Below are positions 1 to 64,000 of a stretch of DNA of 64,000 nt, piece by piece; the stretch's first letter is position 1; each line of letters begins with the position of its first letter. Origin of the DNA: Selenomonadaceae bacterium. GTDB taxonomy: Bacteria; Bacillota; Negativicutes; Selenomonadales; Selenomonadaceae. Both the position numbers and the translations under genes were made by a program. The notes under the pieces were generated by a model that saw nothing but the letters and a program-made list of their open reading frames with translations, made no database searches and was not told the origin of the DNA. The stretch spans positions 1-64,000 of the forward strand of contig JAFXTD010000020.1 in the NCBI GenBank assembly GCA_017535925.1. The letters are read 5' to 3'.

Positions 1-3000
1 AGCATGGGCGACGGCAAAGACTCTGTCTACAGCTACGGCAATGCGAACGTTACGATAAGCGGTGGGACAGGTGACGATACTGTTAATGCATACGACGTGG
101 GCATGGTTTACGTCTACAACAACGGCGACGGAAAAGATATTCTCTATGGCTTGAATGAAGACGATACGATTTTGATTCCGAGCGGCTCGTGGTCGACGAC
201 AAAGAGCGGCAACAATATTATCGTCACTGTCGGCAACGGCAACATGACTTTGTACGGTGCGGCGACTCTTTCGGCTTTGAATATCACTTCTTCAACGGCA
301 AATATTCATCCGATTAATATCTTGCAAAACACAAGCTCGAATACAATAGTCACGGGAACAAATTACGGCGACTCGATTTACAACGGCTACAGCTCCGTGA
401 CAGTCAATGCAGGCGCGGGCAATGATACCGTCTACAGCTACGGCTCGAACGTTTCAATCAGCATGGGCGACGGCAAAGACTCTGTCTACAACTCCGGCAA
501 CAATGTGACAATCAGCGGCGGGGCAGGCGACGATACCGTCTACAGCTACGGCAACAATTTGACAATCAGCGGCGGCACCGGCAACGATAAAATCAATTTG
601 GACAGTACTTCCAGAAAAGCAGTGATTAAATATGCAAGCGGCGACGGGAACGACACGATTAGCGGCTACAATTTGTCGGATATGATAAGTTTGACAAGCG
701 GCTCTGTGACGGGTGTTTCCGTGTCGGGTAACGACCTTATTTTAAAAATCAGCACGGGCTCGATTCACTTGACCAATACTCGGAATGCCAATGTCAACGG
801 CACGATTTACGGCGAAAGCAACACGATAGGCACAAGCGGCAACGACAATATTACAAACGTTAAGTCAAACGTGACGATAAACGGCTACGGCGGCAACGAT
901 TCAATTGAAAACAGCGGCGCAAACGTTTCAATCAACACGGGCGAAGGCAATAACACAATCAAAAATTACGGGAGCAACGCGACAATCAAAACGGGCACGG
1001 GTTCCAATCACATTTACAATTACGAGAGCGGAACAAAAGTTTTGGGCAATGCGACAAGCGATTCCGTAAATATTCACGGTGCAAGTGTCTCTGTAGAAAG
1101 CGGCGCAGGAAAAGATTACATTTATTTAAACAACAATTCGTTTGGCGGAGCCTATGTTACAATCAATGCAGGCGCGGACAATGACAGCATTATCGGACGC
1201 TTCGGCGATTCGTCAATCTTGGGCGGGGCAGGCGATGATGTTGTAAGCATGACGGGCGATGTCGACAGAGGAACAATAAGCGCCGGCACAGGCTTAGATA
1301 CCGTTTATATGGACAACTACGACGGTCGCAACATGATTCAATACACTTCCGGTGACGGCAACGATATCATTTATTACTTCAACAGATATGACACACTCAA
1401 AATCGGCAACGGCTCAACCGATACCTACTCAAAGGCAACGGTCGGCTCGGATATCCATGTTTCGGTCGGAAACGGCGTGATAACTCTCAAAAATGCGGCG
1501 TCTCTGGAAAGCGTCAACATTTCGGGCAGGGAAGTTGCCGTTTCGCTCAATCCTTCCAATCCTCTGCTTATCCCGCTCACCGAAGGCAACGATACTTACA
1601 ACAATTCTTTGACAGGCGCGACGATTCTGGCTCTCGGCGGCAGTGATTCAATCACAAACAGCGGCGCGAGCGTTACGGTTGATTTGGGCAACAACAACAA
1701 TTACTTCTACAATACGGGTAACAGAGTTTCAGCTGTCAGCGGCAACGGAGCAGATACCGTCTTCAACGACAGCGACTATTCGAGTATCAATACCGGCGAC
1801 GGCAACGATTCAATCAAATTGTCTCGCGCGCATTATTCTTCAATAATCGGCGGCAACGGTGCTGATTATATTTCTTTAGACCACAGTGACTACGACAGCA
1901 TTTTCGGCGGCGCGGGTAACGATACCGTAATTGGGATTATGGGTTTAACTTACATTGACGGCGGCGCAGGCAACGACTTTGTAAGCATTGGCGGCGATAC
2001 TCTTGGCGGAAACCATACAATAAGCGGCGGCGCAGGCAACGATACTTTGTACGGCAATTCACACACTCTCAGTCAACTTTTCCTTTACTCTTCAGGCGAT
2101 GGCAACGATTTGATTTGCAACTTCGACGCTTATGATACTCTCAAAATCGGCAACGGCTCAACCGATACTTACTCAAAAGCAACGGTCGGCTCGAATATTC
2201 ATGTATCTGTCGGAAACGGCGTGATAACTCTCAAAAATGCGGCGTCTCTGGAAAGCGTCAACATTTCGGGCAGGGAAGTTGCCGTTTCGCCAAATCCTTC
2301 CAATCCTCTGCTTATCACTCTCAACGATAACGCAAACTCTTACAACAATTCTTTGACAGGCGCGACGATTCTGGCTCTCGGCGGAAATGATTCTATCACA
2401 AACAACGCGCAGAGTGTTTCAATCGACGCGGGCGCAGGTTATGATTCCATTGTGAATAACAGCTTCTACGTCACTGTTTCGGGTCAAGGCGGCAACGATA
2501 CTATTCTAAACAACAGCCTTGCTTCCTATGCTCACTTGAGCGGCGGCTCCGACAGCGACAGTATTAAAAATTACGCGCTGATGACTACAATCTATGGCGG
2601 CGACGCGGCAGACACAATCACCAACATTAAAGGCTCTTCGGCTCGTATTTACGGCGACGGCGGCAACGACTTTATCGAAAACACAACCCTCTCCAACCAA
2701 AACGACGCAAAGTCAGCTTATATCTACGGCGGAACAGGCAACGATACTATCAAAAACAGCGCCATGAGTGCCAAACTCTTCGGCGACGCAGACAACGATT
2801 CTATCTTCAACGAAGGCTCTACCGTTACGGCTTACGGCGGCTCCGGCAACGACACTATCATTAACTTCAACAAAACAAAGCCCCTTATCTACGGCGACGG
2901 CGGTCACGATTTAATTTCTTTGACGGGCAGTTCCGCTTCAACCGTCTACGGCGGCTCCGGCAACGACACTGTTTATCACGGCGGCTCTATGTCTTCCGTT

Positions 3001-6000
3001 TTCGGCGGCGCAGACAATGATGTCATTTCCATTATCGGCGGCATTTACACGGCAAAAGTTTCTGTCAGCGGCGGCACAGGCAACGATACTATCTACGGCA
3101 ACTCTTTTCACCATACAATGATAAGCGGTTCGGGTGTCGACTTTTTCCACTACACTTCAGGCGACGGTTTCGATGTCATTCACAACTTTGAATCCGTTGA
3201 TACTCTCAAAATCGGCAACGGCTCAACCGATACTTTCTCCTCTTTAAAGAGCGCCGATAATGTTATCGTCACTGTCGGCTACGGCAAAGTTACTTTATTG
3301 GGCGCCGCAAGCTTGGATACTCTCAACATTTTGGGAACTTATGTTCCTTCTGCCAATCCCTTGCTTATCACTCTCAACGATAACGCAAACTCTTACACCA
3401 ACACCCTTGAAGGCGCAACGATTCTTGCTCTCGGCGGCAACGATACCATTAAGACCAGCTTGGCGGCTTTTGTTTCTGTCGACGGCGGCAAAGGAAATGA
3501 TTCGCTTTATGCTGTCGGCGGGGCTGTTACCTTGAACGGCGGCGAAGGCAATGATACGGTTGAAAATCTCGATAACATAGTTTCGAAAGGCTCAATGCTC
3601 TTGGGCGGGAACGGCACAGATTTAATAAAAAATTTCGGCAACTCTTCATTCGTCGACGGCGGGGCGGACAACGATACAATTTACAGCTACGGCAACAAAA
3701 CGTCGATACAAGGAGCGGGCGGGCACGATACGATTTACAACTACGGGGCAAGTATATCGATAGACGGCGGGGCGGATAACGATTACATTTACAGCAACGC
3801 TTCCAACCCGACAATCTTGGGCGGCACAGGAAACGACACAATCGACAACAGAGCGACAATCAAATCATACCTCGACGGCGGCGAAGGAGCAGACTTTATA
3901 AAAAGCACTACGGCAAACTCGACGATACACGGAGGCAAAGGCAACGACACAATCAACAACAACAAAGGCGGCTCGAATAGTTCAATCGACGGCGGGGACA
4001 ATGACGACTACATAAAAGACTTGAGCTATAACACGAACGTGACAATGTTCGGCGGCAAAGGAGCGGATACGATAATCAGTCCCGGACTGAAAGCAAAGAT
4101 AATCGGCGGGAAGGATAACGATTACATAAGCATAAGCGGGTCGAACAATGAGATAAAGTACAGCGCAGGCGACGGGAACGATACGTTGATAGGGTTCAAT
4201 GCCTCGTCAAGCTTGCAAATCGACGGAGCGACTTATTCAAAAGCGACGGTCGGCACGGATATTCATGTTTCGGTGGAAAGTGCGGTTATCGTTCTCAAAG
4301 GAGCGGCAAGTTTGGGGACGGTCAATATCCTTGGCGAAGAAATACCAACCGTTGCTCAACCCGTATTGAAAATAGAGGACGGGGCGGCAATTTACGGCAC
4401 GGAAGACGAAACGCTGTTGACGATTTACGGAATAAGTACAGCGGCACGGGTTTCGGACTTCAACATAAGCGGCAAGATCGTGACAATATCCAAGAACGCA
4501 CTCGGCGAAGAAGATGTCTTCCTCGAAGGCGAAGGCTACACACTCAAATTGGCAAGTAATGTACCGACAACGGCGACGACTGTTTTGGGCAAGTGGGGTA
4601 CTCTGCAAAATAACACGGCGACTTACACCGCCTCCGCCTCTTCGGCATACTACACCCTCGAAGACAACGTGATAACGTACACGGCAAACAGTGGCGGCGA
4701 AACTTTTACGCTCAACGGAATAAAATCGATAGCCGGCTCGGCAGTATCAATCGACGAAGAAAATAAAATCGTCACTCTGTTTAAGACGGCATTGGGCACT
4801 TCGACGGTGACACTCGACGGCGACGATTTCTCCCTCGAACTCGACGACGGCGTTAATCAAAGCCCCGGTGAAAGCGAACAAAAATTTACTTCATACACAC
4901 TCGGCACGGCGGTTTACAAAATTTTCGGTGCACAAGCATACTACAGCCTCGCGGGCAATGAAGTAACGTACACGGCGGCGACTGCCGATAAACAATACAC
5001 AATCAGCGGCTTGTCAAATGATTTGACATTGGAAGAAGGCGACCTCGAAGGCGTATCAGCCGACTACGACGAGGAAACGGGCATGACGTTTACTTTGTCT
5101 GAAGAGGCACTCAAAAATTCCGATGTGACAATCAGCGGCACGAATTGTCGACTTGCCCTCGACGAAGGCGTAAATCAATCGGCACAAAATATTTCGGGAG
5201 CATGGAGCGACGTTACAAGCGGCACAGCCTCCTACAGCACAAACGGCAAAACGAAATACTACACGCTCACGGACAGCAAAATAGTTTATCATGCGGCGAC
5301 GGCGGGCACTCTTCAAATCAAGTTGGAAGGACTTTCCTCAAATGCGCAAACCGAAGACGGCGAAATTGACGGGCTCGACGTTGACGAAAAAACTTTGACA
5401 GTATCGGGCAACGCGGCGGGAAAAAATTTCACGGTCAAAGAGAACAAGAGCAACTTGGAAATAAATTTGACGGACGAAGTAGAAAATATATCACTCACGG
5501 CGACGAGCGGCACGGATAAACTGAACATATCGGGCAAGAATATCACGGTTTTGGGCGGAGAAGGCAACGATTCAATCAAAATGACGGGCAGCGGTGTTAT
5601 CGCTTATGCTTCGGGCGAAGGCAACGACACGCTCAATTATTCCGAAAATTACACGCTCAAAATCACGAGCGGCACAATCGGGCGAGCGATTCTTAAGGAA
5701 GATGATGTTATCCTTCCCGTAGGCAATGCCTCCATTACGATTACGGACGCCAAAGCTCTGCCGATTAATCTTGTCCTGTCGAACGGCGCAAGCAGTATTT
5801 TGACAGTGGACAACACCGTTGAGCCTTATTTGACTTACAACGCCAACAAGACTGCAGTCACCGTTGCCGCGGACTTCACGGGCACGATACTTTCCGACGA
5901 TTACGATTCGGCAGTCAAAACAATCACAGCCTCTGCCGTCACGACTCCGATTGAAATTTACGGCAACAAAAATGCAAACTACATAATCGGCAACGCAAGC

Positions 6001-8046
6001 AAGCAAAACACCTTGCACGGCGGGGCAGGCAATGACACGCTAAAGGGCGGCTCGATTTTGACGGGCGACGCGGGCAGTGATGTATTTGTTTACAGCGGCG
6101 GCAATGTCCGAATCACCGACTACACTGCCAATGCCGATAAAATATCAGTCGAAGGCAAGACGATTTCCGACGCGGCTTTGAGCGGCAAAGATTTAGTCTT
6201 GACTTACGGAAAGAACGATACTTTGACAATCGCAAACGGCAAGGGCAAGAAAATTACCTTCATGGAAGGCAAGACAGCCAAGCAATATATCTTCGAAGAC
6301 GGCAAGCAGTTCAATGCGGGCAAAACGGAAGTGACGCTCCTTTCTTCGGCGACGCAACTCAACGGCAATTCCTATTCGGCACTGGTGACGACAGACGCAA
6401 CGAAAACTTCTAAAGCCGTATCGATAACGGGCAATGCCAAAGACAACAAAATCACGGCGGGTGCGAAAGGCTCGACACTAAACGGCGGCAAAGGCAACGA
6501 CACCTTGACGGGCGGCGCGGGAATTGATGTCTTCGTTTACGACTTAAACAGCGGCAACGAAGTAATTCAAAATTACACTTCGGGGCAAGACAAAATCAGT
6601 TTGAGTTCCGGCGCGAAGATTTCAAGTTTCACGGTGAGCAAAGCGGGCGATGCGGTCTTGAAAGTCGACAACAACACAGTCACGCTCAAAAAAGTCGGCA
6701 ATGAAAATATTTCCGCCAACGGCAAAAAAATAACCGTCGTCAACACGAACGGCGAAAGCACTTTGACTTATTACACCGACAGAATCGCCGATGATAAAGG
6801 CGTGACGTTGAATTCGACGTTTAAGGGCAAGACGTTCACGGCGGGTAACGGCATTGTCACGGTCGACGCCTCGCAAGTCACCTCTGCAGTCAAGCTCAAC
6901 GGCAACGACAAAGACAATGTTTTGACGGGCGGCGCGGCAGCAGATACGGTATCGGGCTCCACAGGCAATGACAAAATCGCAGGCAACGCGGGCAATGATT
7001 CATTGAGCGGTTCCGACGGCAACGATACACTTTCGGGCGGCGCAGGCAAGGATAAACTCCTCGGCGGCTCCGGCAACGATTCATTGAACGGCGGAAATGA
7101 TGCCGATACTTTGTCGGGCGAAGCAGGAAAAGATACTTTGCTCGGCGGCAAAGGCAATGACTACTTGACGGGCGGCGATGAAGCAGACAGTCTCGACGGA
7201 GGCGCAGGTAACGACAAATTACTTGGCGACGCAGGCAACGACATTCTCAAAGGCAACACAGGTAACGACAAATTACTCGGCGGCGCAGGAAATGATTCAC
7301 TCTACGGCGGTGCAGGCAACGATACCTTCAGCGGCGGCGACGGCAACGACTTGTTCGTTTACGAATCGGGCAACGATGTTATCACTGATTACGCGTCGGG
7401 CGATAAAGTTTCTCTCGGCGGAGCAATTACAAAATCTGCAGTCAAAGGTTCAAGCGTCGTGCTCACGATTAACCAAAATACTTTGACTTTGAAGAACGCC
7501 AAAGGCAAGCAACTGACTTTGATAAACACGGCGGGCAACGAAAGCACCTCGATAATCGGCGGCTTGAAATTGACGAACAGCAGCAAGGCTTCCGCGACAG
7601 TTCCCGCTTATTCCGAATTCGCCGATGCCTCCTCGCGAACAAAAGCGATACAAATTGTCGGCAGTGTGCTCAACAACACAATCTTGGGCGGCACAGGCAA
7701 TGACAAAATCAACGGCGGCGAAGGAAACGACCAACTGCACGGCGGGGCAGGCAATGACAGTTTGTGGGGCGGCACAGGCAATGATTCGCTCTGGGGCGAC
7801 GCGGGCGCAGATACTTTTATCTACGCAGACGGCGACGGCAAAGATGTCATTTACTGCTTTGAAAAAGACGACCTCTTGCAAATCACGGGCACTTTCTCCG
7901 GCACTTACAACAAGTCAAAGAAGGAAGCTTATTTCAAAGTCGGGTCGACGGCGAGTGCAATCACGTTGAAAGAATTCACGGCGACGACCTTCAACGTCAA
8001 CGGTTCCAACTACAAAATCAGCGGCTCCAAGCTTGTAAAGAAATAG
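1..8046 (+). CDS. Giant RTX-like repeat protein (5' partial)
   Basis: The reading frame is open from the first base, so the N terminus lies outside the window; about 2,681 residues are visible. The protein is almost entirely Gly/Asn/Asp-rich nonapeptide-type repeats of the GGxGxD kind. They are degenerate in the first ~1,400 residues and canonical in a block at about 6900-7370 and again at 7680-7830. Between the repeat blocks are modules with a conserved YSKATVGSDIHVSVGNG core, and a middle region (about 4400-5500) of a different beta-rich repeat. RTX repeats bind calcium outside the cell, and such proteins normally leave by type I secretion with an uncleaved C-terminal signal. The last ~60 residues here carry no RTX repeats and could hold that signal. 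No transporter genes are in view. Probable role is a surface-layer, adhesin or matrix protein; no enzymatic domain was seen. Confidence 0.85.
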   Translation, partial: SMGDGKDSVYSYGNANVTISGGTGDDTVNAYDVGMVYVYNNGDGKDILYGLNEDDTILIPSGSWSTTKSGNNIIVTVGNGNMTLYGAATLSALNITSSTANIHPINILQNTSSNTIVTGTNYGDSIYNGYSSVTVNAGAGNDTVYSYGSNVSISMGDGKDSVYNSGNNVTISGGAGDDTVYSYGNNLTISGGTGNDKINLDSTSRKAVIKYASGDGNDTISGYNLSDMISLTSGSVTGVSVSGNDLILKISTGSIHLTNTRNANVNGTIYGESNTIGTSGNDNITNVKSNVTINGYGGNDSIENSGANVSINTGEGNNTIKNYGSNATIKTGTGSNHIYNYESGTKVLGNATSDSVNIHGASVSVESGAGKDYIYLNNNSFGGAYVTINAGADNDSIIGRFGDSSILGGAGDDVVSMTGDVDRGTISAGTGLDTVYMDNYDGRNMIQYTSGDGNDIIYYFNRYDTLKIGNGSTDTYSKATVGSDIHVSVGNGVITLKNAASLESVNISGREVAVSLNPSNPLLIPLTEGNDTYNNSLTGATILALGGSDSITNSGASVTVDLGNNNNYFYNTGNRVSAVSGNGADTVFNDSDYSSINTGDGNDSIKLSRAHYSSIIGGNGADYISLDHSDYDSIFGGAGNDTVIGIMGLTYIDGGAGNDFVSIGGDTLGGNHTISGGAGNDTLYGNSHTLSQLFLYSSGDGNDLICNFDAYDTLKIGNGSTDTYSKATVGSNIHVSVGNGVITLKNAASLESVNISGREVAVSPNPSNPLLITLNDNANSYNNSLTGATILALGGNDSITNNAQSVSIDAGAGYDSIVNNSFYVTVSGQGGNDTILNNSLASYAHLSGGSDSDSIKNYALMTTIYGGDAADTITNIKGSSARIYGDGGNDFIENTTLSNQNDAKSAYIYGGTGNDTIKNSAMSAKLFGDADNDSIFNEGSTVTAYGGSGNDTIINFNKTKPLIYGDGGHDLISLTGSSASTVYGGSGNDTVYHGGSMSSVFGGADNDVISIIGGIYTAKVSVSGGTGNDTIYGNSFHHTMISGSGVDFFHYTSGDGFDVIHNFESVDTLKIGNGSTDTFSSLKSADNVIVTVGYGKVTLLGAASLDTLNILGTYVPSANPLLITLNDNANSYTNTLEGATILALGGNDTIKTSLAAFVSVDGGKGNDSLYAVGGAVTLNGGEGNDTVENLDNIVSKGSMLLGGNGTDLIKNFGNSSFVDGGADNDTIYSYGNKTSIQGAGGHDTIYNYGASISIDGGADNDYIYSNASNPTILGGTGNDTIDNRATIKSYLDGGEGADFIKSTTANSTIHGGKGNDTINNNKGGSNSSIDGGDNDDYIKDLSYNTNVTMFGGKGADTIISPGLKAKIIGGKDNDYISISGSNNEIKYSAGDGNDTLIGFNASSSLQIDGATYSKATVGTDIHVSVESAVIVLKGAASLGTVNILGEEIPTVAQPVLKIEDGAAIYGTEDETLLTIYGISTAARVSDFNISGKIVTISKNALGEEDVFLEGEGYTLKLASNVPTTATTVLGKWGTLQNNTATYTASASSAYYTLEDNVITYTANSGGETFTLNGIKSIAGSAVSIDEENKIVTLFKTALGTSTVTLDGDDFSLELDDGVNQSPGESEQKFTSYTLGTAVYKIFGAQAYYSLAGNEVTYTAATADKQYTISGLSNDLTLEEGDLEGVSADYDEETGMTFTLSEEALKNSDVTISGTNCRLALDEGVNQSAQNISGAWSDVTSGTASYSTNGKTKYYTLTDSKIVYHAATAGTLQIKLEGLSSNAQTEDGEIDGLDVDEKTLTVSGNAAGKNFTVKENKSNLEINLTDEVENISLTATSGTDKLNISGKNITVLGGEGNDSIKMTGSGVIAYASGEGNDTLNYSENYTLKITSGTIGRAILKEDDVILPVGNASITITDAKALPINLVLSNGASSILTVDNTVEPYLTYNANKTAVTVAADFTGTILSDDYDSAVKTITASAVTTPIEIYGNKNANYIIGNASKQNTLHGGAGNDTLKGGSILTGDAGSDVFVYSGGNVRITDYTANADKISVEGKTISDAALSGKDLVLTYGKNDTLTIANGKGKKITFMEGKTAKQYIFEDGKQFNAGKTEVTLLSSATQLNGNSYSALVTTDATKTSKAVSITGNAKDNKITAGAKGSTLNGGKGNDTLTGGAGIDVFVYDLNSGNEVIQNYTSGQDKISLSSGAKISSFTVSKAGDAVLKVDNNTVTLKKVGNENISANGKKITVVNTNGESTLTYYTDRIADDKGVTLNSTFKGKTFTAGNGIVTVDASQVTSAVKLNGNDKDNVLTGGAAADTVSGSTGNDKIAGNAGNDSLSGSDGNDTLSGGAGKDKLLGGSGNDSLNGGNDADTLSGEAGKDTLLGGKGNDYLTGGDEADSLDGGAGNDKLLGDAGNDILKGNTGNDKLLGGAGNDSLYGGAGNDTFSGGDGNDLFVYESGNDVITDYASGDKVSLGGAITKSAVKGSSVVLTINQNTLTLKNAKGKQLTLINTAGNESTSIIGGLKLTNSSKASATVPAYSEFADASSRTKAIQIVGSVLNNTILGGTGNDKINGGEGNDQLHGGAGNDSLWGGTGNDSLWGDAGADTFIYADGDGKDVIYCFEKDDLLQITGTFSGTYNKSKKEAYFKVGSTASAITLKEFTATTFNVNGSNYKISGSKLVKK
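1387..1575 (+). repeat. Internal direct duplication in the RTX gene (copy 1; copy 2 at 2131-2319)
   Basis: About 189 bp around 1387-1575 recur at 2131-2319 with only scattered differences and an offset of 744 bp. They encode the module ending in the residues SNPLLI. More diverged copies of the same module lie near 3200-3370 and 4200-4350. The near identity at DNA level points to recent duplication or gene conversion within the gene. Confidence 0.75.
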
Positions 8047-8348
8047 TGATTAGTGATTAGTGATTAGTGATTAGAAAAACAATTCCCCATTCCCAATTCC
8101 CAATTCCCAATTAAAAAAAAGTTCCAACTACAAAATCAGCGGCTCCAAGCTTGTAAAGAAATAGTGATTAGTGGTTAGTGGTTAGTGGTTAGTGGTTAGA
8201 AAAAAATTCCCCATTCCCCATTCCCAATTCCCAATTAAAAAAAAGTTCCAACTACAAAATCAGCGGCTCCAAGCTTGTAAAGAAATAGTGATTAGTGGTT
8301 AGAAAAACAATTCCCCATTCCCCATTCCCAATTCCCAATTAAAAAAAA
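8003..8348 (+). repeat. Threefold tandem copy of the 3' end of the RTX gene plus its trailer
   Basis: The last 44 bp of the coding sequence, including the stop codon (8003-8046), recur exactly at 8121-8164 and 8245-8288. Each copy is followed by a trailer of GTGATTA or GTGGTTA heptads, then ATTCCCA-type heptads, then an A8 run. Unit lengths are about 118, 124 and 104 bp; the difference lies in the heptad number. This fills most of the 349-bp gap between the RTX gene and hslV. The downstream copies carry the stop codon but no gene. Confidence 0.9.
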
Positions 8349-8381
8349 TCCTCGTCGAAAAAGTCGGCGGGATTTTTTTTT
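8348..8381. terminator. Bidirectional rho-independent terminator
   Basis: ATCC, a bulged T and CGTCG pair with CGGCGGGAT around a short A-rich loop (8348-8373). A T run follows on the plus strand and an A8 run precedes it, giving T8 on the minus strand. It sits between the convergent RTX gene and hslV and can serve both. Confidence 0.7.
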
Positions 8382-8395
8382 GTAAAGGTAAAAAA

Positions 8396-8932
8396 TTATT
8401 CAAGCTCTTCCAGAATAATATTTTGATTGGTGAAAACGCAGATGTCAGCCGCGATTGAAAGCGATTCTTTAGCGATTTGAGCAGCAGTCATGTCGGTGTG
8501 AGCGATTAAAGCCCGCGCCGCAGCCAATGCGTAGAAGCCTCCCGAACCGATAGCCGCAACGTCGCCGTCGGGTTCAATGACTTCGCCGTTGCCGGATAAG
8601 AGTAAAATTTTTTCCTTGTCAGCCACCAAAAGCAGAGCCTCAAGTCGCCGCAAAATTTTATCGGTGCGCCAATCTTTTGCAAGAGCAACAGCCGCGCGTT
8701 GAAGATGACCGTGCGTTGATTCGAGTTTCTCTTCAAATTTTTCAAAGAGAGTGAAGGCGTCGGCAACCGAACCCGCAAAGCCCGCGATAATTTTTTCGTG
8801 ATAGAGGCGGCGAACTTTTTTTGCCGTCGACTTCATGACCGTCGAGTTGCCGAAGGTGACTTGCCCGTCGCCGGCGATTGCAATTTTGCCGTCGCGCTTA
8901 ACCGCAACTATTGTCGTCGAATGAAATTCCAT
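8396..8932 (-). CDS. hslV: HslV/ClpQ ATP-dependent protease peptidase subunit
   Basis: 178 residues, the usual HslV length. The N terminus [11 protein letters not shown] and the segments [27 protein letters not shown] and KDWRTDK are characteristic. The first Thr of the TT pair (residue 6) corresponds to the catalytic N-terminal Thr of HslV, leaving a short propeptide like that of Bacillus CodW. The ATG at 8932 was chosen because GAGG stands 8 nt upstream; a TTG at 8938 is too close to it. That GAGG is part of an intergenic heptad repeat. HslV is the proteolytic chamber and needs the HslU unfoldase, whose gene usually follows; here the next gene is the convergent RTX gene, so hslU must be elsewhere or absent. 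The xerC usually found between trmFO and hslV is also missing. Confidence 0.93.
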
Positions 8933-8934
8933 AA

Positions 8935-10245
8935 TCAATTCCTCATTCCCAATTCCAAATTCCCAATTGTTTCCAACGCCCGCGCAGATAATTTTTCTTT
9001 ACGCAGATTTTTTTTGACGCGCCCTTCCAAAGGCGGCAACAATCCGAACGTGATGTTCATCGGTTGAAAATTTTTTGTGACAGCCGTCGTGATGTAATTC
9101 GCCAAAGCTCCGTGACAAGTCGTCGGCGGAAAAATTATCGGCTCCAAATTTTTTGCAAGTCGCGCCGCATTGATACCCGCCATCAAGCCCGAAGCTGCCG
9201 ATTCGACGTAGCCCTCGACGCCCGTGATTTGTCCCGCGAAAAAAATTTTCGGCTTGTCTTTGAGTTGAAAGGTCGGCAACAAAATTTTCGGCGAATTGAG
9301 GTAAGTGTTCCTGTGCATGACGCCGAAACGAACGAATTGCGCAGCCTCAAGTCCCGGTATCATTCGGAAGACGCGCTTTTGTTCGCTCCAAGTCAAATGC
9401 GTTTGAAAGCCGACCAAATTGTAAAGCGTTGCCTCGCGATTGTCTTGCCGAAGCTGAACGACCGCATAGGGCGTTTGACCGTTTTTATCCGTCAAGCCGA
9501 CGGGTTTCAAATTCCCGAAACGCATTGTATCTTCGCCGCGAGCCGCCAAAACTTCCACAGGCAAACAACCCTCGAAAAAAATTTCTTCCTCGAATTCGTG
9601 AGGCTTGGTCTTTTCGGCTTTGATAAGTTCTGCGCGGAAGGCAAGATATTCTTCGCGGGTCATTGGGCAATTTATGTAGGAAGCGTCCGAGCCTTTGTCG
9701 TAGCGCGAGGCTTTGAACGCCTTATCGAAATTAATCGAATCGACCGTGACAATCGGAGCCGCCGCGTCGTAGAAATAAAAATCGTCGTTGCCCGTGAGCT
9801 GTTTGATTTCTTCGGCAAGTGCACCCGCCGTCAAAGGTCCGCTTGCGATAATCAACACGTCGTCGAAGTCGAGGCTTGTGACTTCTTCCACAACAAATTG
9901 AACGACCGATTTAACTTTGTCGGTGACGAATCGCCCGAATTCTTCCCTGTCGACAGCCAAAGCACCGCCCGCAGGAATTTTCGTTGCATCAGCCGCCGCC
10001 ATTATCAAAGAATCAAGCCGCCGCATTTCCTCTTTGAGCACGCCGACCGCATTTGTCAAGCCCGCCGCCCGAAGTGAATTGCTGCAGACGAGTTCGGCGA
10101 AGTTTCCGGTTTTGTGTGCGGGAGTTTTTTTCGCAGGGCGCATTTCGTGCAAGACGACTTCGACGCCGCGTTTTGCGATTTGCCAAGCCGCCTCCGAGCC
10201 GGCAAGTCCCGCGCCGATAACGTGAACTTTTTTATTGTTTGTCAT
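8935..10245 (-). CDS. trmFO: TrmFO, folate/FAD-dependent tRNA (uracil-54-C5) methyltransferase
   Basis: 436 residues. The N-terminal dinucleotide-binding motif [14 protein letters not shown] binds FAD. The family segments HEMRP, CSNSLR (with the conserved Cys) and [16 protein letters not shown] are present. The enzyme makes m5U54 in the tRNA T loop using methylene-tetrahydrofolate. The ATG at 10245 starts right before the FAD motif and overlaps the 3' end of the topoisomerase-like gene by 14 bp; an upstream in-frame start at 10293 would add 16 unconserved residues. The final ~8 residues are encoded by a heptad repeat and are probably a recent C-terminal extension. The gene is in its usual Firmicutes position downstream of topA. 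Confidence 0.93.
8937..8969 (-). repeat. AATTCC-type heptad array spanning the trmFO 3' end and hslV RBS
   Basis: Several copies of an AATTCCC/AATTCCT/AATTCCA unit lie here. On the minus strand they encode the last residues of TrmFO (NLELGMRN) and supply the GAGG ribosome binding site of hslV. Confidence 0.7.
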
Positions 10246-11878
10246 TTTTTTTTGCCGCCAACTTTTCTTTGCGTTCTCTGCGAAGTTCGGCACGACGTTT
10301 TATATCCGACAAAATTTTATTCATCGGGTGATTCGTCCGCGTTTGACAATTTTCGTTGCCGCAATAAAACATGGGAGCACGCCCTCTGAATCTGTGCACA
10401 AACATTGTCGCGCCGCAAACTTTGCAAGTAGTCGCTTGCGGCTCGTCCCAAGTCATGAAGTCGCAAGAATCACAGCAATAAAAAATTCGTCCGCGATTGA
10501 GTGAACGCTTCGCCAAAAGCCCGCCGCATTTCGGACATTTTTTATCCGTCGGCTCAAGCAAGGGCTTTGTGTTTTTGCAATCGGGATAGCCCGAACACGC
10601 CAAAAAAAATCCGTAGCGACCGTGACGAATCAACATTTTGCGCCCGCATTTCTCACAAACTTCCTCCGATTCGACGACGGGTTCTTTTTGAGGTTGTGCA
10701 TCTTCGCCGAGTGAAGTCATTGCCTCTTCGAAAGCCGCGTTGAATTTTGAGCAATAATTTTCAATCACGTTGAGCTTTTGAACTTTGCCCGCCGCAATTT
10801 CTTTGACTTGCGAAGTAACCTCGTTGTAAGCCGGCGCGCCGAAAACCTCGTCGAAGAAACCCGCCAATGCCTCAAGGACACGTTGCCCCAATGCCGTGAC
10901 TTTGTAAGTCGAATTTTCCGCCGCGATGTATTTGCGTTTAATCAGGCTGGCAATACCGACCGAATAAAATTCCGCCCAAGCAACTCCGAGCGCGTCGAAA
11001 GCCGCCATCAAAGTCGCGTCGTTAATCGCGTCGTCGAATTCAAAAGTTTTTTCTTCGGCGCGGTGATTGTAAATCAAATTGTAAAGTTTGAATTGGTGTT
11101 CGGTCAAAAATTCTTTGACGGCTTCGGGTTCGCGGCGTTCGCTTGTCAAAAAAATTTCTCCGCCGTGAGGATACGTTATCAGACCCGCGCAGTCGCTGCC
11201 TTTGAAATTAATTCCCTCGTAAAGTTGTTCGGCGATAAATCTTGTTCGCGCTGCCGAAAAATTTAAGTCTCTCAACGCAAGCTCTTGAAGCGTCGCCGCC
11301 GTCAAATTTTTTTCGAGCTGCAAAATTATTGGGGCGGGCGGTGAGACGATTAATTTTAAAAGCATTGCGCGGAACCTGCCGACTTTCACGCCGCGCCAAA
11401 TTTTCCGCGAAAGATATTCTCCTACTTTGTGGCTGACGTATTTGTCAATCAACTGCTTTGCTTGGAACGAATCCGCCAAATTTTCTTCAATCGGTCTTGC
11501 CGCCTCGAACGCCGCCTTGAAATTTTTTTTGGTGAGTTCGTTCATTGAAATTCGGCAATGCGAATTGGGATTGATGCCGAAAATTTCACAACACTGCCTC
11601 GCCAAAAATTCTCCTTGCGCGTCGGGGTTGGTCGCGATAAAAATTCTGCGTGCGTTCAAAGTTTCGCGTTTGAGTTCGGCAAGCAAAGAGCCCTTGCCGC
11701 GAACCGTGATATAATCGGGTCGGTAATCGTCGCTGACACCGATTCGGCTCTTGGGCAAATCTTTCAAGAAACCCTCCGTCGTTTCAACAGAATAATTTCG
11801 CCCGACAAATTTTTTGAGTGTCCGAGCCTTAGCCGCGCTCTCGACAAGTATCACCGATTTTAAAATTTTTTCTGCCAA
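10232..11878 (-). CDS. Degenerate topoisomerase I (TopA-like) with altered catalytic residues
   Basis: 548 residues against about 690 or more for bacterial TopA. It sits exactly in the canonical topA position between dprA and trmFO. The Toprim start LVESAAKA keeps the conserved Glu (residue 13). The metal-binding motif DxDxE reads NPDAQ (84-88), so two of its three acids are lost. The active-site Tyr appears kept in GLITYPHGG (Tyr236), but the MRTDS that normally follows it is gone, including the conserved Arg. The HEAIRP segment is absent, and GIGRPSTYA has become GVAWAEFYS. About 100 residues of the toroid region after LIV178 are missing. Three C4 zinc ribbons remain (408-434, 448-472, 485-511). 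The likely start is TTG at 11878, 8 nt after GGAGG. The frame is intact and long, so it looks maintained rather than decaying: probably a non-cleaving DNA-binding paralog. A functional TopA should exist elsewhere. Confidence 0.85.
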
Positions 11879-11895
11879 CAGTTCAACCTCCTTTT

Positions 11896-11951
11896 TAGCT
11901 GTTAGCTGTTAGTTGTTAGCTGTTAGAAAAAATTCTAATCGCTAACAGCTA
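11896..11951. repeat. Heptad array (CTGTTAG type) between dprA and the topA-like gene
   Basis: Tandem TAGCTGT/TAGTTGT heptads are followed by an inverted copy (CTAACAG type) and flank an AAAAAATT centre, so the array can fold into a hairpin. The dprA stop codon TAG (11951-11949) forms the first bases of the array on the minus strand. Confidence 0.75.
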
Positions 11952-13049
11952 TTTCCGTTTGTATCGTCCTGCATTTTCCTCTATGCAGTTTTTCAAGTCA
12001 AGCTTAAGCAAAATATCAACAAGGTCATCCAAATCCAAATCGTCGACCTGCATTAAAATTTCGTCTTCCGTAATGTAATTGTCAACGGGCACAGCCTCCA
12101 AAACTTTAGCCTCCATGTCGGTCAAATTAATCGGCACGGCAGAAATTTTTTCGGCGTCAATTTTTGCGGGCAAGTTGTCTTCTTTCAAAAGGTCGTATTC
12201 TTCAAGAACGTCCCGCGCATTTTTAATCAGCGTCGCGCCTTTGCGAATCAGCTCGTTACAACCGCGGCTCATGTTCGCATAAATTTGACCGGGTATCGCA
12301 AAAACGTCGCGGTCGTTGTCTACGGCATAATCGCTCGTGATTAATGCGCCGCTCTTTGTATCCGCCTCGACGACGATAACTCCTCGACTCAAGCCCGCGA
12401 TAATTCTGTTGCGTGCAGGGAAAGTATTTTTATTCGGAGGAAGTTGAGGAGGGAATTCACTTAGGACAACGCCGCTCTCTGCAATCTGCTCAAAAAGTTT
12501 TTTGTTTTCACGCGGGAAGATGACGTTTATCCCGCAACCCAAAACGGCAACGGTTCTGCCTTTCCTCAATGCGCCGATATGAGCGAAGGTGTCGATGCCG
12601 CGAGCCGCACCGCTTACGACCGTCAAGCCTGCCGCCGCAAGTTGTTCACCGAGTTCAACGGCAACGCTTTGACCGTAAGGAGTATTGCGCCGCGAACCGA
12701 CGATACCAATTCTCTGCGCGAGCGGTTGAAGTTTTCCGCGATAATAGAAAAACATCGGCGGAGAATGAATTTCTTTGAGAATCGGCGGATAATCCTCGTC
12801 GAAGATAGAGCACAAACTTATCTTTTGTCTTTCGCAGTAGCTAACAAGATTTTCGGGGGCGTCGGGATGTTTTATTCGAAATTCTATGAAAGCACCGAGT
12901 GCATTTTTGCGAACGCCCGCTTTGAAAAGGTCACCCGTCTCTGCGAACCAAGCCGCCTTTGCACTGCCGAAAAATTTTACAAGAAGTTCAATGCTCTTGT
13001 TGCCCAAACCTTCCGCGCCGCCCATCGCCGCCATAAAATATTTATCCAC
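11949..13049 (-). CDS. dprA: DprA (Smf) DNA-processing protein
   Basis: 366 residues. The Rossmann-like DprA core is clear: GSRRNTPYGQ, VSGAARGIDTFAH, LGCGINVIFPRENKKL and FPARNRIIAGLS. An N-terminal SAM-like helical region precedes it, and a C-terminal winged-helix-type region (last ~65 residues) follows. DprA loads RecA onto incoming single-stranded DNA during natural transformation. The start is GTG at 13049 with AAGAGG 8 nt upstream. It is the first gene of the dprA-topA-trmFO-hslV series, and its stop codon merges into a heptad repeat. Confidence 0.95.
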   Translation of the reverse strand: MDKYFMAAMGGAEGLGNKSIELLVKFFGSAKAAWFAETGDLFKAGVRKNALGAFIEFRIKHPDAPENLVSYCERQKISLCSIFDEDYPPILKEIHSPPMFFYYRGKLQPLAQRIGIVGSRRNTPYGQSVAVELGEQLAAAGLTVVSGAARGIDTFAHIGALRKGRTVAVLGCGINVIFPRENKKLFEQIAESGVVLSEFPPQLPPNKNTFPARNRIIAGLSRGVIVVEADTKSGALITSDYAVDNDRDVFAIPGQIYANMSRGCNELIRKGATLIKNARDVLEEYDLLKEDNLPAKIDAEKISAVPINLTDMEAKVLEAVPVDNYITEDEILMQVDDLDLDDLVDILLKLDLKNCIEENAGRYKRK

Positions 13050-13084
13050 GACACTTGCCTCTTCGATAATCGGGAAAGAATTTT

Positions 13085-13132
13085 TCTAACCACTAACAGC
13101 TAACAGCTAACCACTAACAGCTAACAGCTAAT
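13085..13132. repeat. Heptad array (CTAACAG/CTAACCA type)
   Basis: About six tandem copies of CTAACAG and CTAACCA in the gap between divergent dprA and the FliB-like gene (13050-13230). The rest of that gap shows only AT-rich sequence in which I identified no convincing promoter. Confidence 0.8.
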
Positions 13133-13230
13133 CCCCGCGCCGTATAATATCCTGCAAAATTTTCGCCGTCAAGTGACAAAAAATTTTCCGCATGATATAC
13201 TTCCCTCCGAAAAAATTTTCGAGGGGCATT

Positions 13231-14382
13231 ATGGAGAAAAAATATTTTTACTTTCAACCGCAATACGTGAACAAATTCAAATGCGACGGCTCAAAATGCA
13301 ACGCGCAATGTTGCCGAACGAGCTGGGATATTTTTATCGACAAGGAAACTTACAAACTTTATTCGCAGGACATAACTTCGCACATGAAATTTAATTCCGA
13401 CAAGGGCGAATATCAAATCCTCTTCGGCGAAAAAAATTGTTGCCCGTTCCTCACCGAAAATAAATTGTGTCGATTGCAACTTGAACACGGCGAAAAATTT
13501 TTGTCGTTGACATGCGCAACCTATCCGCGAATCACGAGCAACTTCGGATATTTTTTTGAGCGGTCATTAAATTTAAGTTGCCCGCTTGCGGCGGAAATGA
13601 TTTTGTTTGAACGCGAGCCTATGCAATTTGAATTCGTCGAAGTGCCGGAGAAAATTCATTCACACGGCGGAAAAATCCTCTGCCAACAAATCGAATCGAC
13701 GGAAGAACTTCGGGCGCACATGATAGAAATTCAAGTCGCGATGATTTCAATCTTGCAGGAGCGCACGCTGACGCTTGACCAAAGATTAATCGTGTTGGGA
13801 TTTTTCGTCGACAGGCTTGAAGAAATTCTTTCCGACTTCGACGAAGACGCGCTGATAAAATTAATCGCGGCTTACGAGTCAAAAAAATTTTTGGCGGAGC
13901 AAGTGCCGCTCATGCTTCAAAGCGTTTCCTTCGACGCGGAAAAATTTGTCCGCTTGATGCGCGAACTCTTTGAAAAAACTTTCGACGAAAAAACTTCGCC
14001 GCAAGAAAAAAAAGTTTTGGACAATGTCGCCGCGAATTACCGATTGACGACCGAAAAGAAAAATTTTTTCGAGGAATATTCGCCGCTCTTGGAAAATTAT
14101 CTCGTCAACGAATGGTTTCAAAATATTTATCCGTGGCGATTCGCGGGGAGCTTCGCGCAAAATTTCGCGGAATTCATTGCGGAGTACAAGCTTTTCGAAT
14201 CGATAATTTTTTTTGCGACGCTCAAAGTTTCTTCCGACAAAAAATATTTGCTCGGATTAATCGGCTTGTTTATGATACGGTTCGAACACAGCAAAGAACA
14301 TCGGCGGAGAATTTTTGACCGGTTCAAAGATTTGAATGAGCCGTTCACGATTATGGAAAGTCTGCTTGAAGGGAGACAATGA
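13231..14382 (+). CDS. FliB-like Cys-cluster protein (putative flagellin lysine N-methylase family)
   Basis: 383 residues. The N terminus has the family pattern PQYVNKFKCDGSKC followed by NAQCC, then a second cluster with CPF, CRL and a CATYPR motif, and later CPLAAE. The conserved cysteines are typical of the YkgJ/FliB group, thought to bind a metal or Fe-S cluster. Salmonella FliB methylates flagellin lysines. No flagellar genes are in the window, so the substrate is unknown. The ATG at 13231 has GAGGGG 6 nt upstream; an in-frame ATG at 13192 lacks one. It is coupled to the next gene by an ATGA overlap. Confidence 0.75.
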   Translation: MEKKYFYFQPQYVNKFKCDGSKCNAQCCRTSWDIFIDKETYKLYSQDITSHMKFNSDKGEYQILFGEKNCCPFLTENKLCRLQLEHGEKFLSLTCATYPRITSNFGYFFERSLNLSCPLAAEMILFEREPMQFEFVEVPEKIHSHGGKILCQQIESTEELRAHMIEIQVAMISILQERTLTLDQRLIVLGFFVDRLEEILSDFDEDALIKLIAAYESKKFLAEQVPLMLQSVSFDAEKFVRLMRELFEKTFDEKTSPQEKKVLDNVAANYRLTTEKKNFFEEYSPLLENYLVNEWFQNIYPWRFAGSFAQNFAEFIAEYKLFESIIFFATLKVSSDKKYLLGLIGLFMIRFEHSKEHRRRIFDRFKDLNEPFTIMESLLEGRQ

Positions 14383-14567
14383 AAATGATAACGCCCGAAC
14401 TTTTGGCGAGGATAAATGAATTGGCGCGCAAGAAACGCACAATCGGCTTGACGGAAGAAGAACTTGCCGAGCAAAAGGAGCTGTACAAAATTTATTTGGC
14501 GGCGATACGCGGGCAAGTGACGAGCTTACTTGACAGCATAGAATTTGTTGATGCGGAGGCTGATTAG
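14379..14567 (+). CDS. DUF896 family small protein (YnzC-like)
   Basis: 62 residues. The sequence ITPELLARINELARKK followed by GLTEEELAEQ is characteristic of the DUF896/YnzC family, small helical Firmicutes cytosolic proteins of unknown role. It starts at an ATGA overlap with the FliB-like gene, with GGGAG just upstream. Its TAG stop codon is the start of a heptad repeat (TTAGCTG). Confidence 0.9.
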   Translation: MKMITPELLARINELARKKRTIGLTEEELAEQKELYKIYLAAIRGQVTSLLDSIEFVDAEAD

Positions 14568-14625
14568 CTGTTAGCTGTTAGCTAGGGGCTGTTGATAAAT
14601 TCAAAAGCAGCAGTTGGCGAGTGCC

Positions 14626-14649
14626 CGGCCGCACATGGACGTGCGGCCG
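14626..14649. other. GC-rich perfect inverted repeat
   Basis: CGGCCGCAC (14626-14634) and GTGCGGCCG (14641-14649) form a 9-bp stem with a 6-nt loop, in the 266-bp gap between the DUF896 gene and the lptG-like gene. No T run follows, so it is not a standard terminator. It may be part of the dispersed element that follows. Confidence 0.6.
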
Positions 14650-14702
14650 CCGCGACTTAAAACCTGGAAGGTTTTATAGCGGACAAACGCCCTTTTCTTT
14701 TG

Positions 14703-14737
14703 CTACTTTTCTTTTGGGCGTGGCAAAAGAAAAGTAG
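14703..14737. other. Perfect 14-bp hairpin (T/A-rich)
   Basis: CTACTTTTCTTTTG and CAAAAGAAAAGTAG pair perfectly around a 7-nt loop. Its right arm is the left edge of the dispersed repeat at 14722-14796. It could act as a transcription terminator or mRNA stabiliser for the FliB/DUF896 transcript. Confidence 0.65.
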
Positions 14738-14796
14738 ATTTAAAAATAAAATTCATTGAAACGTTTAATTGAAGCCGCCGATTTATTTTACCAACA
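14722..14796 (+). repeat. Dispersed 75-bp noncoding repeat, copy A
   Basis: The stretch from the GGCAAAAGAAAAGTAG edge through ATTCATTGAAACG to TTACCAACA recurs in diverged form at 43674-43755. Both copies are intergenic, plus-oriented and next to a heptad array. Confidence 0.7.
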
Positions 14797-14833
14797 CGCT
14801 CTAATTCCAAATTATTTTTACGGAGGTTTTTGA

Positions 14834-15928
14834 ATGCGCCTTAGAATACTTGACAGATATATTTTTCAAGAAGTCGTCTTTGCGTTCATGTTCGCGATAT
14901 GCGCGTTCACGGCGGTGTTTATCGGTTCGGGGACGCTTTTCAGAATCGCGAGGTACATAACCGATTACGGCGCGAGCCTTTCCTCCGTAGTGAAAATTTT
15001 CGTCTACGGCTTGCCGAATATAATCATGTGGACTTTCCCTATGTCAATGCTCTTGGCGACGCTTTTGACTTTCGGGCGGCTTTCGAGTTCGAGCGAGATA
15101 ACTGCCATGAAGTCTTGCGGGATAAGTTTCGGAAGAATTGCCGCGCCCGCGATTTTTTTGGGCGTTATCGTTTCAATCTGCGCGATTCTCTTCAACGAAC
15201 ACGTCGTGCCTTGGGCGAACACCGCTTACAACAACGTCGTTTACTACGAGATTCAAGGCAACACCGAGCTCAAAAGCCAAGACCACATTATCGTTAAAGA
15301 GTTGACGGGCGAACGCATGGAGCGGCTGATTTACGCCCGCGAATACAATGCAAAGAACGAAATTTTGGAAGGCGTGACGATGCAGGTTTTCAGCGAGGAC
15401 GGAAAAGTTACGCACGTCGAAAATGCGACCTTCGCCGAGTGGAAGAACGAGGAATGGGTTATGCATGACGGCATGATTTATGATTTATCCGACGAGCAAA
15501 GAACTCATACGATGAAATTCGACAGGCAAATTCTTCCGGTCAAGGCAAGCCCTCGCCAAATCGTCCGCGAACAGAAAAAGCCCGAAGAACTCACAATGAG
15601 CGAACTCAAAGCGCAAATCGCAATCATGAAATCGCAATACGCAAACACCGGCAAACTTGAAACGGAACTTTATCAGCGGGTCACGGTGCCTATGGCAAGT
15701 TTAATCTTCGCGCTTGTCGGAGTGCCGCTCGGGCTTCAACCGACAAGAACGCCTTCTTCAATGGGCTTCGCGTTGAGCGTCATTATAATTTTCCTGTACT
15801 ATGCGATAATGACTTTGGCAAATGCAATCGCCCGCAGCGGAGCAATCCCGCCGATTTATGCCGTGTGGATTCCGAACGTCATAGGATTAATCGCGGGCTT
15901 CATTTTAATTCACAGGGCGTCCAAGTGA
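14834..15928 (+). CDS. lptG: LptF/LptG family LPS export permease
   Basis: 364 residues. Two or three membrane segments at the N terminus (about 12-110) and three at the C terminus (about 285-360) flank a soluble periplasmic domain, the LptF/LptG architecture. The motif pattern ILDRYIFQEV, FRIARYITDYG and PMSMLLATLLTFGRLSSSSE is typical. LptFG with LptB2 extracts lipopolysaccharide from the inner membrane, so the gene indicates an outer membrane. F versus G cannot be decided from one copy. GGAGG lies 7 nt before the ATG. The next gene starts 10 bp downstream. Confidence 0.88.
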   Translation: MRLRILDRYIFQEVVFAFMFAICAFTAVFIGSGTLFRIARYITDYGASLSSVVKIFVYGLPNIIMWTFPMSMLLATLLTFGRLSSSSEITAMKSCGISFGRIAAPAIFLGVIVSICAILFNEHVVPWANTAYNNVVYYEIQGNTELKSQDHIIVKELTGERMERLIYAREYNAKNEILEGVTMQVFSEDGKVTHVENATFAEWKNEEWVMHDGMIYDLSDEQRTHTMKFDRQILPVKASPRQIVREQKKPEELTMSELKAQIAIMKSQYANTGKLETELYQRVTVPMASLIFALVGVPLGLQPTRTPSSMGFALSVIIIFLYYAIMTLANAIARSGAIPPIYAVWIPNVIGLIAGFILIHRASK

Positions 15929-15938
15929 GGTTTTATCT

Positions 15939-16580
15939 TTGAAAAAATTTTCTGTTTCGGCTGACATTGAGCGCGTTCAAAAACTTTACAAATTCGAGGA
16001 CGCGGCTCGCGCCAAAGGTTTTGATTTAATCGCCGGCGTGGACGAGGCGGGTCGCGGTTCTTTAATCGGTTCGGTCGTCGTGGCTGCAGTGATTCTTCCC
16101 GAAAATTTATATCTTGAGCGACTTGACGATTCAAAAAAAATTTCCGCCAAAGTCCGCGAAATTCTCTACGACAAAATTATTTCGGAGGCGATAAGTTGGA
16201 ATGTTGTTGCCGTTGAGCCGCAAGAGATTGATTCGCTGAATATTTATCAAGCAACGCTGGAAGGCATGAAACGCGCAGTCGAAGGTTTGAAAATTCAGCC
16301 GGAAATTGTTTTGACGGACGCCATGAAAGTTGACTTCGGAGAAAAAATTTTTTCGCGCTCGATTGTTCACGGAGACAGACTTTCCGCCTCGATTGCCGCC
16401 GCCTCGATTATCGCCAAAGTCACACGCGACCGCCTCGCCGACAAATGGGCTGCGGATTATCCTGGCTACGGCTTTGAACACAATCGCGGCTACGGCACGA
16501 AGGAACACCTCGACGCGATAAAAAAAATCGGTGCTTGTCCGATTCACCGCCGCTCGTTTAATCCCGTCAAAAGTCTTTAA
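15939..16580 (+). CDS. rnhB: Ribonuclease HII
   Basis: 213 residues. The catalytic Asp-Glu pair lies in AGVDEAGRGSLIG (normally AGRGPLAG), followed by DDSKKIS, LTDAM and the acidic site in KVTRDRL. RNase HII cuts the RNA strand of RNA-DNA hybrids and single ribonucleotides in DNA. The start is TTG at 15939, 8 nt after GAGG; no nearer ATG fits. It is probably cotranscribed with the LptG-like gene and ends just before a terminator shared with the convergent glycosyltransferase. Confidence 0.95.
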   Translation: MKKFSVSADIERVQKLYKFEDAARAKGFDLIAGVDEAGRGSLIGSVVVAAVILPENLYLERLDDSKKISAKVREILYDKIISEAISWNVVAVEPQEIDSLNIYQATLEGMKRAVEGLKIQPEIVLTDAMKVDFGEKIFSRSIVHGDRLSASIAAASIIAKVTRDRLADKWAADYPGYGFEHNRGYGTKEHLDAIKKIGACPIHRRSFNPVKSL

Positions 16581-16587
16581 AAAAAAA

Positions 16588-16614
16588 TCCCGCCTTATCG
16601 ACGGGAATTTTTTT
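16588..16614. terminator. Bidirectional terminator between rnhB and the GT2 gene
   Basis: TCCCG (16588-16592) and CGGGA (16602-16606) form a hairpin flanked by a run of A on the left and T8 on the right, so it can stop transcription from both sides. Confidence 0.65.
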
Positions 16615-17750
16615 TAGCCTTTAATGTTTTTGATTTCATTTTCAAGTTGAGCGATACGCTGTTGAGCCTGCGCGGCAAACTGATTAAACTTTGCAAACTG
16701 TCTTTGCGCTTGAATCAACTGCAAACGAAAGATACTCATCGTACTGAAAATAACCGGCGTGAAAGCCGTATCATCGTCGAGTTCCTTTCTCAACAATTCG
16801 TCAAGGGCGTGCGCGGGAATTTGTGCATAAACGCCGTCAAGATGTGACAGCATTTCTTGAGTAAAAAAATTGAACAACATATATTTCAAATCGGGGCGGC
16901 GCGAGAAAAATTCAATGTCATTTAAAAATTTGTCGAGATAACGGATACCGTCTTTTAACATGGTTATCCAAGAATTTAAATGCTTTGGAACATCAAAAGT
17001 TTTGTGAATGAGAGAATCTTTTCTTTCCCGATAAAAGTAAACGGTATTTGGAATTATGACATATTTCTTGGCACAACAAAGCTCGCAAATTGTAAAAAAC
17101 ATATCATCAGCCATAATGCCGACCGGCTTTATTAAATTTTTAATAAGAAAATCGCGACGGATAAGCTGAATCCAATAATTCCAAAAAAGTTTTCCTTGAG
17201 TAAAAAAAATAACTCGTTCCTCAAAATTATTTTCCCAAATTAAAGGCTCTTTCGAGGTAAATTTTCGAACGATTGAATACTTTGTCGGTCGAAGATTTTC
17301 TTTGAGCTCGGCATCGTTTATAAATTTTTCCGGAATCATATAAAAACTTGCACAGTGAGTAACATCTGCGTCGAATTTTTTTGCATTGAAATAAAGTTCT
17401 TCCAGAGCCGTCGGCGTGACAACATCATCATTATCCATGAAATACATATATTCGCCGTGAGAATAGAAAAGTCCCAAATTTCTTGGAAGAGTACCGCTGC
17501 CCGAATTTTTTTTAGTCTGATTTATTTTCAGCCGTCCGCTAAATTTTTCGGCATAACTTTCGACAATCGCGCAGCTTGAATCGGTCGAGCAGTCGTCCAC
17601 AACTATAACTTCAAAATTTTTGAAGGTTTGCGCGAGGAGACTGTCCAAACATTCGCCGATATATTTTTCTGCATTGTACATCGGAATGACGACCGAAATT
17701 GCCGGGCAGGTGAACGGGGGGGGGGTTATCTTTTGCTTACGTTCTGACAT
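16614..17750 (-). CDS. Family 2 glycosyltransferase with start-proximal C10 tract
   Basis: 378 residues. The GT2 (GT-A fold) core begins at ISVVIPMYNAEKYIGECLDSL, with VVDDCSTDSS and a DxD-type MDNDD motif. The C-terminal ~40 residues are predicted coiled coil (RQFAKFNQFAAQAQQRIAQL). It likely transfers a sugar onto a surface glycan. Codons 9-12 are encoded by ten consecutive C (minus strand), giving Thr-Pro-Pro-Pro before the catalytic domain. A gain or loss of one base would frameshift the protein at residue ~12, so expression could switch by slipped-strand mispairing. The present length is in frame (ON). GGAG lies 7 nt before the ATG. Confidence 0.88.
   Translation of the reverse strand: MSERKQKITPPPFTCPAISVVIPMYNAEKYIGECLDSLLAQTFKNFEVIVVDDCSTDSSCAIVESYAEKFSGRLKINQTKKNSGSGTLPRNLGLFYSHGEYMYFMDNDDVVTPTALEELYFNAKKFDADVTHCASFYMIPEKFINDAELKENLRPTKYSIVRKFTSKEPLIWENNFEERVIFFTQGKLFWNYWIQLIRRDFLIKNLIKPVGIMADDMFFTICELCCAKKYVIIPNTVYFYRERKDSLIHKTFDVPKHLNSWITMLKDGIRYLDKFLNDIEFFSRRPDLKYMLFNFFTQEMLSHLDGVYAQIPAHALDELLRKELDDDTAFTPVIFSTMSIFRLQLIQAQRQFAKFNQFAAQAQQRIAQLENEIKNIKG
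17716..17725 (-). repeat. C10 homopolymer within the GT2 gene (contingency-type tract)
   Basis: Ten G on the plus strand, ten C in the coding strand, at codons 9-12 of the glycosyltransferase. Confidence 0.85.
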
Positions 17751-17790
17751 AAAATTTCTCCTTTGCCAAAATTTTGTTGACGTATTCGCC

Positions 17791-17819
17791 TTGACAAAAA
17801 ATTTTTCCTGCCTTAGACT
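17791..17819 (+). promoter_or_regulatory. Sigma-A-type promoter of ychF
   Basis: TTGACA (17791-17796), 17-bp spacer, TAGACT (17814-17819). The ychF start codon lies 27 bp downstream of the -10. Confidence 0.7.
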
Positions 17820-17845
17820 GCAGAAAAAATTTCGGAGGAAAATTC

Positions 17846-18943
17846 ATGAGTAATTTGGAAGTCGGTATCGTCGGTCTGCCCAACGTGGGCAAGTCGACGC
17901 TGTTCAATGCGATAACTAAGGCGGGAGCTGAAGCGGCAAATTATCCTTTCTGCACGATTGAGCCGAATGTCGGAGTTGTTGCCGTTCCCGATTCGCGCCT
18001 CGAAGTCTTGACGAAACTTTACAACTCAAAGAAGACGACGCCTGCAAGTGTTCGCTTTGTCGACATTGCCGGTCTTGTCAAGGGCGCGTCGAAGGGCGAA
18101 GGGCTCGGCAACAAATTTTTGGAACACATTCGGCAGGTCGACGCAATCGCTCACGTCGTGCGCTGTTTCGAGGACGAAAACATAACTCACGTCGCCGATA
18201 CGATTGACCCCTTGCGCGATATTGATACGATTCAAACGGAACTTTGCCTCGCGGATTTGGATGTTGTCGAAAAACGCCTCGCCAAAGTCGCCAAGCTTTT
18301 AAAATCGGGCAGCAAAGATGCAAAACTTGAAACGGAAATTTTAGAACGCGTAAAAAATTCTCTCGACAATGCAAAACCTGCACGAAGGCTCAACTTGACC
18401 GGCGAAGAACTTTTCATGATTCGCGATGCCAATCTTTTGACGCTCAAGCCGACGCTTTACATTGCAAACGTTGCCGAAGAAGATTTGTCCGAAGAAAATT
18501 CTCACGTTGCGAAAGTTCGGGAGCTTGCCGAAGCGGAAGGTGCTCAAGTCGTCGTCATTTGTGCGAAGGTCGAATCCGAAATTGCGGAACTCGACGCTGA
18601 CGAGGCTCAAGAATTTTTGACTGACTTGGGGCTTGAAAGTTCAGGGCTTGACAGATTGATTCATGCGGCGTTCGATTTGCTCGGCTTGATGACTTTCTTG
18701 ACGGCAGGTCCCGATGAATGCCGCGCTTGGACAATCACCAAAGGAACGCCTGCGGTCAAAGCGGCGGGCAAAATTCACAGCGACATTGAACGCGGATTTA
18801 TTCGGGCGGAGATTGTCAACTACGACGACTTGATTAAGCTCGGCTCAATCACTGCCGCCCGCGACAAAGGACTTGTTCGCCTCGAAGGCAAAGATTACAT
18901 CATGCAGGACGGCGACGTGACTTACTTCCGCTTCAACGTCTGA
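17846..18943 (+). CDS. ychF: YchF/OLA1-type redox-regulated ATPase
   Basis: 365 residues, the usual length. The P-loop GLPNVGKSTLFNAIT, the switch segment VDIAGLVKGASKGEGLGNKFL and the C-terminal TGS-like domain ending in DGDVTYFRFNV identify the Obg-related YchF family. YchF prefers ATP and associates with ribosomes, with a role in oxidative stress. GGAGG stands 7 nt before the ATG. Its own promoter and terminator make it monocistronic. Confidence 0.96.
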   Translation: MSNLEVGIVGLPNVGKSTLFNAITKAGAEAANYPFCTIEPNVGVVAVPDSRLEVLTKLYNSKKTTPASVRFVDIAGLVKGASKGEGLGNKFLEHIRQVDAIAHVVRCFEDENITHVADTIDPLRDIDTIQTELCLADLDVVEKRLAKVAKLLKSGSKDAKLETEILERVKNSLDNAKPARRLNLTGEELFMIRDANLLTLKPTLYIANVAEEDLSEENSHVAKVRELAEAEGAQVVVICAKVESEIAELDADEAQEFLTDLGLESSGLDRLIHAAFDLLGLMTFLTAGPDECRAWTITKGTPAVKAAGKIHSDIERGFIRAEIVNYDDLIKLGSITAARDKGLVRLEGKDYIMQDGDVTYFRFNV

Positions 18944-18963
18944 AAACTTTTCAAAATCAAAAA

Positions 18964-18991
18964 CGGTCTCGAAGTTGAGACCGCTTTTTTT
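18964..18991. terminator. Bidirectional terminator after ychF
   Basis: CGGTCTC (18964-18970) and GAGACCG (18977-18983) form a 7-bp stem with loop GAAGTT, followed by a T run on the plus strand and an AT-rich tract on the other side. It also ends the convergent small gene. Confidence 0.8.
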
Positions 18992-18994
18992 GTT

Positions 18995-19159
18995 TCAATT
19001 TTTACGACCGGACAACTTGCCGCCGTCAGTCGATTCTTTTTTGCGCGCTTCGGCTTGTTTGATTTTATCGCCGAGTTTTTTTATGCCGCCGGATTTTTCT
19101 TCTTCTTTCAAGTCACGAGCCAACTCTTTGAGCTTGCCCGCGATATTCGGTTTTGCCAT
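18995..19159 (-). CDS. Small Lys/Glu-rich protein of unknown function
   Basis: 54 residues starting MAKPNIAGKLKELARDLKEE. It is highly charged and largely helical, with no cysteine and no membrane segment. GAGG lies 8 nt before the ATG. A TTGACG-N17-TACAGT promoter lies just upstream, sharing its -35 region with the divergent CsoR-type repressor gene. The terminator directly follows the stop. A longer upstream extension would read through the promoter and is unlikely. Function unknown; the shared promoter region suggests co-control with the repressor. Confidence 0.55.
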   Translation of the reverse strand: MAKPNIAGKLKELARDLKEEEKSGGIKKLGDKIKQAEARKKESTDGGKLSGRKN

Positions 19160-19177
19160 ATCAATCACCTCGCGGCA

Positions 19178-19222
19178 ACTGTAACAAATTTTCTTGACGC
19201 CGTCAATCGTATGAAATAAAAT
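19178..19222. promoter_or_regulatory. Divergent promoters sharing one palindromic -35 region
   Basis: Plus strand: TTGACG (19194-19199), 17 bp, TAAAAT (19217-19222), for the CsoR-type gene. Minus strand: TTGACG (19206-19201), 17 bp, TACAGT (19183-19178), for the 54-aa gene. The two -35 boxes form the palindrome TTGACGCCGTCAA. A repressor bound here would control both genes. Confidence 0.6.
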
Positions 19223-19247
19223 TTCAAAAAAATTTCGGAGGAAAGTC

Positions 19248-19556
19248 ATGCACGAACACGAACTCGAAGACGGCACGATAATTCGCCACACACACACGCA
19301 CACGCAAACCAAAGCAGTTTTGAATCGCATGGCGCGGCTTATCGGGCATTTGCAATCTACAAAGAGAATGATTGAGGACGGGCGCGACTGCAGCGAAATT
19401 TTGATTCAACTGTCAGCCGTCGACGCCGCGATTAAAGCCGTCGGGCGAATCATTTTGAAAGACCACATTGAGCATTGCATCGTTGACGCGGTAAAGACCG
19501 GCGACACTTCCGAGATTGATAAGCTCAACAAAGCCATCGAACAATTTATTCGTTGA
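19248..19556 (+). CDS. CsoR/FrmR-family metal- or thiol-sensing repressor
   Basis: 102 residues. The DUF156 all-helical fold is recognisable from NRMARLIGHLQSTKRMIEDG, the first ligand Cys in RDCSEIL, and the His and Cys of LKDHIEHCIVDAV. That Cys-His-Cys set matches CsoR (Cu(I)) and FrmR (formaldehyde) proteins. The N terminus is His-rich (HEHE, then HTHTHTQ) and is partly encoded by a (CA)n run near 19287-19303; such extensions suggest extra metal binding, perhaps nickel or cobalt. GGAGG precedes the ATG. It is divergent from the 54-aa gene, the only obvious local target. The 3' end overlaps convergent tcdA by 11 bp. Confidence 0.85.
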   Translation: MHEHELEDGTIIRHTHTHTQTKAVLNRMARLIGHLQSTKRMIEDGRDCSEILIQLSAVDAAIKAVGRIILKDHIEHCIVDAVKTGDTSEIDKLNKAIEQFIR

Positions 19557-20244
19557 GCAAATCTTTGACGACCTCGCCTGCCAAAATCAATCCCGCGACC
19601 GACGGGACAAACGCGACGCTTGAAATAATTCCTAATTCCTCATTCCTAATTCCTAATTGCTTTTTCGGTGCCTCGTCAGACCAAACGACTTTCAAATTTT
19701 TTATGCCGCGCAGTTTCAGTTGCTTGCGCATGATTTTTGCGACGGGGTCTGTCGTCGTTTGAAAAATATCCGAAACCTTAAAGCGTGTCGGGTCAAGTTT
19801 GTTGCCCGCGCCCATGCTCGAAATAATTTTTATCCCGCGCCGAACACACTCCTCGACCAAAAAAATTTTCGCGGTCAAAGTGTCAATCGCGTCGACGACG
19901 TAATCATATCGGCAAATAAAAAAATCGTCGACGACTTCCGCCGGCAAAAAAAATTTCTGAATAGTATCGACCTGCGCGGCGGGATTTATGTCAAGAATTC
20001 TTTCGCGCATGACTTCGACTTTCGACTTGCCGACCGTCGAGGTCAGCGCGTGAATTTGTCGATTGATATTCGTCGCGTCGATGTTGTCCTTGTCAATCAA
20101 AATCAAATGCCCGATGCCCGAACGCGCCAATGCCTCGACAGCGAACGAACCGACGCCGCCCACTCCGAAGATTGCAACCGTCGCCGCATTGAGCTTTGAA
20201 AAATTTTCCTCGCCGATTAAAAGCTTGAGCCGTTGAAATTTCAT
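19546..20244 (-). CDS. tcdA: TcdA-like tRNA threonylcarbamoyladenosine dehydratase (ThiF/MoeB fold)
   Basis: 232 residues. An E1-like adenylating domain is shown by VAIFGVGGVGSFAVEALARSG, the ATP-binding DKDNIDATNINRQ and VVDAIDTLTAK. The C-terminal FVPSVAGLILAGEVVKDL is typical of the CsdL/TcdA family, which cyclises t6A37 in tRNA to ct6A. In the usually variable loop before this segment, a heptad repeat (19627-19659) encodes QLGIRNEELGI in frame. The start ATG overlaps the ftsZ stop (ATGA), so translation is coupled. The t6A genes tsaE and tsaB lie upstream in the same operon, consistent with this role. Confidence 0.88.
   Translation of the reverse strand: MKFQRLKLLIGEENFSKLNAATVAIFGVGGVGSFAVEALARSGIGHLILIDKDNIDATNINRQIHALTSTVGKSKVEVMRERILDINPAAQVDTIQKFFLPAEVVDDFFICRYDYVVDAIDTLTAKIFLVEECVRRGIKIISSMGAGNKLDPTRFKVSDIFQTTTDPVAKIMRKQLKLRGIKNLKVVWSDEAPKKQLGIRNEELGIISSVAFVPSVAGLILAGEVVKDLLNE
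19627..19659 (-). repeat. In-frame AATTCCT heptad array inside tcdA
   Basis: About four AATTCCT/CATTCCT heptads encode LGIRNEELGI near residues 196-207 of TcdA. The unit matches the noncoding heptads at 8078-8113, 8937-8969 and 23950-23980. Confidence 0.8.
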
Positions 20245-21422
20245 TTTGGGTCACGCGGACGGAAAGTGAACGTCGGCATTTGGAAATTGCTTTGCGGCGG
20301 AGGCGGAGGCTTGGGTGCCTCGAAGTTGAATCCCTTCGACACGGTGACGGTTGACTTGGGAGCTTCGACAACGGGAGACTTGAGCGCGAGGCTGTCCGCG
20401 AAATCCGTCGCGATAATCGTCGCTTGAATCATGCCGTTCATACTCTTATCAATGACCGTGCCCAGAATAATATTTACGTCGTCTTCGGTCTGGCTGAAGA
20501 TGTAACTTGCGGCGGCGTTTACGTCGTGAATCGGGAGCGTCTCGTCGCCCGTGATATTCAAAATAATTCCGCGTGCACCTTTCAAAGATTTGTCAATCAG
20601 CGGACTTTGAATCGCTTCTTGCACAGCCTTAACCGCGCTGATATTGCTTCTGCCGATACCCAAAATCGCATCGCTTGATTCGCTTTGTCGGAAAATCGTC
20701 GTCATGTCAGCGAAGTCAACATTAATCACGCCGATTGTGAGAATCAGTTCGGCAACGCAACGAATCGCCTGCCGCAAGACCGAATCCGCCGCGTGAAAGG
20801 CATCGACCATAGAAATATCTTTGTTTTCGGGGAGCTTCATAAGGTTATCGTTCTTGACGACAATCAGCGCGTCCATATACGACTGCATACGAACGATACC
20901 CTCGTTGGCAATGCGTTGCTTGCGTCGACCTTCGAAACTGAAAGGAACAGTGACAACCCCGACAGTCAACATGCCCAGTTCTTTGGCAAGACGTGCCACA
21001 ACGGGAGCCGCGCCCGTGCCGGTGCCGCCGCCCATGCCTGCCGTAATAAAAATCATGTCCGCGCCGACCATCATGTCTTTCAAGCGTTCGGAATCATTTC
21101 GGGCAGCCTGTTCGCCGAGTTCGACTCTGCCGCCGGTGCCGCGCCCTTTTGTCAGTTGTTCGCCGATTTGTACCGTTTTGATTTTGTCGAGATTGGAAAA
21201 GCTCAACGCGTGCGAATCGGTATTGACCGCAACCAACTCAATTTCCAAAAAATCGCTTTCGGCAATTCGTGTCAAGACGCTGTTGCCGCCGCCGCCCACG
21301 CCGAAAACTTTTATCGTGACGAGGGCTTTTTTTATTGCCGCATCGTCTTGAGCTTTTTGTTTCTCCTTGTTAAGGCGAAGTTTTTTCAACGCCTCCTTGA
21401 TAGCCGCATCATTAGCCCCCAT
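20241..21422 (-). CDS. ftsZ: FtsZ-family cell division GTPase outside a dcw cluster
   Basis: 393 residues from the ATG at 21422 (AGAGGA 9 nt upstream; an in-frame TTG at 21440 overlaps that RBS). The GTPase core has KVFGVGGGGNSV (38-49), the tubulin signature GGGTGTG (131-137) and the catalytic T7 loop NVDFAD. The C terminus ends in QMPTFTFRPR, resembling the conserved FtsZ tail that binds FtsA/ZipA-type partners. A 36-residue Lys/Ala-rich extension precedes the core. The gene is not beside ftsA or mur genes but between an EamA transporter and tcdA, so it may be a second FtsZ or a relocated one. Many core positions differ from common FtsZ (for example IGEQLTKGRGTGGRVE). Confidence 0.9.
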   Translation of the reverse strand: MGANDAAIKEALKKLRLNKEKQKAQDDAAIKKALVTIKVFGVGGGGNSVLTRIAESDFLEIELVAVNTDSHALSFSNLDKIKTVQIGEQLTKGRGTGGRVELGEQAARNDSERLKDMMVGADMIFITAGMGGGTGTGAAPVVARLAKELGMLTVGVVTVPFSFEGRRKQRIANEGIVRMQSYMDALIVVKNDNLMKLPENKDISMVDAFHAADSVLRQAIRCVAELILTIGVINVDFADMTTIFRQSESSDAILGIGRSNISAVKAVQEAIQSPLIDKSLKGARGIILNITGDETLPIHDVNAAASYIFSQTEDDVNIILGTVIDKSMNGMIQATIIATDFADSLALKSPVVEAPKSTVTVSKGFNFEAPKPPPPPQSNFQMPTFTFRPRDPK

Positions 21423-21486
21423 ATGTTTCGTTCCTCTCAAAAAATATTTTTCGTTGACTTCGACGCGTCAAAAATTTTTCCTTCAT

Positions 21487-22365
21487 TTACAAGCTCTTTT
21501 TGATAAGTGACCATTGCGTCGCAAGCATACCGATTAACATTAACACGCAACCGAAAATTTCTCGTGCGCTCATGATTTCGTTCAGGAAGAACCAACCCGC
21601 CAATGCTCCGAAGATTGCCTCGAAACTCATTACGATTGCTGCCGTCGAAGGGTCGGCGTATTTTTGTCCGTAAAGTTGCAACGTGAACGCAATGCCCGAA
21701 CTCATCACGCCGCCGTAGAATATCGGAAACCATGCGTCGAACATTGCGGATAAATTCGGCTCCTCAAAAGCGAACATTGCCACCGAACTCAAAATCAGCG
21801 TCATGAAAACTTGTGCGGCGGACATTTCGATAACGTCGACTCTGTTTGCAAATTTGTCCGCCATTAAAATGTGAGCCGTCCAGAAAAACGCGCCGGCAAA
21901 AAGTATCGCGTCGCCGAGCTGAACCGAAAAGCCCTCGCCGACCGCCAAAAGATACAAGCCGACGATTGCCAAGCCCGCGCCGATAAAATTTTCACGCCGA
22001 ATCACTTTGCCCAAAAGTTTTGCTCCGAGCGGAACAAAGACGATATAAAGGCACGTGATAAACGCCGCCTTGCCCGCCGTCGAATACTGCAGGGCGATTT
22101 GTTGCATTGAGCTTGCGATAAACAATACGACGCCGATTATCAAACCGATTGCAAAGCCTCGCCGATAATTTTTTTGTCGACGTTCAACCGCACGACTTTT
22201 GCGTGTGAAAATCAACAAGACCAGAAGAGACAGGAAGCCGATTAAATATCTGCCCGCCGCGTAGCTGAAAGGCTCCAATCCGTACATGCCGGTCAGTTGC
22301 GCAACGAAAGTTGTTCCCCAAAAAAACGCCGCGCCCAAGAGCATCAGCGTTCCTTTTATCTGCAT
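21487..22365 (-). CDS. EamA-family (DMT superfamily) transporter
   Basis: 292 residues with about ten hydrophobic segments in two EamA halves; the first begins LMLLGAAFFWGTTFVAQ and the second near ILFAGAFFWTAHIL. DMT transporters export or take up small metabolites such as amino acids or nucleosides. Substrate unknown. AAGGAAG precedes the ATG; it lies 13 bp after rimI and 64 bp before ftsZ on the same strand. Confidence 0.88.
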   Translation of the reverse strand: MQIKGTLMLLGAAFFWGTTFVAQLTGMYGLEPFSYAAGRYLIGFLSLLVLLIFTRKSRAVERRQKNYRRGFAIGLIIGVVLFIASSMQQIALQYSTAGKAAFITCLYIVFVPLGAKLLGKVIRRENFIGAGLAIVGLYLLAVGEGFSVQLGDAILFAGAFFWTAHILMADKFANRVDVIEMSAAQVFMTLILSSVAMFAFEEPNLSAMFDAWFPIFYGGVMSSGIAFTLQLYGQKYADPSTAAIVMSFEAIFGALAGWFFLNEIMSAREIFGCVLMLIGMLATQWSLIKKSL

Positions 22366-22378
22366 GAAAATTTCCTTC

Positions 22379-22828
22379 CTACAATTTGGTGTTCCACATA
22401 ATCAAAGCGTCTTCGCCGTTGTCGAGGTAGTAGCCCTTGCGCCGCCCGACGCTTTTCAATCCGAAGCTTTCATAAAGTTTAATCGCTGCCGTATTGCTGG
22501 GACGAACTTCCAAAGTTATCGCAGTTGCTCCTCGAAGTTTGACGGCTTTAATCAGTTCGCCGAAAAGAAGCGTGCCGATACCTTGCCCGCGATATTCCGG
22601 CTTGACGGCAACGCTCATGACTTCCGCCTGATTGAAGGAAACCCACGCGCCCGCATATGCAATAATTTTTCCGTCAAGTTCGCCGACGATATAAGTTGCC
22701 AATTCGTTCTTTGCCTCGTGCCAAAAATCTTCGCGGCTCCAAGGCATGACAAAACTTTTTGATTCGATTGCGGCAACGGCGTCCGCGTCGTCTTGTATCA
22801 TTGCTCGGAAGGTGAGTTTCTTGTCCAT
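22379..22828 (-). CDS. rimI: RimI-like ribosomal protein S18 N-alpha-acetyltransferase
   Basis: 149 residues. GNAT fold with the acetyl-CoA motif EYRGQGIGTLLF, and MSVAVKPEYRG and EVRPSNTAAIKLYESFGF-type segments typical of RimI. Its place beside tsaB and tsaE is the usual RimI neighbourhood. The 5' end overlaps the upstream GNAT gene by 31 bp in another frame. Confidence 0.88.
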   Translation of the reverse strand: MDKKLTFRAMIQDDADAVAAIESKSFVMPWSREDFWHEAKNELATYIVGELDGKIIAYAGAWVSFNQAEVMSVAVKPEYRGQGIGTLLFGELIKAVKLRGATAITLEVRPSNTAAIKLYESFGLKSVGRRKGYYLDNGEDALIMWNTKL

Positions 22829-23307
22829 TGTCTTTCCACCATCAAATACATTGCCGCTTGTTCGGGATATTCTTCGGGAAGGCTCCGATACTTGAAGCCG
22901 AAGCGTTTGTAAAATTCGATTGCGGGCGTGTTAGCGGGGTGAACGTTCAAGTAAACCGATTTGACTCCGATATCTGCAAGCGTGTCGATTAGTTTTGTAA
23001 AAAGTTCCGTGCCGATTCCCCGACCATGATAATTCGGGTCGACGGCAACGATTTCAACATAAGCGTTTTTCTTTTCGGCTTCGTAGTAGTCCTCGTAAAA
23101 TTCGGCAACTCTCGCGCCCGCGCAAGCTGCAATTTTTCCGTCAACTTCCGCAACGAAAAATCTGTGCCTCCAACTCCACGCGGCATCTTCAAGAAATTTT
23201 CGACGCGGCGCACCGTGTTTGCCGAAACATTTTTTGCAAACGGCGGCAGCTTCTTTGGCGTCTTCCGTTTTCATTTCTCGGACGATAAATTGTGTCGTTT
23301 CTCCCAA
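22798..23307 (-). CDS. GNAT family N-acetyltransferase
   Basis: 169 residues. The acetyl-CoA motif DPNYHGRGIGTELF and the NVHPANTPAIEFYKRFGF segment give a clear GNAT call. It looks like a diverged RimI duplicate inserted between tsaB and rimI, overlapping both (37 bp and 31 bp). The N-terminal segment AVCKKCFGKHGAPRRKF is unlike RimI, so the substrate is probably different. The TTG at 23307 follows GGAGG by only 4 nt; a downstream start is possible. Confidence 0.85.
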   Translation of the reverse strand: MGETTQFIVREMKTEDAKEAAAVCKKCFGKHGAPRRKFLEDAAWSWRHRFFVAEVDGKIAACAGARVAEFYEDYYEAEKKNAYVEIVAVDPNYHGRGIGTELFTKLIDTLADIGVKSVYLNVHPANTPAIEFYKRFGFKYRSLPEEYPEQAAMYLMVERQWTRNSPSEQ

Positions 23308-23951
23308 AGTTCCTCCGCCTCCGAACGCCTGACATAGAGCGGTTCCAAATTCATCACGTTATCGAATTTTTTTAAATCCTCTGCGCACAACGCAACGCTT
23401 GAGGCTCGCGGCATTTTCAAATTCGGCGGGGCAAGTCTCACGTTCGGCGGCAACGGAATTTTTATTTTGTGCAAGACATCTCCGCACAAAAAAATTTTTC
23501 CGTCAACTTTTTCCAAATTCGCAATCGCCTCGTCTATCGGCTTGACTTCCAAATCAGACAGCGGCAAAAAATTTTCGAACAGTTGACAATACGCACGATT
23601 TTTTTGCGCGTCAATCAGCGGCAAAACTTTTGCGTTCGGAAAGTTGTAAGACAGAGCCTGCAGGGTCGGTACGCCGATTATTTTTATTCCCCAAGCATAA
23701 GCCAAAGCCTTCGCCGTCGCCAAACCGATTCGCAAGCCCGTGAACGAGCCGGGACCTATGCTCACTGCCACCGCATCCAAATTTTTGAACGCGCCGGAAA
23801 TTTTTATGACTTCCTCGACTTGCGGCATGAGCGTTTCCGAAAAACTTTGCGGCGATTCGCGCAGACTTTCCGCCAAAATTTTTCCTTCAAAAATCACTGC
23901 AACGGAAGCCGCCCGCGTCGAAGTTTCAATCCCCAAAATCTTCAAAGTCAT
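23271..23951 (-). CDS. tsaB: TsaB, tRNA threonylcarbamoylation complex subunit
   Basis: 226 residues. ILGIETSTRAASVAV (4-18) and SIGPGSFTGLRIGLATAKAL are the ASKHA-fold hallmarks of TsaB. With TsaD, TsaE and TsaC it makes t6A37 in ANN-decoding tRNAs. tsaD is not in the window. The region upstream (23950-23983) is a heptad array that also carries the only purine-rich RBS candidate, GGGA 7 nt before the ATG. Confidence 0.93.
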   Translation of the reverse strand: MTLKILGIETSTRAASVAVIFEGKILAESLRESPQSFSETLMPQVEEVIKISGAFKNLDAVAVSIGPGSFTGLRIGLATAKALAYAWGIKIIGVPTLQALSYNFPNAKVLPLIDAQKNRAYCQLFENFLPLSDLEVKPIDEAIANLEKVDGKIFLCGDVLHKIKIPLPPNVRLAPPNLKMPRASSVALCAEDLKKFDNVMNLEPLYVRRSEAEELWEKRHNLSSEK

Positions 23952-23983
23952 TCCTCATTCCCAATTACCAATTCCAAATTGCT
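23950..23983 (-). repeat. AATTCC-type heptad array between tsaE and tsaB
   Basis: CATTCCT, CATTCCC, AATTACC and AATTCCA units fill the whole 32-bp gap between the two genes and abut the tsaB start codon. Confidence 0.75.
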
Positions 23984-24478
23984 TTAATCATCTCCCGCAA
24001 CGAACTCTTCAAGCTCTTTGATAAAATCCTCGTGCTCCTCGCCGACGCAATCAAAAGTTATCCGCCGCATATTTTTGGAATCTTTGATTCGCTCAATTTT
24101 TATCACGACATAATCGTCGGGCAAGGCTTGAGGAAATTTTTCGGCCCACTCGATAAAAACAATTCCGTCGGGAAAATCGGTGTATTCGTAAAAGCCGATA
24201 TCCTCCAATTCGTCCTCGTTGTGCAAGCGATACAAATCGAAATGGACAATCGGGCAGAAACCTTCGTAGACGCTCATCAAGTTGAAAGTCGGGCTTGTGA
24301 CTTCGCCTTGAACGCCGAGTGTCCTTGCCATGCTCTGGACAAAAAGAGTTTTGCCCGCGCCCAAGCCGCCTTCCAAACAAATGACCGTACCTTCACGCAC
24401 ACGCTGTGCAACCTTCGCCGCCAATTTTACCGTCCCGTATGGGGACTGGGTTATGTGGGTAAACAAAATTTTCTTCAC
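23984..24478 (-). CDS. tsaE: TsaE, tRNA threonylcarbamoylation complex ATPase
   Basis: 164 residues. Walker A GGLGAGKTLF (about 38-47), SPTFNLMSVYEG and HFDLYRLHNEDELEDIGF are diagnostic. TsaE drives turnover of the TsaBD complex by ATP hydrolysis. The GTG at 24478 is taken as the start although GAGGA stands only 1 nt away. It is the first gene of a seven-gene minus operon ending with tcdA. Confidence 0.93.
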   Translation of the reverse strand: MKKILFTHITQSPYGTVKLAAKVAQRVREGTVICLEGGLGAGKTLFVQSMARTLGVQGEVTSPTFNLMSVYEGFCPIVHFDLYRLHNEDELEDIGFYEYTDFPDGIVFIEWAEKFPQALPDDYVVIKIERIKDSKNMRRITFDCVGEEHEDFIKELEEFVAGDD

Positions 24479-24620
24479 TCCTCAAAAAATTTTTCCCGTC
24501 CGAAATTTTTATTAAAACCCCAACCGCGCAGGATGGGGCAAACATTTTTAAATCGATAAGCGAAGTTTATCAGACGGCAAAAAATTTTTCAACATGCAAA
24601 CGGTTTTTGTTGCGATTATG

Positions 24621-24629
24621 TGTTAGAAT
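24621..24629 (+). promoter_or_regulatory. Extended -10 promoter for the 24663-29579 operon
   Basis: TGTTAGAAT, that is TGn followed by TAGAAT (24624-24629). No good -35 is present, as expected for extended -10 promoters. The rest of the 24479-24653 gap is AT-rich with a weak GATAA/TTATC hairpin near 24555-24575. Confidence 0.5.
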
Positions 24630-24662
24630 ACGCAAGTTAAAAATTTTTGGGAGATGATATTT

Positions 24663-25298
24663 TTGAAGGTCGAAGAAACTTTTTTCCGCGATATGTATCA
24701 TCAGATTTGCTTGTTGACGGACGCGGACTTGGCTCAAAAATTTTACGACATGCTCGAAATGGACGGCGAAAAACCCGACGGACTTTTGACGTACGGTTAC
24801 ATTGACAAAGAGGCGGGCTTCACGTTCAGCATTTTGGGCGGCGCGCAAACTTCGGGCGGGCGTCTGAAAATTTTTCCGATTAATTACAAGAAAGCGGCTT
24901 TGATTCGGCGAGGCGCGGCTGCGGAGTCCGACGTGAAAATTTTGACTGACGATTACGCGCTTGCCTTCCGCGACCGAATGGAAATGATTAACGACACTTA
25001 CGCCGTCGACGAGGCTTGCGAACGAACCCGCTACATTAAAAATCTTGATCCTTTCCGCCACCCGCATTATCCCGACGATGTTGTCGTTTACTTTTTGAGC
25101 AAAGACAGCAAGCCGGAACTTTTATGGGTGCGTTGCCTTTCGGTCGACGGAAAAATTTTGACGGGCAAACTTTTGAACGAACCCGCAAAAGATTTAGGCT
25201 GCCACGAAGGCGACGAAATAAAATTCGGCGTCGTGCAAGTCAATGATCAAAAAGTTCTGATTTATCTCCCGCCGGCGGAGGTCGACTCTCTTGCATAA
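24663..25298 (+). CDS. Conserved-looking protein of unknown function
   Basis: 211 residues, soluble, no signal peptide, membrane segment or motif I recognise. Segments such as [19 protein letters not shown] and [15 protein letters not shown] look like a compact alpha/beta protein. The start is probably TTG at 24663, with GGGAG 9 nt upstream; the ATG at 24654 touches that RBS. The 3' end overlaps the next gene by 8 bp, so it is translationally linked to the FAD enzyme and belongs to the envelope-type operon. Confidence 0.75.
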
Positions 25299-26844
25299 GA
25301 AAAACGCGATAATCATCGGCGCGGGACCTGCGGGCTTGACTGCCGCACATTATCTTTTGAAGTTCACCGACATAAGACCGATTGTCTTGGAGAAGGAAAA
25401 TTTTATCGGCGGCATTTCGCGTACAATGAATTTTGAAGGCAACCGCATGGATATCGGCGGGCACAGATTTTTTTCCAAAGACGAGGAAGTCCTCAAGCTC
25501 TGGAATGAACTCATGCCGGCTCAAGGCGCGCCCGCTTTCGACGACAAAATTTTACAGCGCGAATCTGTTTTGACGGATGGCGGAGTCAATCCCGAAGAAG
25601 TCGACGAAGTTTTTTTGAATCGGCGGCGCGTGTCCAGAATTTTTTACAACAAAAAATTTTTTTCCTACCCGATTTCGCTGAACTTGGAGACGATTAAAAA
25701 TCTCGGGCTCGGCGAAATGTTTTCAATCGGCACAAGTTTCCTCAAAGCTAAATTCAATCAACGCGAAGAGAAAACCCTCGAAGACTTCATGATTAATCGC
25801 TTCGGGCAAAAGCTCTACGAAACTTTTTTCCGCGATTACACGACCAAAGTTTGGGGACGAACGCCTCAACAAATCGGCGCGGATTGGGGTGCTCAACGAA
25901 TCAAAGGTCTTTCGCTCGGCAAAACCGTTTTGGATTTTTTCAAGAAGACTTTCGGCTCGAAGGAAGGCGCGGGCGAAACTTCTCTGATTGAAAGATTTTT
26001 TTATCCCAAGTTCGGGCCCGGTCAACTCTGGGAAAAATTGGCTGACGAAATAAAAAAAGGAGGCGGCGAAGTCCTCCAAAATTCCAAAGTCAAAAGTTTT
26101 CACGTCGACGCAAATAAAATTATAAAATCCGTCAAAGTCGAATCGGCTGCTGGTTTGTTGACTTTTCCCGCCGATTATTTTTTGTCAAGCATGCCGCTCG
26201 CCGAACTCGCCGAAGCTCTCGACGACGGATTGAACTTCCGCCAACTTCAAATTGCTCGCGGCTTGCCTTATCGCGATTTCATAACCGTCGGTTTGCTTGT
26301 CGATAAACTTCGCCTCAAAAACCTCACGAAGATTAAGACGCTCGGCAATATCGTTCCCGATTGCTGGATTTATATTCAAGAGCCGTCGGTCAAGCTCGGT
26401 CGCCTGCAAATTTTCAACAACTGGTCTCCGTACATGGTCGCCGACCCCGAAAATTCCGTGTGGCTCGGTCTGGAATATTTTTGCAACGAGGGCGATGACC
26501 TTTGGCAAATGAGCAGTCAAGACTTTATAAATTTCGCCGCCAAAGAATTGATTTCAATCGGCATTATCGAGGCGGCTGCCGTTCGTTCGGGCGTGCAAGT
26601 CAAAGTTCCGAAGGCTTACCCCGCCTACTTCGACACCTACGAAAATATTTCCGAACTTCGCGACGCGCTTGACGAAATTAAAAATCTTTACTGCATCGGG
26701 CGCAACGGTCAACACCGCTACAACAACATGGATCACAGCATGTTGACGGCGATTGCGGCGGTCTGCGCGATTGCCGGAAAATTTTCCAAGTCGGATGTTT
26801 GGAAAGTCAATGCCGAACAAACTTATCACGAGGAAAAAAAGTGA
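25291..26844 (+). CDS. FAD-dependent amine oxidase/UDP-galactopyranose mutase-like protein
   Basis: 517 residues. N-terminal FAD-binding motif [17 protein letters not shown] (about 7-23), then [13 protein letters not shown] and [13 protein letters not shown], as in the protoporphyrinogen-oxidase/UGM superfamily members found in polysaccharide loci. The central segment [19 protein letters not shown] and [13 protein letters not shown] is typical of that subgroup, and the C-terminal [15 protein letters not shown] is the second FAD contact. It may modify a nucleotide sugar or lipid. TTG start at 25291 with GGAGG 9 nt upstream. Confidence 0.82.
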
Positions 26845-28469
26845 TGGCTAAAAAATTTTTTCCGCTCCTCCAAATATTTTTTTTGGCGGTCGGCGTGCTG
26901 TGTTGGCAACTTGTTTTCAGACTTACCGAAAATGCCGATACGTATTTTGTCATGAACTTGGGACGATACATTTTGGAAAACGGCTTCCCTCACGTCGACC
27001 CGTTCACCGTTCATGAAAATTTACGGCTCGTCGCGCAGCAGTGGTTGAGCGGAATTGTTTTTTGGGAGGCTTATAAAAATTTCGGCGTCGAAGGACTTTT
27101 GTTAATCGATTGCGTTGTCGGAACGGCGGCGGTTTTGATTTATTGGCGGCTGTGTCTTTTCGTCAGCGGCGGCAATAAAATTTTGTCGTTCGCAATGAGT
27201 TTCCTCGTCGTAAATTTAATCGCGCCGATGATTGTCCCGCGCCCGCACATTTTATCGGCGGTCTTGCTTTTAATCGAAGTCTTCTTTTTGGAAAAGTTCA
27301 CGCGCACCGAAGACGCAAAATTTTTAATCCCGTTGCCGCTCGTGAGCCTCGCGCTTGTCAATTTTCACGCGGCGGTTTGGCTTATGTCGCTCGTGTTGTG
27401 CTTGCCGTTCCTCTTCGTGAAAAATTTTCGGCACGTAAAATTTTTGCTCGCTACCATGCTCGGAATATTTCTTTGCGGGCTGATAAATCCTTACGGCTTC
27501 GAGGCAATGACTTACGTTTTCCGCTCCTACGGCGTCGAAATTATCAGCGAAAATATTCCCGAAATGTTCACGCCGTCGGCTCACGGCTTTCAAGGAAAAT
27601 TTTTCTTCCTCGTCGAGGCACTGCTGATTTTTTCTCTGGCGAAGTTCAAAGCTCCTTGGCGATACATTTTTTTGAGCGGCGGCTTGACTTTTATGTCGAT
27701 AATGCACGGGCGAAATTTGATTCTGTTTTATTTGATTGCGACGCTTCCGATTGCTTTTGCGTGGAAAAATTTCAGCCTCGAAAAATTCAAAAGCATGCGC
27801 GTTCCGATGACGATATTTTTTTTCCTCGTGCTCTTCGTGAACACCGGAATAATAACGATCGTTTTGAAAGACTACCTCCAAGAAATTTCCTTGCCGCTCG
27901 AAATTTTATTCTTCGCAACGACATTCTTCGCACTGTACACTTTGCTTGTCTTGAAAGTCGAAGGGCGCATAATCCATCCGGCGATACTTCCTCGAAAAAA
28001 TTTGTCGTTGCTCGCCACGGGATTTATCCTCTTCGTGATTTTCTTCGTGACGATTTCCGATACTCAAAAGGAAATGCCGCAACCTTACACCGACGCAATA
28101 AAATTTTTGTTGCGAAGCGAACGCCCCGAAAATATTTCGCTCTATGCTCCTCAAGGCGCGGGTGGTCTTGCGGGCTCTTTCGGAATTAAATATTACATCG
28201 ATTCGCGCTCGGAAGTTTTCATTGACGCAAACAACGGTCGGAAAAATATTTTTGAAGAGTACCTCGACTTCACGCGCGGCAAAATTTATTACAAAGACTT
28301 TTTCAAACGCTACAACTTCACGCACGCAATCCTCACAAACAATGAAAGTTTTCTCTTCAATCAGTTGTCGGACGATAAAAATTTCCGCGTGATTTACGAA
28401 AGCGAGCGGGTTGAAAAATACAAAGTTGTTCGTTGCAAGATTTTTGTTCCTCCCAAGAATGGTGATTGA
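26844..28469 (+). CDS. Polytopic membrane protein, probable GT-C-type glycosyltransferase
   Basis: 541 residues with about ten hydrophobic helices and a soluble C-terminal ~90 residues. An acidic site in the first external loop (ENADTYFVMNLGRYIL, then HVDPFTVHE) and the C-terminal IDSRSEVFIDANNG pattern fit membrane GT-C enzymes that use lipid-linked sugars. ATG at 26844 overlaps the upstream stop (TGATG) with GAGGA 10 nt before it; an upstream in-frame ATG at 26799 lies inside the FAD gene and has no RBS. Confidence 0.72.
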   Translation: MAKKFFPLLQIFFLAVGVLCWQLVFRLTENADTYFVMNLGRYILENGFPHVDPFTVHENLRLVAQQWLSGIVFWEAYKNFGVEGLLLIDCVVGTAAVLIYWRLCLFVSGGNKILSFAMSFLVVNLIAPMIVPRPHILSAVLLLIEVFFLEKFTRTEDAKFLIPLPLVSLALVNFHAAVWLMSLVLCLPFLFVKNFRHVKFLLATMLGIFLCGLINPYGFEAMTYVFRSYGVEIISENIPEMFTPSAHGFQGKFFFLVEALLIFSLAKFKAPWRYIFLSGGLTFMSIMHGRNLILFYLIATLPIAFAWKNFSLEKFKSMRVPMTIFFFLVLFVNTGIITIVLKDYLQEISLPLEILFFATTFFALYTLLVLKVEGRIIHPAILPRKNLSLLATGFILFVIFFVTISDTQKEMPQPYTDAIKFLLRSERPENISLYAPQGAGGLAGSFGIKYYIDSRSEVFIDANNGRKNIFEEYLDFTRGKIYYKDFFKRYNFTHAILTNNESFLFNQLSDDKNFRVIYESERVEKYKVVRCKIFVPPKNGD

Positions 28470-28472
28470 TTC

Positions 28473-29579
28473 ATGTTGAAAAAAATTTTTGTGCTGATGA
28501 TTTTATTGCTGATGAGTCGGGCGGAAGCGGGCTCTTGGCAGCCGGAAATTCGCGTCGGGTTATTGAGCGGCGTCAAAGAAGTTGCTTTGAAATTTTCCGC
28601 GCCCTGCGTCATGATTAATTCCGCCAAAGGCAACGTCTTGAGAAAAATTCCTGCGGACGAAGATTTTTTTGTCAAGTTCGCAAGCATGAAACTAAACTCG
28701 GTTGAATTTCGCCCCGAAAAAATTCCGCTCAAAGATTTTCGCACGACGATTGACGGCAAGGCATATTACGGCGGCGTCAGCGTCAACAAGGAAAAAGATT
28801 CTTTGACCGTGATAAATCTTGCGCCGCTGGAAGAATATCTTCACGGGGTCGTCTCAAAAGAAATGTCGCCGTCGTATCCTGCGGAAGCTTTGAAAGCTCA
28901 AACGGTGGCGGCTCGTTCGTTCGCCTTAAAAAATCGCGGGCGGCACGTCAAAGAAGGTTACGACCTCTGCGCAACCACTCACTGTCAAGTTTATATCGGC
29001 GTTGCGAAATTTGATTCGGTTGACAAGGCGATTAACGAGACTCACGGCGAAGTTTTGACTTACAAAGAAAAACTTGCCGACACGAACTTTCACACCGATT
29101 CGGGCGGCATGACAGAAAGCGTTCGTGACGTGTGGGGGACTGCCACGCCTTATCTTGTTGCCGTCAGGGAGATTATCAAAATCGGCGAGCCTTGGACGGT
29201 TAAAGTTCCCGCCAAAGATTTTTCCTCACGCTTCGGCGAGGGCTTCGGCGATACCAAGTCGATTAAGTTGAGCAAGTTGACTGTCGGCAAAAGTTCGGAG
29301 GACAGAACCTCTTCGGGTCGAGTGAAGTCCGCGCAGATTGTCGGCACAAAAAAAACCGTGACGATCACGGGCAACGACTTGCGCAGAAAATTTTCTTTGC
29401 CGAGCACGCTCTTTGACATGAAATTGAACGGCGACGAAATTGTTTTCACGGGCTACGGAAGAGGACACGGCGTCGGCATGAGTCAAATCGGCGCAAGAGA
29501 CTACGCCGGAAACGGTTGGTCTTACGAAAAAATTTTGGCGCATTATTACAAAGACACGCGGCTCAAAAAACTTTACTAA
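28473..29579 (+). CDS. SpoIID/LytB-domain protein (peptidoglycan lytic transglycosylase type)
   Basis: 368 residues. A signal peptide (about 1-19) precedes the SpoIID domain with VVSKEMSPSYPAEALKAQTVAAR (the candidate catalytic Glu is residue 130), CATTHCQVY and the C-terminal GRGHGVGMSQIGA. SpoIID-type enzymes cleave glycan strands of denuded peptidoglycan; in non-sporulating relatives they act in wall remodelling. It is the last gene of the plus operon and overlaps convergent cbiB by 4 bp. Confidence 0.88.
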   Translation: MLKKIFVLMILLLMSRAEAGSWQPEIRVGLLSGVKEVALKFSAPCVMINSAKGNVLRKIPADEDFFVKFASMKLNSVEFRPEKIPLKDFRTTIDGKAYYGGVSVNKEKDSLTVINLAPLEEYLHGVVSKEMSPSYPAEALKAQTVAARSFALKNRGRHVKEGYDLCATTHCQVYIGVAKFDSVDKAINETHGEVLTYKEKLADTNFHTDSGGMTESVRDVWGTATPYLVAVREIIKIGEPWTVKVPAKDFSSRFGEGFGDTKSIKLSKLTVGKSSEDRTSSGRVKSAQIVGTKKTVTITGNDLRRKFSLPSTLFDMKLNGDEIVFTGYGRGHGVGMSQIGARDYAGNGWSYEKILAHYYKDTRLKKLY

Positions 29580-30517
29580 AGCAGGCAAGCGGCAGTCAAA
29601 AATAAAATCGTGGCGGTGTACATCATGCGAACGGCTCCCGATATGTGCGCCGCCTCCAAACTTTCATTCGGCTCACCCATGTAAGCTCTGAAATGCGGTT
29701 CACCGAAATAATAATTCGTTCCGCCCAGTCGAATGTTCAATGCACCCGCGACGGTTGCTTCAGCCCAGCCGCCGTTCGGGCTCGGATGTTTTTGCGCATC
29801 TCGTTTCATCATTTTAAAGGCGTTCTTGAAGTCGAGGTTCAGGACAATCGCCGCGCCGATAAAAAGAATTGCCGTCAAGCGAGCGGGAATAAAATTTGCA
29901 ACGTCGTCGAGGCGAGCCGCCACTCTTCCGAAGTAAAAATATTTTTCGTTCTTGTAGCCGAGCATGGAATCCATCGTGTTGATTGCGCGATAGGTGACGG
30001 CGAGCGGCAAGCCTCCGATTGCGAAATAAAACAGCGGCGAAATAATTCCGTCAACGGTATTCTCTGCGACGGTCTCTACCGTGGCGCGGGCAATTTCCGC
30101 CTCGTTGAGGTTTTGAGTATCGCGTCCGACAATCCAACCGACCTTTTCGCGGGCAAGAATGATATTTTCCTGCGTCAACAAAAAATAAATTTCATTGGCG
30201 GCATCGGCAAGAGAGCGCGGCGAAATCATGAAGCTCAACACCGACGCTTGAAAAAAAATCTGCAAGACGAGACCCGGAATATTTTTTGTTAAAGTTTCAA
30301 TGCCGAAGCCGATAAGAAAACTTATCGTGATGACGATACAGACCAAGACTCCGCCTTTGAAAATTTTTGTCTTCGGGCTGTCGAAGTCGCGGCGCAAAAT
30401 TTTTTCGAGTGCCGAAATCAAATTGCCAATCAACACGACGGGATGAAATTTGCTGCGCGGGTCGCCGATAAGCGCGTCAATCAAAAACGCAACGACAGCC
30501 GCAATCATTGAACTCAT
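29576..30517 (-). CDS. cbiB: CbiB/CobD adenosylcobinamide-phosphate synthase
   Basis: About 313 residues, mostly membrane helices. FLIDALIGDP, FHPVVLIGN, TVETVAENTVDGIISPLF, YRAINTMDSMLGYKN and NGGWAEATVAGAL are family signatures. It attaches the aminopropanol arm to adenosylcobyric acid in cobalamin synthesis. The ATG at 30517 has GGAG 6 nt upstream; an ATG at 30529 lacks an RBS. cbiE lies 6 kb away, so cobalamin genes are scattered. No cobalamin riboswitch was recognised upstream. Confidence 0.93.
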   Translation of the reverse strand: MSSMIAAVVAFLIDALIGDPRSKFHPVVLIGNLISALEKILRRDFDSPKTKIFKGGVLVCIVITISFLIGFGIETLTKNIPGLVLQIFFQASVLSFMISPRSLADAANEIYFLLTQENIILAREKVGWIVGRDTQNLNEAEIARATVETVAENTVDGIISPLFYFAIGGLPLAVTYRAINTMDSMLGYKNEKYFYFGRVAARLDDVANFIPARLTAILFIGAAIVLNLDFKNAFKMMKRDAQKHPSPNGGWAEATVAGALNIRLGGTNYYFGEPHFRAYMGEPNESLEAAHISGAVRMMYTATILFLTAACLL

Positions 30518-30547
30518 ATTGAACTCCATTTCAGGTTTTAGTTTTTT

Positions 30548-30586
30548 CTAACAGCTAACAGCTAACCGCTAACAGCTAACAGCTTA
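30548..30586. repeat. Heptad array (CTAACAG/CTAACCG type)
   Basis: Five tandem CTAACAG-type heptads in the divergent gap between cbiB and the YdjC-family gene (30518-30629). Confidence 0.8.
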
Positions 30587-30629
30587 TTTTCGGGCGGATA
30601 AAAATTTTTCCTGCGAAGGAGGCTTTAAC

Positions 30630-31481
30630 TTGAAAAAAATAATCGTGAACGCGGACGACTTCGGGCGACACGAATTGATTAATCGGGCGGTCGAACGTGC
30701 GTTCAATGCGGGTTGCTTGAAGTCGACGACGCTCATGGCGGGCGGCATTGCCTTCGACGACGCCGTTAATATTGCAAAAAAAAATTCGGGCTTGGGCATC
30801 GGGATTCATTTCACGCTCGCCAACGGCAACCCTGTCCTCCCGCCGAAAGAAATTCCCTCGCTCGTCACGGAGGAAGGAATTTTTCACGACAACTATATAA
30901 AATTTCTCAAGCGATATTTGAGCGGAAAAATTTCATTGTTTGAAGTTCGGTCGGAACTCGCCGCGCAGCTGGAAAAAATTTTGAACGCGGGCTTGACGTT
31001 GACGCACTTCGACAGCCATCAACACCTGCACCACGTGCCGGGCATTATCGAAATAAGTTTGAAGTTGGCGCAGGCGGCGGGAATCAAATCAATGCGCGTG
31101 GCGAACACAAAACTTTTCGACGGCGAACTTGACAATCTCGGAAAATTTTTCGGACGATTGGGCTTGGGCTCTTTGGCGAAGCTTGCAGCTCATGCGGCTC
31201 ACAAAAAAAATTTCACGACGCCCGAAAATTTTGCGGGTATCGTCGCGGGCGAATCGGTCGACGAAAATTTTATGCTCAACCGAATTGAAAATCTGCGCGA
31301 GGGCACGACGGAGGTCATGTTGCATCCCGGCATTGACAATAAAATTTTGCAAGACTTCTGCCGCTGGGAGCACGACTTCGAGGCGGAACTTGCCGCCGTA
31401 ACATCGCCGAAGGTTTTAAAAACGCTTGCCGAGAAAAATATTTTCGCGATAAATTTTTCAGACTTGAGGTTGAATCAATGA
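30630..31481 (+). CDS. YdjC/ChbG-HpnK family carbohydrate deacetylase
   Basis: 283 residues. The metal-binding Asp pair lies in IIVNADDFGRH, the His in IHFTLANG, and the HFDSHQHLHHVPG segment supplies further ligands, all typical of the family. Members deacetylate acetylated sugars or hopanoid-linked amino sugars. TTG start at 30630, 8 nt after GGAGG. It overlaps gtrA by ATGA, so the pair probably modifies a surface glycan or glycolipid. Confidence 0.87.
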   Translation: MKKIIVNADDFGRHELINRAVERAFNAGCLKSTTLMAGGIAFDDAVNIAKKNSGLGIGIHFTLANGNPVLPPKEIPSLVTEEGIFHDNYIKFLKRYLSGKISLFEVRSELAAQLEKILNAGLTLTHFDSHQHLHHVPGIIEISLKLAQAAGIKSMRVANTKLFDGELDNLGKFFGRLGLGSLAKLAAHAAHKKNFTTPENFAGIVAGESVDENFMLNRIENLREGTTEVMLHPGIDNKILQDFCRWEHDFEAELAAVTSPKVLKTLAEKNIFAINFSDLRLNQ

Positions 31482-31861
31482 CAAGAGAACGCATGTTGGA
31501 AATAATTCGCTTCTGCTTCGTGGGCGGCGTGTCGTTCCTTATGGACTACTCGATACTCTTCGCGCTCACGGAATTTGCGGGCGTCTACTACCTTTACTCG
31601 TCGGCGATTTCCTTCAGCATAACGGTCGTGTTCAATTATTGGCTTTGCGTCATTTACGTTTTCAAAGACGCGCAAAAGCAAACGACTCGACGCGCGATAA
31701 TTTTTTTCGGGACGGGCGTCGTCGGCTTGGGGCTCAATCAACTTTGCATGTGGTTTTTCGTCGACGTTGCCGGCTTGTATTACATGATTGCAAAAATTTT
31801 CGCGACCGCCATCGTCACGATTTGGAATTACTTGACCAAACGCAAAGCCGTCACGGGTTAG
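31478..31861 (+). CDS. GtrA family membrane protein
   Basis: 127 residues with four membrane helices; IIRFCFVGGVSFLMDYSILF and NYWLCVIYVFKD match the GtrA-like family. GtrA proteins are thought to flip or present undecaprenyl-linked sugars for glycan decoration. Translation is coupled to the deacetylase gene. The end overlaps the convergent tubulin-like gene by 11 bp. Confidence 0.88.
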   Translation: MTRERMLEIIRFCFVGGVSFLMDYSILFALTEFAGVYYLYSSAISFSITVVFNYWLCVIYVFKDAQKQTTRRAIIFFGTGVVGLGLNQLCMWFFVDVAGLYYMIAKIFATAIVTIWNYLTKRKAVTG

Positions 31862-33239
31862 CGCAAGTGTCATAGAGCCTCCGCAAAAATTTTCCGAAGC
31901 CTTTGACCGTCGAATCGAATTTGAAAGGTTCCGTCAAGCGATAAAAAATTTCGTGAATCGTCAGCTTGGATTTATTGCCGTCGAGGGCGGCGAAAAGTTT
32001 TTTGTCGACGAGCCGCGCAGGATTCGCCTCGAACATCGCGGGATTTATCAAAAAAACTTCGCGCCCGTCAAGAGTTTCAATCTGCTTGAGCCACGCCGCG
32101 AACGCCTCCGCATAAAAATTAAAATTCACAACGTCGGGGGCAATCAAGTCGACGCCGTCAAGAAAATCCACGAACCAAGGATATTTGTAAGTCTTCGCCT
32201 CGCCGGAAATCAAATCGTTGAGCGCGGGCTTAATCAAATGGACGTAAGCAAAAATAAATCGGGCGAATTGAACGAAACGTTCGCTCGAATCAGGAAAGTC
32301 GCTCCAAGAAAATTTATCGCGTTCGTGTCGGCAAATGTACTTGAAAATTTTCGGTGCGTGAAGAGGTCGCGCATAAAAATCCGCCGCCGCCAATGCCGCA
32401 TAGAGTTCGACGACGTGAGCCTCGTTGCGCTGATTCGCCGAGCCGACCGAAAATTCTTTCACGGGTGTCATGACCGAATCGCCGACAAAATACGTCGTGT
32501 CGAAAAGATTTTCTTTCTCCGAATAATATTTCAAAGCCGCCTTTGTGTTCGGCAAAAAGTTTTCGCTGTGAGCAAAAAGTTCGTCGAGCTTTTCGTCGGG
32601 CGTGAAGCTGAAGTAGGGCAGAATCAAAACGCCGCCGATTGAAATTCTGTCCGCGTAGTCGACAAGATTATTTTTCAGCAAGCGTGCAATCGTCGGAAGA
32701 CCCGCAGCACCCGTGCCTCCGAAGACCGAGCCTGCCAAAAAAATTTTCACGGAGTCGCCCTCGCTGACGATCTTTTCAATCTGCGCGGTCAACTTCGAGC
32801 CGTCGTCAAATTTTTTCGCAAGGACAGCCGCACCGATCGAGGGGTGTCCGCGAAAGCCTTCGTTGAGCGTCGTGTCACGCTCTTTTTTTGTGTAAAGAAT
32901 TTCGTAAAGCTTGCCGGCGGGCGTGTTGCTGTGATGATAAAATTCAATCAAATCGTCGAGGGTCTTGTCGTGTCCCGTAGGATTCCAAGGGAAAGGGCGC
33001 ACGATTGAAATTTTATTTTTGAACAGCGGCGTATCGTTGCCGACGGAAAAATTTTGGAAGACGGAAAAATTATTCAGCGCGGTCGAAGTACGTTCGAGGT
33101 TGCCGTTGCCGACATCGGGGTCAATCGCCGCGATATAAAGTCGTTCGTTTTCGGGCAAGAGCCCCGCGATACAAAGATGCGTCAAGCTTTCCATAACCTT
33201 CGCGCCGGTGCCGCCGATTGAAATAAAATAATAGCTCAT
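31851..33239 (-). CDS. Tubulin-like (Tubulin_2-type) GTPase-fold protein
   Basis: 462 residues. The N terminus SYYFISIGGTGAKVMESL is a Gly-rich nucleotide loop; IAAIDPDVGNG follows and AGSVFGGTGAAGLPTIARLL (169-188) carries a GGTGxxG tubulin/FtsZ signature. The order fits the bacterial tubulin-like family distinct from FtsZ. No transmembrane segment is present. The ATG at 33239 has GGAGG 5 nt upstream. It is last in an operon-like series with an LCP protein, a YrbL-like kinase, a membrane protein and a lipoprotein, facing the kinase-vWA-PP2C-Hsp70 module across cbiE. A cytoskeletal or scaffold role at the envelope is an inference. Confidence 0.72.
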   Translation of the reverse strand: MSYYFISIGGTGAKVMESLTHLCIAGLLPENERLYIAAIDPDVGNGNLERTSTALNNFSVFQNFSVGNDTPLFKNKISIVRPFPWNPTGHDKTLDDLIEFYHHSNTPAGKLYEILYTKKERDTTLNEGFRGHPSIGAAVLAKKFDDGSKLTAQIEKIVSEGDSVKIFLAGSVFGGTGAAGLPTIARLLKNNLVDYADRISIGGVLILPYFSFTPDEKLDELFAHSENFLPNTKAALKYYSEKENLFDTTYFVGDSVMTPVKEFSVGSANQRNEAHVVELYAALAAADFYARPLHAPKIFKYICRHERDKFSWSDFPDSSERFVQFARFIFAYVHLIKPALNDLISGEAKTYKYPWFVDFLDGVDLIAPDVVNFNFYAEAFAAWLKQIETLDGREVFLINPAMFEANPARLVDKKLFAALDGNKSKLTIHEIFYRLTEPFKFDSTVKGFGKFLRRLYDTCANP

Positions 33240-33253
33240 AACCGCCTCCAAAA

Positions 33254-33284
33254 AATTAGGAATTAGGATTTAGGAATTAGGAAT
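33254..33284 (-). repeat. Heptad array (AATTAGG type)
   Basis: Four AATTAGG/ATTTAGG heptads, directly upstream of the tubulin-like gene RBS, in the 102-bp gap that separates it from the lipoprotein gene. Confidence 0.75.
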
Positions 33285-33341
33285 GATTTGCGCATTTAAC
33301 TCTTCACTCTTTTGAGGTTATCAACATGCTCCAATGAATCG

Positions 33342-33902
33342 TCAATAAAATTTTACGCAGGCTCGCTCTTTGGGTATCGGGTCAACGACTGCTTCGGGGA
33401 TTGCTCCCATCGTAAAACCGCCCGGCAACCAATAAGAATTTGCGCCTTCCTCGTTGCCGTCGGGCATTCGCAAATTCAAATCGGATATTTCAAAAATGTC
33501 AAGCCGAACCAAGCCGCCTTGCGAGGAAAAATATCCTTCGGTGAAGCTCAAAGATTTTTCGTAAACGGAAATGTCTCCGCCGAATTTTTTATCAATCTCG
33601 TCGCAAATATATTTCGGCATGACAAAGCAACCGTCCGCCCGCCCGATTGTCTTCGACGGAACAACGTATTTATTGTAGCTTTCCAAACCCATTACGATTG
33701 AAACGCCGTCACGAAATTTTTTCAAGTGATTGCGGATGTATCTTTTTGATAAGTAAGTGCTCGGAGCGGGGCGCGTGCCCTTTTCCATTGCCGTGATACG
33801 AACTGCCTGCTCAATGGTGAAACTTTTCGCCGTCGTCGGTGCGCAAGAAAATAATATCGATAAAATTATTCCCGCGATTATCGCCGAAAAAATTTTACGC
33901 AT
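33342..33902 (-). CDS. Putative lipoprotein of unknown function
   Basis: 186 residues. MRKIFSAIIAGIILSILFSC is a lipoprotein-type signal with Cys at residue 20. The mature part contains YLSKRYIRNHLKKFRDG and MPKYICDEIDKKFGG and no known domain. The ATG at 33902 has GGAG 8 nt upstream. It lies 21 bp after the 4-TM gene in the LCP operon, so it is probably an envelope component of that set. Confidence 0.7.
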   Translation of the reverse strand: MRKIFSAIIAGIILSILFSCAPTTAKSFTIEQAVRITAMEKGTRPAPSTYLSKRYIRNHLKKFRDGVSIVMGLESYNKYVVPSKTIGRADGCFVMPKYICDEIDKKFGGDISVYEKSLSFTEGYFSSQGGLVRLDIFEISDLNLRMPDGNEEGANSYWLPGGFTMGAIPEAVVDPIPKERACVKFY

Positions 33903-33923
33903 GAAAATCACTCCATGAAATTT

Positions 33924-34424
33924 TTAATCGACTTTGCCGGTTCTTTTTAAAATCAGTCGTGCGCCCGGCGGCGTGTACTTGAAGGCGAGCGGCGTCGTGA
34001 AAATTGTAAGCAGCCAATAGCCCAAGCCCGTGAAGATTATTGCGAACAGAGCGAAAATTATTCCGTTGAGTTTTATTCCGATAATCGGTGCGTAAAAATG
34101 CGCGACGCCCAAACTTATCGCCAAAGACGTTGCCATTAATGCCGCCCAAAAAATTCTCTTGCCCGCGCCCGAAGCCTCGTCGACCGTGAAAAAAAATCTT
34201 GACGTGAGGAACCAGCCCAGTGCACAAAGTCCGTTCAGCAAACCCGCCGCCCGTGTCAAAGCAAAATATTTTTCCAACCACCGCGAATAGTTCATGTTGT
34301 CGGAGGCGGTCGCCAATTTGTGACCCGTCACGTTCGCGCCCAAATAATATGCTGCCGCGATACAAATCACCGTTGCCGCCGCGATTAAAAATATTTTCAC
34401 AACCGTCCGCGTCGTTCGATTCAT
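33924..34424 (-). CDS. Membrane protein of unknown function
   Basis: 166 residues with about four hydrophobic helices: residues 8-28, a second near 58-78, then two near 90-140. No motif recognised. The ATG overlaps the YrbL-like gene stop (ATGA), so the two are coupled. Basic C-terminal tail suggests cytosolic ends. Confidence 0.7.
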   Translation of the reverse strand: MNRTTRTVVKIFLIAAATVICIAAAYYLGANVTGHKLATASDNMNYSRWLEKYFALTRAAGLLNGLCALGWFLTSRFFFTVDEASGAGKRIFWAALMATSLAISLGVAHFYAPIIGIKLNGIIFALFAIIFTGLGYWLLTIFTTPLAFKYTPPGARLILKRTGKVD

Positions 34425-35029
34425 AAACTTTCAAGCCTCCGCAAAAATTCTTCCGAGAAAATTTTTCCGTAATCCGAACGCATCAATTCGCAGAAGCGCA
34501 ACCAATATTTTTTTGCACGCTTGAGAGCAAAGTAGTCGAAGTAATACGGCAGAGGAACGAAAGTTGCAATGCCGATGTTGTCAATGATTCGGACGCGGCG
34601 TTCGGTCGGCGAAGTTCTTTGCACAAGATAGTTATCGGGGTCGACGCCCGCCAATAAAAATTTTTCGTCGAAGTAAGTTTGCTTGAAGTCGAGGAGAAGT
34701 TTTTCGGTCGAGGGCAAAAGATTTTTATCGGCAATTGTATCGTCGAGGACGTTGAGCATCGTTTGACAAACTTTGCCGTCGTAATCGAGGACGCGTTCAA
34801 AGAGATAACCCTTGCCTTTGGAAGTCTCAACCTCGCCGAAAAATTTCGTGAGGAGCGTCATTTTATCTGCGCGGTTGCCCAAAGCTTTTCGATAGCGGGA
34901 CTCTTTGGCGAAGTCGGGGTCGTCGGGCGTGTGAAGAATTTTCACGCAAAGATTTTTGTCGGTCGGGTGAGCGTAAACGGTTTTGTGATTGCCCACGCCC
35001 AAATACAAATCGTCAGTCAGAATAATCAT
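34421..35029 (-). CDS. YrbL-family protein-kinase-like protein
   Basis: 202 residues. LGVGNHKTVYAHPTDKNLCVKIL has a Gly-rich loop and the presumed ATP-binding Lys, as in the PhoP-regulated YrbL family. VDPDNYLV replaces the usual catalytic-loop motif and RIIDNIG takes the place of DFG, so a small atypical kinase fold is likely. Substrate unknown. The ATG at 35029 has GAGG 8 nt upstream and lies 2 bp after the LCP gene stop. Confidence 0.78.
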   Translation of the reverse strand: MIILTDDLYLGVGNHKTVYAHPTDKNLCVKILHTPDDPDFAKESRYRKALGNRADKMTLLTKFFGEVETSKGKGYLFERVLDYDGKVCQTMLNVLDDTIADKNLLPSTEKLLLDFKQTYFDEKFLLAGVDPDNYLVQRTSPTERRVRIIDNIGIATFVPLPYYFDYFALKRAKKYWLRFCELMRSDYGKIFSEEFLRRLESL

Positions 35030-35031
35030 GC

Positions 35032-36441
35032 TCAATACCTCGTTTTCGGTGCTTCATTTCTCGTCGGCTCATTGAATGGTTCGTTGACTTCGGGGACGGG
35101 TTGCCGTTCGATTATCGGTTCGTCAATCGCGGGTCTGTCGTTTGAAGTGGTTCGGTCGTTGTCATAGGTGCGTCTGTCGTTTGAAGTCGTGCGGTCGTTT
35201 TCGTAAGTCTGTCTGTCGTTTAAAGTTGTTCGGTCGTTTTCGTAAGTCTGTCTGTCTCTTGAAGTGGTTCGTTCGTTTTCATAAGTGCGCCTGTCGTTTG
35301 AAGTGGTTCGGTCGTTTTCGTAAGTCTGTCTGTCTCTTGAAGTCGGTCTGTCGTTTTCAAAAGTGCGGCGGGTTGTCCGCTCCTCCAAACTGCGTCGGCT
35401 TTCACGAACGGGCTTGCCTATGCTGACATCGTCGTCGGGCACGTCTTTGGCTCCGGAAGGAATCGATTCGTTGTATTCGCGAGCGGCTCTTTCAAAACGT
35501 TCTCTCAAATACGGGTCGACGGAAATTCCCAACGCGTCGGCGACGGAAATTCTCATCAGCTCCACGTCGGGTATCCAATAGCTTATATCGTCAATGTAAA
35601 GCGGGTAGCCCGGCACCATGTCGGTTTCAAGTCCGTTTTGTTGAGCGGCTTTGAGTGCGCCCGCCAATTCGAGGAGCTGCCTCAATGACATATCGGTTTC
35701 GACGGCGTCGATAATTTCGCGAACGATTTTCGGAATGCGCGGGACAATTTCGGGCGAAGTGACTTTATCCATGCAAGCCTCCATGAAAGCCTGTTGACGT
35801 TTGACGCGCCCGATATCTCCTTCCGAATCACGATAGCGCACGTAAGTCACGGCGGTCTTGCCGTCCATGTGCTGTTGACCGGGATAGAGGTCGATAACCA
35901 GTCCGCCGTTGTCGTCCCAAGGGTCTTCGTAAAACATGCGCTTTTCAACATCGATATCCACGCCGCCGATTGCGTCAATGATTTTTACGAAGCTGTTCGT
36001 GTCAATCAAAACGTAGTGGTCAATGTCAATGCCGAGAAAATTTTCGACGGTGGATTTGGAGAGGTCGACACCGCCGTAAGCGTAAGCCGCGTTGATTTTG
36101 TCGTAACCGAGCCCGCGAATTTTAACACGAGTATCACGCGGCACGGATAGGAGCGTTGCTTGGTCGAGGCGCGGGTCAATCGTTGCAATCATCATCGTAT
36201 CCGAACGCCCGACATCATCCTCGCGCTTGTCTACGCCCATGATTAAAACTATCGATTTGTCTTTGGCTTTTATGAGTTCTTCCTCTTTGTTGTTGACGAT
36301 TCGCCGCACGGGATTTTCATCGTCAAGCAGACTCGACGAAGCAAACATCGCGCCCGCCAATGCCGAAGCCGCAAAGCACAACACAAGGAAGATTATCGGC
36401 AAAATATTTCGTTTTGGTTTTTTCCGGTCGTTATTGTCCAA
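35032..36441 (-). CDS. LytR-CpsA-Psr (LCP) family protein with a 13-residue repeat tail
   Basis: 469 residues. One membrane anchor (about 13-35) precedes the LCP domain: IVLIMGVDKRED, GRSDTMMIATIDP, LLSVPRDTRVKI, GYDKINAAYAYGG and VTYVRYRDSEGDIGRVKRQQ, with the conserved Arg and Asp residues that bind lipid pyrophosphate. LCP enzymes attach glycopolymers to peptidoglycan or protein outside the membrane. The tail is hydrophilic and holds six 13-residue repeats (358-435) of RQTYENDRTTSND type, then a Pro/Glu-rich end. TTG start at 36441, 7 nt after GAGGG. It is the first gene of a five-gene series with its own extended -10 promoter. Confidence 0.9.
   Translation of the reverse strand: MDNNDRKKPKRNILPIIFLVLCFAASALAGAMFASSSLLDDENPVRRIVNNKEEELIKAKDKSIVLIMGVDKREDDVGRSDTMMIATIDPRLDQATLLSVPRDTRVKIRGLGYDKINAAYAYGGVDLSKSTVENFLGIDIDHYVLIDTNSFVKIIDAIGGVDIDVEKRMFYEDPWDDNGGLVIDLYPGQQHMDGKTAVTYVRYRDSEGDIGRVKRQQAFMEACMDKVTSPEIVPRIPKIVREIIDAVETDMSLRQLLELAGALKAAQQNGLETDMVPGYPLYIDDISYWIPDVELMRISVADALGISVDPYLRERFERAAREYNESIPSGAKDVPDDDVSIGKPVRESRRSLEERTTRRTFENDRPTSRDRQTYENDRTTSNDRRTYENERTTSRDRQTYENDRTTLNDRQTYENDRTTSNDRRTYDNDRTTSNDRPAIDEPIIERQPVPEVNEPFNEPTRNEAPKTRY
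35137..35370 (-). repeat. Six 39-bp coding repeats in the LCP gene
   Basis: Six units of 39 bp, each encoding R-x-T-[YF]-[ED]-N-x-R-x-T-x-x-D. Units differ at a few positions. Copy number could vary by recombination or slippage without shifting frame. Confidence 0.9.
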
Positions 36442-36476
36442 TGCAACACCCTCTAAGAAATTATTAAACGCCGCAA

Positions 36477-36485
36477 ATTATATCA
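36477..36485 (-). promoter_or_regulatory. Extended -10 promoter of the LCP operon
   Basis: On the minus strand TGA is followed directly by TATAAT (36482-36477), 35 bp upstream of the TTG start. It lies just downstream of the cbiE terminator, so LCP transcription appears independent of cbiE. Confidence 0.6.
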
Positions 36486-36491
36486 CAGCGC

Positions 36492-36521
36492 AAAAAAAAA
36501 ATCCGCCTTTCCTCGCGGGCG
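36492..36521 (-). terminator. Probable terminator of cbiE
   Basis: On the minus strand CGCC (36521-36518) pairs with GGCG (36507-36504), extendable by one G-T pair, followed by a run of about ten T (36501-36492). Confidence 0.5.
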
Positions 36522-36543
36522 AACGGAAAAATTTTTCGAACGG

Positions 36544-37167
36544 TCATTGAACGATTAATATGCAGTGCTTGACGGGTTCGGCTTGAGCGGCGGCGGCGAG
36601 GGTCGTCGTGAAAATTTTTTCGTCGGGGTAGGAAAGCTTTTCGCAAATCGTGACGGAAGAATTTTTTTCCCAACCGCACTCAAGCAAAATCTTCGAGACG
36701 GTCGAGGAATTGAATTCGGCATCCGTCAACAGTCCCAAAATTTTTCCCGCAGAATATTTCAAAGCCGCCCGCGCAGGTTGCCTCCCGTGAAAGCTCAAGA
36801 GTGTTGCGTCGTGCCAAGGCAAAGAAATTTTTGCAAAGGCGAGCTGCATTGCGCTGATTGAAGGAACAACTTCGATTGATTCGGGCGGAAAATTTTTTCG
36901 GAGCAGGTCAAGCATTGAGTAATAGCCGGGGTCTCCGCTGACCATGACAACGACATCGGCGATTAAAATTTTTTCGCGGATAAAATTCAGCGGCGCGTCG
37001 AGGTCGCGGGTTATCGCACAAGTTATCTGATTCGTCGAGGCAAATTGATTGAGCGCACGCCTCCCTCCGACCAAAAATTCAGCCGAACGAATTTTTTTCA
37101 GCGCGGCGGGCGAAATAAAATCTTCACTGCCCGGCCCGATTCCCGCAACGATAATTTTTTTTTCCAA
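36544..37167 (-). CDS. cbiE: CbiE-type cobalt-precorrin-7 C5-methyltransferase
   Basis: 207 residues. IIVAGIGPGSEDFISPAAL binds S-adenosylmethionine as in the tetrapyrrole methylase family; LVGGRRALNQF, VMVSGDPGYYSML and SISAMQLAFAKISLPWHDA follow. It acts late in corrin ring methylation. The decarboxylating CbiT/CobL part is absent here. TTG at 37167 has GAGG 8 nt upstream; an upstream TTG at 37194 would add 9 residues that include the RBS sequence. It stands alone between two divergent gene sets. Confidence 0.87.
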   Translation of the reverse strand: MEKKIIVAGIGPGSEDFISPAALKKIRSAEFLVGGRRALNQFASTNQITCAITRDLDAPLNFIREKILIADVVVMVSGDPGYYSMLDLLRKNFPPESIEVVPSISAMQLAFAKISLPWHDATLLSFHGRQPARAALKYSAGKILGLLTDAEFNSSTVSKILLECGWEKNSSVTICEKLSYPDEKIFTTTLAAAAQAEPVKHCILIVQ

Positions 37168-37221
37168 ACGATTCACCTCGCCCGAAATTTTCAACGAGCC
37201 GAAAATTTTTCCTGCCTTCGA

Positions 37222-37249
37222 TTGCGCAATTCATTTTTTGTAATATAAT
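37222..37249 (+). promoter_or_regulatory. Promoter of the kinase-vWA-PP2C-Hsp70 module
   Basis: TTGCGC (37222-37227), 16-bp spacer, perfect TATAAT (37244-37249), 28 bp before the kinase ATG. Confidence 0.65.
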
Positions 37250-37277
37250 TAATCGGAAATTTTATGGAGGTGAGGTT

Positions 37278-38597
37278 ATGGCAGAGTTTGTGCCCTTGAC
37301 AAAAAATCAGCGAATCGATTTGGCTGACGGACGAACGATTATCGTAACGGATAAATTGGGCGACGGCGGACAGGGAATTGTTTATCGCGTTCGATACGAC
37401 GACACGGGCGAGGAGCGTGCGTTGAAATGGTTTTTTATCGGCTACATAGAAGAGCCTCGAAAATTTTACAATCGCCTTGAATCGAACATAAAGAGCGGTG
37501 CGCCGTCGGAGGCATTCGTTTGGCCGGAACAACTTACAAAATACGTCGACGATGAACCTTTCGGCTACGTCATGAAAATTTTCCCGAAGGGCTACGAAAG
37601 TTTTTCAAAATATTTGTTGGCGCGAGTGAATTTCAAAAATGCCGCCGCAATGGTCGACGCCGCTTTGAATATAGTTTCCGCGTTCAAGTCTCTGCACCTC
37701 AAAGGCTACAATTATCAAGACCTCAACGACGGAAATTTTTCAATCAATCCTCTCAACGGCAAGGTTTTAATCTGCGACAATGACAACGTCGTCGGGCACG
37801 GTTGTCATTCGGGCATCATGGGCAAGGCTCGTTACATGGCTCCCGAAGTCGTGCGCGGCGAAAAGCAACCCGACGTTGATACCGACAGATATTCTTTGGC
37901 GGTCGTGTTGTTCATGTTGCTTATCGGCGACCACCCGCTCGAAGGCAAGCGGACAAATTATCCCGTCTTGACAAACAAATATGACAAGAGGATTTTCGGG
38001 ACGGAGCCTTTGTTCATCTTCGACGAAAAAGATTCTTCAAACGCGCCGCATCCTCTGATTCATCGAAATGCTTTGAACATGTGGAATATTTTTCCGAGCT
38101 TCGTGAAAAAAGCTTTTCAACAGTCGTTCGGTCAAGAAAGTTTGCTTCAAGGAAAAAATCGCCTTCTGGAAAATGAATGGTTCAATATTTTGGTGCGCTT
38201 GAAGAGTTCGATTGTCCGTTGTCCTCATTGCGGCGAGGAAATGTTTTTGGAAAGTGACAAGGCTTCGCTCTGTCAAGCTTGCAAAAAATCTGTTAAGGCA
38301 GCGGGTTACCTCAACTTCTCAAAGCGCGCCAATCGCGAAGTGACCGTTCCGATTTTCAAAGGAGCCGTGCTTTACGATTATCATATGAATTCTTCTTCGG
38401 AGGATTTCGATACGGAGGCCGCCGTCATTTTGGAAAAGCCCGGCAAATTCGGTTTGAAGAACAATTCAAATTACAAGTGGCTTGTCACGGCACCCGACGG
38501 CAGAACTTTTGCGCGACAGCCCGGCGATACTCAATTGCTTGTTGCAAATTGTAAAATCGATTTCGAAAAAAATACCGCGACCGTCGTCGTCAACTGA
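37278..38597 (+). CDS. Ser/Thr protein kinase with C-terminal zinc ribbon
   Basis: 439 residues. Kinase domain about 20-300: Gly-rich loop LGDGGQGIVYRV, ATP Lys50 in RALKWF, catalytic loop YQDLNDGN (Asp148, Asn153), metal site ICDND (Asp167 in place of DFG) and MAPEV. A C4 zinc ribbon follows (Cys315, 318, 332, 335), then a beta-rich domain of about 90 residues ending the protein, possibly OB-fold or FHA-like. No membrane segment, so it is cytosolic. GGAGG/GAGG precede the ATG. It is the first gene of the module; the vWA gene follows 15 bp downstream. Confidence 0.87.
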   Translation: MAEFVPLTKNQRIDLADGRTIIVTDKLGDGGQGIVYRVRYDDTGEERALKWFFIGYIEEPRKFYNRLESNIKSGAPSEAFVWPEQLTKYVDDEPFGYVMKIFPKGYESFSKYLLARVNFKNAAAMVDAALNIVSAFKSLHLKGYNYQDLNDGNFSINPLNGKVLICDNDNVVGHGCHSGIMGKARYMAPEVVRGEKQPDVDTDRYSLAVVLFMLLIGDHPLEGKRTNYPVLTNKYDKRIFGTEPLFIFDEKDSSNAPHPLIHRNALNMWNIFPSFVKKAFQQSFGQESLLQGKNRLLENEWFNILVRLKSSIVRCPHCGEEMFLESDKASLCQACKKSVKAAGYLNFSKRANREVTVPIFKGAVLYDYHMNSSSEDFDTEAAVILEKPGKFGLKNNSNYKWLVTAPDGRTFARQPGDTQLLVANCKIDFEKNTATVVVN

Positions 38598-38612
38598 AGG
38601 AGGAAAAATTTT

Positions 38613-39356
38613 ATGGGAATGTTGGACAAGGTTGAAATTGCTCGCAAGATGTGCTCCGTGATTTTTTTGCTCGACACTTCGGGCAGCATGTCCGGTGCGC
38701 CAATCGGGGCGGTCAATGACGCGATAAAAAATGTTTTGCCGGAATTGATTTCCATGAACGATTCCAATCCCGACAACGAAATTAAAATCGCCATCATGAC
38801 TTTCGATTACGAGGCAAAATGGGTGCTCGGCGAAACGGAACTGCTTGCCCCCGAAGACGTTCAAAGTTATTGGAAAGACTTGGACGCGAACGGATACACT
38901 TCCATGGGCGCGGCGTTCAGAGCCTTGAACGAAAAACTTTCCGTCTCTCACGGCTTCATGAAACGTGCTTCGGGTTCGGTTGCGCCGGTATTATTTTTGC
39001 TTTCGGACGGCGAGCCCACAGACGATTACAAATCGGGTTTGCAGGAGCTTCAAAAGAACGGCTGGTATAAAATCGCAGTGAGAGTGGCGGTCGGCTACGG
39101 CGATTTCAACGAACAGATTTTACGCGAGTTCACCGGCAACGAGGGCACCGTTTTGAGCACGAGCGACCCGAATTCTCTGCGCGATACAATCAGATTCGTT
39201 GCGGTTACCTCGTCAAGAGTGGCAAGTCAAGGCGGCAACGTCTCGACCGACGCTGACATTGCCAATCCCGACGACAACACTCAAAAAGTAGCCGATGTCC
39301 TTCAAAATCAAGGCGGCTTGCTCAATGCCACATTGGATGCCGGCGACAATTTCTGA
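38613..39356 (+). CDS. vWA-domain protein (TerY-like) with complete MIDAS
   Basis: 247 residues. A vWA fold with DTSGSMSG (Asp21, Ser23, Ser25), Thr96 in GYTSMG and Asp132 in LSDGEPTDD gives an intact metal-ion-dependent adhesion site. No signal peptide or membrane helix, so it acts in the cytosol. TerY-type vWA proteins occur with PP2C phosphatases and kinases in tellurite/stress-linked loci. Low-complexity C-terminal ~40 residues, rich in Asn, Asp and Gln. GGAGG precedes the ATG. A strong terminator hairpin lies between this gene and the PP2C gene. Confidence 0.88.
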   Translation: MGMLDKVEIARKMCSVIFLLDTSGSMSGAPIGAVNDAIKNVLPELISMNDSNPDNEIKIAIMTFDYEAKWVLGETELLAPEDVQSYWKDLDANGYTSMGAAFRALNEKLSVSHGFMKRASGSVAPVLFLLSDGEPTDDYKSGLQELQKNGWYKIAVRVAVGYGDFNEQILREFTGNEGTVLSTSDPNSLRDTIRFVAVTSSRVASQGGNVSTDADIANPDDNTQKVADVLQNQGGLLNATLDAGDNF

Positions 39357-39389
39357 TTGAAAAATTTTTCGACGCTTGAATAAAAATTA

Positions 39390-39422
39390 ATCCCTTGAAA
39401 AAATTTTTTCAGGGGATTTTTC
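39390..39422 (+). terminator. Strong hairpin terminator or attenuator inside the module
   Basis: ATCCCTTGAAAAAA (39390-39403) pairs over 14 bp (one G-T) with TTTTTTCAGGGGAT (39404-39417), then T5. It should reduce read-through from kinase-vWA into PP2C-GrpE-Hsp70. Confidence 0.75.
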
Positions 39423-39453
39423 TAGGCGCGAAATAAAAGGAGCGTGAGCTTAA

Positions 39454-40650
39454 ATGAAATTCAAAATGTTCGCCGCGACGGTTCACGGGAAAAAATATTT
39501 CGAACGCAATTTGCCTTGCCAAGACAGCTCCGACGTTTTGAAATTCGACGGCGTGCAGATTGTTGCCGTTGCCGACGGACATGGCGGCAAAGATTATTTC
39601 CGCAGCGATACGGGCGCGAAACTTGCCGTGTCGATTGCCTTTGAGCAGATAAAAATTTTTTGCAATGAACTTTCAGCCGAAGAACGTTTCTCCGAAAGCG
39701 GCATAAAAAATTTTGAGTTGAGACTTTGGGATAAGTGGCGCGAGGCGGTCAAAAAAGATTGGGACGAGCAGCTTGCGAATATGACTGCGGAACCGCGTTG
39801 GCAAAGTGTCAGCGACAAATACAAGGCGCGATTCACTTCCGACGAAAAATATATTCCCGTTGCTTACGGTACAACTTTAATTTGCGCGGTGTCGATAGGT
39901 TCGCAGGTTTTGATTTTTCAAATCGGTGACGGCAGTTGCGTTGTCTTGCAGAGAAACGGCGAATTTAAAATCCCCGTGCCGCCCGACGCCGAAAACTTCG
40001 CCAACGTGACCTCCTCGCTCTGTGACGAAGACGCTTACAAAAAATTTCGTCACGTCGTCTTGGATTGCGCGGAGGATTCGCCGCTTGCGCCCGTTGCAAT
40101 TTTTTTGAGCACCGACGGGCTTGACGATTGCTGGCCGATTTTTGAAAACGAAAAGCACTTGTACAAATTTTACGGCGAAGTGATTCTCGACAACATTATA
40201 AGCAACAGCTTTGCTTCGACGGAAAAAGAAGTGCGCGAGGAGCTTTTGCCCTACATGACGGAGCACGGCAGCAACGACGATATTTCTTTGGCTTATCTCG
40301 TGACGAAGGATTTGAATTTACTCGGACGAACTCTCGGCAAAGAAATTTCCGACCCAATCAAAATGAAAGAACCGCTTTCCGTCATGAAAAGCAACCTCGA
40401 AAAGCTGAAGCTGAATCACGAAAAAATGAAAAAAGTTGTGGAAGACACGCAACCGCAAGTTAAGCAACAAGCCGAACAAGCCCGCGAAAAACTTTTGCCC
40501 GCTTGGTGGGAAGAAAGGAGAATCAAACATGATGGACAGTCTTGGAATTTACAACGAGGCTCTCTTATTCGCGAAGAACAATCCGCCGGGAGCCTATTTA
40601 AATCTTCGGAGAAATTATTACCTTCAACTGGTGACGACGACTTTTTATGA
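39454..40650 (+). CDS. PP2C-family Ser/Thr phosphatase
   Basis: 398 residues. The metal site DGHGG (Asp41), YGTTL, QIGDGSC, STDGLDD (Asp221) and GSNDDIS (Asp275-276) are all present, so it should be catalytically active. A helical, charged segment (about 300-350) follows the domain. The last ~40 residues (from about 359) are encoded in the 122 bp that overlap the start of the next gene in another frame, and look like an out-of-frame extension caused by loss of an earlier stop. It would reverse phosphorylation by the module kinase. Confidence 0.88.
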   Translation: MKFKMFAATVHGKKYFERNLPCQDSSDVLKFDGVQIVAVADGHGGKDYFRSDTGAKLAVSIAFEQIKIFCNELSAEERFSESGIKNFELRLWDKWREAVKKDWDEQLANMTAEPRWQSVSDKYKARFTSDEKYIPVAYGTTLICAVSIGSQVLIFQIGDGSCVVLQRNGEFKIPVPPDAENFANVTSSLCDEDAYKKFRHVVLDCAEDSPLAPVAIFLSTDGLDDCWPIFENEKHLYKFYGEVILDNIISNSFASTEKEVREELLPYMTEHGSNDDISLAYLVTKDLNLLGRTLGKEISDPIKMKEPLSVMKSNLEKLKLNHEKMKKVVEDTQPQVKQQAEQAREKLLPAWWEERRIKHDGQSWNLQRGSLIREEQSAGSLFKSSEKLLPSTGDDDFL

Positions 40651-41602
40651 GCTGACCGTAAAAAAAACTTCGCCGCTTATTTCTGCTATATGTCGAGTGT
40701 ATCGCATAGAGTTGCCGCTCAAAAATTTTTCAATGACGCCCGTGCAAGCGACTTTCAATTTGCATACGAGCTTTGATTTGCTTGTTATCGTTTACGGATT
40801 GAATCTTGCCTTTTTGAAAAATCTCGGCTCTTGTTCGGAAGTGTTTGACGCCAATGCCGAAAGTATTTTTAACGGAGTTCCTTTGCCGGAAAAAAATTTT
40901 CGTGATTTGTTGGAAAACTTGACGAAGCTGGATGAGAATTTCGGAAAAATTTTCGCCGTGAGAATCGAACGCGTTGAGGTTCCCGTCGAAAAAATTATTG
41001 AGGTTGAAAAGCGCGTAGAGGTGCCCGTCGAAAAATTTTCCGACGAACAGGACAAAGATTTGATTCAAAGCTTGAAAGCCCTCGCCGATAATCGACACGC
41101 CGAAAACGAAAAGATTATTGGCGAAATAAACAAAGTGCAGCGTGACCTTCAAGAGGAATTGCCTCGCCTGCAAAACACGCTGAAAACAATCGCGGACATT
41201 CGTGACGGGCTGGAGTTTAATACATTGGAGGAGCCGATAAATCAGCTGCTTCAACTTTTCGACATGATTAATGAAACGGCGCAAAGACATCCTCAAGAAG
41301 ACAGGCAAAAAGGTTACGACAATCTTATCAGGCGTTGCAGAAGATTTTCGGATTACGTGGAGCAGTCGCTGGAAATGCTCGGCGCGAAGATTATCAAAGA
41401 AACAAATATTTTGTTCGACCCTTCCAAGCATACGGCAACGAACACCGCCCGCCCGTCAAACGCCGCGAAGGTTTCCAAAATTTTGAGCGTCGGTTTAATC
41501 TTCAAAGATTTGGTTCTTCGCAAGGCTGAAGTCGAGGTTATCGAGCCCGCTGTAATTTCGCAAGAAAATTATTTGGCGATACGGAAAAGTTTTGGGAGGT
41601 AA
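40529..41602 (+). CDS. GrpE-like nucleotide-exchange protein with N-terminal domain and coiled coil
   Basis: 357 residues. The last ~100 residues match the GrpE pattern: LEMLGAKIIKE, LFDPSKH (296-301) and VGLIFKDLVLRKAEVEV (321-337), the beta-wing side that opens the Hsp70 nucleotide cleft. A coiled coil (about 140-240) includes the doubled segment VEVPVEK. The first ~135 residues form a separate helical domain I do not recognise. Ordinary GrpE is ~190 residues and lacks that part. AAAGGAG lies 8 nt before the ATG at 40529. The dedicated Hsp70 gene follows 6 bp downstream, supporting partnership. The 5' end overlaps the PP2C gene by 122 bp. Confidence 0.78.
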   Translation: MMDSLGIYNEALLFAKNNPPGAYLNLRRNYYLQLVTTTFYELTVKKTSPLISAICRVYRIELPLKNFSMTPVQATFNLHTSFDLLVIVYGLNLAFLKNLGSCSEVFDANAESIFNGVPLPEKNFRDLLENLTKLDENFGKIFAVRIERVEVPVEKIIEVEKRVEVPVEKFSDEQDKDLIQSLKALADNRHAENEKIIGEINKVQRDLQEELPRLQNTLKTIADIRDGLEFNTLEEPINQLLQLFDMINETAQRHPQEDRQKGYDNLIRRCRRFSDYVEQSLEMLGAKIIKETNILFDPSKHTATNTARPSNAAKVSKILSVGLIFKDLVLRKAEVEVIEPAVISQENYLAIRKSFGR

Positions 41603-41608
41603 ATTTTC

Positions 41609-43072
41609 ATGAAGATAGGAATTGATTTCGGCACGAGCTTTTCTTTGCCCGCCGCATTGATAAACAACACGCCTTCCACTCTTTTGTCAAGCGGTCAATA
41701 CGGTTTGCCTTCGGTCTTTTATTTCGACAGAGGGCTTGGCGTTTTGATTGGCAACCCCGCCGAAGACCAAGGCAGCCGCCATCCCGAAAACGTCGTCCGC
41801 AACGTGAAAATGGAAATCAGCAATCCCGACAAAAAAGAGTTTAAGCTTGACGGTAAAACTTTCAGCAAGAAACAAATCGTCGGGCACATCTTCCGCGAAA
41901 TAAAACGTGTTGCGCTTGAGGGCATTGAGTATAAGCAACTTGTTTCTCAAAAGATTGACGGCGCGGTCGTTTCCGTTCCGGCAGCCTTCACTCTTCGCGA
42001 ACTGAATCTTATTCGAGACGCCGCGCAGGAAGAGGCAGGCTTAAATGTTTTGGGTTTCATTCGCGAGCCGGTAGCTGCTGCCATTTCCTACTTCAACGCG
42101 CCCGGTTCCTCTGACGAAAAGACGATTTTGGTTTACGACTTGGGCGGCGGCACTTGCGACGTTGCGATTGTTCGTTCCGATAAAAATTCCAAAGAGTGGT
42201 ACAAGGTCATTGATTCGGATATGAAACGAATCGGCGGCAGGGATTGGGATAAACTTCTCGGCGAATTGATTAAGCGCAAGTGTCGTGAGCAGGAACCTTA
42301 CATCAAATTCAATGCGCGGGCAGAAAATAAAATTTTAAAAGCGGCGATTAACGCCAAGCATAATCTTTCGAAGCTGGACAGATACAGTTCATACATTGAA
42401 ATCGGCGGCGACGATTACGACTTTGAAATAACGCGGGCGGAATTTGAAAAGATAACCTCCGAGCTTTTGCAAGAGACGATGAAAATTGTCGAGAACCTCA
42501 AAAGCAAATGCGCGACCAAAATTGATTATATCGTTTGCGTGGGCGGCAGTTCCAATATGCCTCAAGTTCGCAAAGCCTTCGAGAAAAATTATCCCGACAT
42601 TGAAATAAAAGTTTACGAGCCGGAAAAAGCAATCGCATTAGGCGCGGCGATTTATGCCGAGCATTTGAAAGAGGAATATTTCCTTCGCGACATCTGCAAA
42701 TTTTCTTACGGCGCACGGTACGTTCAAAATTTCGCCAAGTACAAAGATTGGAATCGCCTCAGAATTTACAACATCATTTACAAAGGCGACGCCCTGCCTG
42801 TGAGCGGCGAATCGACTTCCTACAAAATTGAAGACGGACAAAGTTCAACTTACATTGCGATTTACGAATCTGAATGCAAGGACAAAATTTATTTGCCGGA
42901 AGAAGGCACGCATATCGGCGAAATTGAAATTCGCGGGCTTCGCGACAGCAAAGAGGACGACGAAACTCTTTTGACAATGACGATTGACAGGAGCGGGCTC
43001 ATGCAACTTAAAGCGGTCGACAAGCGCACGGGAAAATCGGCGAACGTTGAGATTCAGCTCAAAGATTATTAA
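41609..43072 (+). CDS. Hsp70-family (DnaK-like) ATPase lacking the lid
   Basis: 487 residues. Actin-fold ATPase: phosphate-1 GIDFGTSFS, REPVAAAISYF, phosphate-2 VYDLGGGTCDVAIV (175-188) and VCVGGSSNMPQV. A short beta-rich substrate-binding-like region follows (about 385-487), but the helical lid of DnaK (~120 residues) is absent. It is a specialised paralog rather than the housekeeping DnaK. GGAGG stands upstream of the ATG. With the GrpE-like protein it forms a private chaperone pair for the kinase/phosphatase/vWA set. Confidence 0.9.
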   Translation: MKIGIDFGTSFSLPAALINNTPSTLLSSGQYGLPSVFYFDRGLGVLIGNPAEDQGSRHPENVVRNVKMEISNPDKKEFKLDGKTFSKKQIVGHIFREIKRVALEGIEYKQLVSQKIDGAVVSVPAAFTLRELNLIRDAAQEEAGLNVLGFIREPVAAAISYFNAPGSSDEKTILVYDLGGGTCDVAIVRSDKNSKEWYKVIDSDMKRIGGRDWDKLLGELIKRKCREQEPYIKFNARAENKILKAAINAKHNLSKLDRYSSYIEIGGDDYDFEITRAEFEKITSELLQETMKIVENLKSKCATKIDYIVCVGGSSNMPQVRKAFEKNYPDIEIKVYEPEKAIALGAAIYAEHLKEEYFLRDICKFSYGARYVQNFAKYKDWNRLRIYNIIYKGDALPVSGESTSYKIEDGQSSTYIAIYESECKDKIYLPEEGTHIGEIEIRGLRDSKEDDETLLTMTIDRSGLMQLKAVDKRTGKSANVEIQLKDY

Positions 43073-43135
43073 GGTAGGAAATTTTTTGCGCGGCGTCGAA
43101 ATATCAGCTGAAATTTTTTTACGGAGGTTGAACTT

Positions 43136-43606
43136 ATGGCTTTGCTTGAAATAAAAAAGGCGGGCGACCCCGTCTTAAAAAAAATTTGCACGCCCGTCGA
43201 TAAGATTAACAAACGCTTGAGGAAACTTTTGGACGACATGGCTGAAACAATGTACGCGAGTGAAGGTGTCGGGATTGCCGCGCCGCAAGTCGGTGAGTCG
43301 ATTCGGGTTTGTGTCGTCGACGTTGACAAGAAAAATCGCTACGACTTGATTAATCCCGTCATAACTTTTCGCGAGGGCTCCGTCGTCGACAATGAAGGTT
43401 GCCTCTCTTGCCCCGACCTCTTCGGGGACGTTGAGCGCGCCGAGAAAATTCGCGTCGAATACATCGGTCGCTTCGGCAAGAAAAAAACTTTGGAGGCGGA
43501 AGGCTTGCTTGCCCGTTGCATTCAACATGAGCTCGACCACCTCGACGGAAAACTTTTTATCGACATTGCCAAAAACATTACCAAAGGCAGAAAGCAAAAA
43601 GAGTGA
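43136..43606 (+). CDS. def: Peptide deformylase
   Basis: 156 residues. Motif 1 GVGIAAPQVG, motif 2 EGCLSCPD (Cys89) and motif 3 QHELDHLDG (His131, Glu132, His135) supply the metal ligands and catalytic Glu. It removes the formyl group from nascent proteins. GGAGG precedes the ATG. No fmt or priA is nearby, so it is outside the common def-fmt pair. Confidence 0.96.
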   Translation: MALLEIKKAGDPVLKKICTPVDKINKRLRKLLDDMAETMYASEGVGIAAPQVGESIRVCVVDVDKKNRYDLINPVITFREGSVVDNEGCLSCPDLFGDVERAEKIRVEYIGRFGKKKTLEAEGLLARCIQHELDHLDGKLFIDIAKNITKGRKQKE

Positions 43607-43607
43607 T

Positions 43608-43672
43608 CAGGGGGCAGGGGTCAGTGATTAGAATTTTTCTAACCGCTAACAGCTAAACACTAACAGCTAAAA
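43608..43672. repeat. Mixed heptad array after def
   Basis: Fragments of the GTCAGTGATTAG type are followed by CTAACCG, CTAACAG and CTAAACA heptads. With the dispersed repeat that follows, it fills most of the 298-bp gap before the next gene. Confidence 0.7.
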
Positions 43673-43673
43673 C

Positions 43674-43755
43674 GGGCACAGCAAAAGAAAAATAGATTTA
43701 AAATATAAAATTCATTGAAACGCTCAATCGTAGCCGTCGATTGAATTTACCAACA
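43674..43755 (+). repeat. Dispersed 75-bp noncoding repeat, copy B
   Basis: Similar to 14722-14796 over its length, from GCAAAAGAAAAATAG to TTTACCAACA. It contains the inverted repeat TCAATCG-N7-CGATTGA (43724-43744). A further TGCCG/CGGCA inverted repeat lies at 43775-43798, outside the shared part. Confidence 0.7.
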
Positions 43756-43904
43756 ACCCTTAACTACCGAGTGTTGCCGGTAAATTTAAATGACGGCACC
43801 GATTGAGCTAACCAATAAGTTTTATTTATTGAACCCGCTTTTCTTAAAAAAAATCCATGTTTTTTACGATATATTGTAAAGTAAATGAAGGCGAGTTGAT
43901 TAAT

Positions 43905-44639
43905 ATGAACGCTTTTCCCATCAGACAATCCGATTTCTTAAATTTTCTGTCGACGACCGGCTCAAAATCAAAGAAACTCGATTCAAATTACAAATCTGTA
44001 CTTATCGACGAATTAAAATCCGAAAAAAATTTCGAGGAAATGTGTTCGGAGACTTGGCAGAAATATTTTGGTCAATCATCACAAAATTATTATCATGTTA
44101 TAAACGCGGCAGGCATTTCTCCGGAAAATTGGTCACATAATGACTTTCCGTATCAAAAATTTCTTGCAAATAATGTTGATGAATCAGTTTTGACTTGGAA
44201 ACCGTTAAGAATCAATCCGCCGCAATTAAATTCGGACGTTCAAAGCAAATTGACTGCGACTTTAGGCAAACATGCCGTAATAGTTCCGCCCGAACTCGAA
44301 GAAAAATTGAAAACCGACCATGAACTTAGAGAGAAAGTCATCGCGAACATAGATAAAATCTATAAATTTCACACTCAAACACCGACATTTAAAATGCCCG
44401 GCGTAAAAGAATACGGAACGAAAATTTTCGGCTCGGTGACGATATTAAATGCCGAAGGCGAAGTAGAGAATTGCGTAGTGACGAGCGGCGGGACAATAAT
44501 GGCTCCTGATGAAGAAACTTTGCGACAAATTGAACACGAACGTGCAAAAAAATTAAAACGCAAGCAATTCAATGCGAAATTATTGGAACAAGCGCGAATA
44601 GAATATATCATGACGCAAAATTTATTGATAATCCGGTAA
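43905..44639 (+). CDS. AT-rich orphan protein of unknown function
   Basis: 244 residues, soluble, no recognised domain. The middle contains VQSKLTATLGKHAVIVPPELEEKL-like sequence and the C-terminal third is Lys/Arg-rich and helical. Base composition looks more AT-rich than its neighbours, which suggests later acquisition. The start is uncertain: ATG at 43905 has only weak purine support (GGCGAG about 10 nt upstream), and an in-frame ATG at 43857 has none. It ends at a terminator shared with the convergent FNT gene. Confidence 0.6.
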   Translation: MNAFPIRQSDFLNFLSTTGSKSKKLDSNYKSVLIDELKSEKNFEEMCSETWQKYFGQSSQNYYHVINAAGISPENWSHNDFPYQKFLANNVDESVLTWKPLRINPPQLNSDVQSKLTATLGKHAVIVPPELEEKLKTDHELREKVIANIDKIYKFHTQTPTFKMPGVKEYGTKIFGSVTILNAEGEVENCVVTSGGTIMAPDEETLRQIEHERAKKLKRKQFNAKLLEQARIEYIMTQNLLIIR

Positions 44640-44666
44640 AATCTGCGCCGATAAACAATAAAAAAC

Positions 44667-44706
44667 GGGCTTAACTTCAATTTCGGAAGCAAGCCTGATT
44701 TTTTTT
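44667..44706. terminator. Bidirectional terminator
   Basis: GGCTT-AA-CTTC pairs with GAAG-C-AAGCC (44668-44695), with A5 on the left and T8 on the right, between the convergent orphan and FNT genes. Confidence 0.75.
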
Positions 44707-44713
44707 GTGAATT

Positions 44714-45556
44714 TTATTTCTGCGAAAGCTCTTTCTTGACTTGATTATAAATCAGCAAGGTAAAAATCACAGTTCCGCCGATTACATTGCCCAAACCCGT
44801 CGGAATAAGAAATTTAAAGAAATATTCAAAGAAACCGGCGTCGCCTTTGATAACTTCATATGCCATTTCGCAGGAACCGACCACAACATGAGTAAAATCG
44901 CCCAAAGCAATGAAATAAACAAAAAACATTATCATAACAAACCTGAAATATTTTGTTTGCGGAGAAGTCCAAACAATCGCCGCGATGATTATGCCTGCAG
45001 GGATTCCTCGCAAAATATTTTCTATCGGTTGCAATGTCATGACGTTTGAGGCAACAGAGTGCATTGCAGATTCAACTTCGGGCGATAAAGTGTATGGACT
45101 CGCGAAAAATATTGCCGCAATCGCCGTGCCGATTATGTTAAACAAAAAAACCGTGCTCCAGAGGCGAAGAACTTTAAAAAGTCTCTTCAAAGACCACTCA
45201 CTTAAAAGCGGAACAATGGTTGTTATGGGATTTTCCGTAAAAAGTTGCATTCGACCCAATATTACAATCAAAAATCCGACCGTGTAGCCCAAACTCGAAA
45301 TTAACGGCTCAAATTGCGAATTTCCCATGTGCAAATGAAATACGGAGCGGAATAAAAACGAAAATGAAACGAAAATTCCCGCCGCCAAAGCTGAAAATGC
45401 CAACGCTCGGAATGAACGCGCCAATTCTTCCTCGCCTTCCTGACGTATGATTTTAAATATTAATTGCGGCGGAAGCGGCGCGTGTTCATGCAATACGTGT
45501 TGTTCAATCTTGGAAAGTTCACGGACAAAATCTTTTTCCCGTAAATTATCGCTCAT
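44714..45556 (-). CDS. Formate/nitrite transporter (FNT) family channel
   Basis: 280 residues with six membrane helices. ITTIVPLLSEWSLKR, FSALAAGIFVSFSFLF and FTHVVVGSCEMAYEVIKG, and the final IPTGLGNVIGGTVIF, match FNT channels of the YfdC-like branch. FNT proteins pass small anions such as formate, nitrite or hydrosulfide. An N-terminal ~45 residues extends into the cytosol. GGGAGG lies upstream of the ATG. Confidence 0.87.
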   Translation of the reverse strand: MSDNLREKDFVRELSKIEQHVLHEHAPLPPQLIFKIIRQEGEEELARSFRALAFSALAAGIFVSFSFLFRSVFHLHMGNSQFEPLISSLGYTVGFLIVILGRMQLFTENPITTIVPLLSEWSLKRLFKVLRLWSTVFLFNIIGTAIAAIFFASPYTLSPEVESAMHSVASNVMTLQPIENILRGIPAGIIIAAIVWTSPQTKYFRFVMIMFFVYFIALGDFTHVVVGSCEMAYEVIKGDAGFFEYFFKFLIPTGLGNVIGGTVIFTLLIYNQVKKELSQK

Positions 45557-45602
45557 AACAGAAACCTCCCTTAAATTTTTATCGTTGCTCTGACTTTTAT
45601 TG

Positions 45603-45630
45603 ATTATACAAAAAAAACGCCCCTCGACAA
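45603..45630 (-). promoter_or_regulatory. FNT promoter embedded in the neighbouring terminator
   Basis: Minus strand: TTGTCG (45630-45625), 16-bp spacer made of hairpin arm and T8, then TATAAT (45608-45603). The -35 is in the loop/arm of the terminator that ends the binding-protein gene. Confidence 0.6.
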
Positions 45631-45639
45631 CCGAAGGGC
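45610..45639 (-). terminator. Terminator of the phosphatase/binding-protein operon
   Basis: On the minus strand GCCC-TTCGG pairs with TCGAGGGGC over about seven pairs with one mismatch (45639-45619), followed by G and T8 (45617-45610). Confidence 0.75.
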
Positions 45640-45655
45640 AGAAAATTTTATCGAA

Positions 45656-46525
45656 TTACTTTTTCAAGCCGACATGAGTAATCAAATCGTGATAATAAGG
45701 TTCGCTGACTGCAAGTCCTTCGGGTTGGTCGATATTCGCGGGCAGAAGCGTGCTGTCTTTGGGCACCGCCACCCAAAAGACAACGTCCGCGCCCTTTGAA
45801 GTCAAAATCGAGGCACGAGCCGCGCTGTCAATGTTGACAAGCTCAATATTTTTTCCGATTCGCTTTGAAACTTCAGATAAAACAGCGGTTGAGAAGCCTG
45901 CGGGGGTTCCGTCAGCCAAAACCAAATCGAAAGGCGGCAAATCGCCCGTGACGGCAACTTTAATCGTGTCCGCGCCGTCGATGTGAGTTATCGAGACAGC
46001 AGGAGGTTCTTCGCCTTCTTTTAAGTCGGTGATGTATTGTTTCAAGAGTTTTGCAAGCGTTCCGTCAGCAGTCATCGCCTTAATCGCCTTGTTGAGGTCG
46101 TTTTTCAGCAAGGTATCACCTTTACGCAGTGCAAAACAGAAAGAATCTTCGAGGCGACGTTCGCTTTGCAAAACTTCTTTGTTATCCGAGCGTTGAATCA
46201 TGTAATCGGCAACATTTTGGTAAGTCGAGAGCATATCAATCTGCCCTGCTTCAAGAGCCATTTGCATATCGTTCATCTTGTCGAAGTATTTGTATTCGGC
46301 AATGATATTTGCTTTCGACGGGTGATAACTTTTCTCCAACTTTTGCATAAGGTCGTTATATTCCACTTCGCTGGCGTTCAAGTGAGAAATTACGCCGATT
46401 GTGACTTTTTCTTTGTTTGATTCGGGCGCGGAAGTTTTTTCGCCGCCGCAGCCCGTCGCAGAAAGAGCCGTAATCAAAGCCATCAATGCTAATAAAAACC
46501 CGGCGTGTTCTAAAAATTTTTGCAT
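45656..46525 (-). CDS. Solute-binding lipoprotein (SBP family 3-like)
   Basis: 289 residues. A lipoprotein signal ends at ALSATGC. Residues after ~35 include an SBP-like lobe ending KAIKAMTADGTLAKLLKQY, which is normally the C-terminal part of a family-3 binding protein. After it comes VAVTGDLPPFDLVLADGTPAGFSTAVLSEV, which is normally the N-terminal part. The order looks like two incomplete halves or a permuted domain. Ligand probably an amino acid or small acid, by family. The ATG directly follows the stop of the upstream HAD phosphatase gene (TAAATG), with GGAGG 9 nt before it. No ABC permease genes are nearby. Confidence 0.78.
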   Translation of the reverse strand: MQKFLEHAGFLLALMALITALSATGCGGEKTSAPESNKEKVTIGVISHLNASEVEYNDLMQKLEKSYHPSKANIIAEYKYFDKMNDMQMALEAGQIDMLSTYQNVADYMIQRSDNKEVLQSERRLEDSFCFALRKGDTLLKNDLNKAIKAMTADGTLAKLLKQYITDLKEGEEPPAVSITHIDGADTIKVAVTGDLPPFDLVLADGTPAGFSTAVLSEVSKRIGKNIELVNIDSAARASILTSKGADVVFWVAVPKDSTLLPANIDQPEGLAVSEPYYHDLITHVGLKK

Positions 46526-47584
46526 TTACTTAGTCCTCCTGATATTGTCGCCGTAAATCGTCTTGAAGTCGTCGCGCATGGAAATTTTTATCCAGCCGTT
46601 GTTGTCGGCAAGCTTTATGGATTTATTTGCCTTGTCAATGTTGCCGAATTCGCGCTCAAGGTCGTCGCATATCACGAAAAACGCCGCAGTCCGATATTTA
46701 TTGCCGCGCAGAGAAAAATTTATCATGGAACTGTCGCCGCTTGAATTTCCGAACGCCAAAACAGGTTTTTTGCCGATTTCGCGAGCCATATTGGAAACTT
46801 TGTTCATGTTTATGTCTTTGCTGACAAATTCGCCGCGCACAACTTTATCTTCGGGCTTCAAAGTGTAATCCATGCCGTCAATATCGCCTTGATTCGTTGC
46901 TATGTGCTTATAATCGGTGCCAATCATATTGTCAACGGGCAAAATTTCCGCCGAAGTGCGCATATAATCTCTGTCCGCGCCGCTAACCAAGTAAATTTTA
47001 AAATCGTTCGCCTTAAGATAGGAAATTACCTCAATCATCGGCAAATAAAATGCTTCGCCGACTTTTAAGTTGTCAAAGCCTTCGACGGGCGTGTTCAAAT
47101 AATTTTTCGTGTAAGCGGCGAACTCTTCAGCCGTCATACCCGCGAAAACATTTGCATTTGATTCGCAATGCTTCCTGCGCACGTCATTTGTCATTTTGTG
47201 ATTGTAAATCGCGGCTTTGACCAATTCGCCGTTTTCTCTGTCCTGCGCGGAGGCAATATAATTCGGGTCGTCAAGTGCACGATACACGAACATCATAAAA
47301 TCGAAGCAAAAAGGGGCAGTTTCGCAAGCAATCGTTCCGTCAACGTCGAAAACCGCTATCCTGTCTTCAATCGGAATAAAATTTTTACTGCGTTTGTCGG
47401 TGACATCTTTGACGTATTCGATTAATTTTTGTTTCGGAACGGAATTTTTTGTCCAGAATTTGAAATCGGACGCCTTTTTGACCTGAATTTTTGCAATTTG
47501 CTCGCGGGGCATGGCGTCAACCGCTCCGAACGTTCCAAAAGCGATTAAAGCGGCAGTTACAGCCGCGCAGATTTTCTTCCGCAT
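46526..47584 (-). CDS. Exported HAD-family phosphatase (paralog 1)
   Basis: 352 residues. Signal peptide with cleavage near AVDA, then the HAD nucleophile motif VFDVDGTIACET, motif 2 LVSGADRDYMR, a downstream Lys in KPEDKVV, and motif 4 FGNSSGDSSM. It should be a periplasmic phosphomonoesterase. The start overlaps the upstream paralog stop by 1 bp (TAATG) and has GGAG upstream. Clearly similar to the next gene along its length, so the two arose by tandem duplication. Confidence 0.85.
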   Translation of the reverse strand: MRKKICAAVTAALIAFGTFGAVDAMPREQIAKIQVKKASDFKFWTKNSVPKQKLIEYVKDVTDKRSKNFIPIEDRIAVFDVDGTIACETAPFCFDFMMFVYRALDDPNYIASAQDRENGELVKAAIYNHKMTNDVRRKHCESNANVFAGMTAEEFAAYTKNYLNTPVEGFDNLKVGEAFYLPMIEVISYLKANDFKIYLVSGADRDYMRTSAEILPVDNMIGTDYKHIATNQGDIDGMDYTLKPEDKVVRGEFVSKDINMNKVSNMAREIGKKPVLAFGNSSGDSSMINFSLRGNKYRTAAFFVICDDLEREFGNIDKANKSIKLADNNGWIKISMRDDFKTIYGDNIRRTK

Positions 47585-48660
47585 TAAATATTTCTCCTTA
47601 CGTTGTCACCGTAAATGGTTTTGAATTCGTCGTGCATGGAAATGGGGTTCCAGCCGCGCTTGAGAGCCAAAGCCGTATCACTTTTCGCCCGCGTCAAGTT
47701 GCCGAGTTCGCGTTCAACGTCGTCGCAGATAACAAAGAAGCTCATCGAACGATATTTATTATTTTGCAAGGTGTATTCGAGCATGCCGCTGTCACCGCCG
47801 GAATTTCCGAAAGCAAGCACGGGTTTTTTGCCGATTTGGTTCAGAATGGAGAAGATTTTAAGCGTTTTGGCGTTATCGGTAAGCGTCTTGCCGGAAATGA
47901 CGATTTTTTCTTTGAAACGGTCGAAGAAATGGTCGTGAGGATTATCTTTACCCATATTTGTAGACGTGTAATTGAAATCGGAGCCTAAAATCCTGTCGAA
48001 TTGGATAGGAATGACGCCGTTGACAAGTTCGCGGGTTGTTGAAACGCCGCAAGCCGAATCAATGTAGACTTGGAAGCCGTTGTTTGTAAGATAAGACATA
48101 ATTTCGACCATCGGAAGATAAAAAGCCTCGCCGCGCTTGAGATTAGTCAAGCCGTCTTCGTTGTCGTTCATGAATTCGCGGACGTAAGCGCGATATTCTT
48201 CATCCGTCATGCCGGCATAAACCGCAGTGAGCCCTTCGAGGTGCAATTTGTCTTCTGCAGGCGTAAGTTTCTCTTTGTTGTAATATTTCGGCTTAATTTT
48301 TTTTGCCAAGTCAAGATATTTCTTCGGCGCGGTGTAATTTTTATCCTCAAGCACGCGGTGAAGGAACATTGCCTCTTGAAAATAAATCGGAGCGGTTTCG
48401 CAGTAAAAAGTTCCGTCCATGTCGAAGGTCGCGATTCTGTCTTCGGGCGGAATGTAATTCGTGCTGTAAGGATTGGTCACGTCCTCGACGAATTCGATAA
48501 TTTTTTGTTTGGTCGGCGAATCCTCGTTCCAATATTGGAAATCGGACGCTTTTTCGACATGAATAGCCGCGACTTCTTCGCGAGAGGCGGCATCGGACAC
48601 GCCGAACGAGCCCAGAGTGATTAAACCTGCAGCGATAGCCGCCAAAATCTTTTTCTTCAT
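47584..48660 (-). CDS. Exported HAD-family phosphatase (paralog 2)
   Basis: 358 residues. Signal peptide ending near VSDA, HAD nucleophile in TFDMDGTFYCETAP, KEKIVISG and motif 4 FGNSGGDSGM. Motif 2 differs from paralog 1 (YIDSACGVSTT in place of YLVSGADRD), so substrate range may differ. The ATG at 48660 has GGAGG 7 nt upstream; a longer frame from 48720 would run into a heptad repeat. First gene of the three-gene operon that ends with the binding lipoprotein. Confidence 0.85.
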   Translation of the reverse strand: MKKKILAAIAAGLITLGSFGVSDAASREEVAAIHVEKASDFQYWNEDSPTKQKIIEFVEDVTNPYSTNYIPPEDRIATFDMDGTFYCETAPIYFQEAMFLHRVLEDKNYTAPKKYLDLAKKIKPKYYNKEKLTPAEDKLHLEGLTAVYAGMTDEEYRAYVREFMNDNEDGLTNLKRGEAFYLPMVEIMSYLTNNGFQVYIDSACGVSTTRELVNGVIPIQFDRILGSDFNYTSTNMGKDNPHDHFFDRFKEKIVISGKTLTDNAKTLKIFSILNQIGKKPVLAFGNSGGDSGMLEYTLQNNKYRSMSFFVICDDVERELGNLTRAKSDTALALKRGWNPISMHDEFKTIYGDNVRRNI

Positions 48661-48675
48661 GATAAAACCTCCTGT

Positions 48676-48728
48676 TTTAGTGGTTAGAATTTTAATCACT
48701 GACCACTGGTCACTGACCACTGACCACT
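48676..48728. repeat. Heptad array (GACCACT/TCACTGA type)
   Basis: Tandem CTGACCACT-type units preceded by an inverted GTGGTTAGAATTTTAATCAC hairpin, upstream of the phosphatase operon. Confidence 0.7.
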
Positions 48729-48756
48729 TTTATTCGCCGCGATTATAGCATATGAA

Positions 48757-48782
48757 CAAAAAAAAATCTGCCCGCAGGCAGA
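48757..48782 (-). terminator. Terminator of the CBS-ACT gene
   Basis: TCTGCC (48782-48777 on the minus strand) pairs with GGCAGA (48772-48767) around a 4-nt loop, followed by a T9 run. Confidence 0.8.
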
Positions 48783-48793
48783 GGAAAAAATTT

Positions 48794-49444
48794 TTAACCG
48801 ATATGAACGGTATGGATAATTTTATAGCCGCGTTCTTCGAGAATTTTTTTAACATCGTTAAAACCTTCGGGGCGGTCGTCGAGGCGCACGACAAGTTCAT
48901 ACCGATTATTTTTGTGGCGGCAAGTGATGAAACTGTCGATATTGATACCTTTATCCGCGAAAATTTTTGTAATATCGGCAATGACCCCGACCTTGTTATC
49001 AACTTCCAAAGTCAAACGAGTTTTGCCGCCGATAAGCCCCATAACTTTTATAAAGGTCTTTAAAATATCGGTGGCAGTGATAATTCCGACGACTGCACCG
49101 ACTTCCGAGACGACGGGCAAGCCTCCGACTTTGTTTTGATACATAATCAGAGCGGCTTCTTCGAGGGTTGCGTCTTCGTTGACGGTGATAACCTTTTCGT
49201 GCATGATGTCTTTGACGGAAATTTTATCGAGCAACGAACGAATTTCAAATTTTGATAAAGTGGTGGCGGGCGAGGGAGCCACGCGCATAATATCGCGGTC
49301 GCTGAAGTAGCCGACGAGTTTTCCGTTATCAACGACGAGCATCCTGTGAAATTTGTGTTTCTTCATGAGCCTGTCCGCCTGTTGAATCGTCGCGTCGCTT
49401 GTCACTGATATCGGATGCTTTGTCATTCTTGATGCCACAAACAT
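48794..49444 (-). CDS. CBS-CBS-ACT domain protein (AcuB-like)
   Basis: 216 residues. Two CBS motifs (about 8-55 and 80-130: VGYFSDRDIMRV and VGIITATDILKTF) followed by an ACT domain (about 145-210: LEVDNKVGVIADITKIFADKGI). CBS pairs bind adenine nucleotides and ACT binds amino acids, so this is likely a small regulator. GGAGG lies 8 nt before the ATG. It is the last gene of the long minus series that may start at livH. Confidence 0.9.
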   Translation of the reverse strand: MFVASRMTKHPISVTSDATIQQADRLMKKHKFHRMLVVDNGKLVGYFSDRDIMRVAPSPATTLSKFEIRSLLDKISVKDIMHEKVITVNEDATLEEAALIMYQNKVGGLPVVSEVGAVVGIITATDILKTFIKVMGLIGGKTRLTLEVDNKVGVIADITKIFADKGINIDSFITCRHKNNRYELVVRLDDRPEGFNDVKKILEERGYKIIHTVHIG

Positions 49445-49463
49445 TATTAAGACCTCCTTGGCG

Positions 49464-50357
49464 TTATAAATATCGGGTTAAAAATTCTGTGATAAGATCA
49501 AAAACTTCTTCCTGCAACCAATAATCATCAGCGTGATTGGCATTTGGAATTAGATAACGTTCAGCTTCGACGCCGCGATTTTTCAAGGCTTGGAATAATA
49601 AATCAGTCTGCGCGGGCGAAACGACATTATCAGCAGTACCATGCATTAAAAGCATAGGCGCGGAATTTTTCGTGATGTAATTAATCGGATTGGCTCGTTC
49701 AGCAGAAATAGGATGCTTTAAAATTCCGCCGTCGACTCCTCCAAATGCAGGCACGCCATTAACAAACAGAGAAGTCACCGAACCTGCCGAGTTGTAGAGA
49801 CTTTGAATTTCTTCGGGAAAAGTCTCTGCAATTTGTCGCAAATCTGAAATGCCGTACAAATCGACTGCCGCCAAAATTTTGCTGGAGTAATCGAGATTGT
49901 CGCCGACGTTAAAAAGTTTATCGCCGTTCGTTACCGACGCAAATGCAGTTAAATATCCGCCCGCGCTGTCGCCGATTAAAAAAATTTTTTCCGCGTCAAT
50001 GTTGAGTTTCTGCGCAGACGCTTTTAAAAATCTTATTGCGGATTTAACGTCTTCAATAGGCTGGGGAAATTTTGAATTAGGTATCGTGCGATAATTTATA
50101 CTCGCCACGACGAAATTTTTTTCTGCCAAATGCATTCTAAGTTGCGGCATACGCGCTCGATTCGATGAAATAAATCCGCCGCCCGTCACAAAGATAACTG
50201 CGGGCAATTTTTCTTGAACTTGCGGAATCAACAAATCCATTTGCAAAAGTTGATTCGGCTTTTCGAATGTCGGCACTTGCCCATAAACGACATCGGGCAC
50301 GAAATGAATTTTTGCCCGTTTCAGCGTGACATTTAATATTTTACTCTCGTAAATCAT
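49464..50357 (-). CDS. Alpha/beta hydrolase (HSL/esterase type)
   Basis: 297 residues. Oxyanion motif VTGGGFISS, nucleophile Ser131 in GDSAGG, acid in MHGTADNVVS and His in NANHADDYW give a full catalytic triad. No signal peptide. The ATG at 50357 has GAGG 8 nt upstream. Substrates of this family are short-chain esters or acetylated sugars. It follows the 349-aa gene by 19 bp. Confidence 0.87.
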   Translation of the reverse strand: MIYESKILNVTLKRAKIHFVPDVVYGQVPTFEKPNQLLQMDLLIPQVQEKLPAVIFVTGGGFISSNRARMPQLRMHLAEKNFVVASINYRTIPNSKFPQPIEDVKSAIRFLKASAQKLNIDAEKIFLIGDSAGGYLTAFASVTNGDKLFNVGDNLDYSSKILAAVDLYGISDLRQIAETFPEEIQSLYNSAGSVTSLFVNGVPAFGGVDGGILKHPISAERANPINYITKNSAPMLLMHGTADNVVSPAQTDLLFQALKNRGVEAERYLIPNANHADDYWLQEEVFDLITEFLTRYL

Positions 50358-50376
50358 TTTAAACACCTCAAACTTT

Positions 50377-51426
50377 TTATCGGCGCGAATTTTTCTCGAA
50401 AATTTTTTTCAATTCCTCAAAGGATAAAATCTCCAAGTGCGCCAATTTATTTCGGATTTCCCGATAAAATTCCAAGTCGTCGGCGTCGTTTTCGGCGATT
50501 AACCAACGCCGCTGATTGAACTGCCCGTAAAGCTGACCGATTTCCACTTCTTCGGGCGCGGAGTAGAAAGGCGGCGTATTTTTTATTTGCTGTTCGTATT
50601 GTCGGATAAAATTTCGGCGGAAAGTTTCGACGAGTGGGAAAATCAATTTGAGCTGCGTCATCCAAATTGCCTGTTCAATATCGTCGGTGCTTTTGCCGGA
50701 AGTAAATTTTCCTTCCCACAAAATATCGTTAAAAAATTCTTCGGGGTCTTTAAGGAAGTCCTCACTGCGAGCGATACACGCCGCGCCGAACTCAACATCG
50801 CCTTCGGTGAGCGCACTGACCAATTCGGCAAGATATTGTTTCATCAAATGATTTTCGTTGGCAAAGTCCGCCGCCGCAAAAATATTGAAGGCAAAGCTGT
50901 CATATGCGCTGATTTTTTCGGCGTAGGAAAGAATTTCCACACCGGATTTTCCAAAGTGATAATCGCCGGCTTCCAAGAGAAAAACTCCGCCGCGTTTACC
51001 GTCAAGAAATTTTTGATAATCGGCAATGAACGAAAACCATTTATCAATCTGCGCGGGCGAGGCGTTGCGAATCCAAATGCAGGTGCTGTTTAAGGAAATG
51101 CCTTTGCGTTTTGCAAGAAACTCCGCGTAAGCTCCTTTGTTGAACGGGCGGAAGCCGTCCTTGTCGTCACAAAATTCTTTGAGGACGTATTCTTGAGGTT
51201 CGGAAGAAATTTTTTCCGCGTCAACAACTTTGATACTCTGCGTGCCTCTTCGCAACAACTTTTCCAAAACGTCGCGCATAGATTTTTCAAAAGGTACGCG
51301 ATTCGGCAAGCAAAGGACGACACTTTTGCCGCCCGATAATTTTTCGACCGCCTCGCTCAAAAATCTGCGCGGACCGTTTAAATCTTCCCACCAAATTTTT
51401 TCAAACAACTCGTCGCGATTATTCAT
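50377..51426 (-). CDS. Protein of unknown function paired with the giant P-loop protein
   Basis: 349 residues, soluble. SGGKSVVLCLPNRVPFEKSM near the N terminus resembles a degenerate nucleotide-binding beginning, and the C-terminal IRNKLAHLEILSFEELKKIF resembles Swt1/HEPN-like helices, but I would not assign a family. The ATG overlaps the giant gene stop by 8 bp, with GGAGG 6 nt upstream, so the two proteins are made together. Probable partner of the giant protein. Confidence 0.75.
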   Translation of the reverse strand: MNNRDELFEKIWWEDLNGPRRFLSEAVEKLSGGKSVVLCLPNRVPFEKSMRDVLEKLLRRGTQSIKVVDAEKISSEPQEYVLKEFCDDKDGFRPFNKGAYAEFLAKRKGISLNSTCIWIRNASPAQIDKWFSFIADYQKFLDGKRGGVFLLEAGDYHFGKSGVEILSYAEKISAYDSFAFNIFAAADFANENHLMKQYLAELVSALTEGDVEFGAACIARSEDFLKDPEEFFNDILWEGKFTSGKSTDDIEQAIWMTQLKLIFPLVETFRRNFIRQYEQQIKNTPPFYSAPEEVEIGQLYGQFNQRRWLIAENDADDLEFYREIRNKLAHLEILSFEELKKIFEKNSRR

Positions 51427-54400
51427 GTTCAGCCTCCGCCATCAGCTTTAGCAAAGTTTCTTCGACTTCGTTTAGCGTGCCGACTATCCGCAAAATTCTT
51501 TGCCGCGAAAAAAGATATTCCGCCTTGCCCGTCTTGCGCAAGATGTTCAGCTCGCAAAGTTCCTCCATGAGCGCGCCGACTTTTTCCTCTGCGTTCGGAA
51601 GCAACGGTTCCTTAATCAATCCGAATTCGGCGGCGGCTGATAAAATTTCTCGCGGCGAATAACCTTCCAAACGATTTTGCTTGTAATAAAGATGCGCCAA
51701 CAAATTCGCGATAACGAAATAATATTTGTCCTCGCCGAGCCGCAACGTGATTTCGATTTTGGTTTTTATGTCCTTCGTGAATTCGCGGTCGGCAAGAACT
51801 TTTTTTATGTGCTCCTCGCTGATTCGATAAATCGGCGTATCGGCGTCGTAGCCCGCATAGCCCGCCTCGAACAAAGCCTTGACAAGTTTTTCGCAGTAAA
51901 GCTGAATCAAACTCGGAAAGTAATTCGCCGTCTCCAAAATCGTAAGAATCAAAGAATCCTTTTCGCTTTCCGGAAAGTACAAGCCCAAATATCTTAGCGG
52001 CACTTCCAAAAGTTGACGGGCGTCCTCGACGTTGAAAGGTTTTATCGTCAAAGATTTCAACGTGGGAAGAATGCTGTTGTTGCTGAAAGTTTTTTCGCGC
52101 TCGAAGCGAATGATATTCCTCAAGCCCGCGATAACAAATTTGAATCGGCTGCCGTCATAATCCTCCTGCTGAATCTTGGCAAGCGCGACAATCGGGGCGT
52201 AATTATTTTCCGCGCAAGAGTCGATAAATTTATCCGCCTCGTCAAGCATGAGGAGGAAGTAGGGAATTTTCGTCGGCGCGTCACTCGACAGACGATTTCT
52301 TATGGCGCGGGTAAGTTCCTCCCAATCGTCGGTCTCGAAAGGTTCGGCGAAGAAATTTTTATCGCTAAGCTCGTGACTTGTAAGCAAAGCCGCTTCCCGA
52401 TAATTTTTATCGTCAATGTCAATGAAAATCGCCCGCTCGTTGTTGTTGCCGTCAACTTTTCGACACGCCATTTTGAGCAGAGCCGACTTGCCCAGCTGAC
52501 GACCGCCGCAGACGATATTCACTCCGCCGTGATTCATGACCTCGTTGATTTCGTTTTCGCGACCGATGAACATTTCGGGCGGCAGAGGAATTCGCGGCGA
52601 CCAAATGTAAGGTTGATAGCGGGCGAACGGCATTATCAGCGACATCAAAGTATCGGTGACTCTCTTCGTGCCGAGCTGCGCCGCGCAATTTTTCAACAGG
52701 AACATTATCGTTACTCTGTCGACGACCGCAAAAACTTTTGTCAAGCTCTTGTCAAGCTTAATCTCTTTTGCGAGGCGACGACGCGTCGGCAAGTCAAGCG
52801 CGTAATCCAAAAATATCAGCGTGTGTTTGGAATTGCCGAGCTCCTTGAATTTTTCGATAAGATTTTTCTCGTCGAACTTGCCGAAGAGACACGAGACATT
52901 GAAGCCGGCAATTTCCGCATCCGAGCCGAACGCCGCTATCGGGTGACCGGATTTTTGTCCCGCGCCGAAAATCTTCACGTGGAAATTAATCGTGTTTGAA
53001 GCGGGCAAAGAAATTTTTTGAACGTCCTCGACGCTGAAGCCGAGCAACTCAAGCAAAGTTTTAATTCGGTCTTCGTTGACGGAATTTGTAATCCAACTTT
53101 TGATGAGATTGAGTTTGGCGCGAGAAATTTTATCGCGAGGCAAAATTTTCTTGCCGATTAAATTTTCCAACGAATCGCCGCTGTCTTTGACGCGATTATA
53201 ACAATCGACGTACTCTTCCGCGTCCAAAAATCTGTTAAGCGGCGTGTCTTCCGTGTCGTCGAATTTTTTGTAAAGTTCGCCGCGACTCAACTTGAAAATC
53301 AAACTTTGAGCCGCCGTAAAATTTCGCGCCGCGATTATTTTTTCAATCTCTGCAATGCTGTCGTTAAGTTCCGCCTCGTTGAAGTTGTCCGAAATTTTTT
53401 TGTAAGTTTCAATCGCCGACTGCAAATCTTTCTTGAGAACTTCGCCGCGCTTAACGGCGTTGTCTTCAATCACGTCTTCCCAATATTTTTTCACGCGGAA
53501 AAACACGCCGAAATTTTTTGTCTCCGAAGCATACTTGTAGCAGTTTTCGACGAGCTGAAGAATTTTTTCCTTTTCGCCTTCGGGCAACGTGTCAAATTGT
53601 CCGTAGCTCTGCGCAAGCTCAAGACCGCCGATAAAATTTTCGCGATAACGCGGGGCGTCTTTGGCGGCACTGGTTATGCACTTCGCCACGTCGTATTCTT
53701 TCTGCTCAATGAACGACGCGCCTTTGAAATTTTTGAGGTAATCGTCAAGCAGTTTCGCGGAACCGAAATCGTCGCCGCCCGCCTCGAAAATCTGTTCGAT
53801 ACGTGCCTCTACCGTCGGCAACTTCAAAGCCGCGTGCTTTTTTATTTGTTCGGTTATGCCTTCATGCGTTCCGTCGGAAATGTTCAAGTCGAATTTCGGA
53901 AAATAATTTTCGTCGAGGACAATCTTATCGCCGCACAAAAATTCCGCGTAAAAATATTTATGTTCAAGCCTGCTGTAGGAGCCGTCAAGCCGCGCAGAAA
54001 TTTCTTTGAGCGTCCGAATCAAGACGATTGAGCCCGCATCTTTCGATAAATTTTTTTGAGCCGCTTGAACGTTGTCGATAAGTTGCGAACGAATTTTTTT
54101 GTATTCGACAATGCCGCTGTCCTCGCCGCCCGCGCAGAGAATTTGAGCACAATTAACCCAAGCGCACATAATTTCTACGGCGCGCTCCATGTTTTTTGTT
54201 ATGTTGTTGCGAAGACGACTTACAAGCTTGCCGGGATTTTTCTTGCCGCAAGCCTCGTCCCATTTGTCGTCGATAAATTGAGCGAGCTTTTCGTCGTCGA
54301 TATTCACCCTGTCGAAGCTTGCATCCTTTTCGATAAAAGTTTCCGTCAAAAAATCTTTAATGAAGTTGAGCGTGTCAACCGAATGAGCCTCCGCCTTATC

Positions 54401-56593
54401 TTTTATCGCGTTGAAAATTTGCGCAAAGTCTCCGTTGCGCGAAAAAATATTTTGCTCCATGCGAATAAAAGTTTCGTTGTCGGCGCGGTCGGTCAATTTC
54501 CCTTCGAAGTAGCGGGCGTAATAATCTTCGGCGTCGCGAATGACTTTGACCAAATTTTTTTCGGCGGCGTCGCGTTCTTTGGTTTGATAGTCGGCGTAGA
54601 AGTCGACTCCTTTTTTTACGTAGGTCTTAAAATTTTTCAGAGTGTCAATCAAATTCGCAAGAGTCGCATTCGACTTGACAGGCGCAAAACTTTTCGTCAA
54701 GGCATGCAAAGTCGGGATACCGTAATCAACGCCGAAATCGTTGTAGAAAAATGCACGGAGGGCGGCGGCGGTCAGCAACGCCTCGTTAAAAGAATCGTCG
54801 TCATTCGTCGCCAAAACGGAAATCGTATCGGCACTGTAGCCCGTCTTCAAAAGCGGGTCGTCGAGCGCGAAGGCAAGTTGACGATAAAGATATTCGGTAT
54901 TCGGAACCTCCAAACTTTGCGCCTTGAGATAAGCCGTCGCGCAGTAAAATTTTTTCTTCAACAGCAAGTCTTTAACGTCATGCAAAATTTTTTCTTTGAG
55001 CGTCGAATCAACAGGAGGTGCTTCGGATTTTTGAACGTCGGGAAGTTCTTCCGGTTCGTCGGAATTTTTTTCGCCTTGAGGTTCGTTGTCGGGCGGCGAG
55101 GTTGTCTTCCAAATATCCTCTTCCGAAATTTTTTCCAGCGTGTCCTTCTGATAAAAATTTTTTTCACTGAAGTCGTAAAGATAGCGGTCGGCGTTCTTCG
55201 GGAAGTCTTCCTTGAAAAAAGTTTCGAGGATTTCAAAATTTTTTTCGGCGTGAACGCGATTGAAGCCCGCGACAAATATCCTGTCAATTTTCTTGCCGCG
55301 ATTGAAATAATTCTTGAGCCGCTTAAAAAATCTTTCGACATCCTCCGTCGTGTCCCAGAAAAATCCGAAAAACAAATCGCGCTTTTCCGGTCCGATAAAT
55401 TCCGTCCTGAACGATTGCGGAGAAAAATCTACGTCGTGGAAACCATCGTCATGAGCCGCCGCGATTTCGTGAATGTGGAAAAAGAGCATCCGCGTCAAAG
55501 CAACTTTCATATCGTCGGTGAGGAAAGGCGCGTTGTCGAACTCAAATTTTTCGCCGTGCTTCGAGTTGGAAATAAATTTCTTGCCGTTTTCGGTTCTCAA
55601 GAATTCGGCGAAATTTTTTGTCAAGCCGTAGAAACTTCCGAACTTCTCAAAGTTGTAGCGTTTGAAGTAGCCCTTCGCGAAAAGCATCTGCACCATACTT
55701 TCAACGACATTGACCGGCATTTTCTTCGGACAAAATCCCGGCAGCCAAAGCATTCCTTTCGCGGCGGCATAACGCAGGACGGGCTTGAGCATTTCGGGGT
55801 TGGTGAATTCCTTCTTGAAATTTTTCGCGGAAAATTCTTTGTTGCGTTCGCTGTTGTCTGTTGTGAAAGATTTTTTCCAAACGTCGAAATCATTTTCGGT
55901 GAGCAGTGCACCGGGCGCGGCGAAAAGTTTTTCCAAGTTAATTTTTTTTGGCGGCTTGGCGGGCGGAATAATTTCCTTTGCCTTGCGTTGACGAATAATT
56001 TTTTTCTCCTCGACTTCTTCAGGCGTCACCAAAGTCAATTCGTTGCCGAAGAGTCCGCGCCCAAGAAAATCGTCGCTGAAAAATTCGCGCAGCTCGTTGC
56101 TTATCGAAAATTTTTTGCCGATGTCAGCCTCTTCCGTCGCGTTGATAAATTTTGCATAGGGCGCAAGCGAGGCTTTCAACTTGTCGGTCTGTCGTTTCCT
56201 CGCCAATAATTTTTTCAAAGCCGTTTGATGTTCGCGCAAAATTTTTTTCAAGTCGACTGCTTCCGTCACGAACAACAAAAATTTTTCGGCTTGCCCGAAG
56301 ACACTTGCCTCGCGAATTCTTTTCTCCTCGACTTCCAAAATTTTTTCGAGGTCGGAAAATTTTTCGGGCAATGGCTCCTCGAAAATCTGCGTGTAAAGTC
56401 TTAAGCATGCGTTTGATTTTTTCAGCCATGCCAAAAAATTTTCGCTCCAAAGTTCCAAGCCATCAGGCGTCGCGAATTTGTCGTTGTCAATGATATTTTC
56501 AATGTCGGACAAATTTTTTTTGAAGGCAACGCCAAGCTCGCGCAGGTCGTTTAAATCTCGTCGCAAGTCGTTGATTTGTTGAAGTTTTTCCAT
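51419..56593 (-). CDS. Giant STAND/AAA-like P-loop protein
   Basis: 1724 residues. The first ~1,250 residues are mostly helical, charged and without recognised domains (coiled-coil tendency at 1-170, a Pro/Glu linker near 500). A Rossmann-like stretch (about 1260-1340, LIFLDYALDLPTRRRLAKEI) precedes the ATPase. The ATPase begins MFIGRENEINEV, with Walker A GGRQLGKSAL (1363-1372) and Walker B YFLLMLDEADKF (about 1445-1456), followed by helical and winged-helix-like regions. This is the arrangement of signal-transducing STAND ATPases. The ATG at 56593 has GGAG 9 nt upstream. It lies 30 bp after livF and is coupled to the 349-aa gene. A long open frame on the opposite strand is a shadow. Confidence 0.83.
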   Translation of the reverse strand: MEKLQQINDLRRDLNDLRELGVAFKKNLSDIENIIDNDKFATPDGLELWSENFLAWLKKSNACLRLYTQIFEEPLPEKFSDLEKILEVEEKRIREASVFGQAEKFLLFVTEAVDLKKILREHQTALKKLLARKRQTDKLKASLAPYAKFINATEEADIGKKFSISNELREFFSDDFLGRGLFGNELTLVTPEEVEEKKIIRQRKAKEIIPPAKPPKKINLEKLFAAPGALLTENDFDVWKKSFTTDNSERNKEFSAKNFKKEFTNPEMLKPVLRYAAAKGMLWLPGFCPKKMPVNVVESMVQMLFAKGYFKRYNFEKFGSFYGLTKNFAEFLRTENGKKFISNSKHGEKFEFDNAPFLTDDMKVALTRMLFFHIHEIAAAHDDGFHDVDFSPQSFRTEFIGPEKRDLFFGFFWDTTEDVERFFKRLKNYFNRGKKIDRIFVAGFNRVHAEKNFEILETFFKEDFPKNADRYLYDFSEKNFYQKDTLEKISEEDIWKTTSPPDNEPQGEKNSDEPEELPDVQKSEAPPVDSTLKEKILHDVKDLLLKKKFYCATAYLKAQSLEVPNTEYLYRQLAFALDDPLLKTGYSADTISVLATNDDDSFNEALLTAAALRAFFYNDFGVDYGIPTLHALTKSFAPVKSNATLANLIDTLKNFKTYVKKGVDFYADYQTKERDAAEKNLVKVIRDAEDYYARYFEGKLTDRADNETFIRMEQNIFSRNGDFAQIFNAIKDKAEAHSVDTLNFIKDFLTETFIEKDASFDRVNIDDEKLAQFIDDKWDEACGKKNPGKLVSRLRNNITKNMERAVEIMCAWVNCAQILCAGGEDSGIVEYKKIRSQLIDNVQAAQKNLSKDAGSIVLIRTLKEISARLDGSYSRLEHKYFYAEFLCGDKIVLDENYFPKFDLNISDGTHEGITEQIKKHAALKLPTVEARIEQIFEAGGDDFGSAKLLDDYLKNFKGASFIEQKEYDVAKCITSAAKDAPRYRENFIGGLELAQSYGQFDTLPEGEKEKILQLVENCYKYASETKNFGVFFRVKKYWEDVIEDNAVKRGEVLKKDLQSAIETYKKISDNFNEAELNDSIAEIEKIIAARNFTAAQSLIFKLSRGELYKKFDDTEDTPLNRFLDAEEYVDCYNRVKDSGDSLENLIGKKILPRDKISRAKLNLIKSWITNSVNEDRIKTLLELLGFSVEDVQKISLPASNTINFHVKIFGAGQKSGHPIAAFGSDAEIAGFNVSCLFGKFDEKNLIEKFKELGNSKHTLIFLDYALDLPTRRRLAKEIKLDKSLTKVFAVVDRVTIMFLLKNCAAQLGTKRVTDTLMSLIMPFARYQPYIWSPRIPLPPEMFIGRENEINEVMNHGGVNIVCGGRQLGKSALLKMACRKVDGNNNERAIFIDIDDKNYREAALLTSHELSDKNFFAEPFETDDWEELTRAIRNRLSSDAPTKIPYFLLMLDEADKFIDSCAENNYAPIVALAKIQQEDYDGSRFKFVIAGLRNIIRFEREKTFSNNSILPTLKSLTIKPFNVEDARQLLEVPLRYLGLYFPESEKDSLILTILETANYFPSLIQLYCEKLVKALFEAGYAGYDADTPIYRISEEHIKKVLADREFTKDIKTKIEITLRLGEDKYYFVIANLLAHLYYKQNRLEGYSPREILSAAAEFGLIKEPLLPNAEEKVGALMEELCELNILRKTGKAEYLFSRQRILRIVGTLNEVEETLLKLMAEAEHE

Positions 56594-56623
56594 GAGTTCA
56601 ATCTCCAAATTCCAAATTGATTT

Positions 56624-57334
56624 TCAGCCTCCGAGATAAGCTTTGCGGATGTCTTCGCTGGCAGCAAGTTCTTTGGCGTCGCCGGTGATTGTGATTCGCC
56701 CCGTCTCCAAAACATAAGCGCGGTTGGCAATCGACAAAGCCATGTTTGCATTTTGTTCGACGAGCAAAACCGTCGTGCCCGTCTTGTTTATGTCGACTAT
56801 GATTGAAAAAATTTCTTTGATTAGAAGCGGGGCAAGTCCCATGCTGGGTTCGTCCATAAGCAAAAGTTTCGGGCGACTCATCAACGCACGACCCATTGCA
56901 AGCATTTGTTGTTCGCCGCCGGATAAAGTTCCCGCCAGCTGAAGTCGACGTTCTTCAAGGCGCGGAAAACGTTTGAAGACCATTTGCATATCGCTTTGGA
57001 TTCCGTCCTTGTCCGAGCGCGTGAAGGCTCCCAACTCCAAATTTTCCAGCACGGTCATTTCCGCGAAGATTCGTCGACCTTCGGGCACTTGCGATATTCC
57101 CTCGCGAACGATTTTATGAGCCGGCATGCCCGCGATGTTGTTGCCGAGAAATTTTATTTCGCCGGTCTTCGGCTTGAGCAGTCCCGAAATTGTTCTAAGT
57201 GTCGTCGACTTGCCCGCGCCGTTCGCACCAATCAGTGTGACAATCTCACCTTCCTCGACCGAAAGACTTATGCCTTTTATCGCGTGAATCGCTCCGTAAT
57301 AAACGTTTATGTCTTTGACTTCAAGCATTGCCAT
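56624..57334 (-). CDS. livF: LivF, branched-chain amino acid ABC transporter ATPase
   Basis: 236 residues. Walker A GANGAGKSTTLR, signature TLSGGEQQM, Walker B LLLMDEPSMGLAP and the LivF-type VPEGRRIF segment. ATG at 57334 with GGAGG 7 nt upstream. Separated from livG by three unrelated genes although the whole series is tightly packed. Confidence 0.95.
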   Translation of the reverse strand: MAMLEVKDINVYYGAIHAIKGISLSVEEGEIVTLIGANGAGKSTTLRTISGLLKPKTGEIKFLGNNIAGMPAHKIVREGISQVPEGRRIFAEMTVLENLELGAFTRSDKDGIQSDMQMVFKRFPRLEERRLQLAGTLSGGEQQMLAMGRALMSRPKLLLMDEPSMGLAPLLIKEIFSIIVDINKTGTTVLLVEQNANMALSIANRAYVLETGRITITGDAKELAASEDIRKAYLGG

Positions 57335-57347
57335 AAGCAAACCTCCT

Positions 57348-58280
57348 TTACTTGTCATGAAGTGAAATAAATTTTTCGATGTCGTTGAAGTACTTAAAGT
57401 TGTCGTGAATTTTATCGAGGCTCCAATCCCACCATTTGATTCTTAACAACGATTCGATAACGTCTTCGGGAAATCTGAACTTGATGATTTTTGCAGGGTT
57501 GCCTCCGACGATTGCATAGGGCGGAACATTTTTAACAACGACGCTGTCCGCGGCGATTACTGCTCCGTCTCCGATAATCAGCGGCTTGTTTAAATTCGTT
57601 ACCTTCAAAAAACAGCCGCGACCAATCCAAACGTCCGAGCCAATATTTATTTTGCAAAATTCGCGTTGAGAGTTGATAAAATCATCACCGGCATCCCAAT
57701 CCAAATGAGGAAAGCTGTAAGAGCTGACATTTTCGAAGTGGTGAGCGTTATTCGGCAACGCTTCAAAAGTTATATTCCAGCTGAGTGAAGAAAAATTTCC
57801 AACGGATATAATGCAGTGGTGTCCTTCAATTATGGTTTTGCCGATATAACTTTTATTGCCCAATTTGAAAACGGAATTATTTGCCGCAAATCTGTATACG
57901 CGCTGATAATTTGTCTTGGTGGTGTCTTCAAATGGAATTTGTGAAAAACCGTAAGCGACACCTTCATTAATCAAGCGAGGAAAATCCAAATTCGGCGTCT
58001 TGAAAACTCTGCCGTCGATGATTCGGTTGCGAGGGAAGCCTTGCGCCTCCAAAAACTTCATGCGGTTATAAAAATTGTTCATGGAGGAAATTATCGCCAG
58101 CTGAAAATTTAAAACACCCCCCCCCGGTCTACCTGCAGCGTCGACAAGAGTAACCTTGCCGCCTTCAAGAATTGCATAAGCAACGATTTCCAAATTGCCG
58201 CGCTGAACTTCGCGGGCGTAGTGAGGTTTGAGTTCGTTGAACAAATCATCAACGCCGAAGAGTAAAGTTTTATATGCCAT
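57348..58280 (-). CDS. Hexapeptide-repeat acyltransferase with G9 tract (paralog A)
   Basis: 310 residues. N-terminal Rossmann-like region (KTLLFGVDDLF) of the PglD/CatB-associated type, then a left-handed beta-helix: IGSDVWIGRGCFL, IGDGAVIAADSVV and YAIVGGNPAKII, typical of CatB-like O- or N-acetyltransferases. The G9 tract encodes Gly-Gly-Gly at residues 53-55, in an insert of about 12 residues that paralog B lacks. Slippage there would frameshift the enzyme. The last ~90 bp are nearly identical to paralog B. ATG at 58280 has GGAGG 8 nt upstream, 4 bp after the HD gene. Confidence 0.88.
   Translation of the reverse strand: MAYKTLLFGVDDLFNELKPHYAREVQRGNLEIVAYAILEGGKVTLVDAAGRPGGGVLNFQLAIISSMNNFYNRMKFLEAQGFPRNRIIDGRVFKTPNLDFPRLINEGVAYGFSQIPFEDTTKTNYQRVYRFAANNSVFKLGNKSYIGKTIIEGHHCIISVGNFSSLSWNITFEALPNNAHHFENVSSYSFPHLDWDAGDDFINSQREFCKINIGSDVWIGRGCFLKVTNLNKPLIIGDGAVIAADSVVVKNVPPYAIVGGNPAKIIKFRFPEDVIESLLRIKWWDWSLDKIHDNFKYFNDIEKFISLHDK
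58117..58125 (-). repeat. G9 homopolymer within acyltransferase A (contingency-type tract)
   Basis: Nine C on the plus strand, nine G in the coding strand, at codons 52-55. Confidence 0.85.
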
Positions 58281-58284
58281 GAGA

Positions 58285-59505
58285 TTATCCTCCGATAAAT
58301 TCAAACGTCACAGGGAATTGATGCTTGCGTGTTGCCTCGCGGCAGTAGCGTTCATAGGTGCGGGAAATTTTTTTCTTGTCAAGCTTTGAATAATCGCCGA
58401 CGATTATGATATGAGCTTCGACGGGAAATTTTTTCATGGTGTCAAGTTCGCCGAGCCGCTCCTCGATACATTCCTGCGTTGAAAGAGGAAAACTTGTGCC
58501 GTGCAAAACTTTGAAGACCTCGCGGACATTTTGAGTTTTGGAATTAAATTCGCAGCTCATGGAAAGATTGCCCTCGCCCGACATGTACATGCGCCCGAAG
58601 CCGTTTGTATCGACACCTTGCGTCAAAAGCGAAGTCCGCGTTCCGTTCTCGTCAATCATAAAAATTTTCGCTTTAGCAATTTCATCGCGCCAAGTTTTTG
58701 CGGGAGTGACGTAAGAATCAAAATCGACCTCGATTGTCTCGCCGCCCTGCGTGTAGGGGAATTGAGCCGCCTCACGATTCGCGTCGCCCAATCTCAACGC
58801 AGCAATAGTCGCCGCACTTCTCGCCAAAGTTTCGCGATTGAAATTGTAAATCTCGACAAGTTGCTTGGGATTTTTTTCGGAAGGTTTTTGATAAGTGTCG
58901 CCGTTCGTCCAAGTCGACTTGTCAAAATAAATTTGCGCGTTGGGGAATTTTTGATTGTAAAGTTCGACGGCGGAATCAATGCGATTGAAACAATCCGTCC
59001 ATTGCTCGCGGCTTGTCAAATCGCGAACGCCCGAACAACTTTTGCTGTGCCCCATGCAATCAAGTGCAACCGCATCGACGTTGACGCCGAGTGTCGCAAT
59101 TGCCTCGCGGTTTTCGAGGACGTGAATCGCCGAATTCAACGAATGGTCTTTGCGCAGGGTGTTGCCGTCGGTGTAAGTTTTGAACTTTCCGCCGTCCATT
59201 CCGGTATCGTGCATGATTGCCGCAACTTCAAGTTCAAGTCTGTCAATCGACGAATACCACACGTTGCCAAAGCCGGCGCGTTCGATGGCGTCAGCCGCTT
59301 CCTTTGACTTGATTGCAACCAATGCCGCGTGGTGAGTGCCGTGGTCGCTGTAGGTTCGCAACTCAACGAATTGCCAAGCGCGAGCTTTGCCGTTTGCGTA
59401 GTATTCCGCCGAAATATTTTTAATCGTGTCGAGACCGGTCGCCGAGACAATCTGCGCGAAGAGAAATAACCATGTGAACAAAAACGCGCTTAAAAATTTT
59501 TTCAT
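58285..59505 (-). CDS. Exported HD-domain phosphohydrolase-like protein
   Basis: 406 residues. A signal peptide (about 1-22, LFLFAQIVSA) precedes an HD-type metal site: YSDHGTHHAAL, AAIMHDTGMDGG and a later KDHSLNSAIHVL. The C-terminal ~130 residues are of unknown fold. Exported HD proteins are uncommon; the substrate may be a phosphorylated envelope compound. ATG at 59505 with AGGAG 8 nt upstream. It lies 4 bp from each flanking acyltransferase gene. Confidence 0.78.
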   Translation of the reverse strand: MKKFLSAFLFTWLFLFAQIVSATGLDTIKNISAEYYANGKARAWQFVELRTYSDHGTHHAALVAIKSKEAADAIERAGFGNVWYSSIDRLELEVAAIMHDTGMDGGKFKTYTDGNTLRKDHSLNSAIHVLENREAIATLGVNVDAVALDCMGHSKSCSGVRDLTSREQWTDCFNRIDSAVELYNQKFPNAQIYFDKSTWTNGDTYQKPSEKNPKQLVEIYNFNRETLARSAATIAALRLGDANREAAQFPYTQGGETIEVDFDSYVTPAKTWRDEIAKAKIFMIDENGTRTSLLTQGVDTNGFGRMYMSGEGNLSMSCEFNSKTQNVREVFKVLHGTSFPLSTQECIEERLGELDTMKKFPVEAHIIIVGDYSKLDKKKISRTYERYCREATRKHQFPVTFEFIGG

Positions 59506-59509
59506 AGAC

Positions 59510-60409
59510 TCAACTCCTGTCATGAAGTGAAATAAATTTTTCCACGTCGTTGAAGTACTTAAAGTTGTCGTGAATTTTATCGAGGCTCCAATCCCACCAT
59601 TTGATTCGCAACAGAGACTCGATAATTTCCGGCTCGAAACGATACTTGATAATTTGCGCGGGGTTGCCTCCGACGATTGCATAGGGCGGAACGCTTTTCA
59701 CGACGACACTGTCCGAGGCAATAACCGCGCCGTCACCGATAGTCAACGGCTTGTTCGGGTTGGTGCACTTGAAAATACAATCGTGCCCGCACCAAACGTC
59801 ATTGCCGATTATAATTTTGCACTTTCCTCGCGAAGGCCAAAAGTCTTTCGGAAATTCCCAATCCAAACTCTTCGAAGGAACTGTCCCGACGTTATGATAA
59901 TTGTGGCTGTGGTTTTGTCCCAAGCGAAAAAATATTCTCTTTGCAAAGGAAGAAAAATTTCCCAACTGAATCAAACCTTTGCCTTCAAAGCGGCTGTCGG
60001 ATCTTATGTAACTTTTTTTGCCGAGCGACAACGTTACCTTTCCGTTTTTGCTTTTAAAAACTTTCGGATAGATTATGCGCAAATCCGCGTCGAAAATATC
60101 TTTATCAAAAGTTCCATAAGCGATGCCTTCCTCCAAAAATCGTGAGAAATCCAAATTCGGCGTCTTAAAAACTCGACCGTCAATGATTCGGTTGCGAGGG
60201 AAACCTTGAGCCTCAAGCAATTTCATTCGCCTGTAAAAATCGTTCTTGCTGGAAATTATCGCAAGGTCAAAGTCATTAACATTCACCTTTTTCGAATCCT
60301 TAACAGTGGCGACGATTTCCAAGTTACCTTGTTTCGCCGCTTTCAAGTAATAAGGCTTTAAAGTTTCAAATAAATCATCGGTGCCGAAGAGCAAAGTTTT
60401 ATAAGCCAT
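59510..60409 (-). CDS. Hexapeptide-repeat acyltransferase (paralog B)
   Basis: 299 residues. Same architecture as paralog A: KTLLFGTDDLF N-terminal part, then IGNDVWCGHDCIF, IGDGAVIASDSVV and YAIVGGNPAQII. It lacks the Gly insert and the homopolymer. AGGAGG precedes the ATG. It starts 12 bp after livG. Confidence 0.88.
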   Translation of the reverse strand: MAYKTLLFGTDDLFETLKPYYLKAAKQGNLEIVATVKDSKKVNVNDFDLAIISSKNDFYRRMKLLEAQGFPRNRIIDGRVFKTPNLDFSRFLEEGIAYGTFDKDIFDADLRIIYPKVFKSKNGKVTLSLGKKSYIRSDSRFEGKGLIQLGNFSSFAKRIFFRLGQNHSHNYHNVGTVPSKSLDWEFPKDFWPSRGKCKIIIGNDVWCGHDCIFKCTNPNKPLTIGDGAVIASDSVVVKSVPPYAIVGGNPAQIIKYRFEPEIIESLLRIKWWDWSLDKIHDNFKYFNDVEKFISLHDRS

Positions 60410-60421
60410 GAAAATTCCTCC

Positions 60422-61204
60422 TTAATTAATCGCCTCCGCCCCGAGATATGCGCGGATAACTTCGGGATTGTTTTGAATTTCGGCGGGCGTGCCGTCAGCG
60501 ATAATCATTCCGTATTCGAGGACGTAAATGCGTTCGCAAATGCCCATGACGAGGCTCATGTCGTGTTCGATTAAAAGTACAGTCAAGCCGAATTGTTTTC
60601 TAATCCAACGAATCATTTCCATAAGCTCCTGTGTCTCTTGCGGGTTCATGCCGGCGGCGGGTTCGTCGAGGAGCAAAAGTTTGGGCTTGGCGGCGAGGGC
60701 GCGGGCAATTTCCAAACGACGCTGTGCACCGTAAGGAAGATTCTTCGCAACCTCGTGAGCGTGTTCGTCAAGCTTGAAAATTTTCAGCAGATTGAGAGCC
60801 TCTTCCTCGATAGATTTTTCTTCGCCGAAGTAACGACCGATTCGCAAGACCGTTTCAAACAAGCCGTATTTGACGTGGCAGTGATAAGCTATCTTGACGT
60901 TATCGAGGACGCTCAATTCGCTGAAGAGTCGAATGTTTTGGAAGGTGCGGGCAATGCCGCGTTGAGTTATTTCGTAAGGCTTGAGCCCGACAAGCGATTT
61001 GCCGTCAAAAGTTATTTCGCCCGTCGTAGGTTTGTAGACGCCCGTTATCAAGTTGAAAGCCGTAGTCTTGCCCGCGCCGTTCGGTCCGATTAAACCAATC
61101 AGCTCGCCCGTGTCAATGTAAATGTTAAAATCCGAAACTGCTTTGAGTCCGCCGAAGATTTCCGACACGTCGACAGTCTCAAGCAGATGTTTTTTATCAG
61201 CCAT
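60422..61204 (-). CDS. livG: LivG, branched-chain amino acid ABC transporter ATPase
   Basis: 260 residues. Walker A GPNGAGKTTAFN, the LivG-type ARTFQNIRLF, signature LPYGAQRRLEIARAL, Walker B LLLLDEPAAGMNP. ATG at 61204 with AAAGGA 7 nt upstream. Confidence 0.95.
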   Translation of the reverse strand: MADKKHLLETVDVSEIFGGLKAVSDFNIYIDTGELIGLIGPNGAGKTTAFNLITGVYKPTTGEITFDGKSLVGLKPYEITQRGIARTFQNIRLFSELSVLDNVKIAYHCHVKYGLFETVLRIGRYFGEEKSIEEEALNLLKIFKLDEHAHEVAKNLPYGAQRRLEIARALAAKPKLLLLDEPAAGMNPQETQELMEMIRWIRKQFGLTVLLIEHDMSLVMGICERIYVLEYGMIIADGTPAEIQNNPEVIRAYLGAEAIN

Positions 61205-61242
61205 AGAAAATTCCTTTCCGAAAAAATTTTTGTTGCAAGCCG

Positions 61243-61467
61243 TCAATCTTCAAACTTTTTGTAATCCCAAAGTTCCTCGCCGACCAAAGCCTCTACCTCT
61301 TCCATAATCGCCAATTTTTCTTCGACGCGTTCCGTCAATAGCTCTTGTTTGTTCGTGTCGACTTTGAGCAAATCGCAAATGTTTTTCAAAATGTTTAAGA
61401 CAATCTCCGCCTTGTCGTCGGGAATGCTCTCGATTAGCGCGAAAGCCTCTTGCTTGAATTCGTTCAT
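61243..61467 (-). CDS. Small acidic helical protein between livM and livG
   Basis: 74 residues, acidic, fully helical in appearance (MNEFKQEAFALIESIPDDKAE). It resembles small antitoxin-like proteins, but no toxin is beside it. The ATG overlaps the livM stop (ATGA) with AGGAGG upstream, so it is a real translated member of the operon. Function unknown. Confidence 0.75.
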   Translation of the reverse strand: MNEFKQEAFALIESIPDDKAEIVLNILKNICDLLKVDTNKQELLTERVEEKLAIMEEVEALVGEELWDYKKFED

Positions 61468-62429
61468 GTTGCCGCCTCCTTTGTGCCCGAAATTTTATCC
61501 AAGAATTTTTTTATCGGCGCGACGTTCGTAAGTTCCATGTAACCGAATAATCCTTGCGGACGATAGAACATCATCAAAATCAAAGCCAGCGCGTAGATAA
61601 TCATGCGCACTTCGGGGAAGGAGGCAAGTGCCGCCGATATGAACGTGACGACGAACGCACCCGCGATTGAGCCGGTGATTGAACCCATGCCGCCCATGAC
61701 GACCATTATCAGATAATTGAACGAGGACAGGAAGGTAAACGACGTGGGGCTTATCAGATAAAATTGATGGGCGAAAAGTCCTCCCGCAACGCCCGCGAAA
61801 GCTGCTCCCAATGTGAACGCCATGACTTTGTATTTGGTCGTGTTGACGCCCATAGCCTCCGCCGCAATTTCATTTTCACGAATCGCAATGCAAGCCCGAC
61901 CGTGTGACGAGTTCACGAAATTTTTTATAAAGAACAAAGTCACGAGCATGACGAAGAAAACCCAAGTGAAGTTCGTCAAATGCGGAATGCCTTTGAAGCC
62001 CGCCGCGCCTCCGACGTAATCGATATTCATAATGACGATACGAATTATTTCGCCGAGACCGAGCGTCGCAATCGCCAAGTAGTCGCCGCGCAGTCGCAAC
62101 GTAGGCAAGCCGATTAAAAAGCCCAAGAAGCCTGCGGCAATCGCTCCGAGAATCAAAGCAACGATTAAAGGCAAACCGAACTTGACCGTCGCCACGACCC
62201 CGACGTAAGCTCCGACTGCCATAAAGCCGGCGTGACCTAGTGAAAATTGTCCGGTGTAGCCGTTGATTAAATTCAAGCTCACCGAAAGAATTATGTTCAC
62301 GCAAATTAAAATTATGTTCAGCTCCCAAAACGAGCCGATAACTTTTGCGCTTATCATCGTCTGTAAGACTCCGTAGAGTACCAGCGCGAAGACAAGCATT
62401 ACCAAATCTCTTTTTCTTGCCGAGTTCAT
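61464..62429 (-). CDS. livM: LivM, branched-chain amino acid ABC transporter permease
   Basis: 321 residues with eight to ten membrane helices. GYTGQFSLGHAGFMAVGAY, LPTLRLRGDYLAIATLG and the EAA-type AIRENEIAAEAMGVN are LivM signatures. Confidence 0.95.
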   Translation of the reverse strand: MNSARKRDLVMLVFALVLYGVLQTMISAKVIGSFWELNIILICVNIILSVSLNLINGYTGQFSLGHAGFMAVGAYVGVVATVKFGLPLIVALILGAIAAGFLGFLIGLPTLRLRGDYLAIATLGLGEIIRIVIMNIDYVGGAAGFKGIPHLTNFTWVFFVMLVTLFFIKNFVNSSHGRACIAIRENEIAAEAMGVNTTKYKVMAFTLGAAFAGVAGGLFAHQFYLISPTSFTFLSSFNYLIMVVMGGMGSITGSIAGAFVVTFISAALASFPEVRMIIYALALILMMFYRPQGLFGYMELTNVAPIKKFLDKISGTKEAAT

Positions 62430-62433
62430 ATCG

Positions 62434-63321
62434 TCACACTTTCTCGTTAGTATTTTTGCCGAAGAGTCCGCTGGGTTTAATCAGCAAAACCAAAATCAAA
62501 ATCGCGAAGGCAGCTGCGTCTCTGAAGGTGGAAGAGATAAAGCCGGAAACCAAAGCTTCGACGACGCCCAAAACAATTCCGCCGACGACTGCGCCCGGTA
62601 AAATTCCGATACCGCCCAAAACAGCCGCAACGAACGCCTTCAAGCCGGGCATGATTCCCATGAGCGGGTCAATCGTGTTGTAGTAGACGCCGACCAAAAC
62701 ACCCGCCGCCGCCGCCAATGCCGAGCCGATACAAAACGTCATTGAAATAACTTTATCCGAATCGACGCCCATAAGTTGAGCGGTCTCCGTGTCGAAGCTT
62801 GCCGCCCGCATTGCCTTGCCCAGCTTTGTCTTTTGAACAATGTAAGTCAGCAACGCCATGAGCACGATTGTAATTCCGAAAATCAAAAGCTGTTGCCCGT
62901 TGACAATGAAACCGCCCAAATTGAATGAAATGTTCGGCATGACTTCGGGGAAAGTGCGCGGCGTCGGTGTCACGAAATACATGCTTGTGTATTCAAGGAA
63001 GAATGACACGCCGATTGCCGTTATCAGCAGAGAAATTCGCGGCGCATGACGCAGAGGCTTATAGGCAATTCGCTCGACCAACATGCCCAGACACGCCGTC
63101 AACGCCATTGAAATTAAAAGTGCGGGGAAAATCGGCAAGCCTCCGAATGTGACCGCCGCGAAGCCGATATACGCGCCGACCATGTAAACGTCGCCGTGTG
63201 CGAAGTTTATCAACTTTATAATGCCGTAAATCATCGTGTAGCCCAAGGCAATCAGCGCGTAGATACTGCCGAGGCTCACGCCGTTTATCAACTGCTGAAC
63301 GAGTTGATGGATAAAGTCCAT
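62434..63321 (-). CDS. livH: LivH, branched-chain amino acid ABC transporter permease
   Basis: 295 residues, polytopic. LINGVSLGSIYALIALGYTMIYG, NFAHGDVYMVGAY and MRAASFDTETAQLMGVD are LivH signatures. First gene of the LIV series; no periplasmic binding-protein gene (livJ/K) is in the window. Its AGGAGG ribosome binding site is the 3' arm of a terminator-like hairpin. Confidence 0.95.
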   Translation of the reverse strand: MDFIHQLVQQLINGVSLGSIYALIALGYTMIYGIIKLINFAHGDVYMVGAYIGFAAVTFGGLPIFPALLISMALTACLGMLVERIAYKPLRHAPRISLLITAIGVSFFLEYTSMYFVTPTPRTFPEVMPNISFNLGGFIVNGQQLLIFGITIVLMALLTYIVQKTKLGKAMRAASFDTETAQLMGVDSDKVISMTFCIGSALAAAAGVLVGVYYNTIDPLMGIMPGLKAFVAAVLGGIGILPGAVVGGIVLGVVEALVSGFISSTFRDAAAFAILILVLLIKPSGLFGKNTNEKV

Positions 63322-63352
63322 AAAAAAACCTCCTCGATAGTTTTCAAGGAGG
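63322..63352 (-). terminator. Terminator-like hairpin that contains the livH ribosome binding site
   Basis: On the minus strand CCTCCT (63352-63347) pairs with AGGAGG (63334-63329), followed by T7 and directly by the livH ATG. It could end the upstream glycosyltransferase transcript and also hide the livH RBS. Confidence 0.55.
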
Positions 63353-63377
63353 ATTTTAACTTTTTAAAACGATATTG

Positions 63378-64000
63378 TCACGCTTTATTTTTCAAGTAGT
63401 TGCAAGTGACTTCGCAAACCGCCTGCGGCGTGTGGCTCAACATGCAAGGCGGTTCTTTGGCTCCCAATACACAAGCCCGATAATCGAAACTGCCATCTTT
63501 TAAAACGCACATGCAAGGATAACATATGTCAGAAGCTAAATTTATGTTTCTAAGATATGAATAATAATGGATGCTCGTATAACCGAAAAGCACCAAACAT
63601 TTCGTACCTAAAGCCGTCGCCAAATGAATCAAGCCGCCCTCACAACCGACGTGTAAGAGACTGTTTGCCAAAATATGTTTAGTGAGTTCCAAATTCACGC
63701 CGAGATAATGATGGTCAGCATTATCTATTTTCATATCCCCCCCACCTATTTGAACGATTTCGATTTGCGGCATTCGTTTTTTCATACGCGAAACGTATTC
63801 AACGAGGCATCTCATCGGCCATGCTTTTGCTTTAGGTAAACCGAAACGGCTGATATCCGAATAAATCGTGATGTATTTATCGAGCTTGAGCGCGTCGAAT
63901 TGCGGCTTGAATTCGGGCAGGAGAGGAATGTTAATCTTGTCGTCTCGAATCGGAAGAGCTTCGTTACAAGATAAAAACCATGACCAATTCTTATTCAAAA
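63378..64000 (-). CDS. GT9 (heptosyltransferase-type) glycosyltransferase, 5' truncated by the window
   Basis: The frame is open to the right edge, so the N terminus is missing; about 206 residues of the C-terminal part are visible. ILANSLLHVGCEGGLIHLATALGTKCLVLFG is the nucleotide-sugar site of the GT9 family (ADP-heptose:LPS transferase type). A Cys-rich end (CYPCMCVLKDG, then PPCMLSHTPQ) follows. A G7 run encodes Gly-Gly-Gly (IGGGDM). It likely acts in LPS core or glycan synthesis. Confidence 0.8.
   Translation of the reverse strand, partial: LNKNWSWFLSCNEALPIRDDKINIPLLPEFKPQFDALKLDKYITIYSDISRFGLPKAKAWPMRCLVEYVSRMKKRMPQIEIVQIGGGDMKIDNADHHYLGVNLELTKHILANSLLHVGCEGGLIHLATALGTKCLVLFGYTSIHYYSYLRNINLASDICYPCMCVLKDGSFDYRACVLGAKEPPCMLSHTPQAVCEVTCNYLKNKA
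63737..63743 (-). repeat. G7 homopolymer within the GT9 gene
   Basis: Seven G in the coding strand in the Gly-Gly-Gly of IGGGDM. Shorter than the other two tracts, so slippage would be rarer. Confidence 0.7.

Follow-up and report, generated by a model that had tools for sequence, protein, structure and literature searches.

A five-gene cassette in Selenomonadaceae linking a TerY-P-type kinase–vWA–PP2C triad with a lidless Hsp70 and a GrpE-like protein

In the available excerpts of its description, the TerY-P triad consists of adjacent genes for a TerY-like vWA protein, a PP2C phosphatase, and a Ser/Thr kinase with a C-terminal zinc ribbon; such triads occur together with restriction systems, and related modules act against phage on their own (PMC11090510). 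Two of the gene sets of GAP1-N2 conflict systems are also relevant here: in the accessible part of that account, theme 2 comprises HSP70 and GrpE, theme 3 comprises an active kinase with a zinc ribbon and a beta-rich domain, a PP2C, and a standalone vWA protein, and the themes are described as non-overlapping (PMC7159879). A third point of comparison is the yegD-yegI-yegJ-pphC-yegL locus of Escherichia coli K-12, where genes for HSP70-family, kinase, PP2C, and vWA proteins are clustered. According to the sections available of a study of these proteins, YegI autophosphorylates and is dephosphorylated by PphC, and YegJ overproduction increases yegD, which is clustered with the kinase gene (PMC13232886). 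As far as the partly available literature goes, neither the TerY-P triad nor E. coli YegI-PphC-YegL-YegD has a signal or output that we found to be established.

We analyzed 64,000 nucleotides of a Selenomonadaceae genome, a stretch referred to as the window throughout. An ORF check confirmed the five co-oriented genes that a sequence-only reading had described, all on the plus strand between 37278 and 43072 (Table 1), and the Pfam matches of all five products exceeded the curated cut-offs. The left-flank methyltransferase gene is presumably cbiE and the right-flank deformylase-like gene presumably def. A scan for a promoter belonging to the cassette gave no excess over shuffled sequences. The host is a rumen bacterium.

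Table 1. Genes of the cassette and its two flanks (window coordinates)
Feature	Coordinates	Strand	Description
Ser/Thr kinase, 439 aa	37278..38597	+	kinase domain, putative CPxC...CxxC ribbon (~312-338), C-terminal all-beta domain (343-438)
vWA protein, 247 aa, possibly TerY/YegL-like	38613..39356	+	VWA Pfam; MIDAS intact
PP2C phosphatase, 398 aa	39454..40650	+	PP2C_2 Pfam; metal residues retained
GrpE-like putative exchange factor, 357 aa	40529..41602	+	N-terminal helical domain (4-142), then a linker, a helix of 82 residues, a helical part, and a beta wing
Lidless Hsp70, 487 aa	41609..43072	+	NBD and SBD-beta
Left flank, cobalamin-type methyltransferase gene	36544..37194	-	outside module; left edge of empty site
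Right flank, peptide deformylase-like gene	43136..43606	+	outside module; right edge of empty site

The first three proteins fit the published TerY-P triad. The kinase (Pkinase, 2.4e-15) retained G28/G30/G33, K50, D148, and D167 in all 27 aligned rows, the vWA protein (VWA, 8.7e-14) D21, S23, S25, T96, and D132 in all seven, and the PP2C (PP2C_2, 1.2e-32) D41/G42, D221, and D276 in all six; we take these to be catalytic or metal positions of their families, including the MIDAS of the vWA protein. The earlier descriptions of a vWA protein with an intact MIDAS and of a phosphatase with all metal residues therefore hold. That of an active-looking kinase with a zinc ribbon holds for the catalytic residues, but the ribbon is a candidate based on cysteine spacing: across 27 kinases C315 and C318 never varied and C332 hardly did, the fourth cysteine was missing in some, and all Pfam ribbon models fell below cut-off. 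A fold search with the kinase returned, among the matches listed, kinases or kinase-like entries, and a profile of its C-terminal region matched 3 of 398 genomes of the phylum. An FHA identity of the C-terminal beta domain, suggested by the strand count, was not adopted, there being no Pfam match (27 members) or PDB sequence match. Like TerY-P triads, the module has adjacent vWA, PP2C, and kinase genes and a putatively zinc-binding ribbon fused to the kinase C-terminus; unlike them, it adds GrpE and Hsp70, its kinase has an extra beta domain, and it has no Ter or restriction neighbors, a linkage that is usual but not universal for TerY-P. For the vWA protein, the PADLOC TerY model gave no match; the module HMM matched E. 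coli YegL. A Pfam scan of 27 window proteins revealed neither Ter nor restriction genes, so that the earlier statement that Ter genes are absent is correct near the module but not genome-wide, where seven TerD matches were located on contigs C23, C26, and C67, unlinked to it.

The remaining two proteins share with the housekeeping DnaK-GrpE pair the GrpE fold and signature and the Hsp70 NBD and SBD-beta, and differ from it in lacking a lid and a J-protein and in carrying an additional GrpE domain. The module Hsp70 (HSP70, 4.7e-60) aligned to DnaK residues 5-502 and then stopped, indicating an NBD and SBD-beta without the SBD-alpha lid, in agreement with the sequence-only reading; an Hsp70 without a lid should hold clients loosely. 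The ATPase residues of the NBD are present, with D6, K67, E153, D177, and T182 common to this protein and the genome's own DnaK. Judged by sequence, the protein is a separate subfamily: it was 60% identical to the Hsp70 of an Enterococcus module and 25-29% identical to E. coli DnaK and HscA, the genome's own DnaK (27%), and another Hsp70 of the genome. No J-domain was detected among the window proteins scanned. The GrpE-like protein (GrpE, 2e-11, over the Pfam cut-off) has the GrpE fold preceded by the extra N-terminal domain that had been proposed, which is helical. Profile searches for the origin of this domain gave no convincing match; among 105 genomes in the Enterococcus family its own profile matched one, and in a search that had no positive control it matched 0 of 348 genomes of another phylum-level group. 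The gene most likely starts at the ATG at 40529, behind GAAAGGAG, rather than at the TTG at 40436. Counted from this ATG, the PP2C frame of the window extends 122 bp into the GrpE-like gene; judged by ORF ends, the PP2C stop lies just 8-17 bp inside the GrpE gene in six relatives, so the long overlap is not common to those six. The short overlaps are compatible with coupled translation.

The five genes form one genetic unit. Of the Quinella-type Selenomonadaceae kinase loci, 13 have 3.2 kb or more of downstream sequence, and all 13 carried the five genes in order (7 further loci end too early to be counted); Enterococcus sp. 669A had the same five-gene order with one extra gene. In six module-free relatives, the flank genes were adjacent, 79-154 bp apart, forming an empty site at which all five genes were absent together, and in G281 the module was inverted at the same site. 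Among 66 genomes of the genus, 18 had the GrpE N-domain together with a strong kinase match, 2 the kinase only, 2 the GrpE domain only, and 44 neither (Fisher p = 4.9e-12, a value that ignores kinship). The linkage in other genomes on which the earlier reading depended is thus borne out by the loci, the empty sites, and the co-occurrence. The genes are under purifying selection, with dN/dS of 0.09-0.28 against two relatives (dS >1 for the farther one); because of these values and the kept gene order, the cassette is far beyond chance. The kinase frame was broken in the G288 copy and the Hsp70 in the G289 copy, which means either that the cassette is dispensable or that there are assembly errors there. 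A DNA search for plasmid carriage gave no match; in its tblastn part, all Hsp70 matches were below 60% identity, and the 20 matches listed were at about 30% or less.

We give an even chance to the reading that this is an accessory cassette in which a TerY-P-type triad is joined to, and works with, a dedicated pair of lidless Hsp70 and GrpE-type exchange factor. The kinase would sense stress via its ribbon and C-terminal beta domain and phosphorylate itself and a partner, the PP2C would reset the phosphorylation state, and the vWA MIDAS protein may serve as a scaffold for both. The GrpE-like protein would use its N-terminal domain to tether itself to the triad or to the triad's target, so that the lidless Hsp70, cycled by its private GrpE, could load, release, or remodel a component of the phospho-switch; the physical contacts, direction of control, client, and signal are all putative. 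In favor of this reading are the linkage and the empty sites, the inversion in G281, the Enterococcus order, the short overlaps, the correlated GrpE and Hsp70 distances, the GrpE fold, and the E. coli precedent of YegI and PphC with yegD nearby; against it are the separable halves with their weaker distance correlation, the broken frames in G288 and G289, and the lack of a J-domain among the window proteins scanned. More doubtful is the further idea that the dedicated Hsp70 nucleotide cycle, set by a custom GrpE docked via a domain for which our searches gave no relative, gates the kinase-phosphatase switch or is its output, in a cassette that moves between genomes as one piece. The TerY-P triad is widespread, and the E. 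coli YegI-PphC-YegL-YegD cluster is well suited to genetics; a triad that comes with its own complete pair of Hsp70 and GrpE-type exchange factor suggests a chaperone cycle among the things that the triad controls, and the cassette is a compact protein set amenable to purification and testing.

An alternative that we consider unlikely is an anti-phage or conflict module, in which a TerY-P-like defense switch would employ Hsp70-GrpE to assemble an effector or to hold it until infection. The restriction-linked triads and phage-active related modules of the excerpted TerY-P account (PMC11090510) point this way, as do the occurrence of both halves as conflict-system themes in the available text (PMC7159879), the patchy spread (a strong kinase match in 20 of the 66 genus genomes), and matches of the kinase to the defense models PD-T4-6 and mad6 and, weakly (1e-4), of the Hsp70 to the candidate model PDC-M61B. 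However, the cassette has no effector gene, the flanks of the empty site resemble housekeeping genes, the PADLOC matches of the kinase span mainly the generic kinase domain, and neither the vWA protein nor the PP2C had any PADLOC match. Membership in a GAP1-N2 system was rejected: a search of 11 genomes, not all of them complete, turned up no GAP1-N2 (0 of 11), and among 14 controls C. glutamicum gave a match.

It is less probable still that the cassette is a chaperone sensor, for which BiP and Ire1 provide the model: by analogy, free Hsp70 would silence the kinase by binding it, and unfolded proteins would titrate the Hsp70 away so that the kinase fires. Kinase, phosphatase, and chaperone are inherited together and the Hsp70 retains SBD-beta, both consistent with such a scheme, as is the effect of YegJ overproduction on yegD in the available E. 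coli account (PMC13232886), but other lineages have the triad without this Hsp70.

The two halves of the proposed triad-chaperone cassette can also separate. G167 and a single G721 contig had the GrpE-Hsp70 pair but no triad. The triad occurred without the pair in Selenomonas ruminantium and in all nine loci from Kiritimatiellaeota, Treponema, and Clostridiales whose downstream sequence reached 3.7 kb or more. GrpE and Hsp70 distances correlated at r 0.88-0.93 (no species control), whereas those between the halves correlated less (kinase-Hsp70 0.61, vWA-Hsp70 0.39, Enterococcus left out), so the halves may reshuffle. Two independent accessory units on a common transcript with no joint function, which the weaker correlation and the solitary halves in G167, S. 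ruminantium, and Treponema would allow, are nevertheless very unlikely given the identical gene order in Selenomonadaceae and an Enterococcus, the presence of both markers in 18 of the 22 genus genomes with either, the short overlaps in six relatives, and the joint absence at the empty site.

The E. coli Yeg locus clusters the same four families as the module but has mixed strands and no annotated GrpE gene. Module HMMs matched YegD (1.8e-12), YegI (3.6e-9), PphC (2.7e-10), and YegL (6.7e-15; E-values for a five-protein set), with 22-30% identity over part lengths; YegD aligned to the module Hsp70 over the ATPase domain only, at 22% identity, and its branch was too long for placement. The earlier proposal of a distinct signaling-chaperone system thus stands as regards one linked unit with a separate Hsp70 subfamily, but the system is not categorically distinct, because its halves are known GAP1-N2 themes (merged here), E. 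coli clusters Hsp70, kinase, PP2C, and vWA genes, and the halves can separate. The parts are known; their combination, which recurs with one gene order in two bacterial groups that are far apart, did not turn up in the literature searched, and an open-license search, in which absence is weak evidence, returned no description of the five-gene unit. The tubulin-like gene at 31851-33251 was set aside as a part of the module, with matches in none of 9 relative loci in one set and in 1 of 7 loci in a second (L044, 89%).

The 37278-43072 interval of the window (+ strand) is occupied by five co-oriented genes, each named over the cut-off by one Pfam family: kinase, vWA, PP2C, GrpE and HSP70. As the sequence-only reading proposed, the kinase appears active from its residues: the P-loop glycines, K50, D148 and D167 were kept across 27 sequences, in which N153 was nearly invariant. 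The MIDAS of the vWA protein (7 sequences) and the metal residues of PP2C (6 sequences), described there as intact, were invariant. Comparison of the five genes with two relatives gave dN/dS values of 0.09-0.28, which are rough for the farther relative because dS exceeds 1 there. ATG 40529, with a GAAAGGAG site ahead of it, is the most likely start of the GrpE-like gene, whose first 122 bp (40529-40650) are overlapped by the PP2C frame. Six relatives (loci L023, L024, L028, L035, L038 and L067) have their PP2C stop 8 or 17 bp inside the GrpE gene, and the window PP2C seems to be without this usual stop.

The predicted linkage of the five genes was found in other genomes. Strong matches to the C-terminal region of the kinase (E < 1e-100) were present in 20 of 66 genus genomes, with weak matches in three more, and the extra helical N-terminal domain of the GrpE-like protein (GrpE N-domain) was likewise present in 20. 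Both occurred together in 18 genomes and neither in 44 (Fisher p 4.9e-12 over the 66 genomes, kinship ignored). Genomes G289 and G695 had a strong kinase match without the GrpE N-domain, and G167 and G718 the reverse; in G289, a GrpE-like gene is present with its N-part cut by the contig end. The two features lay about 3 kb or less apart on one contig in 15 of the 18 genomes, and on different contigs in G692, G712 and G721. Among 38 kinase loci taken from genome contigs, 20 were Quinella-type, that is, from Selenomonadaceae/Selenomonadales MAGs, Quinella being presumably the window's genus. All 13 with at least 3.2 kb downstream (12 genomes, because L042 and L045 come from one MAG) carried the five genes in order; the remaining seven end sooner. 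L045 stops within Hsp70, and the kinase frame is broken in L054, the G288 locus. That the five genes form a real unit is well supported. The frame-broken module genes, the kinase of G288 (L026) and the Hsp70 of G289 (L029), reflect decay or assembly error. Several modules have a tandem vWA gene pair (L023:10259-11887, L042, L044, L056 and L066).

Thirty loci around the methyltransferase-type left-flank gene were taken from 66 genomes with a match. This gene is adjoined by a module gene at 11 loci and by the deformylase-like right-flank gene at six, with the protein matches 79-154 bp apart; at 13, neither was found within the retrieved DNA. The six empty-site genomes (G258, G271, G291, G688, G696 and G704) gave no kinase or GrpE N-domain matches, and alignment with the empty sites placed the insertion's right edge near the Hsp70 stop codon. 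In G281 the module is inverted between the same flank genes; flanks differ on both sides in G259 and G288, and on the right side only in G298.

Outside the genus, the gene order is repeated in Enterococcus sp. 669A, where one additional gene (a DUF6273 fusion) stands ahead of GrpE. The 669A module Hsp70 is 60% identical to that of the window, which is 25-29% identical to E. coli DnaK and HscA and to the DnaK and another Hsp70 of its own genome. We judged this relationship by identities because the tree, in which 14 module-type Hsp70s group together (83/84), has long branches and only moderate support. Since 669A is the sole GrpE N-domain carrier among 105 genomes of the Enterococcus family, horizontal transfer is suggested. 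Selenomonas ruminantium ATCC 12561 has the kinase-vWA-PP2C triad, and the 8.5 kb downstream gave neither a GrpE nor an Hsp70 match. Nine loci from Kiritimatiellaeota, Treponema and Clostridiales extend 3.7 kb or further downstream; all nine had kinase and vWA, mostly also PP2C, and none had GrpE-Hsp70 there; two Ruminococcus kinase loci gave no vWA or PP2C matches within 10 kb downstream. Conversely, G167 has the GrpE-Hsp70 pair only, and G721 has the pair without the triad on one contig. Given these triad-only and pair-only loci, the cassette consists of two half-modules, which in one genus are usually joined. Protein distances were concordant in part only: with species relatedness uncontrolled, r was 0.88-0.93 for GrpE-Hsp70 and 0.84-0.87 for kinase-vWA, and, without Enterococcus, 0.61 for kinase-Hsp70 and 0.39 for vWA-Hsp70.

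Judged by its domains, the triad fits the TerY-P definition in PMC11090510 (a TerY-like vWA, PP2C and a kinase bearing a C-terminal zinc ribbon), although the PADLOC TerY model did not match the module vWA. PMC7159879 describes three non-overlapping themes in GAP1-N2 neighbourhoods, one being HSP70+GrpE and another kinase(ZnR, beta-rich)+PP2C+vWA; these stand apart there, whereas they are merged in the module. No GAP1-N2 match was found in the 11 genomes searched. In E. coli K-12, yegD, yegI, pphC and yegL are clustered, and module HMMs matched each product (E-values from a five-protein set); PMC13232886 reports that YegI autophosphorylates and is dephosphorylated by PphC. The five-gene unit is thus assembled from parts already described, and the combination itself was not found in the portions of the literature searched. 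Of the proposed distinct signalling-chaperone system, the real five-gene unit stands, but both halves were already described, as separate GAP1-N2 themes.

The proposed lack of Ter genes holds for the module's surroundings but not for the genome, which has seven TerD matches on contigs C23, C26 and C67 (L135-L137), unlinked to the module. DNA retrieved around them gave no kinase, vWA, PP2C, GrpE or Hsp70 match (module HMMs, E 0.01). Since triad-carrying Enterococcus 669A and S. ruminantium had no TerD match, TerD is not required. The C67 TerD lies near P-type ATPase-like and glycosyltransferase-like genes, as judged by eye.

The analysis shows a single unit, selection, folds and intact active sites. 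In our proposed mechanism, the kinase and PP2C would set a state with vWA as a scaffold, the GrpE N-domain would dock the exchange factor onto the triad or its target, and a component would be loaded or remodelled by the lidless Hsp70. Rival explanations are that the module is a defence system, that the kinase is titrated by the chaperone, or that the two halves are merely co-transcribed.

An N-terminal domain of ~100 aa, weakly conserved and with no Pfam name found for it, recurs in several proteins near kinase triads; in several carriers it is fused to FGE-sulfatase, DUF6273, DUF4097 or SH3 parts, and it is possibly an adaptor of the triad. The Tubulin_2-like gene near the module has an 89% identical copy at L044:4506-5885 and is probably chromosomal background; tubulins are a further GAP1-N2 theme. 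BLAST gave no similarity of note for the product with the weak DUF2314 match, the family of E. coli YegJ within the yegD-yegL cluster.

Features in the module's surroundings and carriers of the shared N-terminal domain
Feature	Location	Strand	Remark
Tubulin_2-like protein	window 31851-33251	-	Pfam 2.1e-8; ~4 kb from module
YrbL-like protein	window 34421-35035	-	2.9e-32; near module
Weak DUF2314 match	window 24654-25298	+	8.5e-4, under cut-off
1729-aa protein	window 51419-56608	-	AAA matches only, weak
Shared N-terminal domain carriers	L057:7075-8361, L057:11718-12797, L034:220-1440, L064:8221-9408		
Shared N-terminal domain carriers	L053:13195-14220, L066:13649-14728, L051, L056
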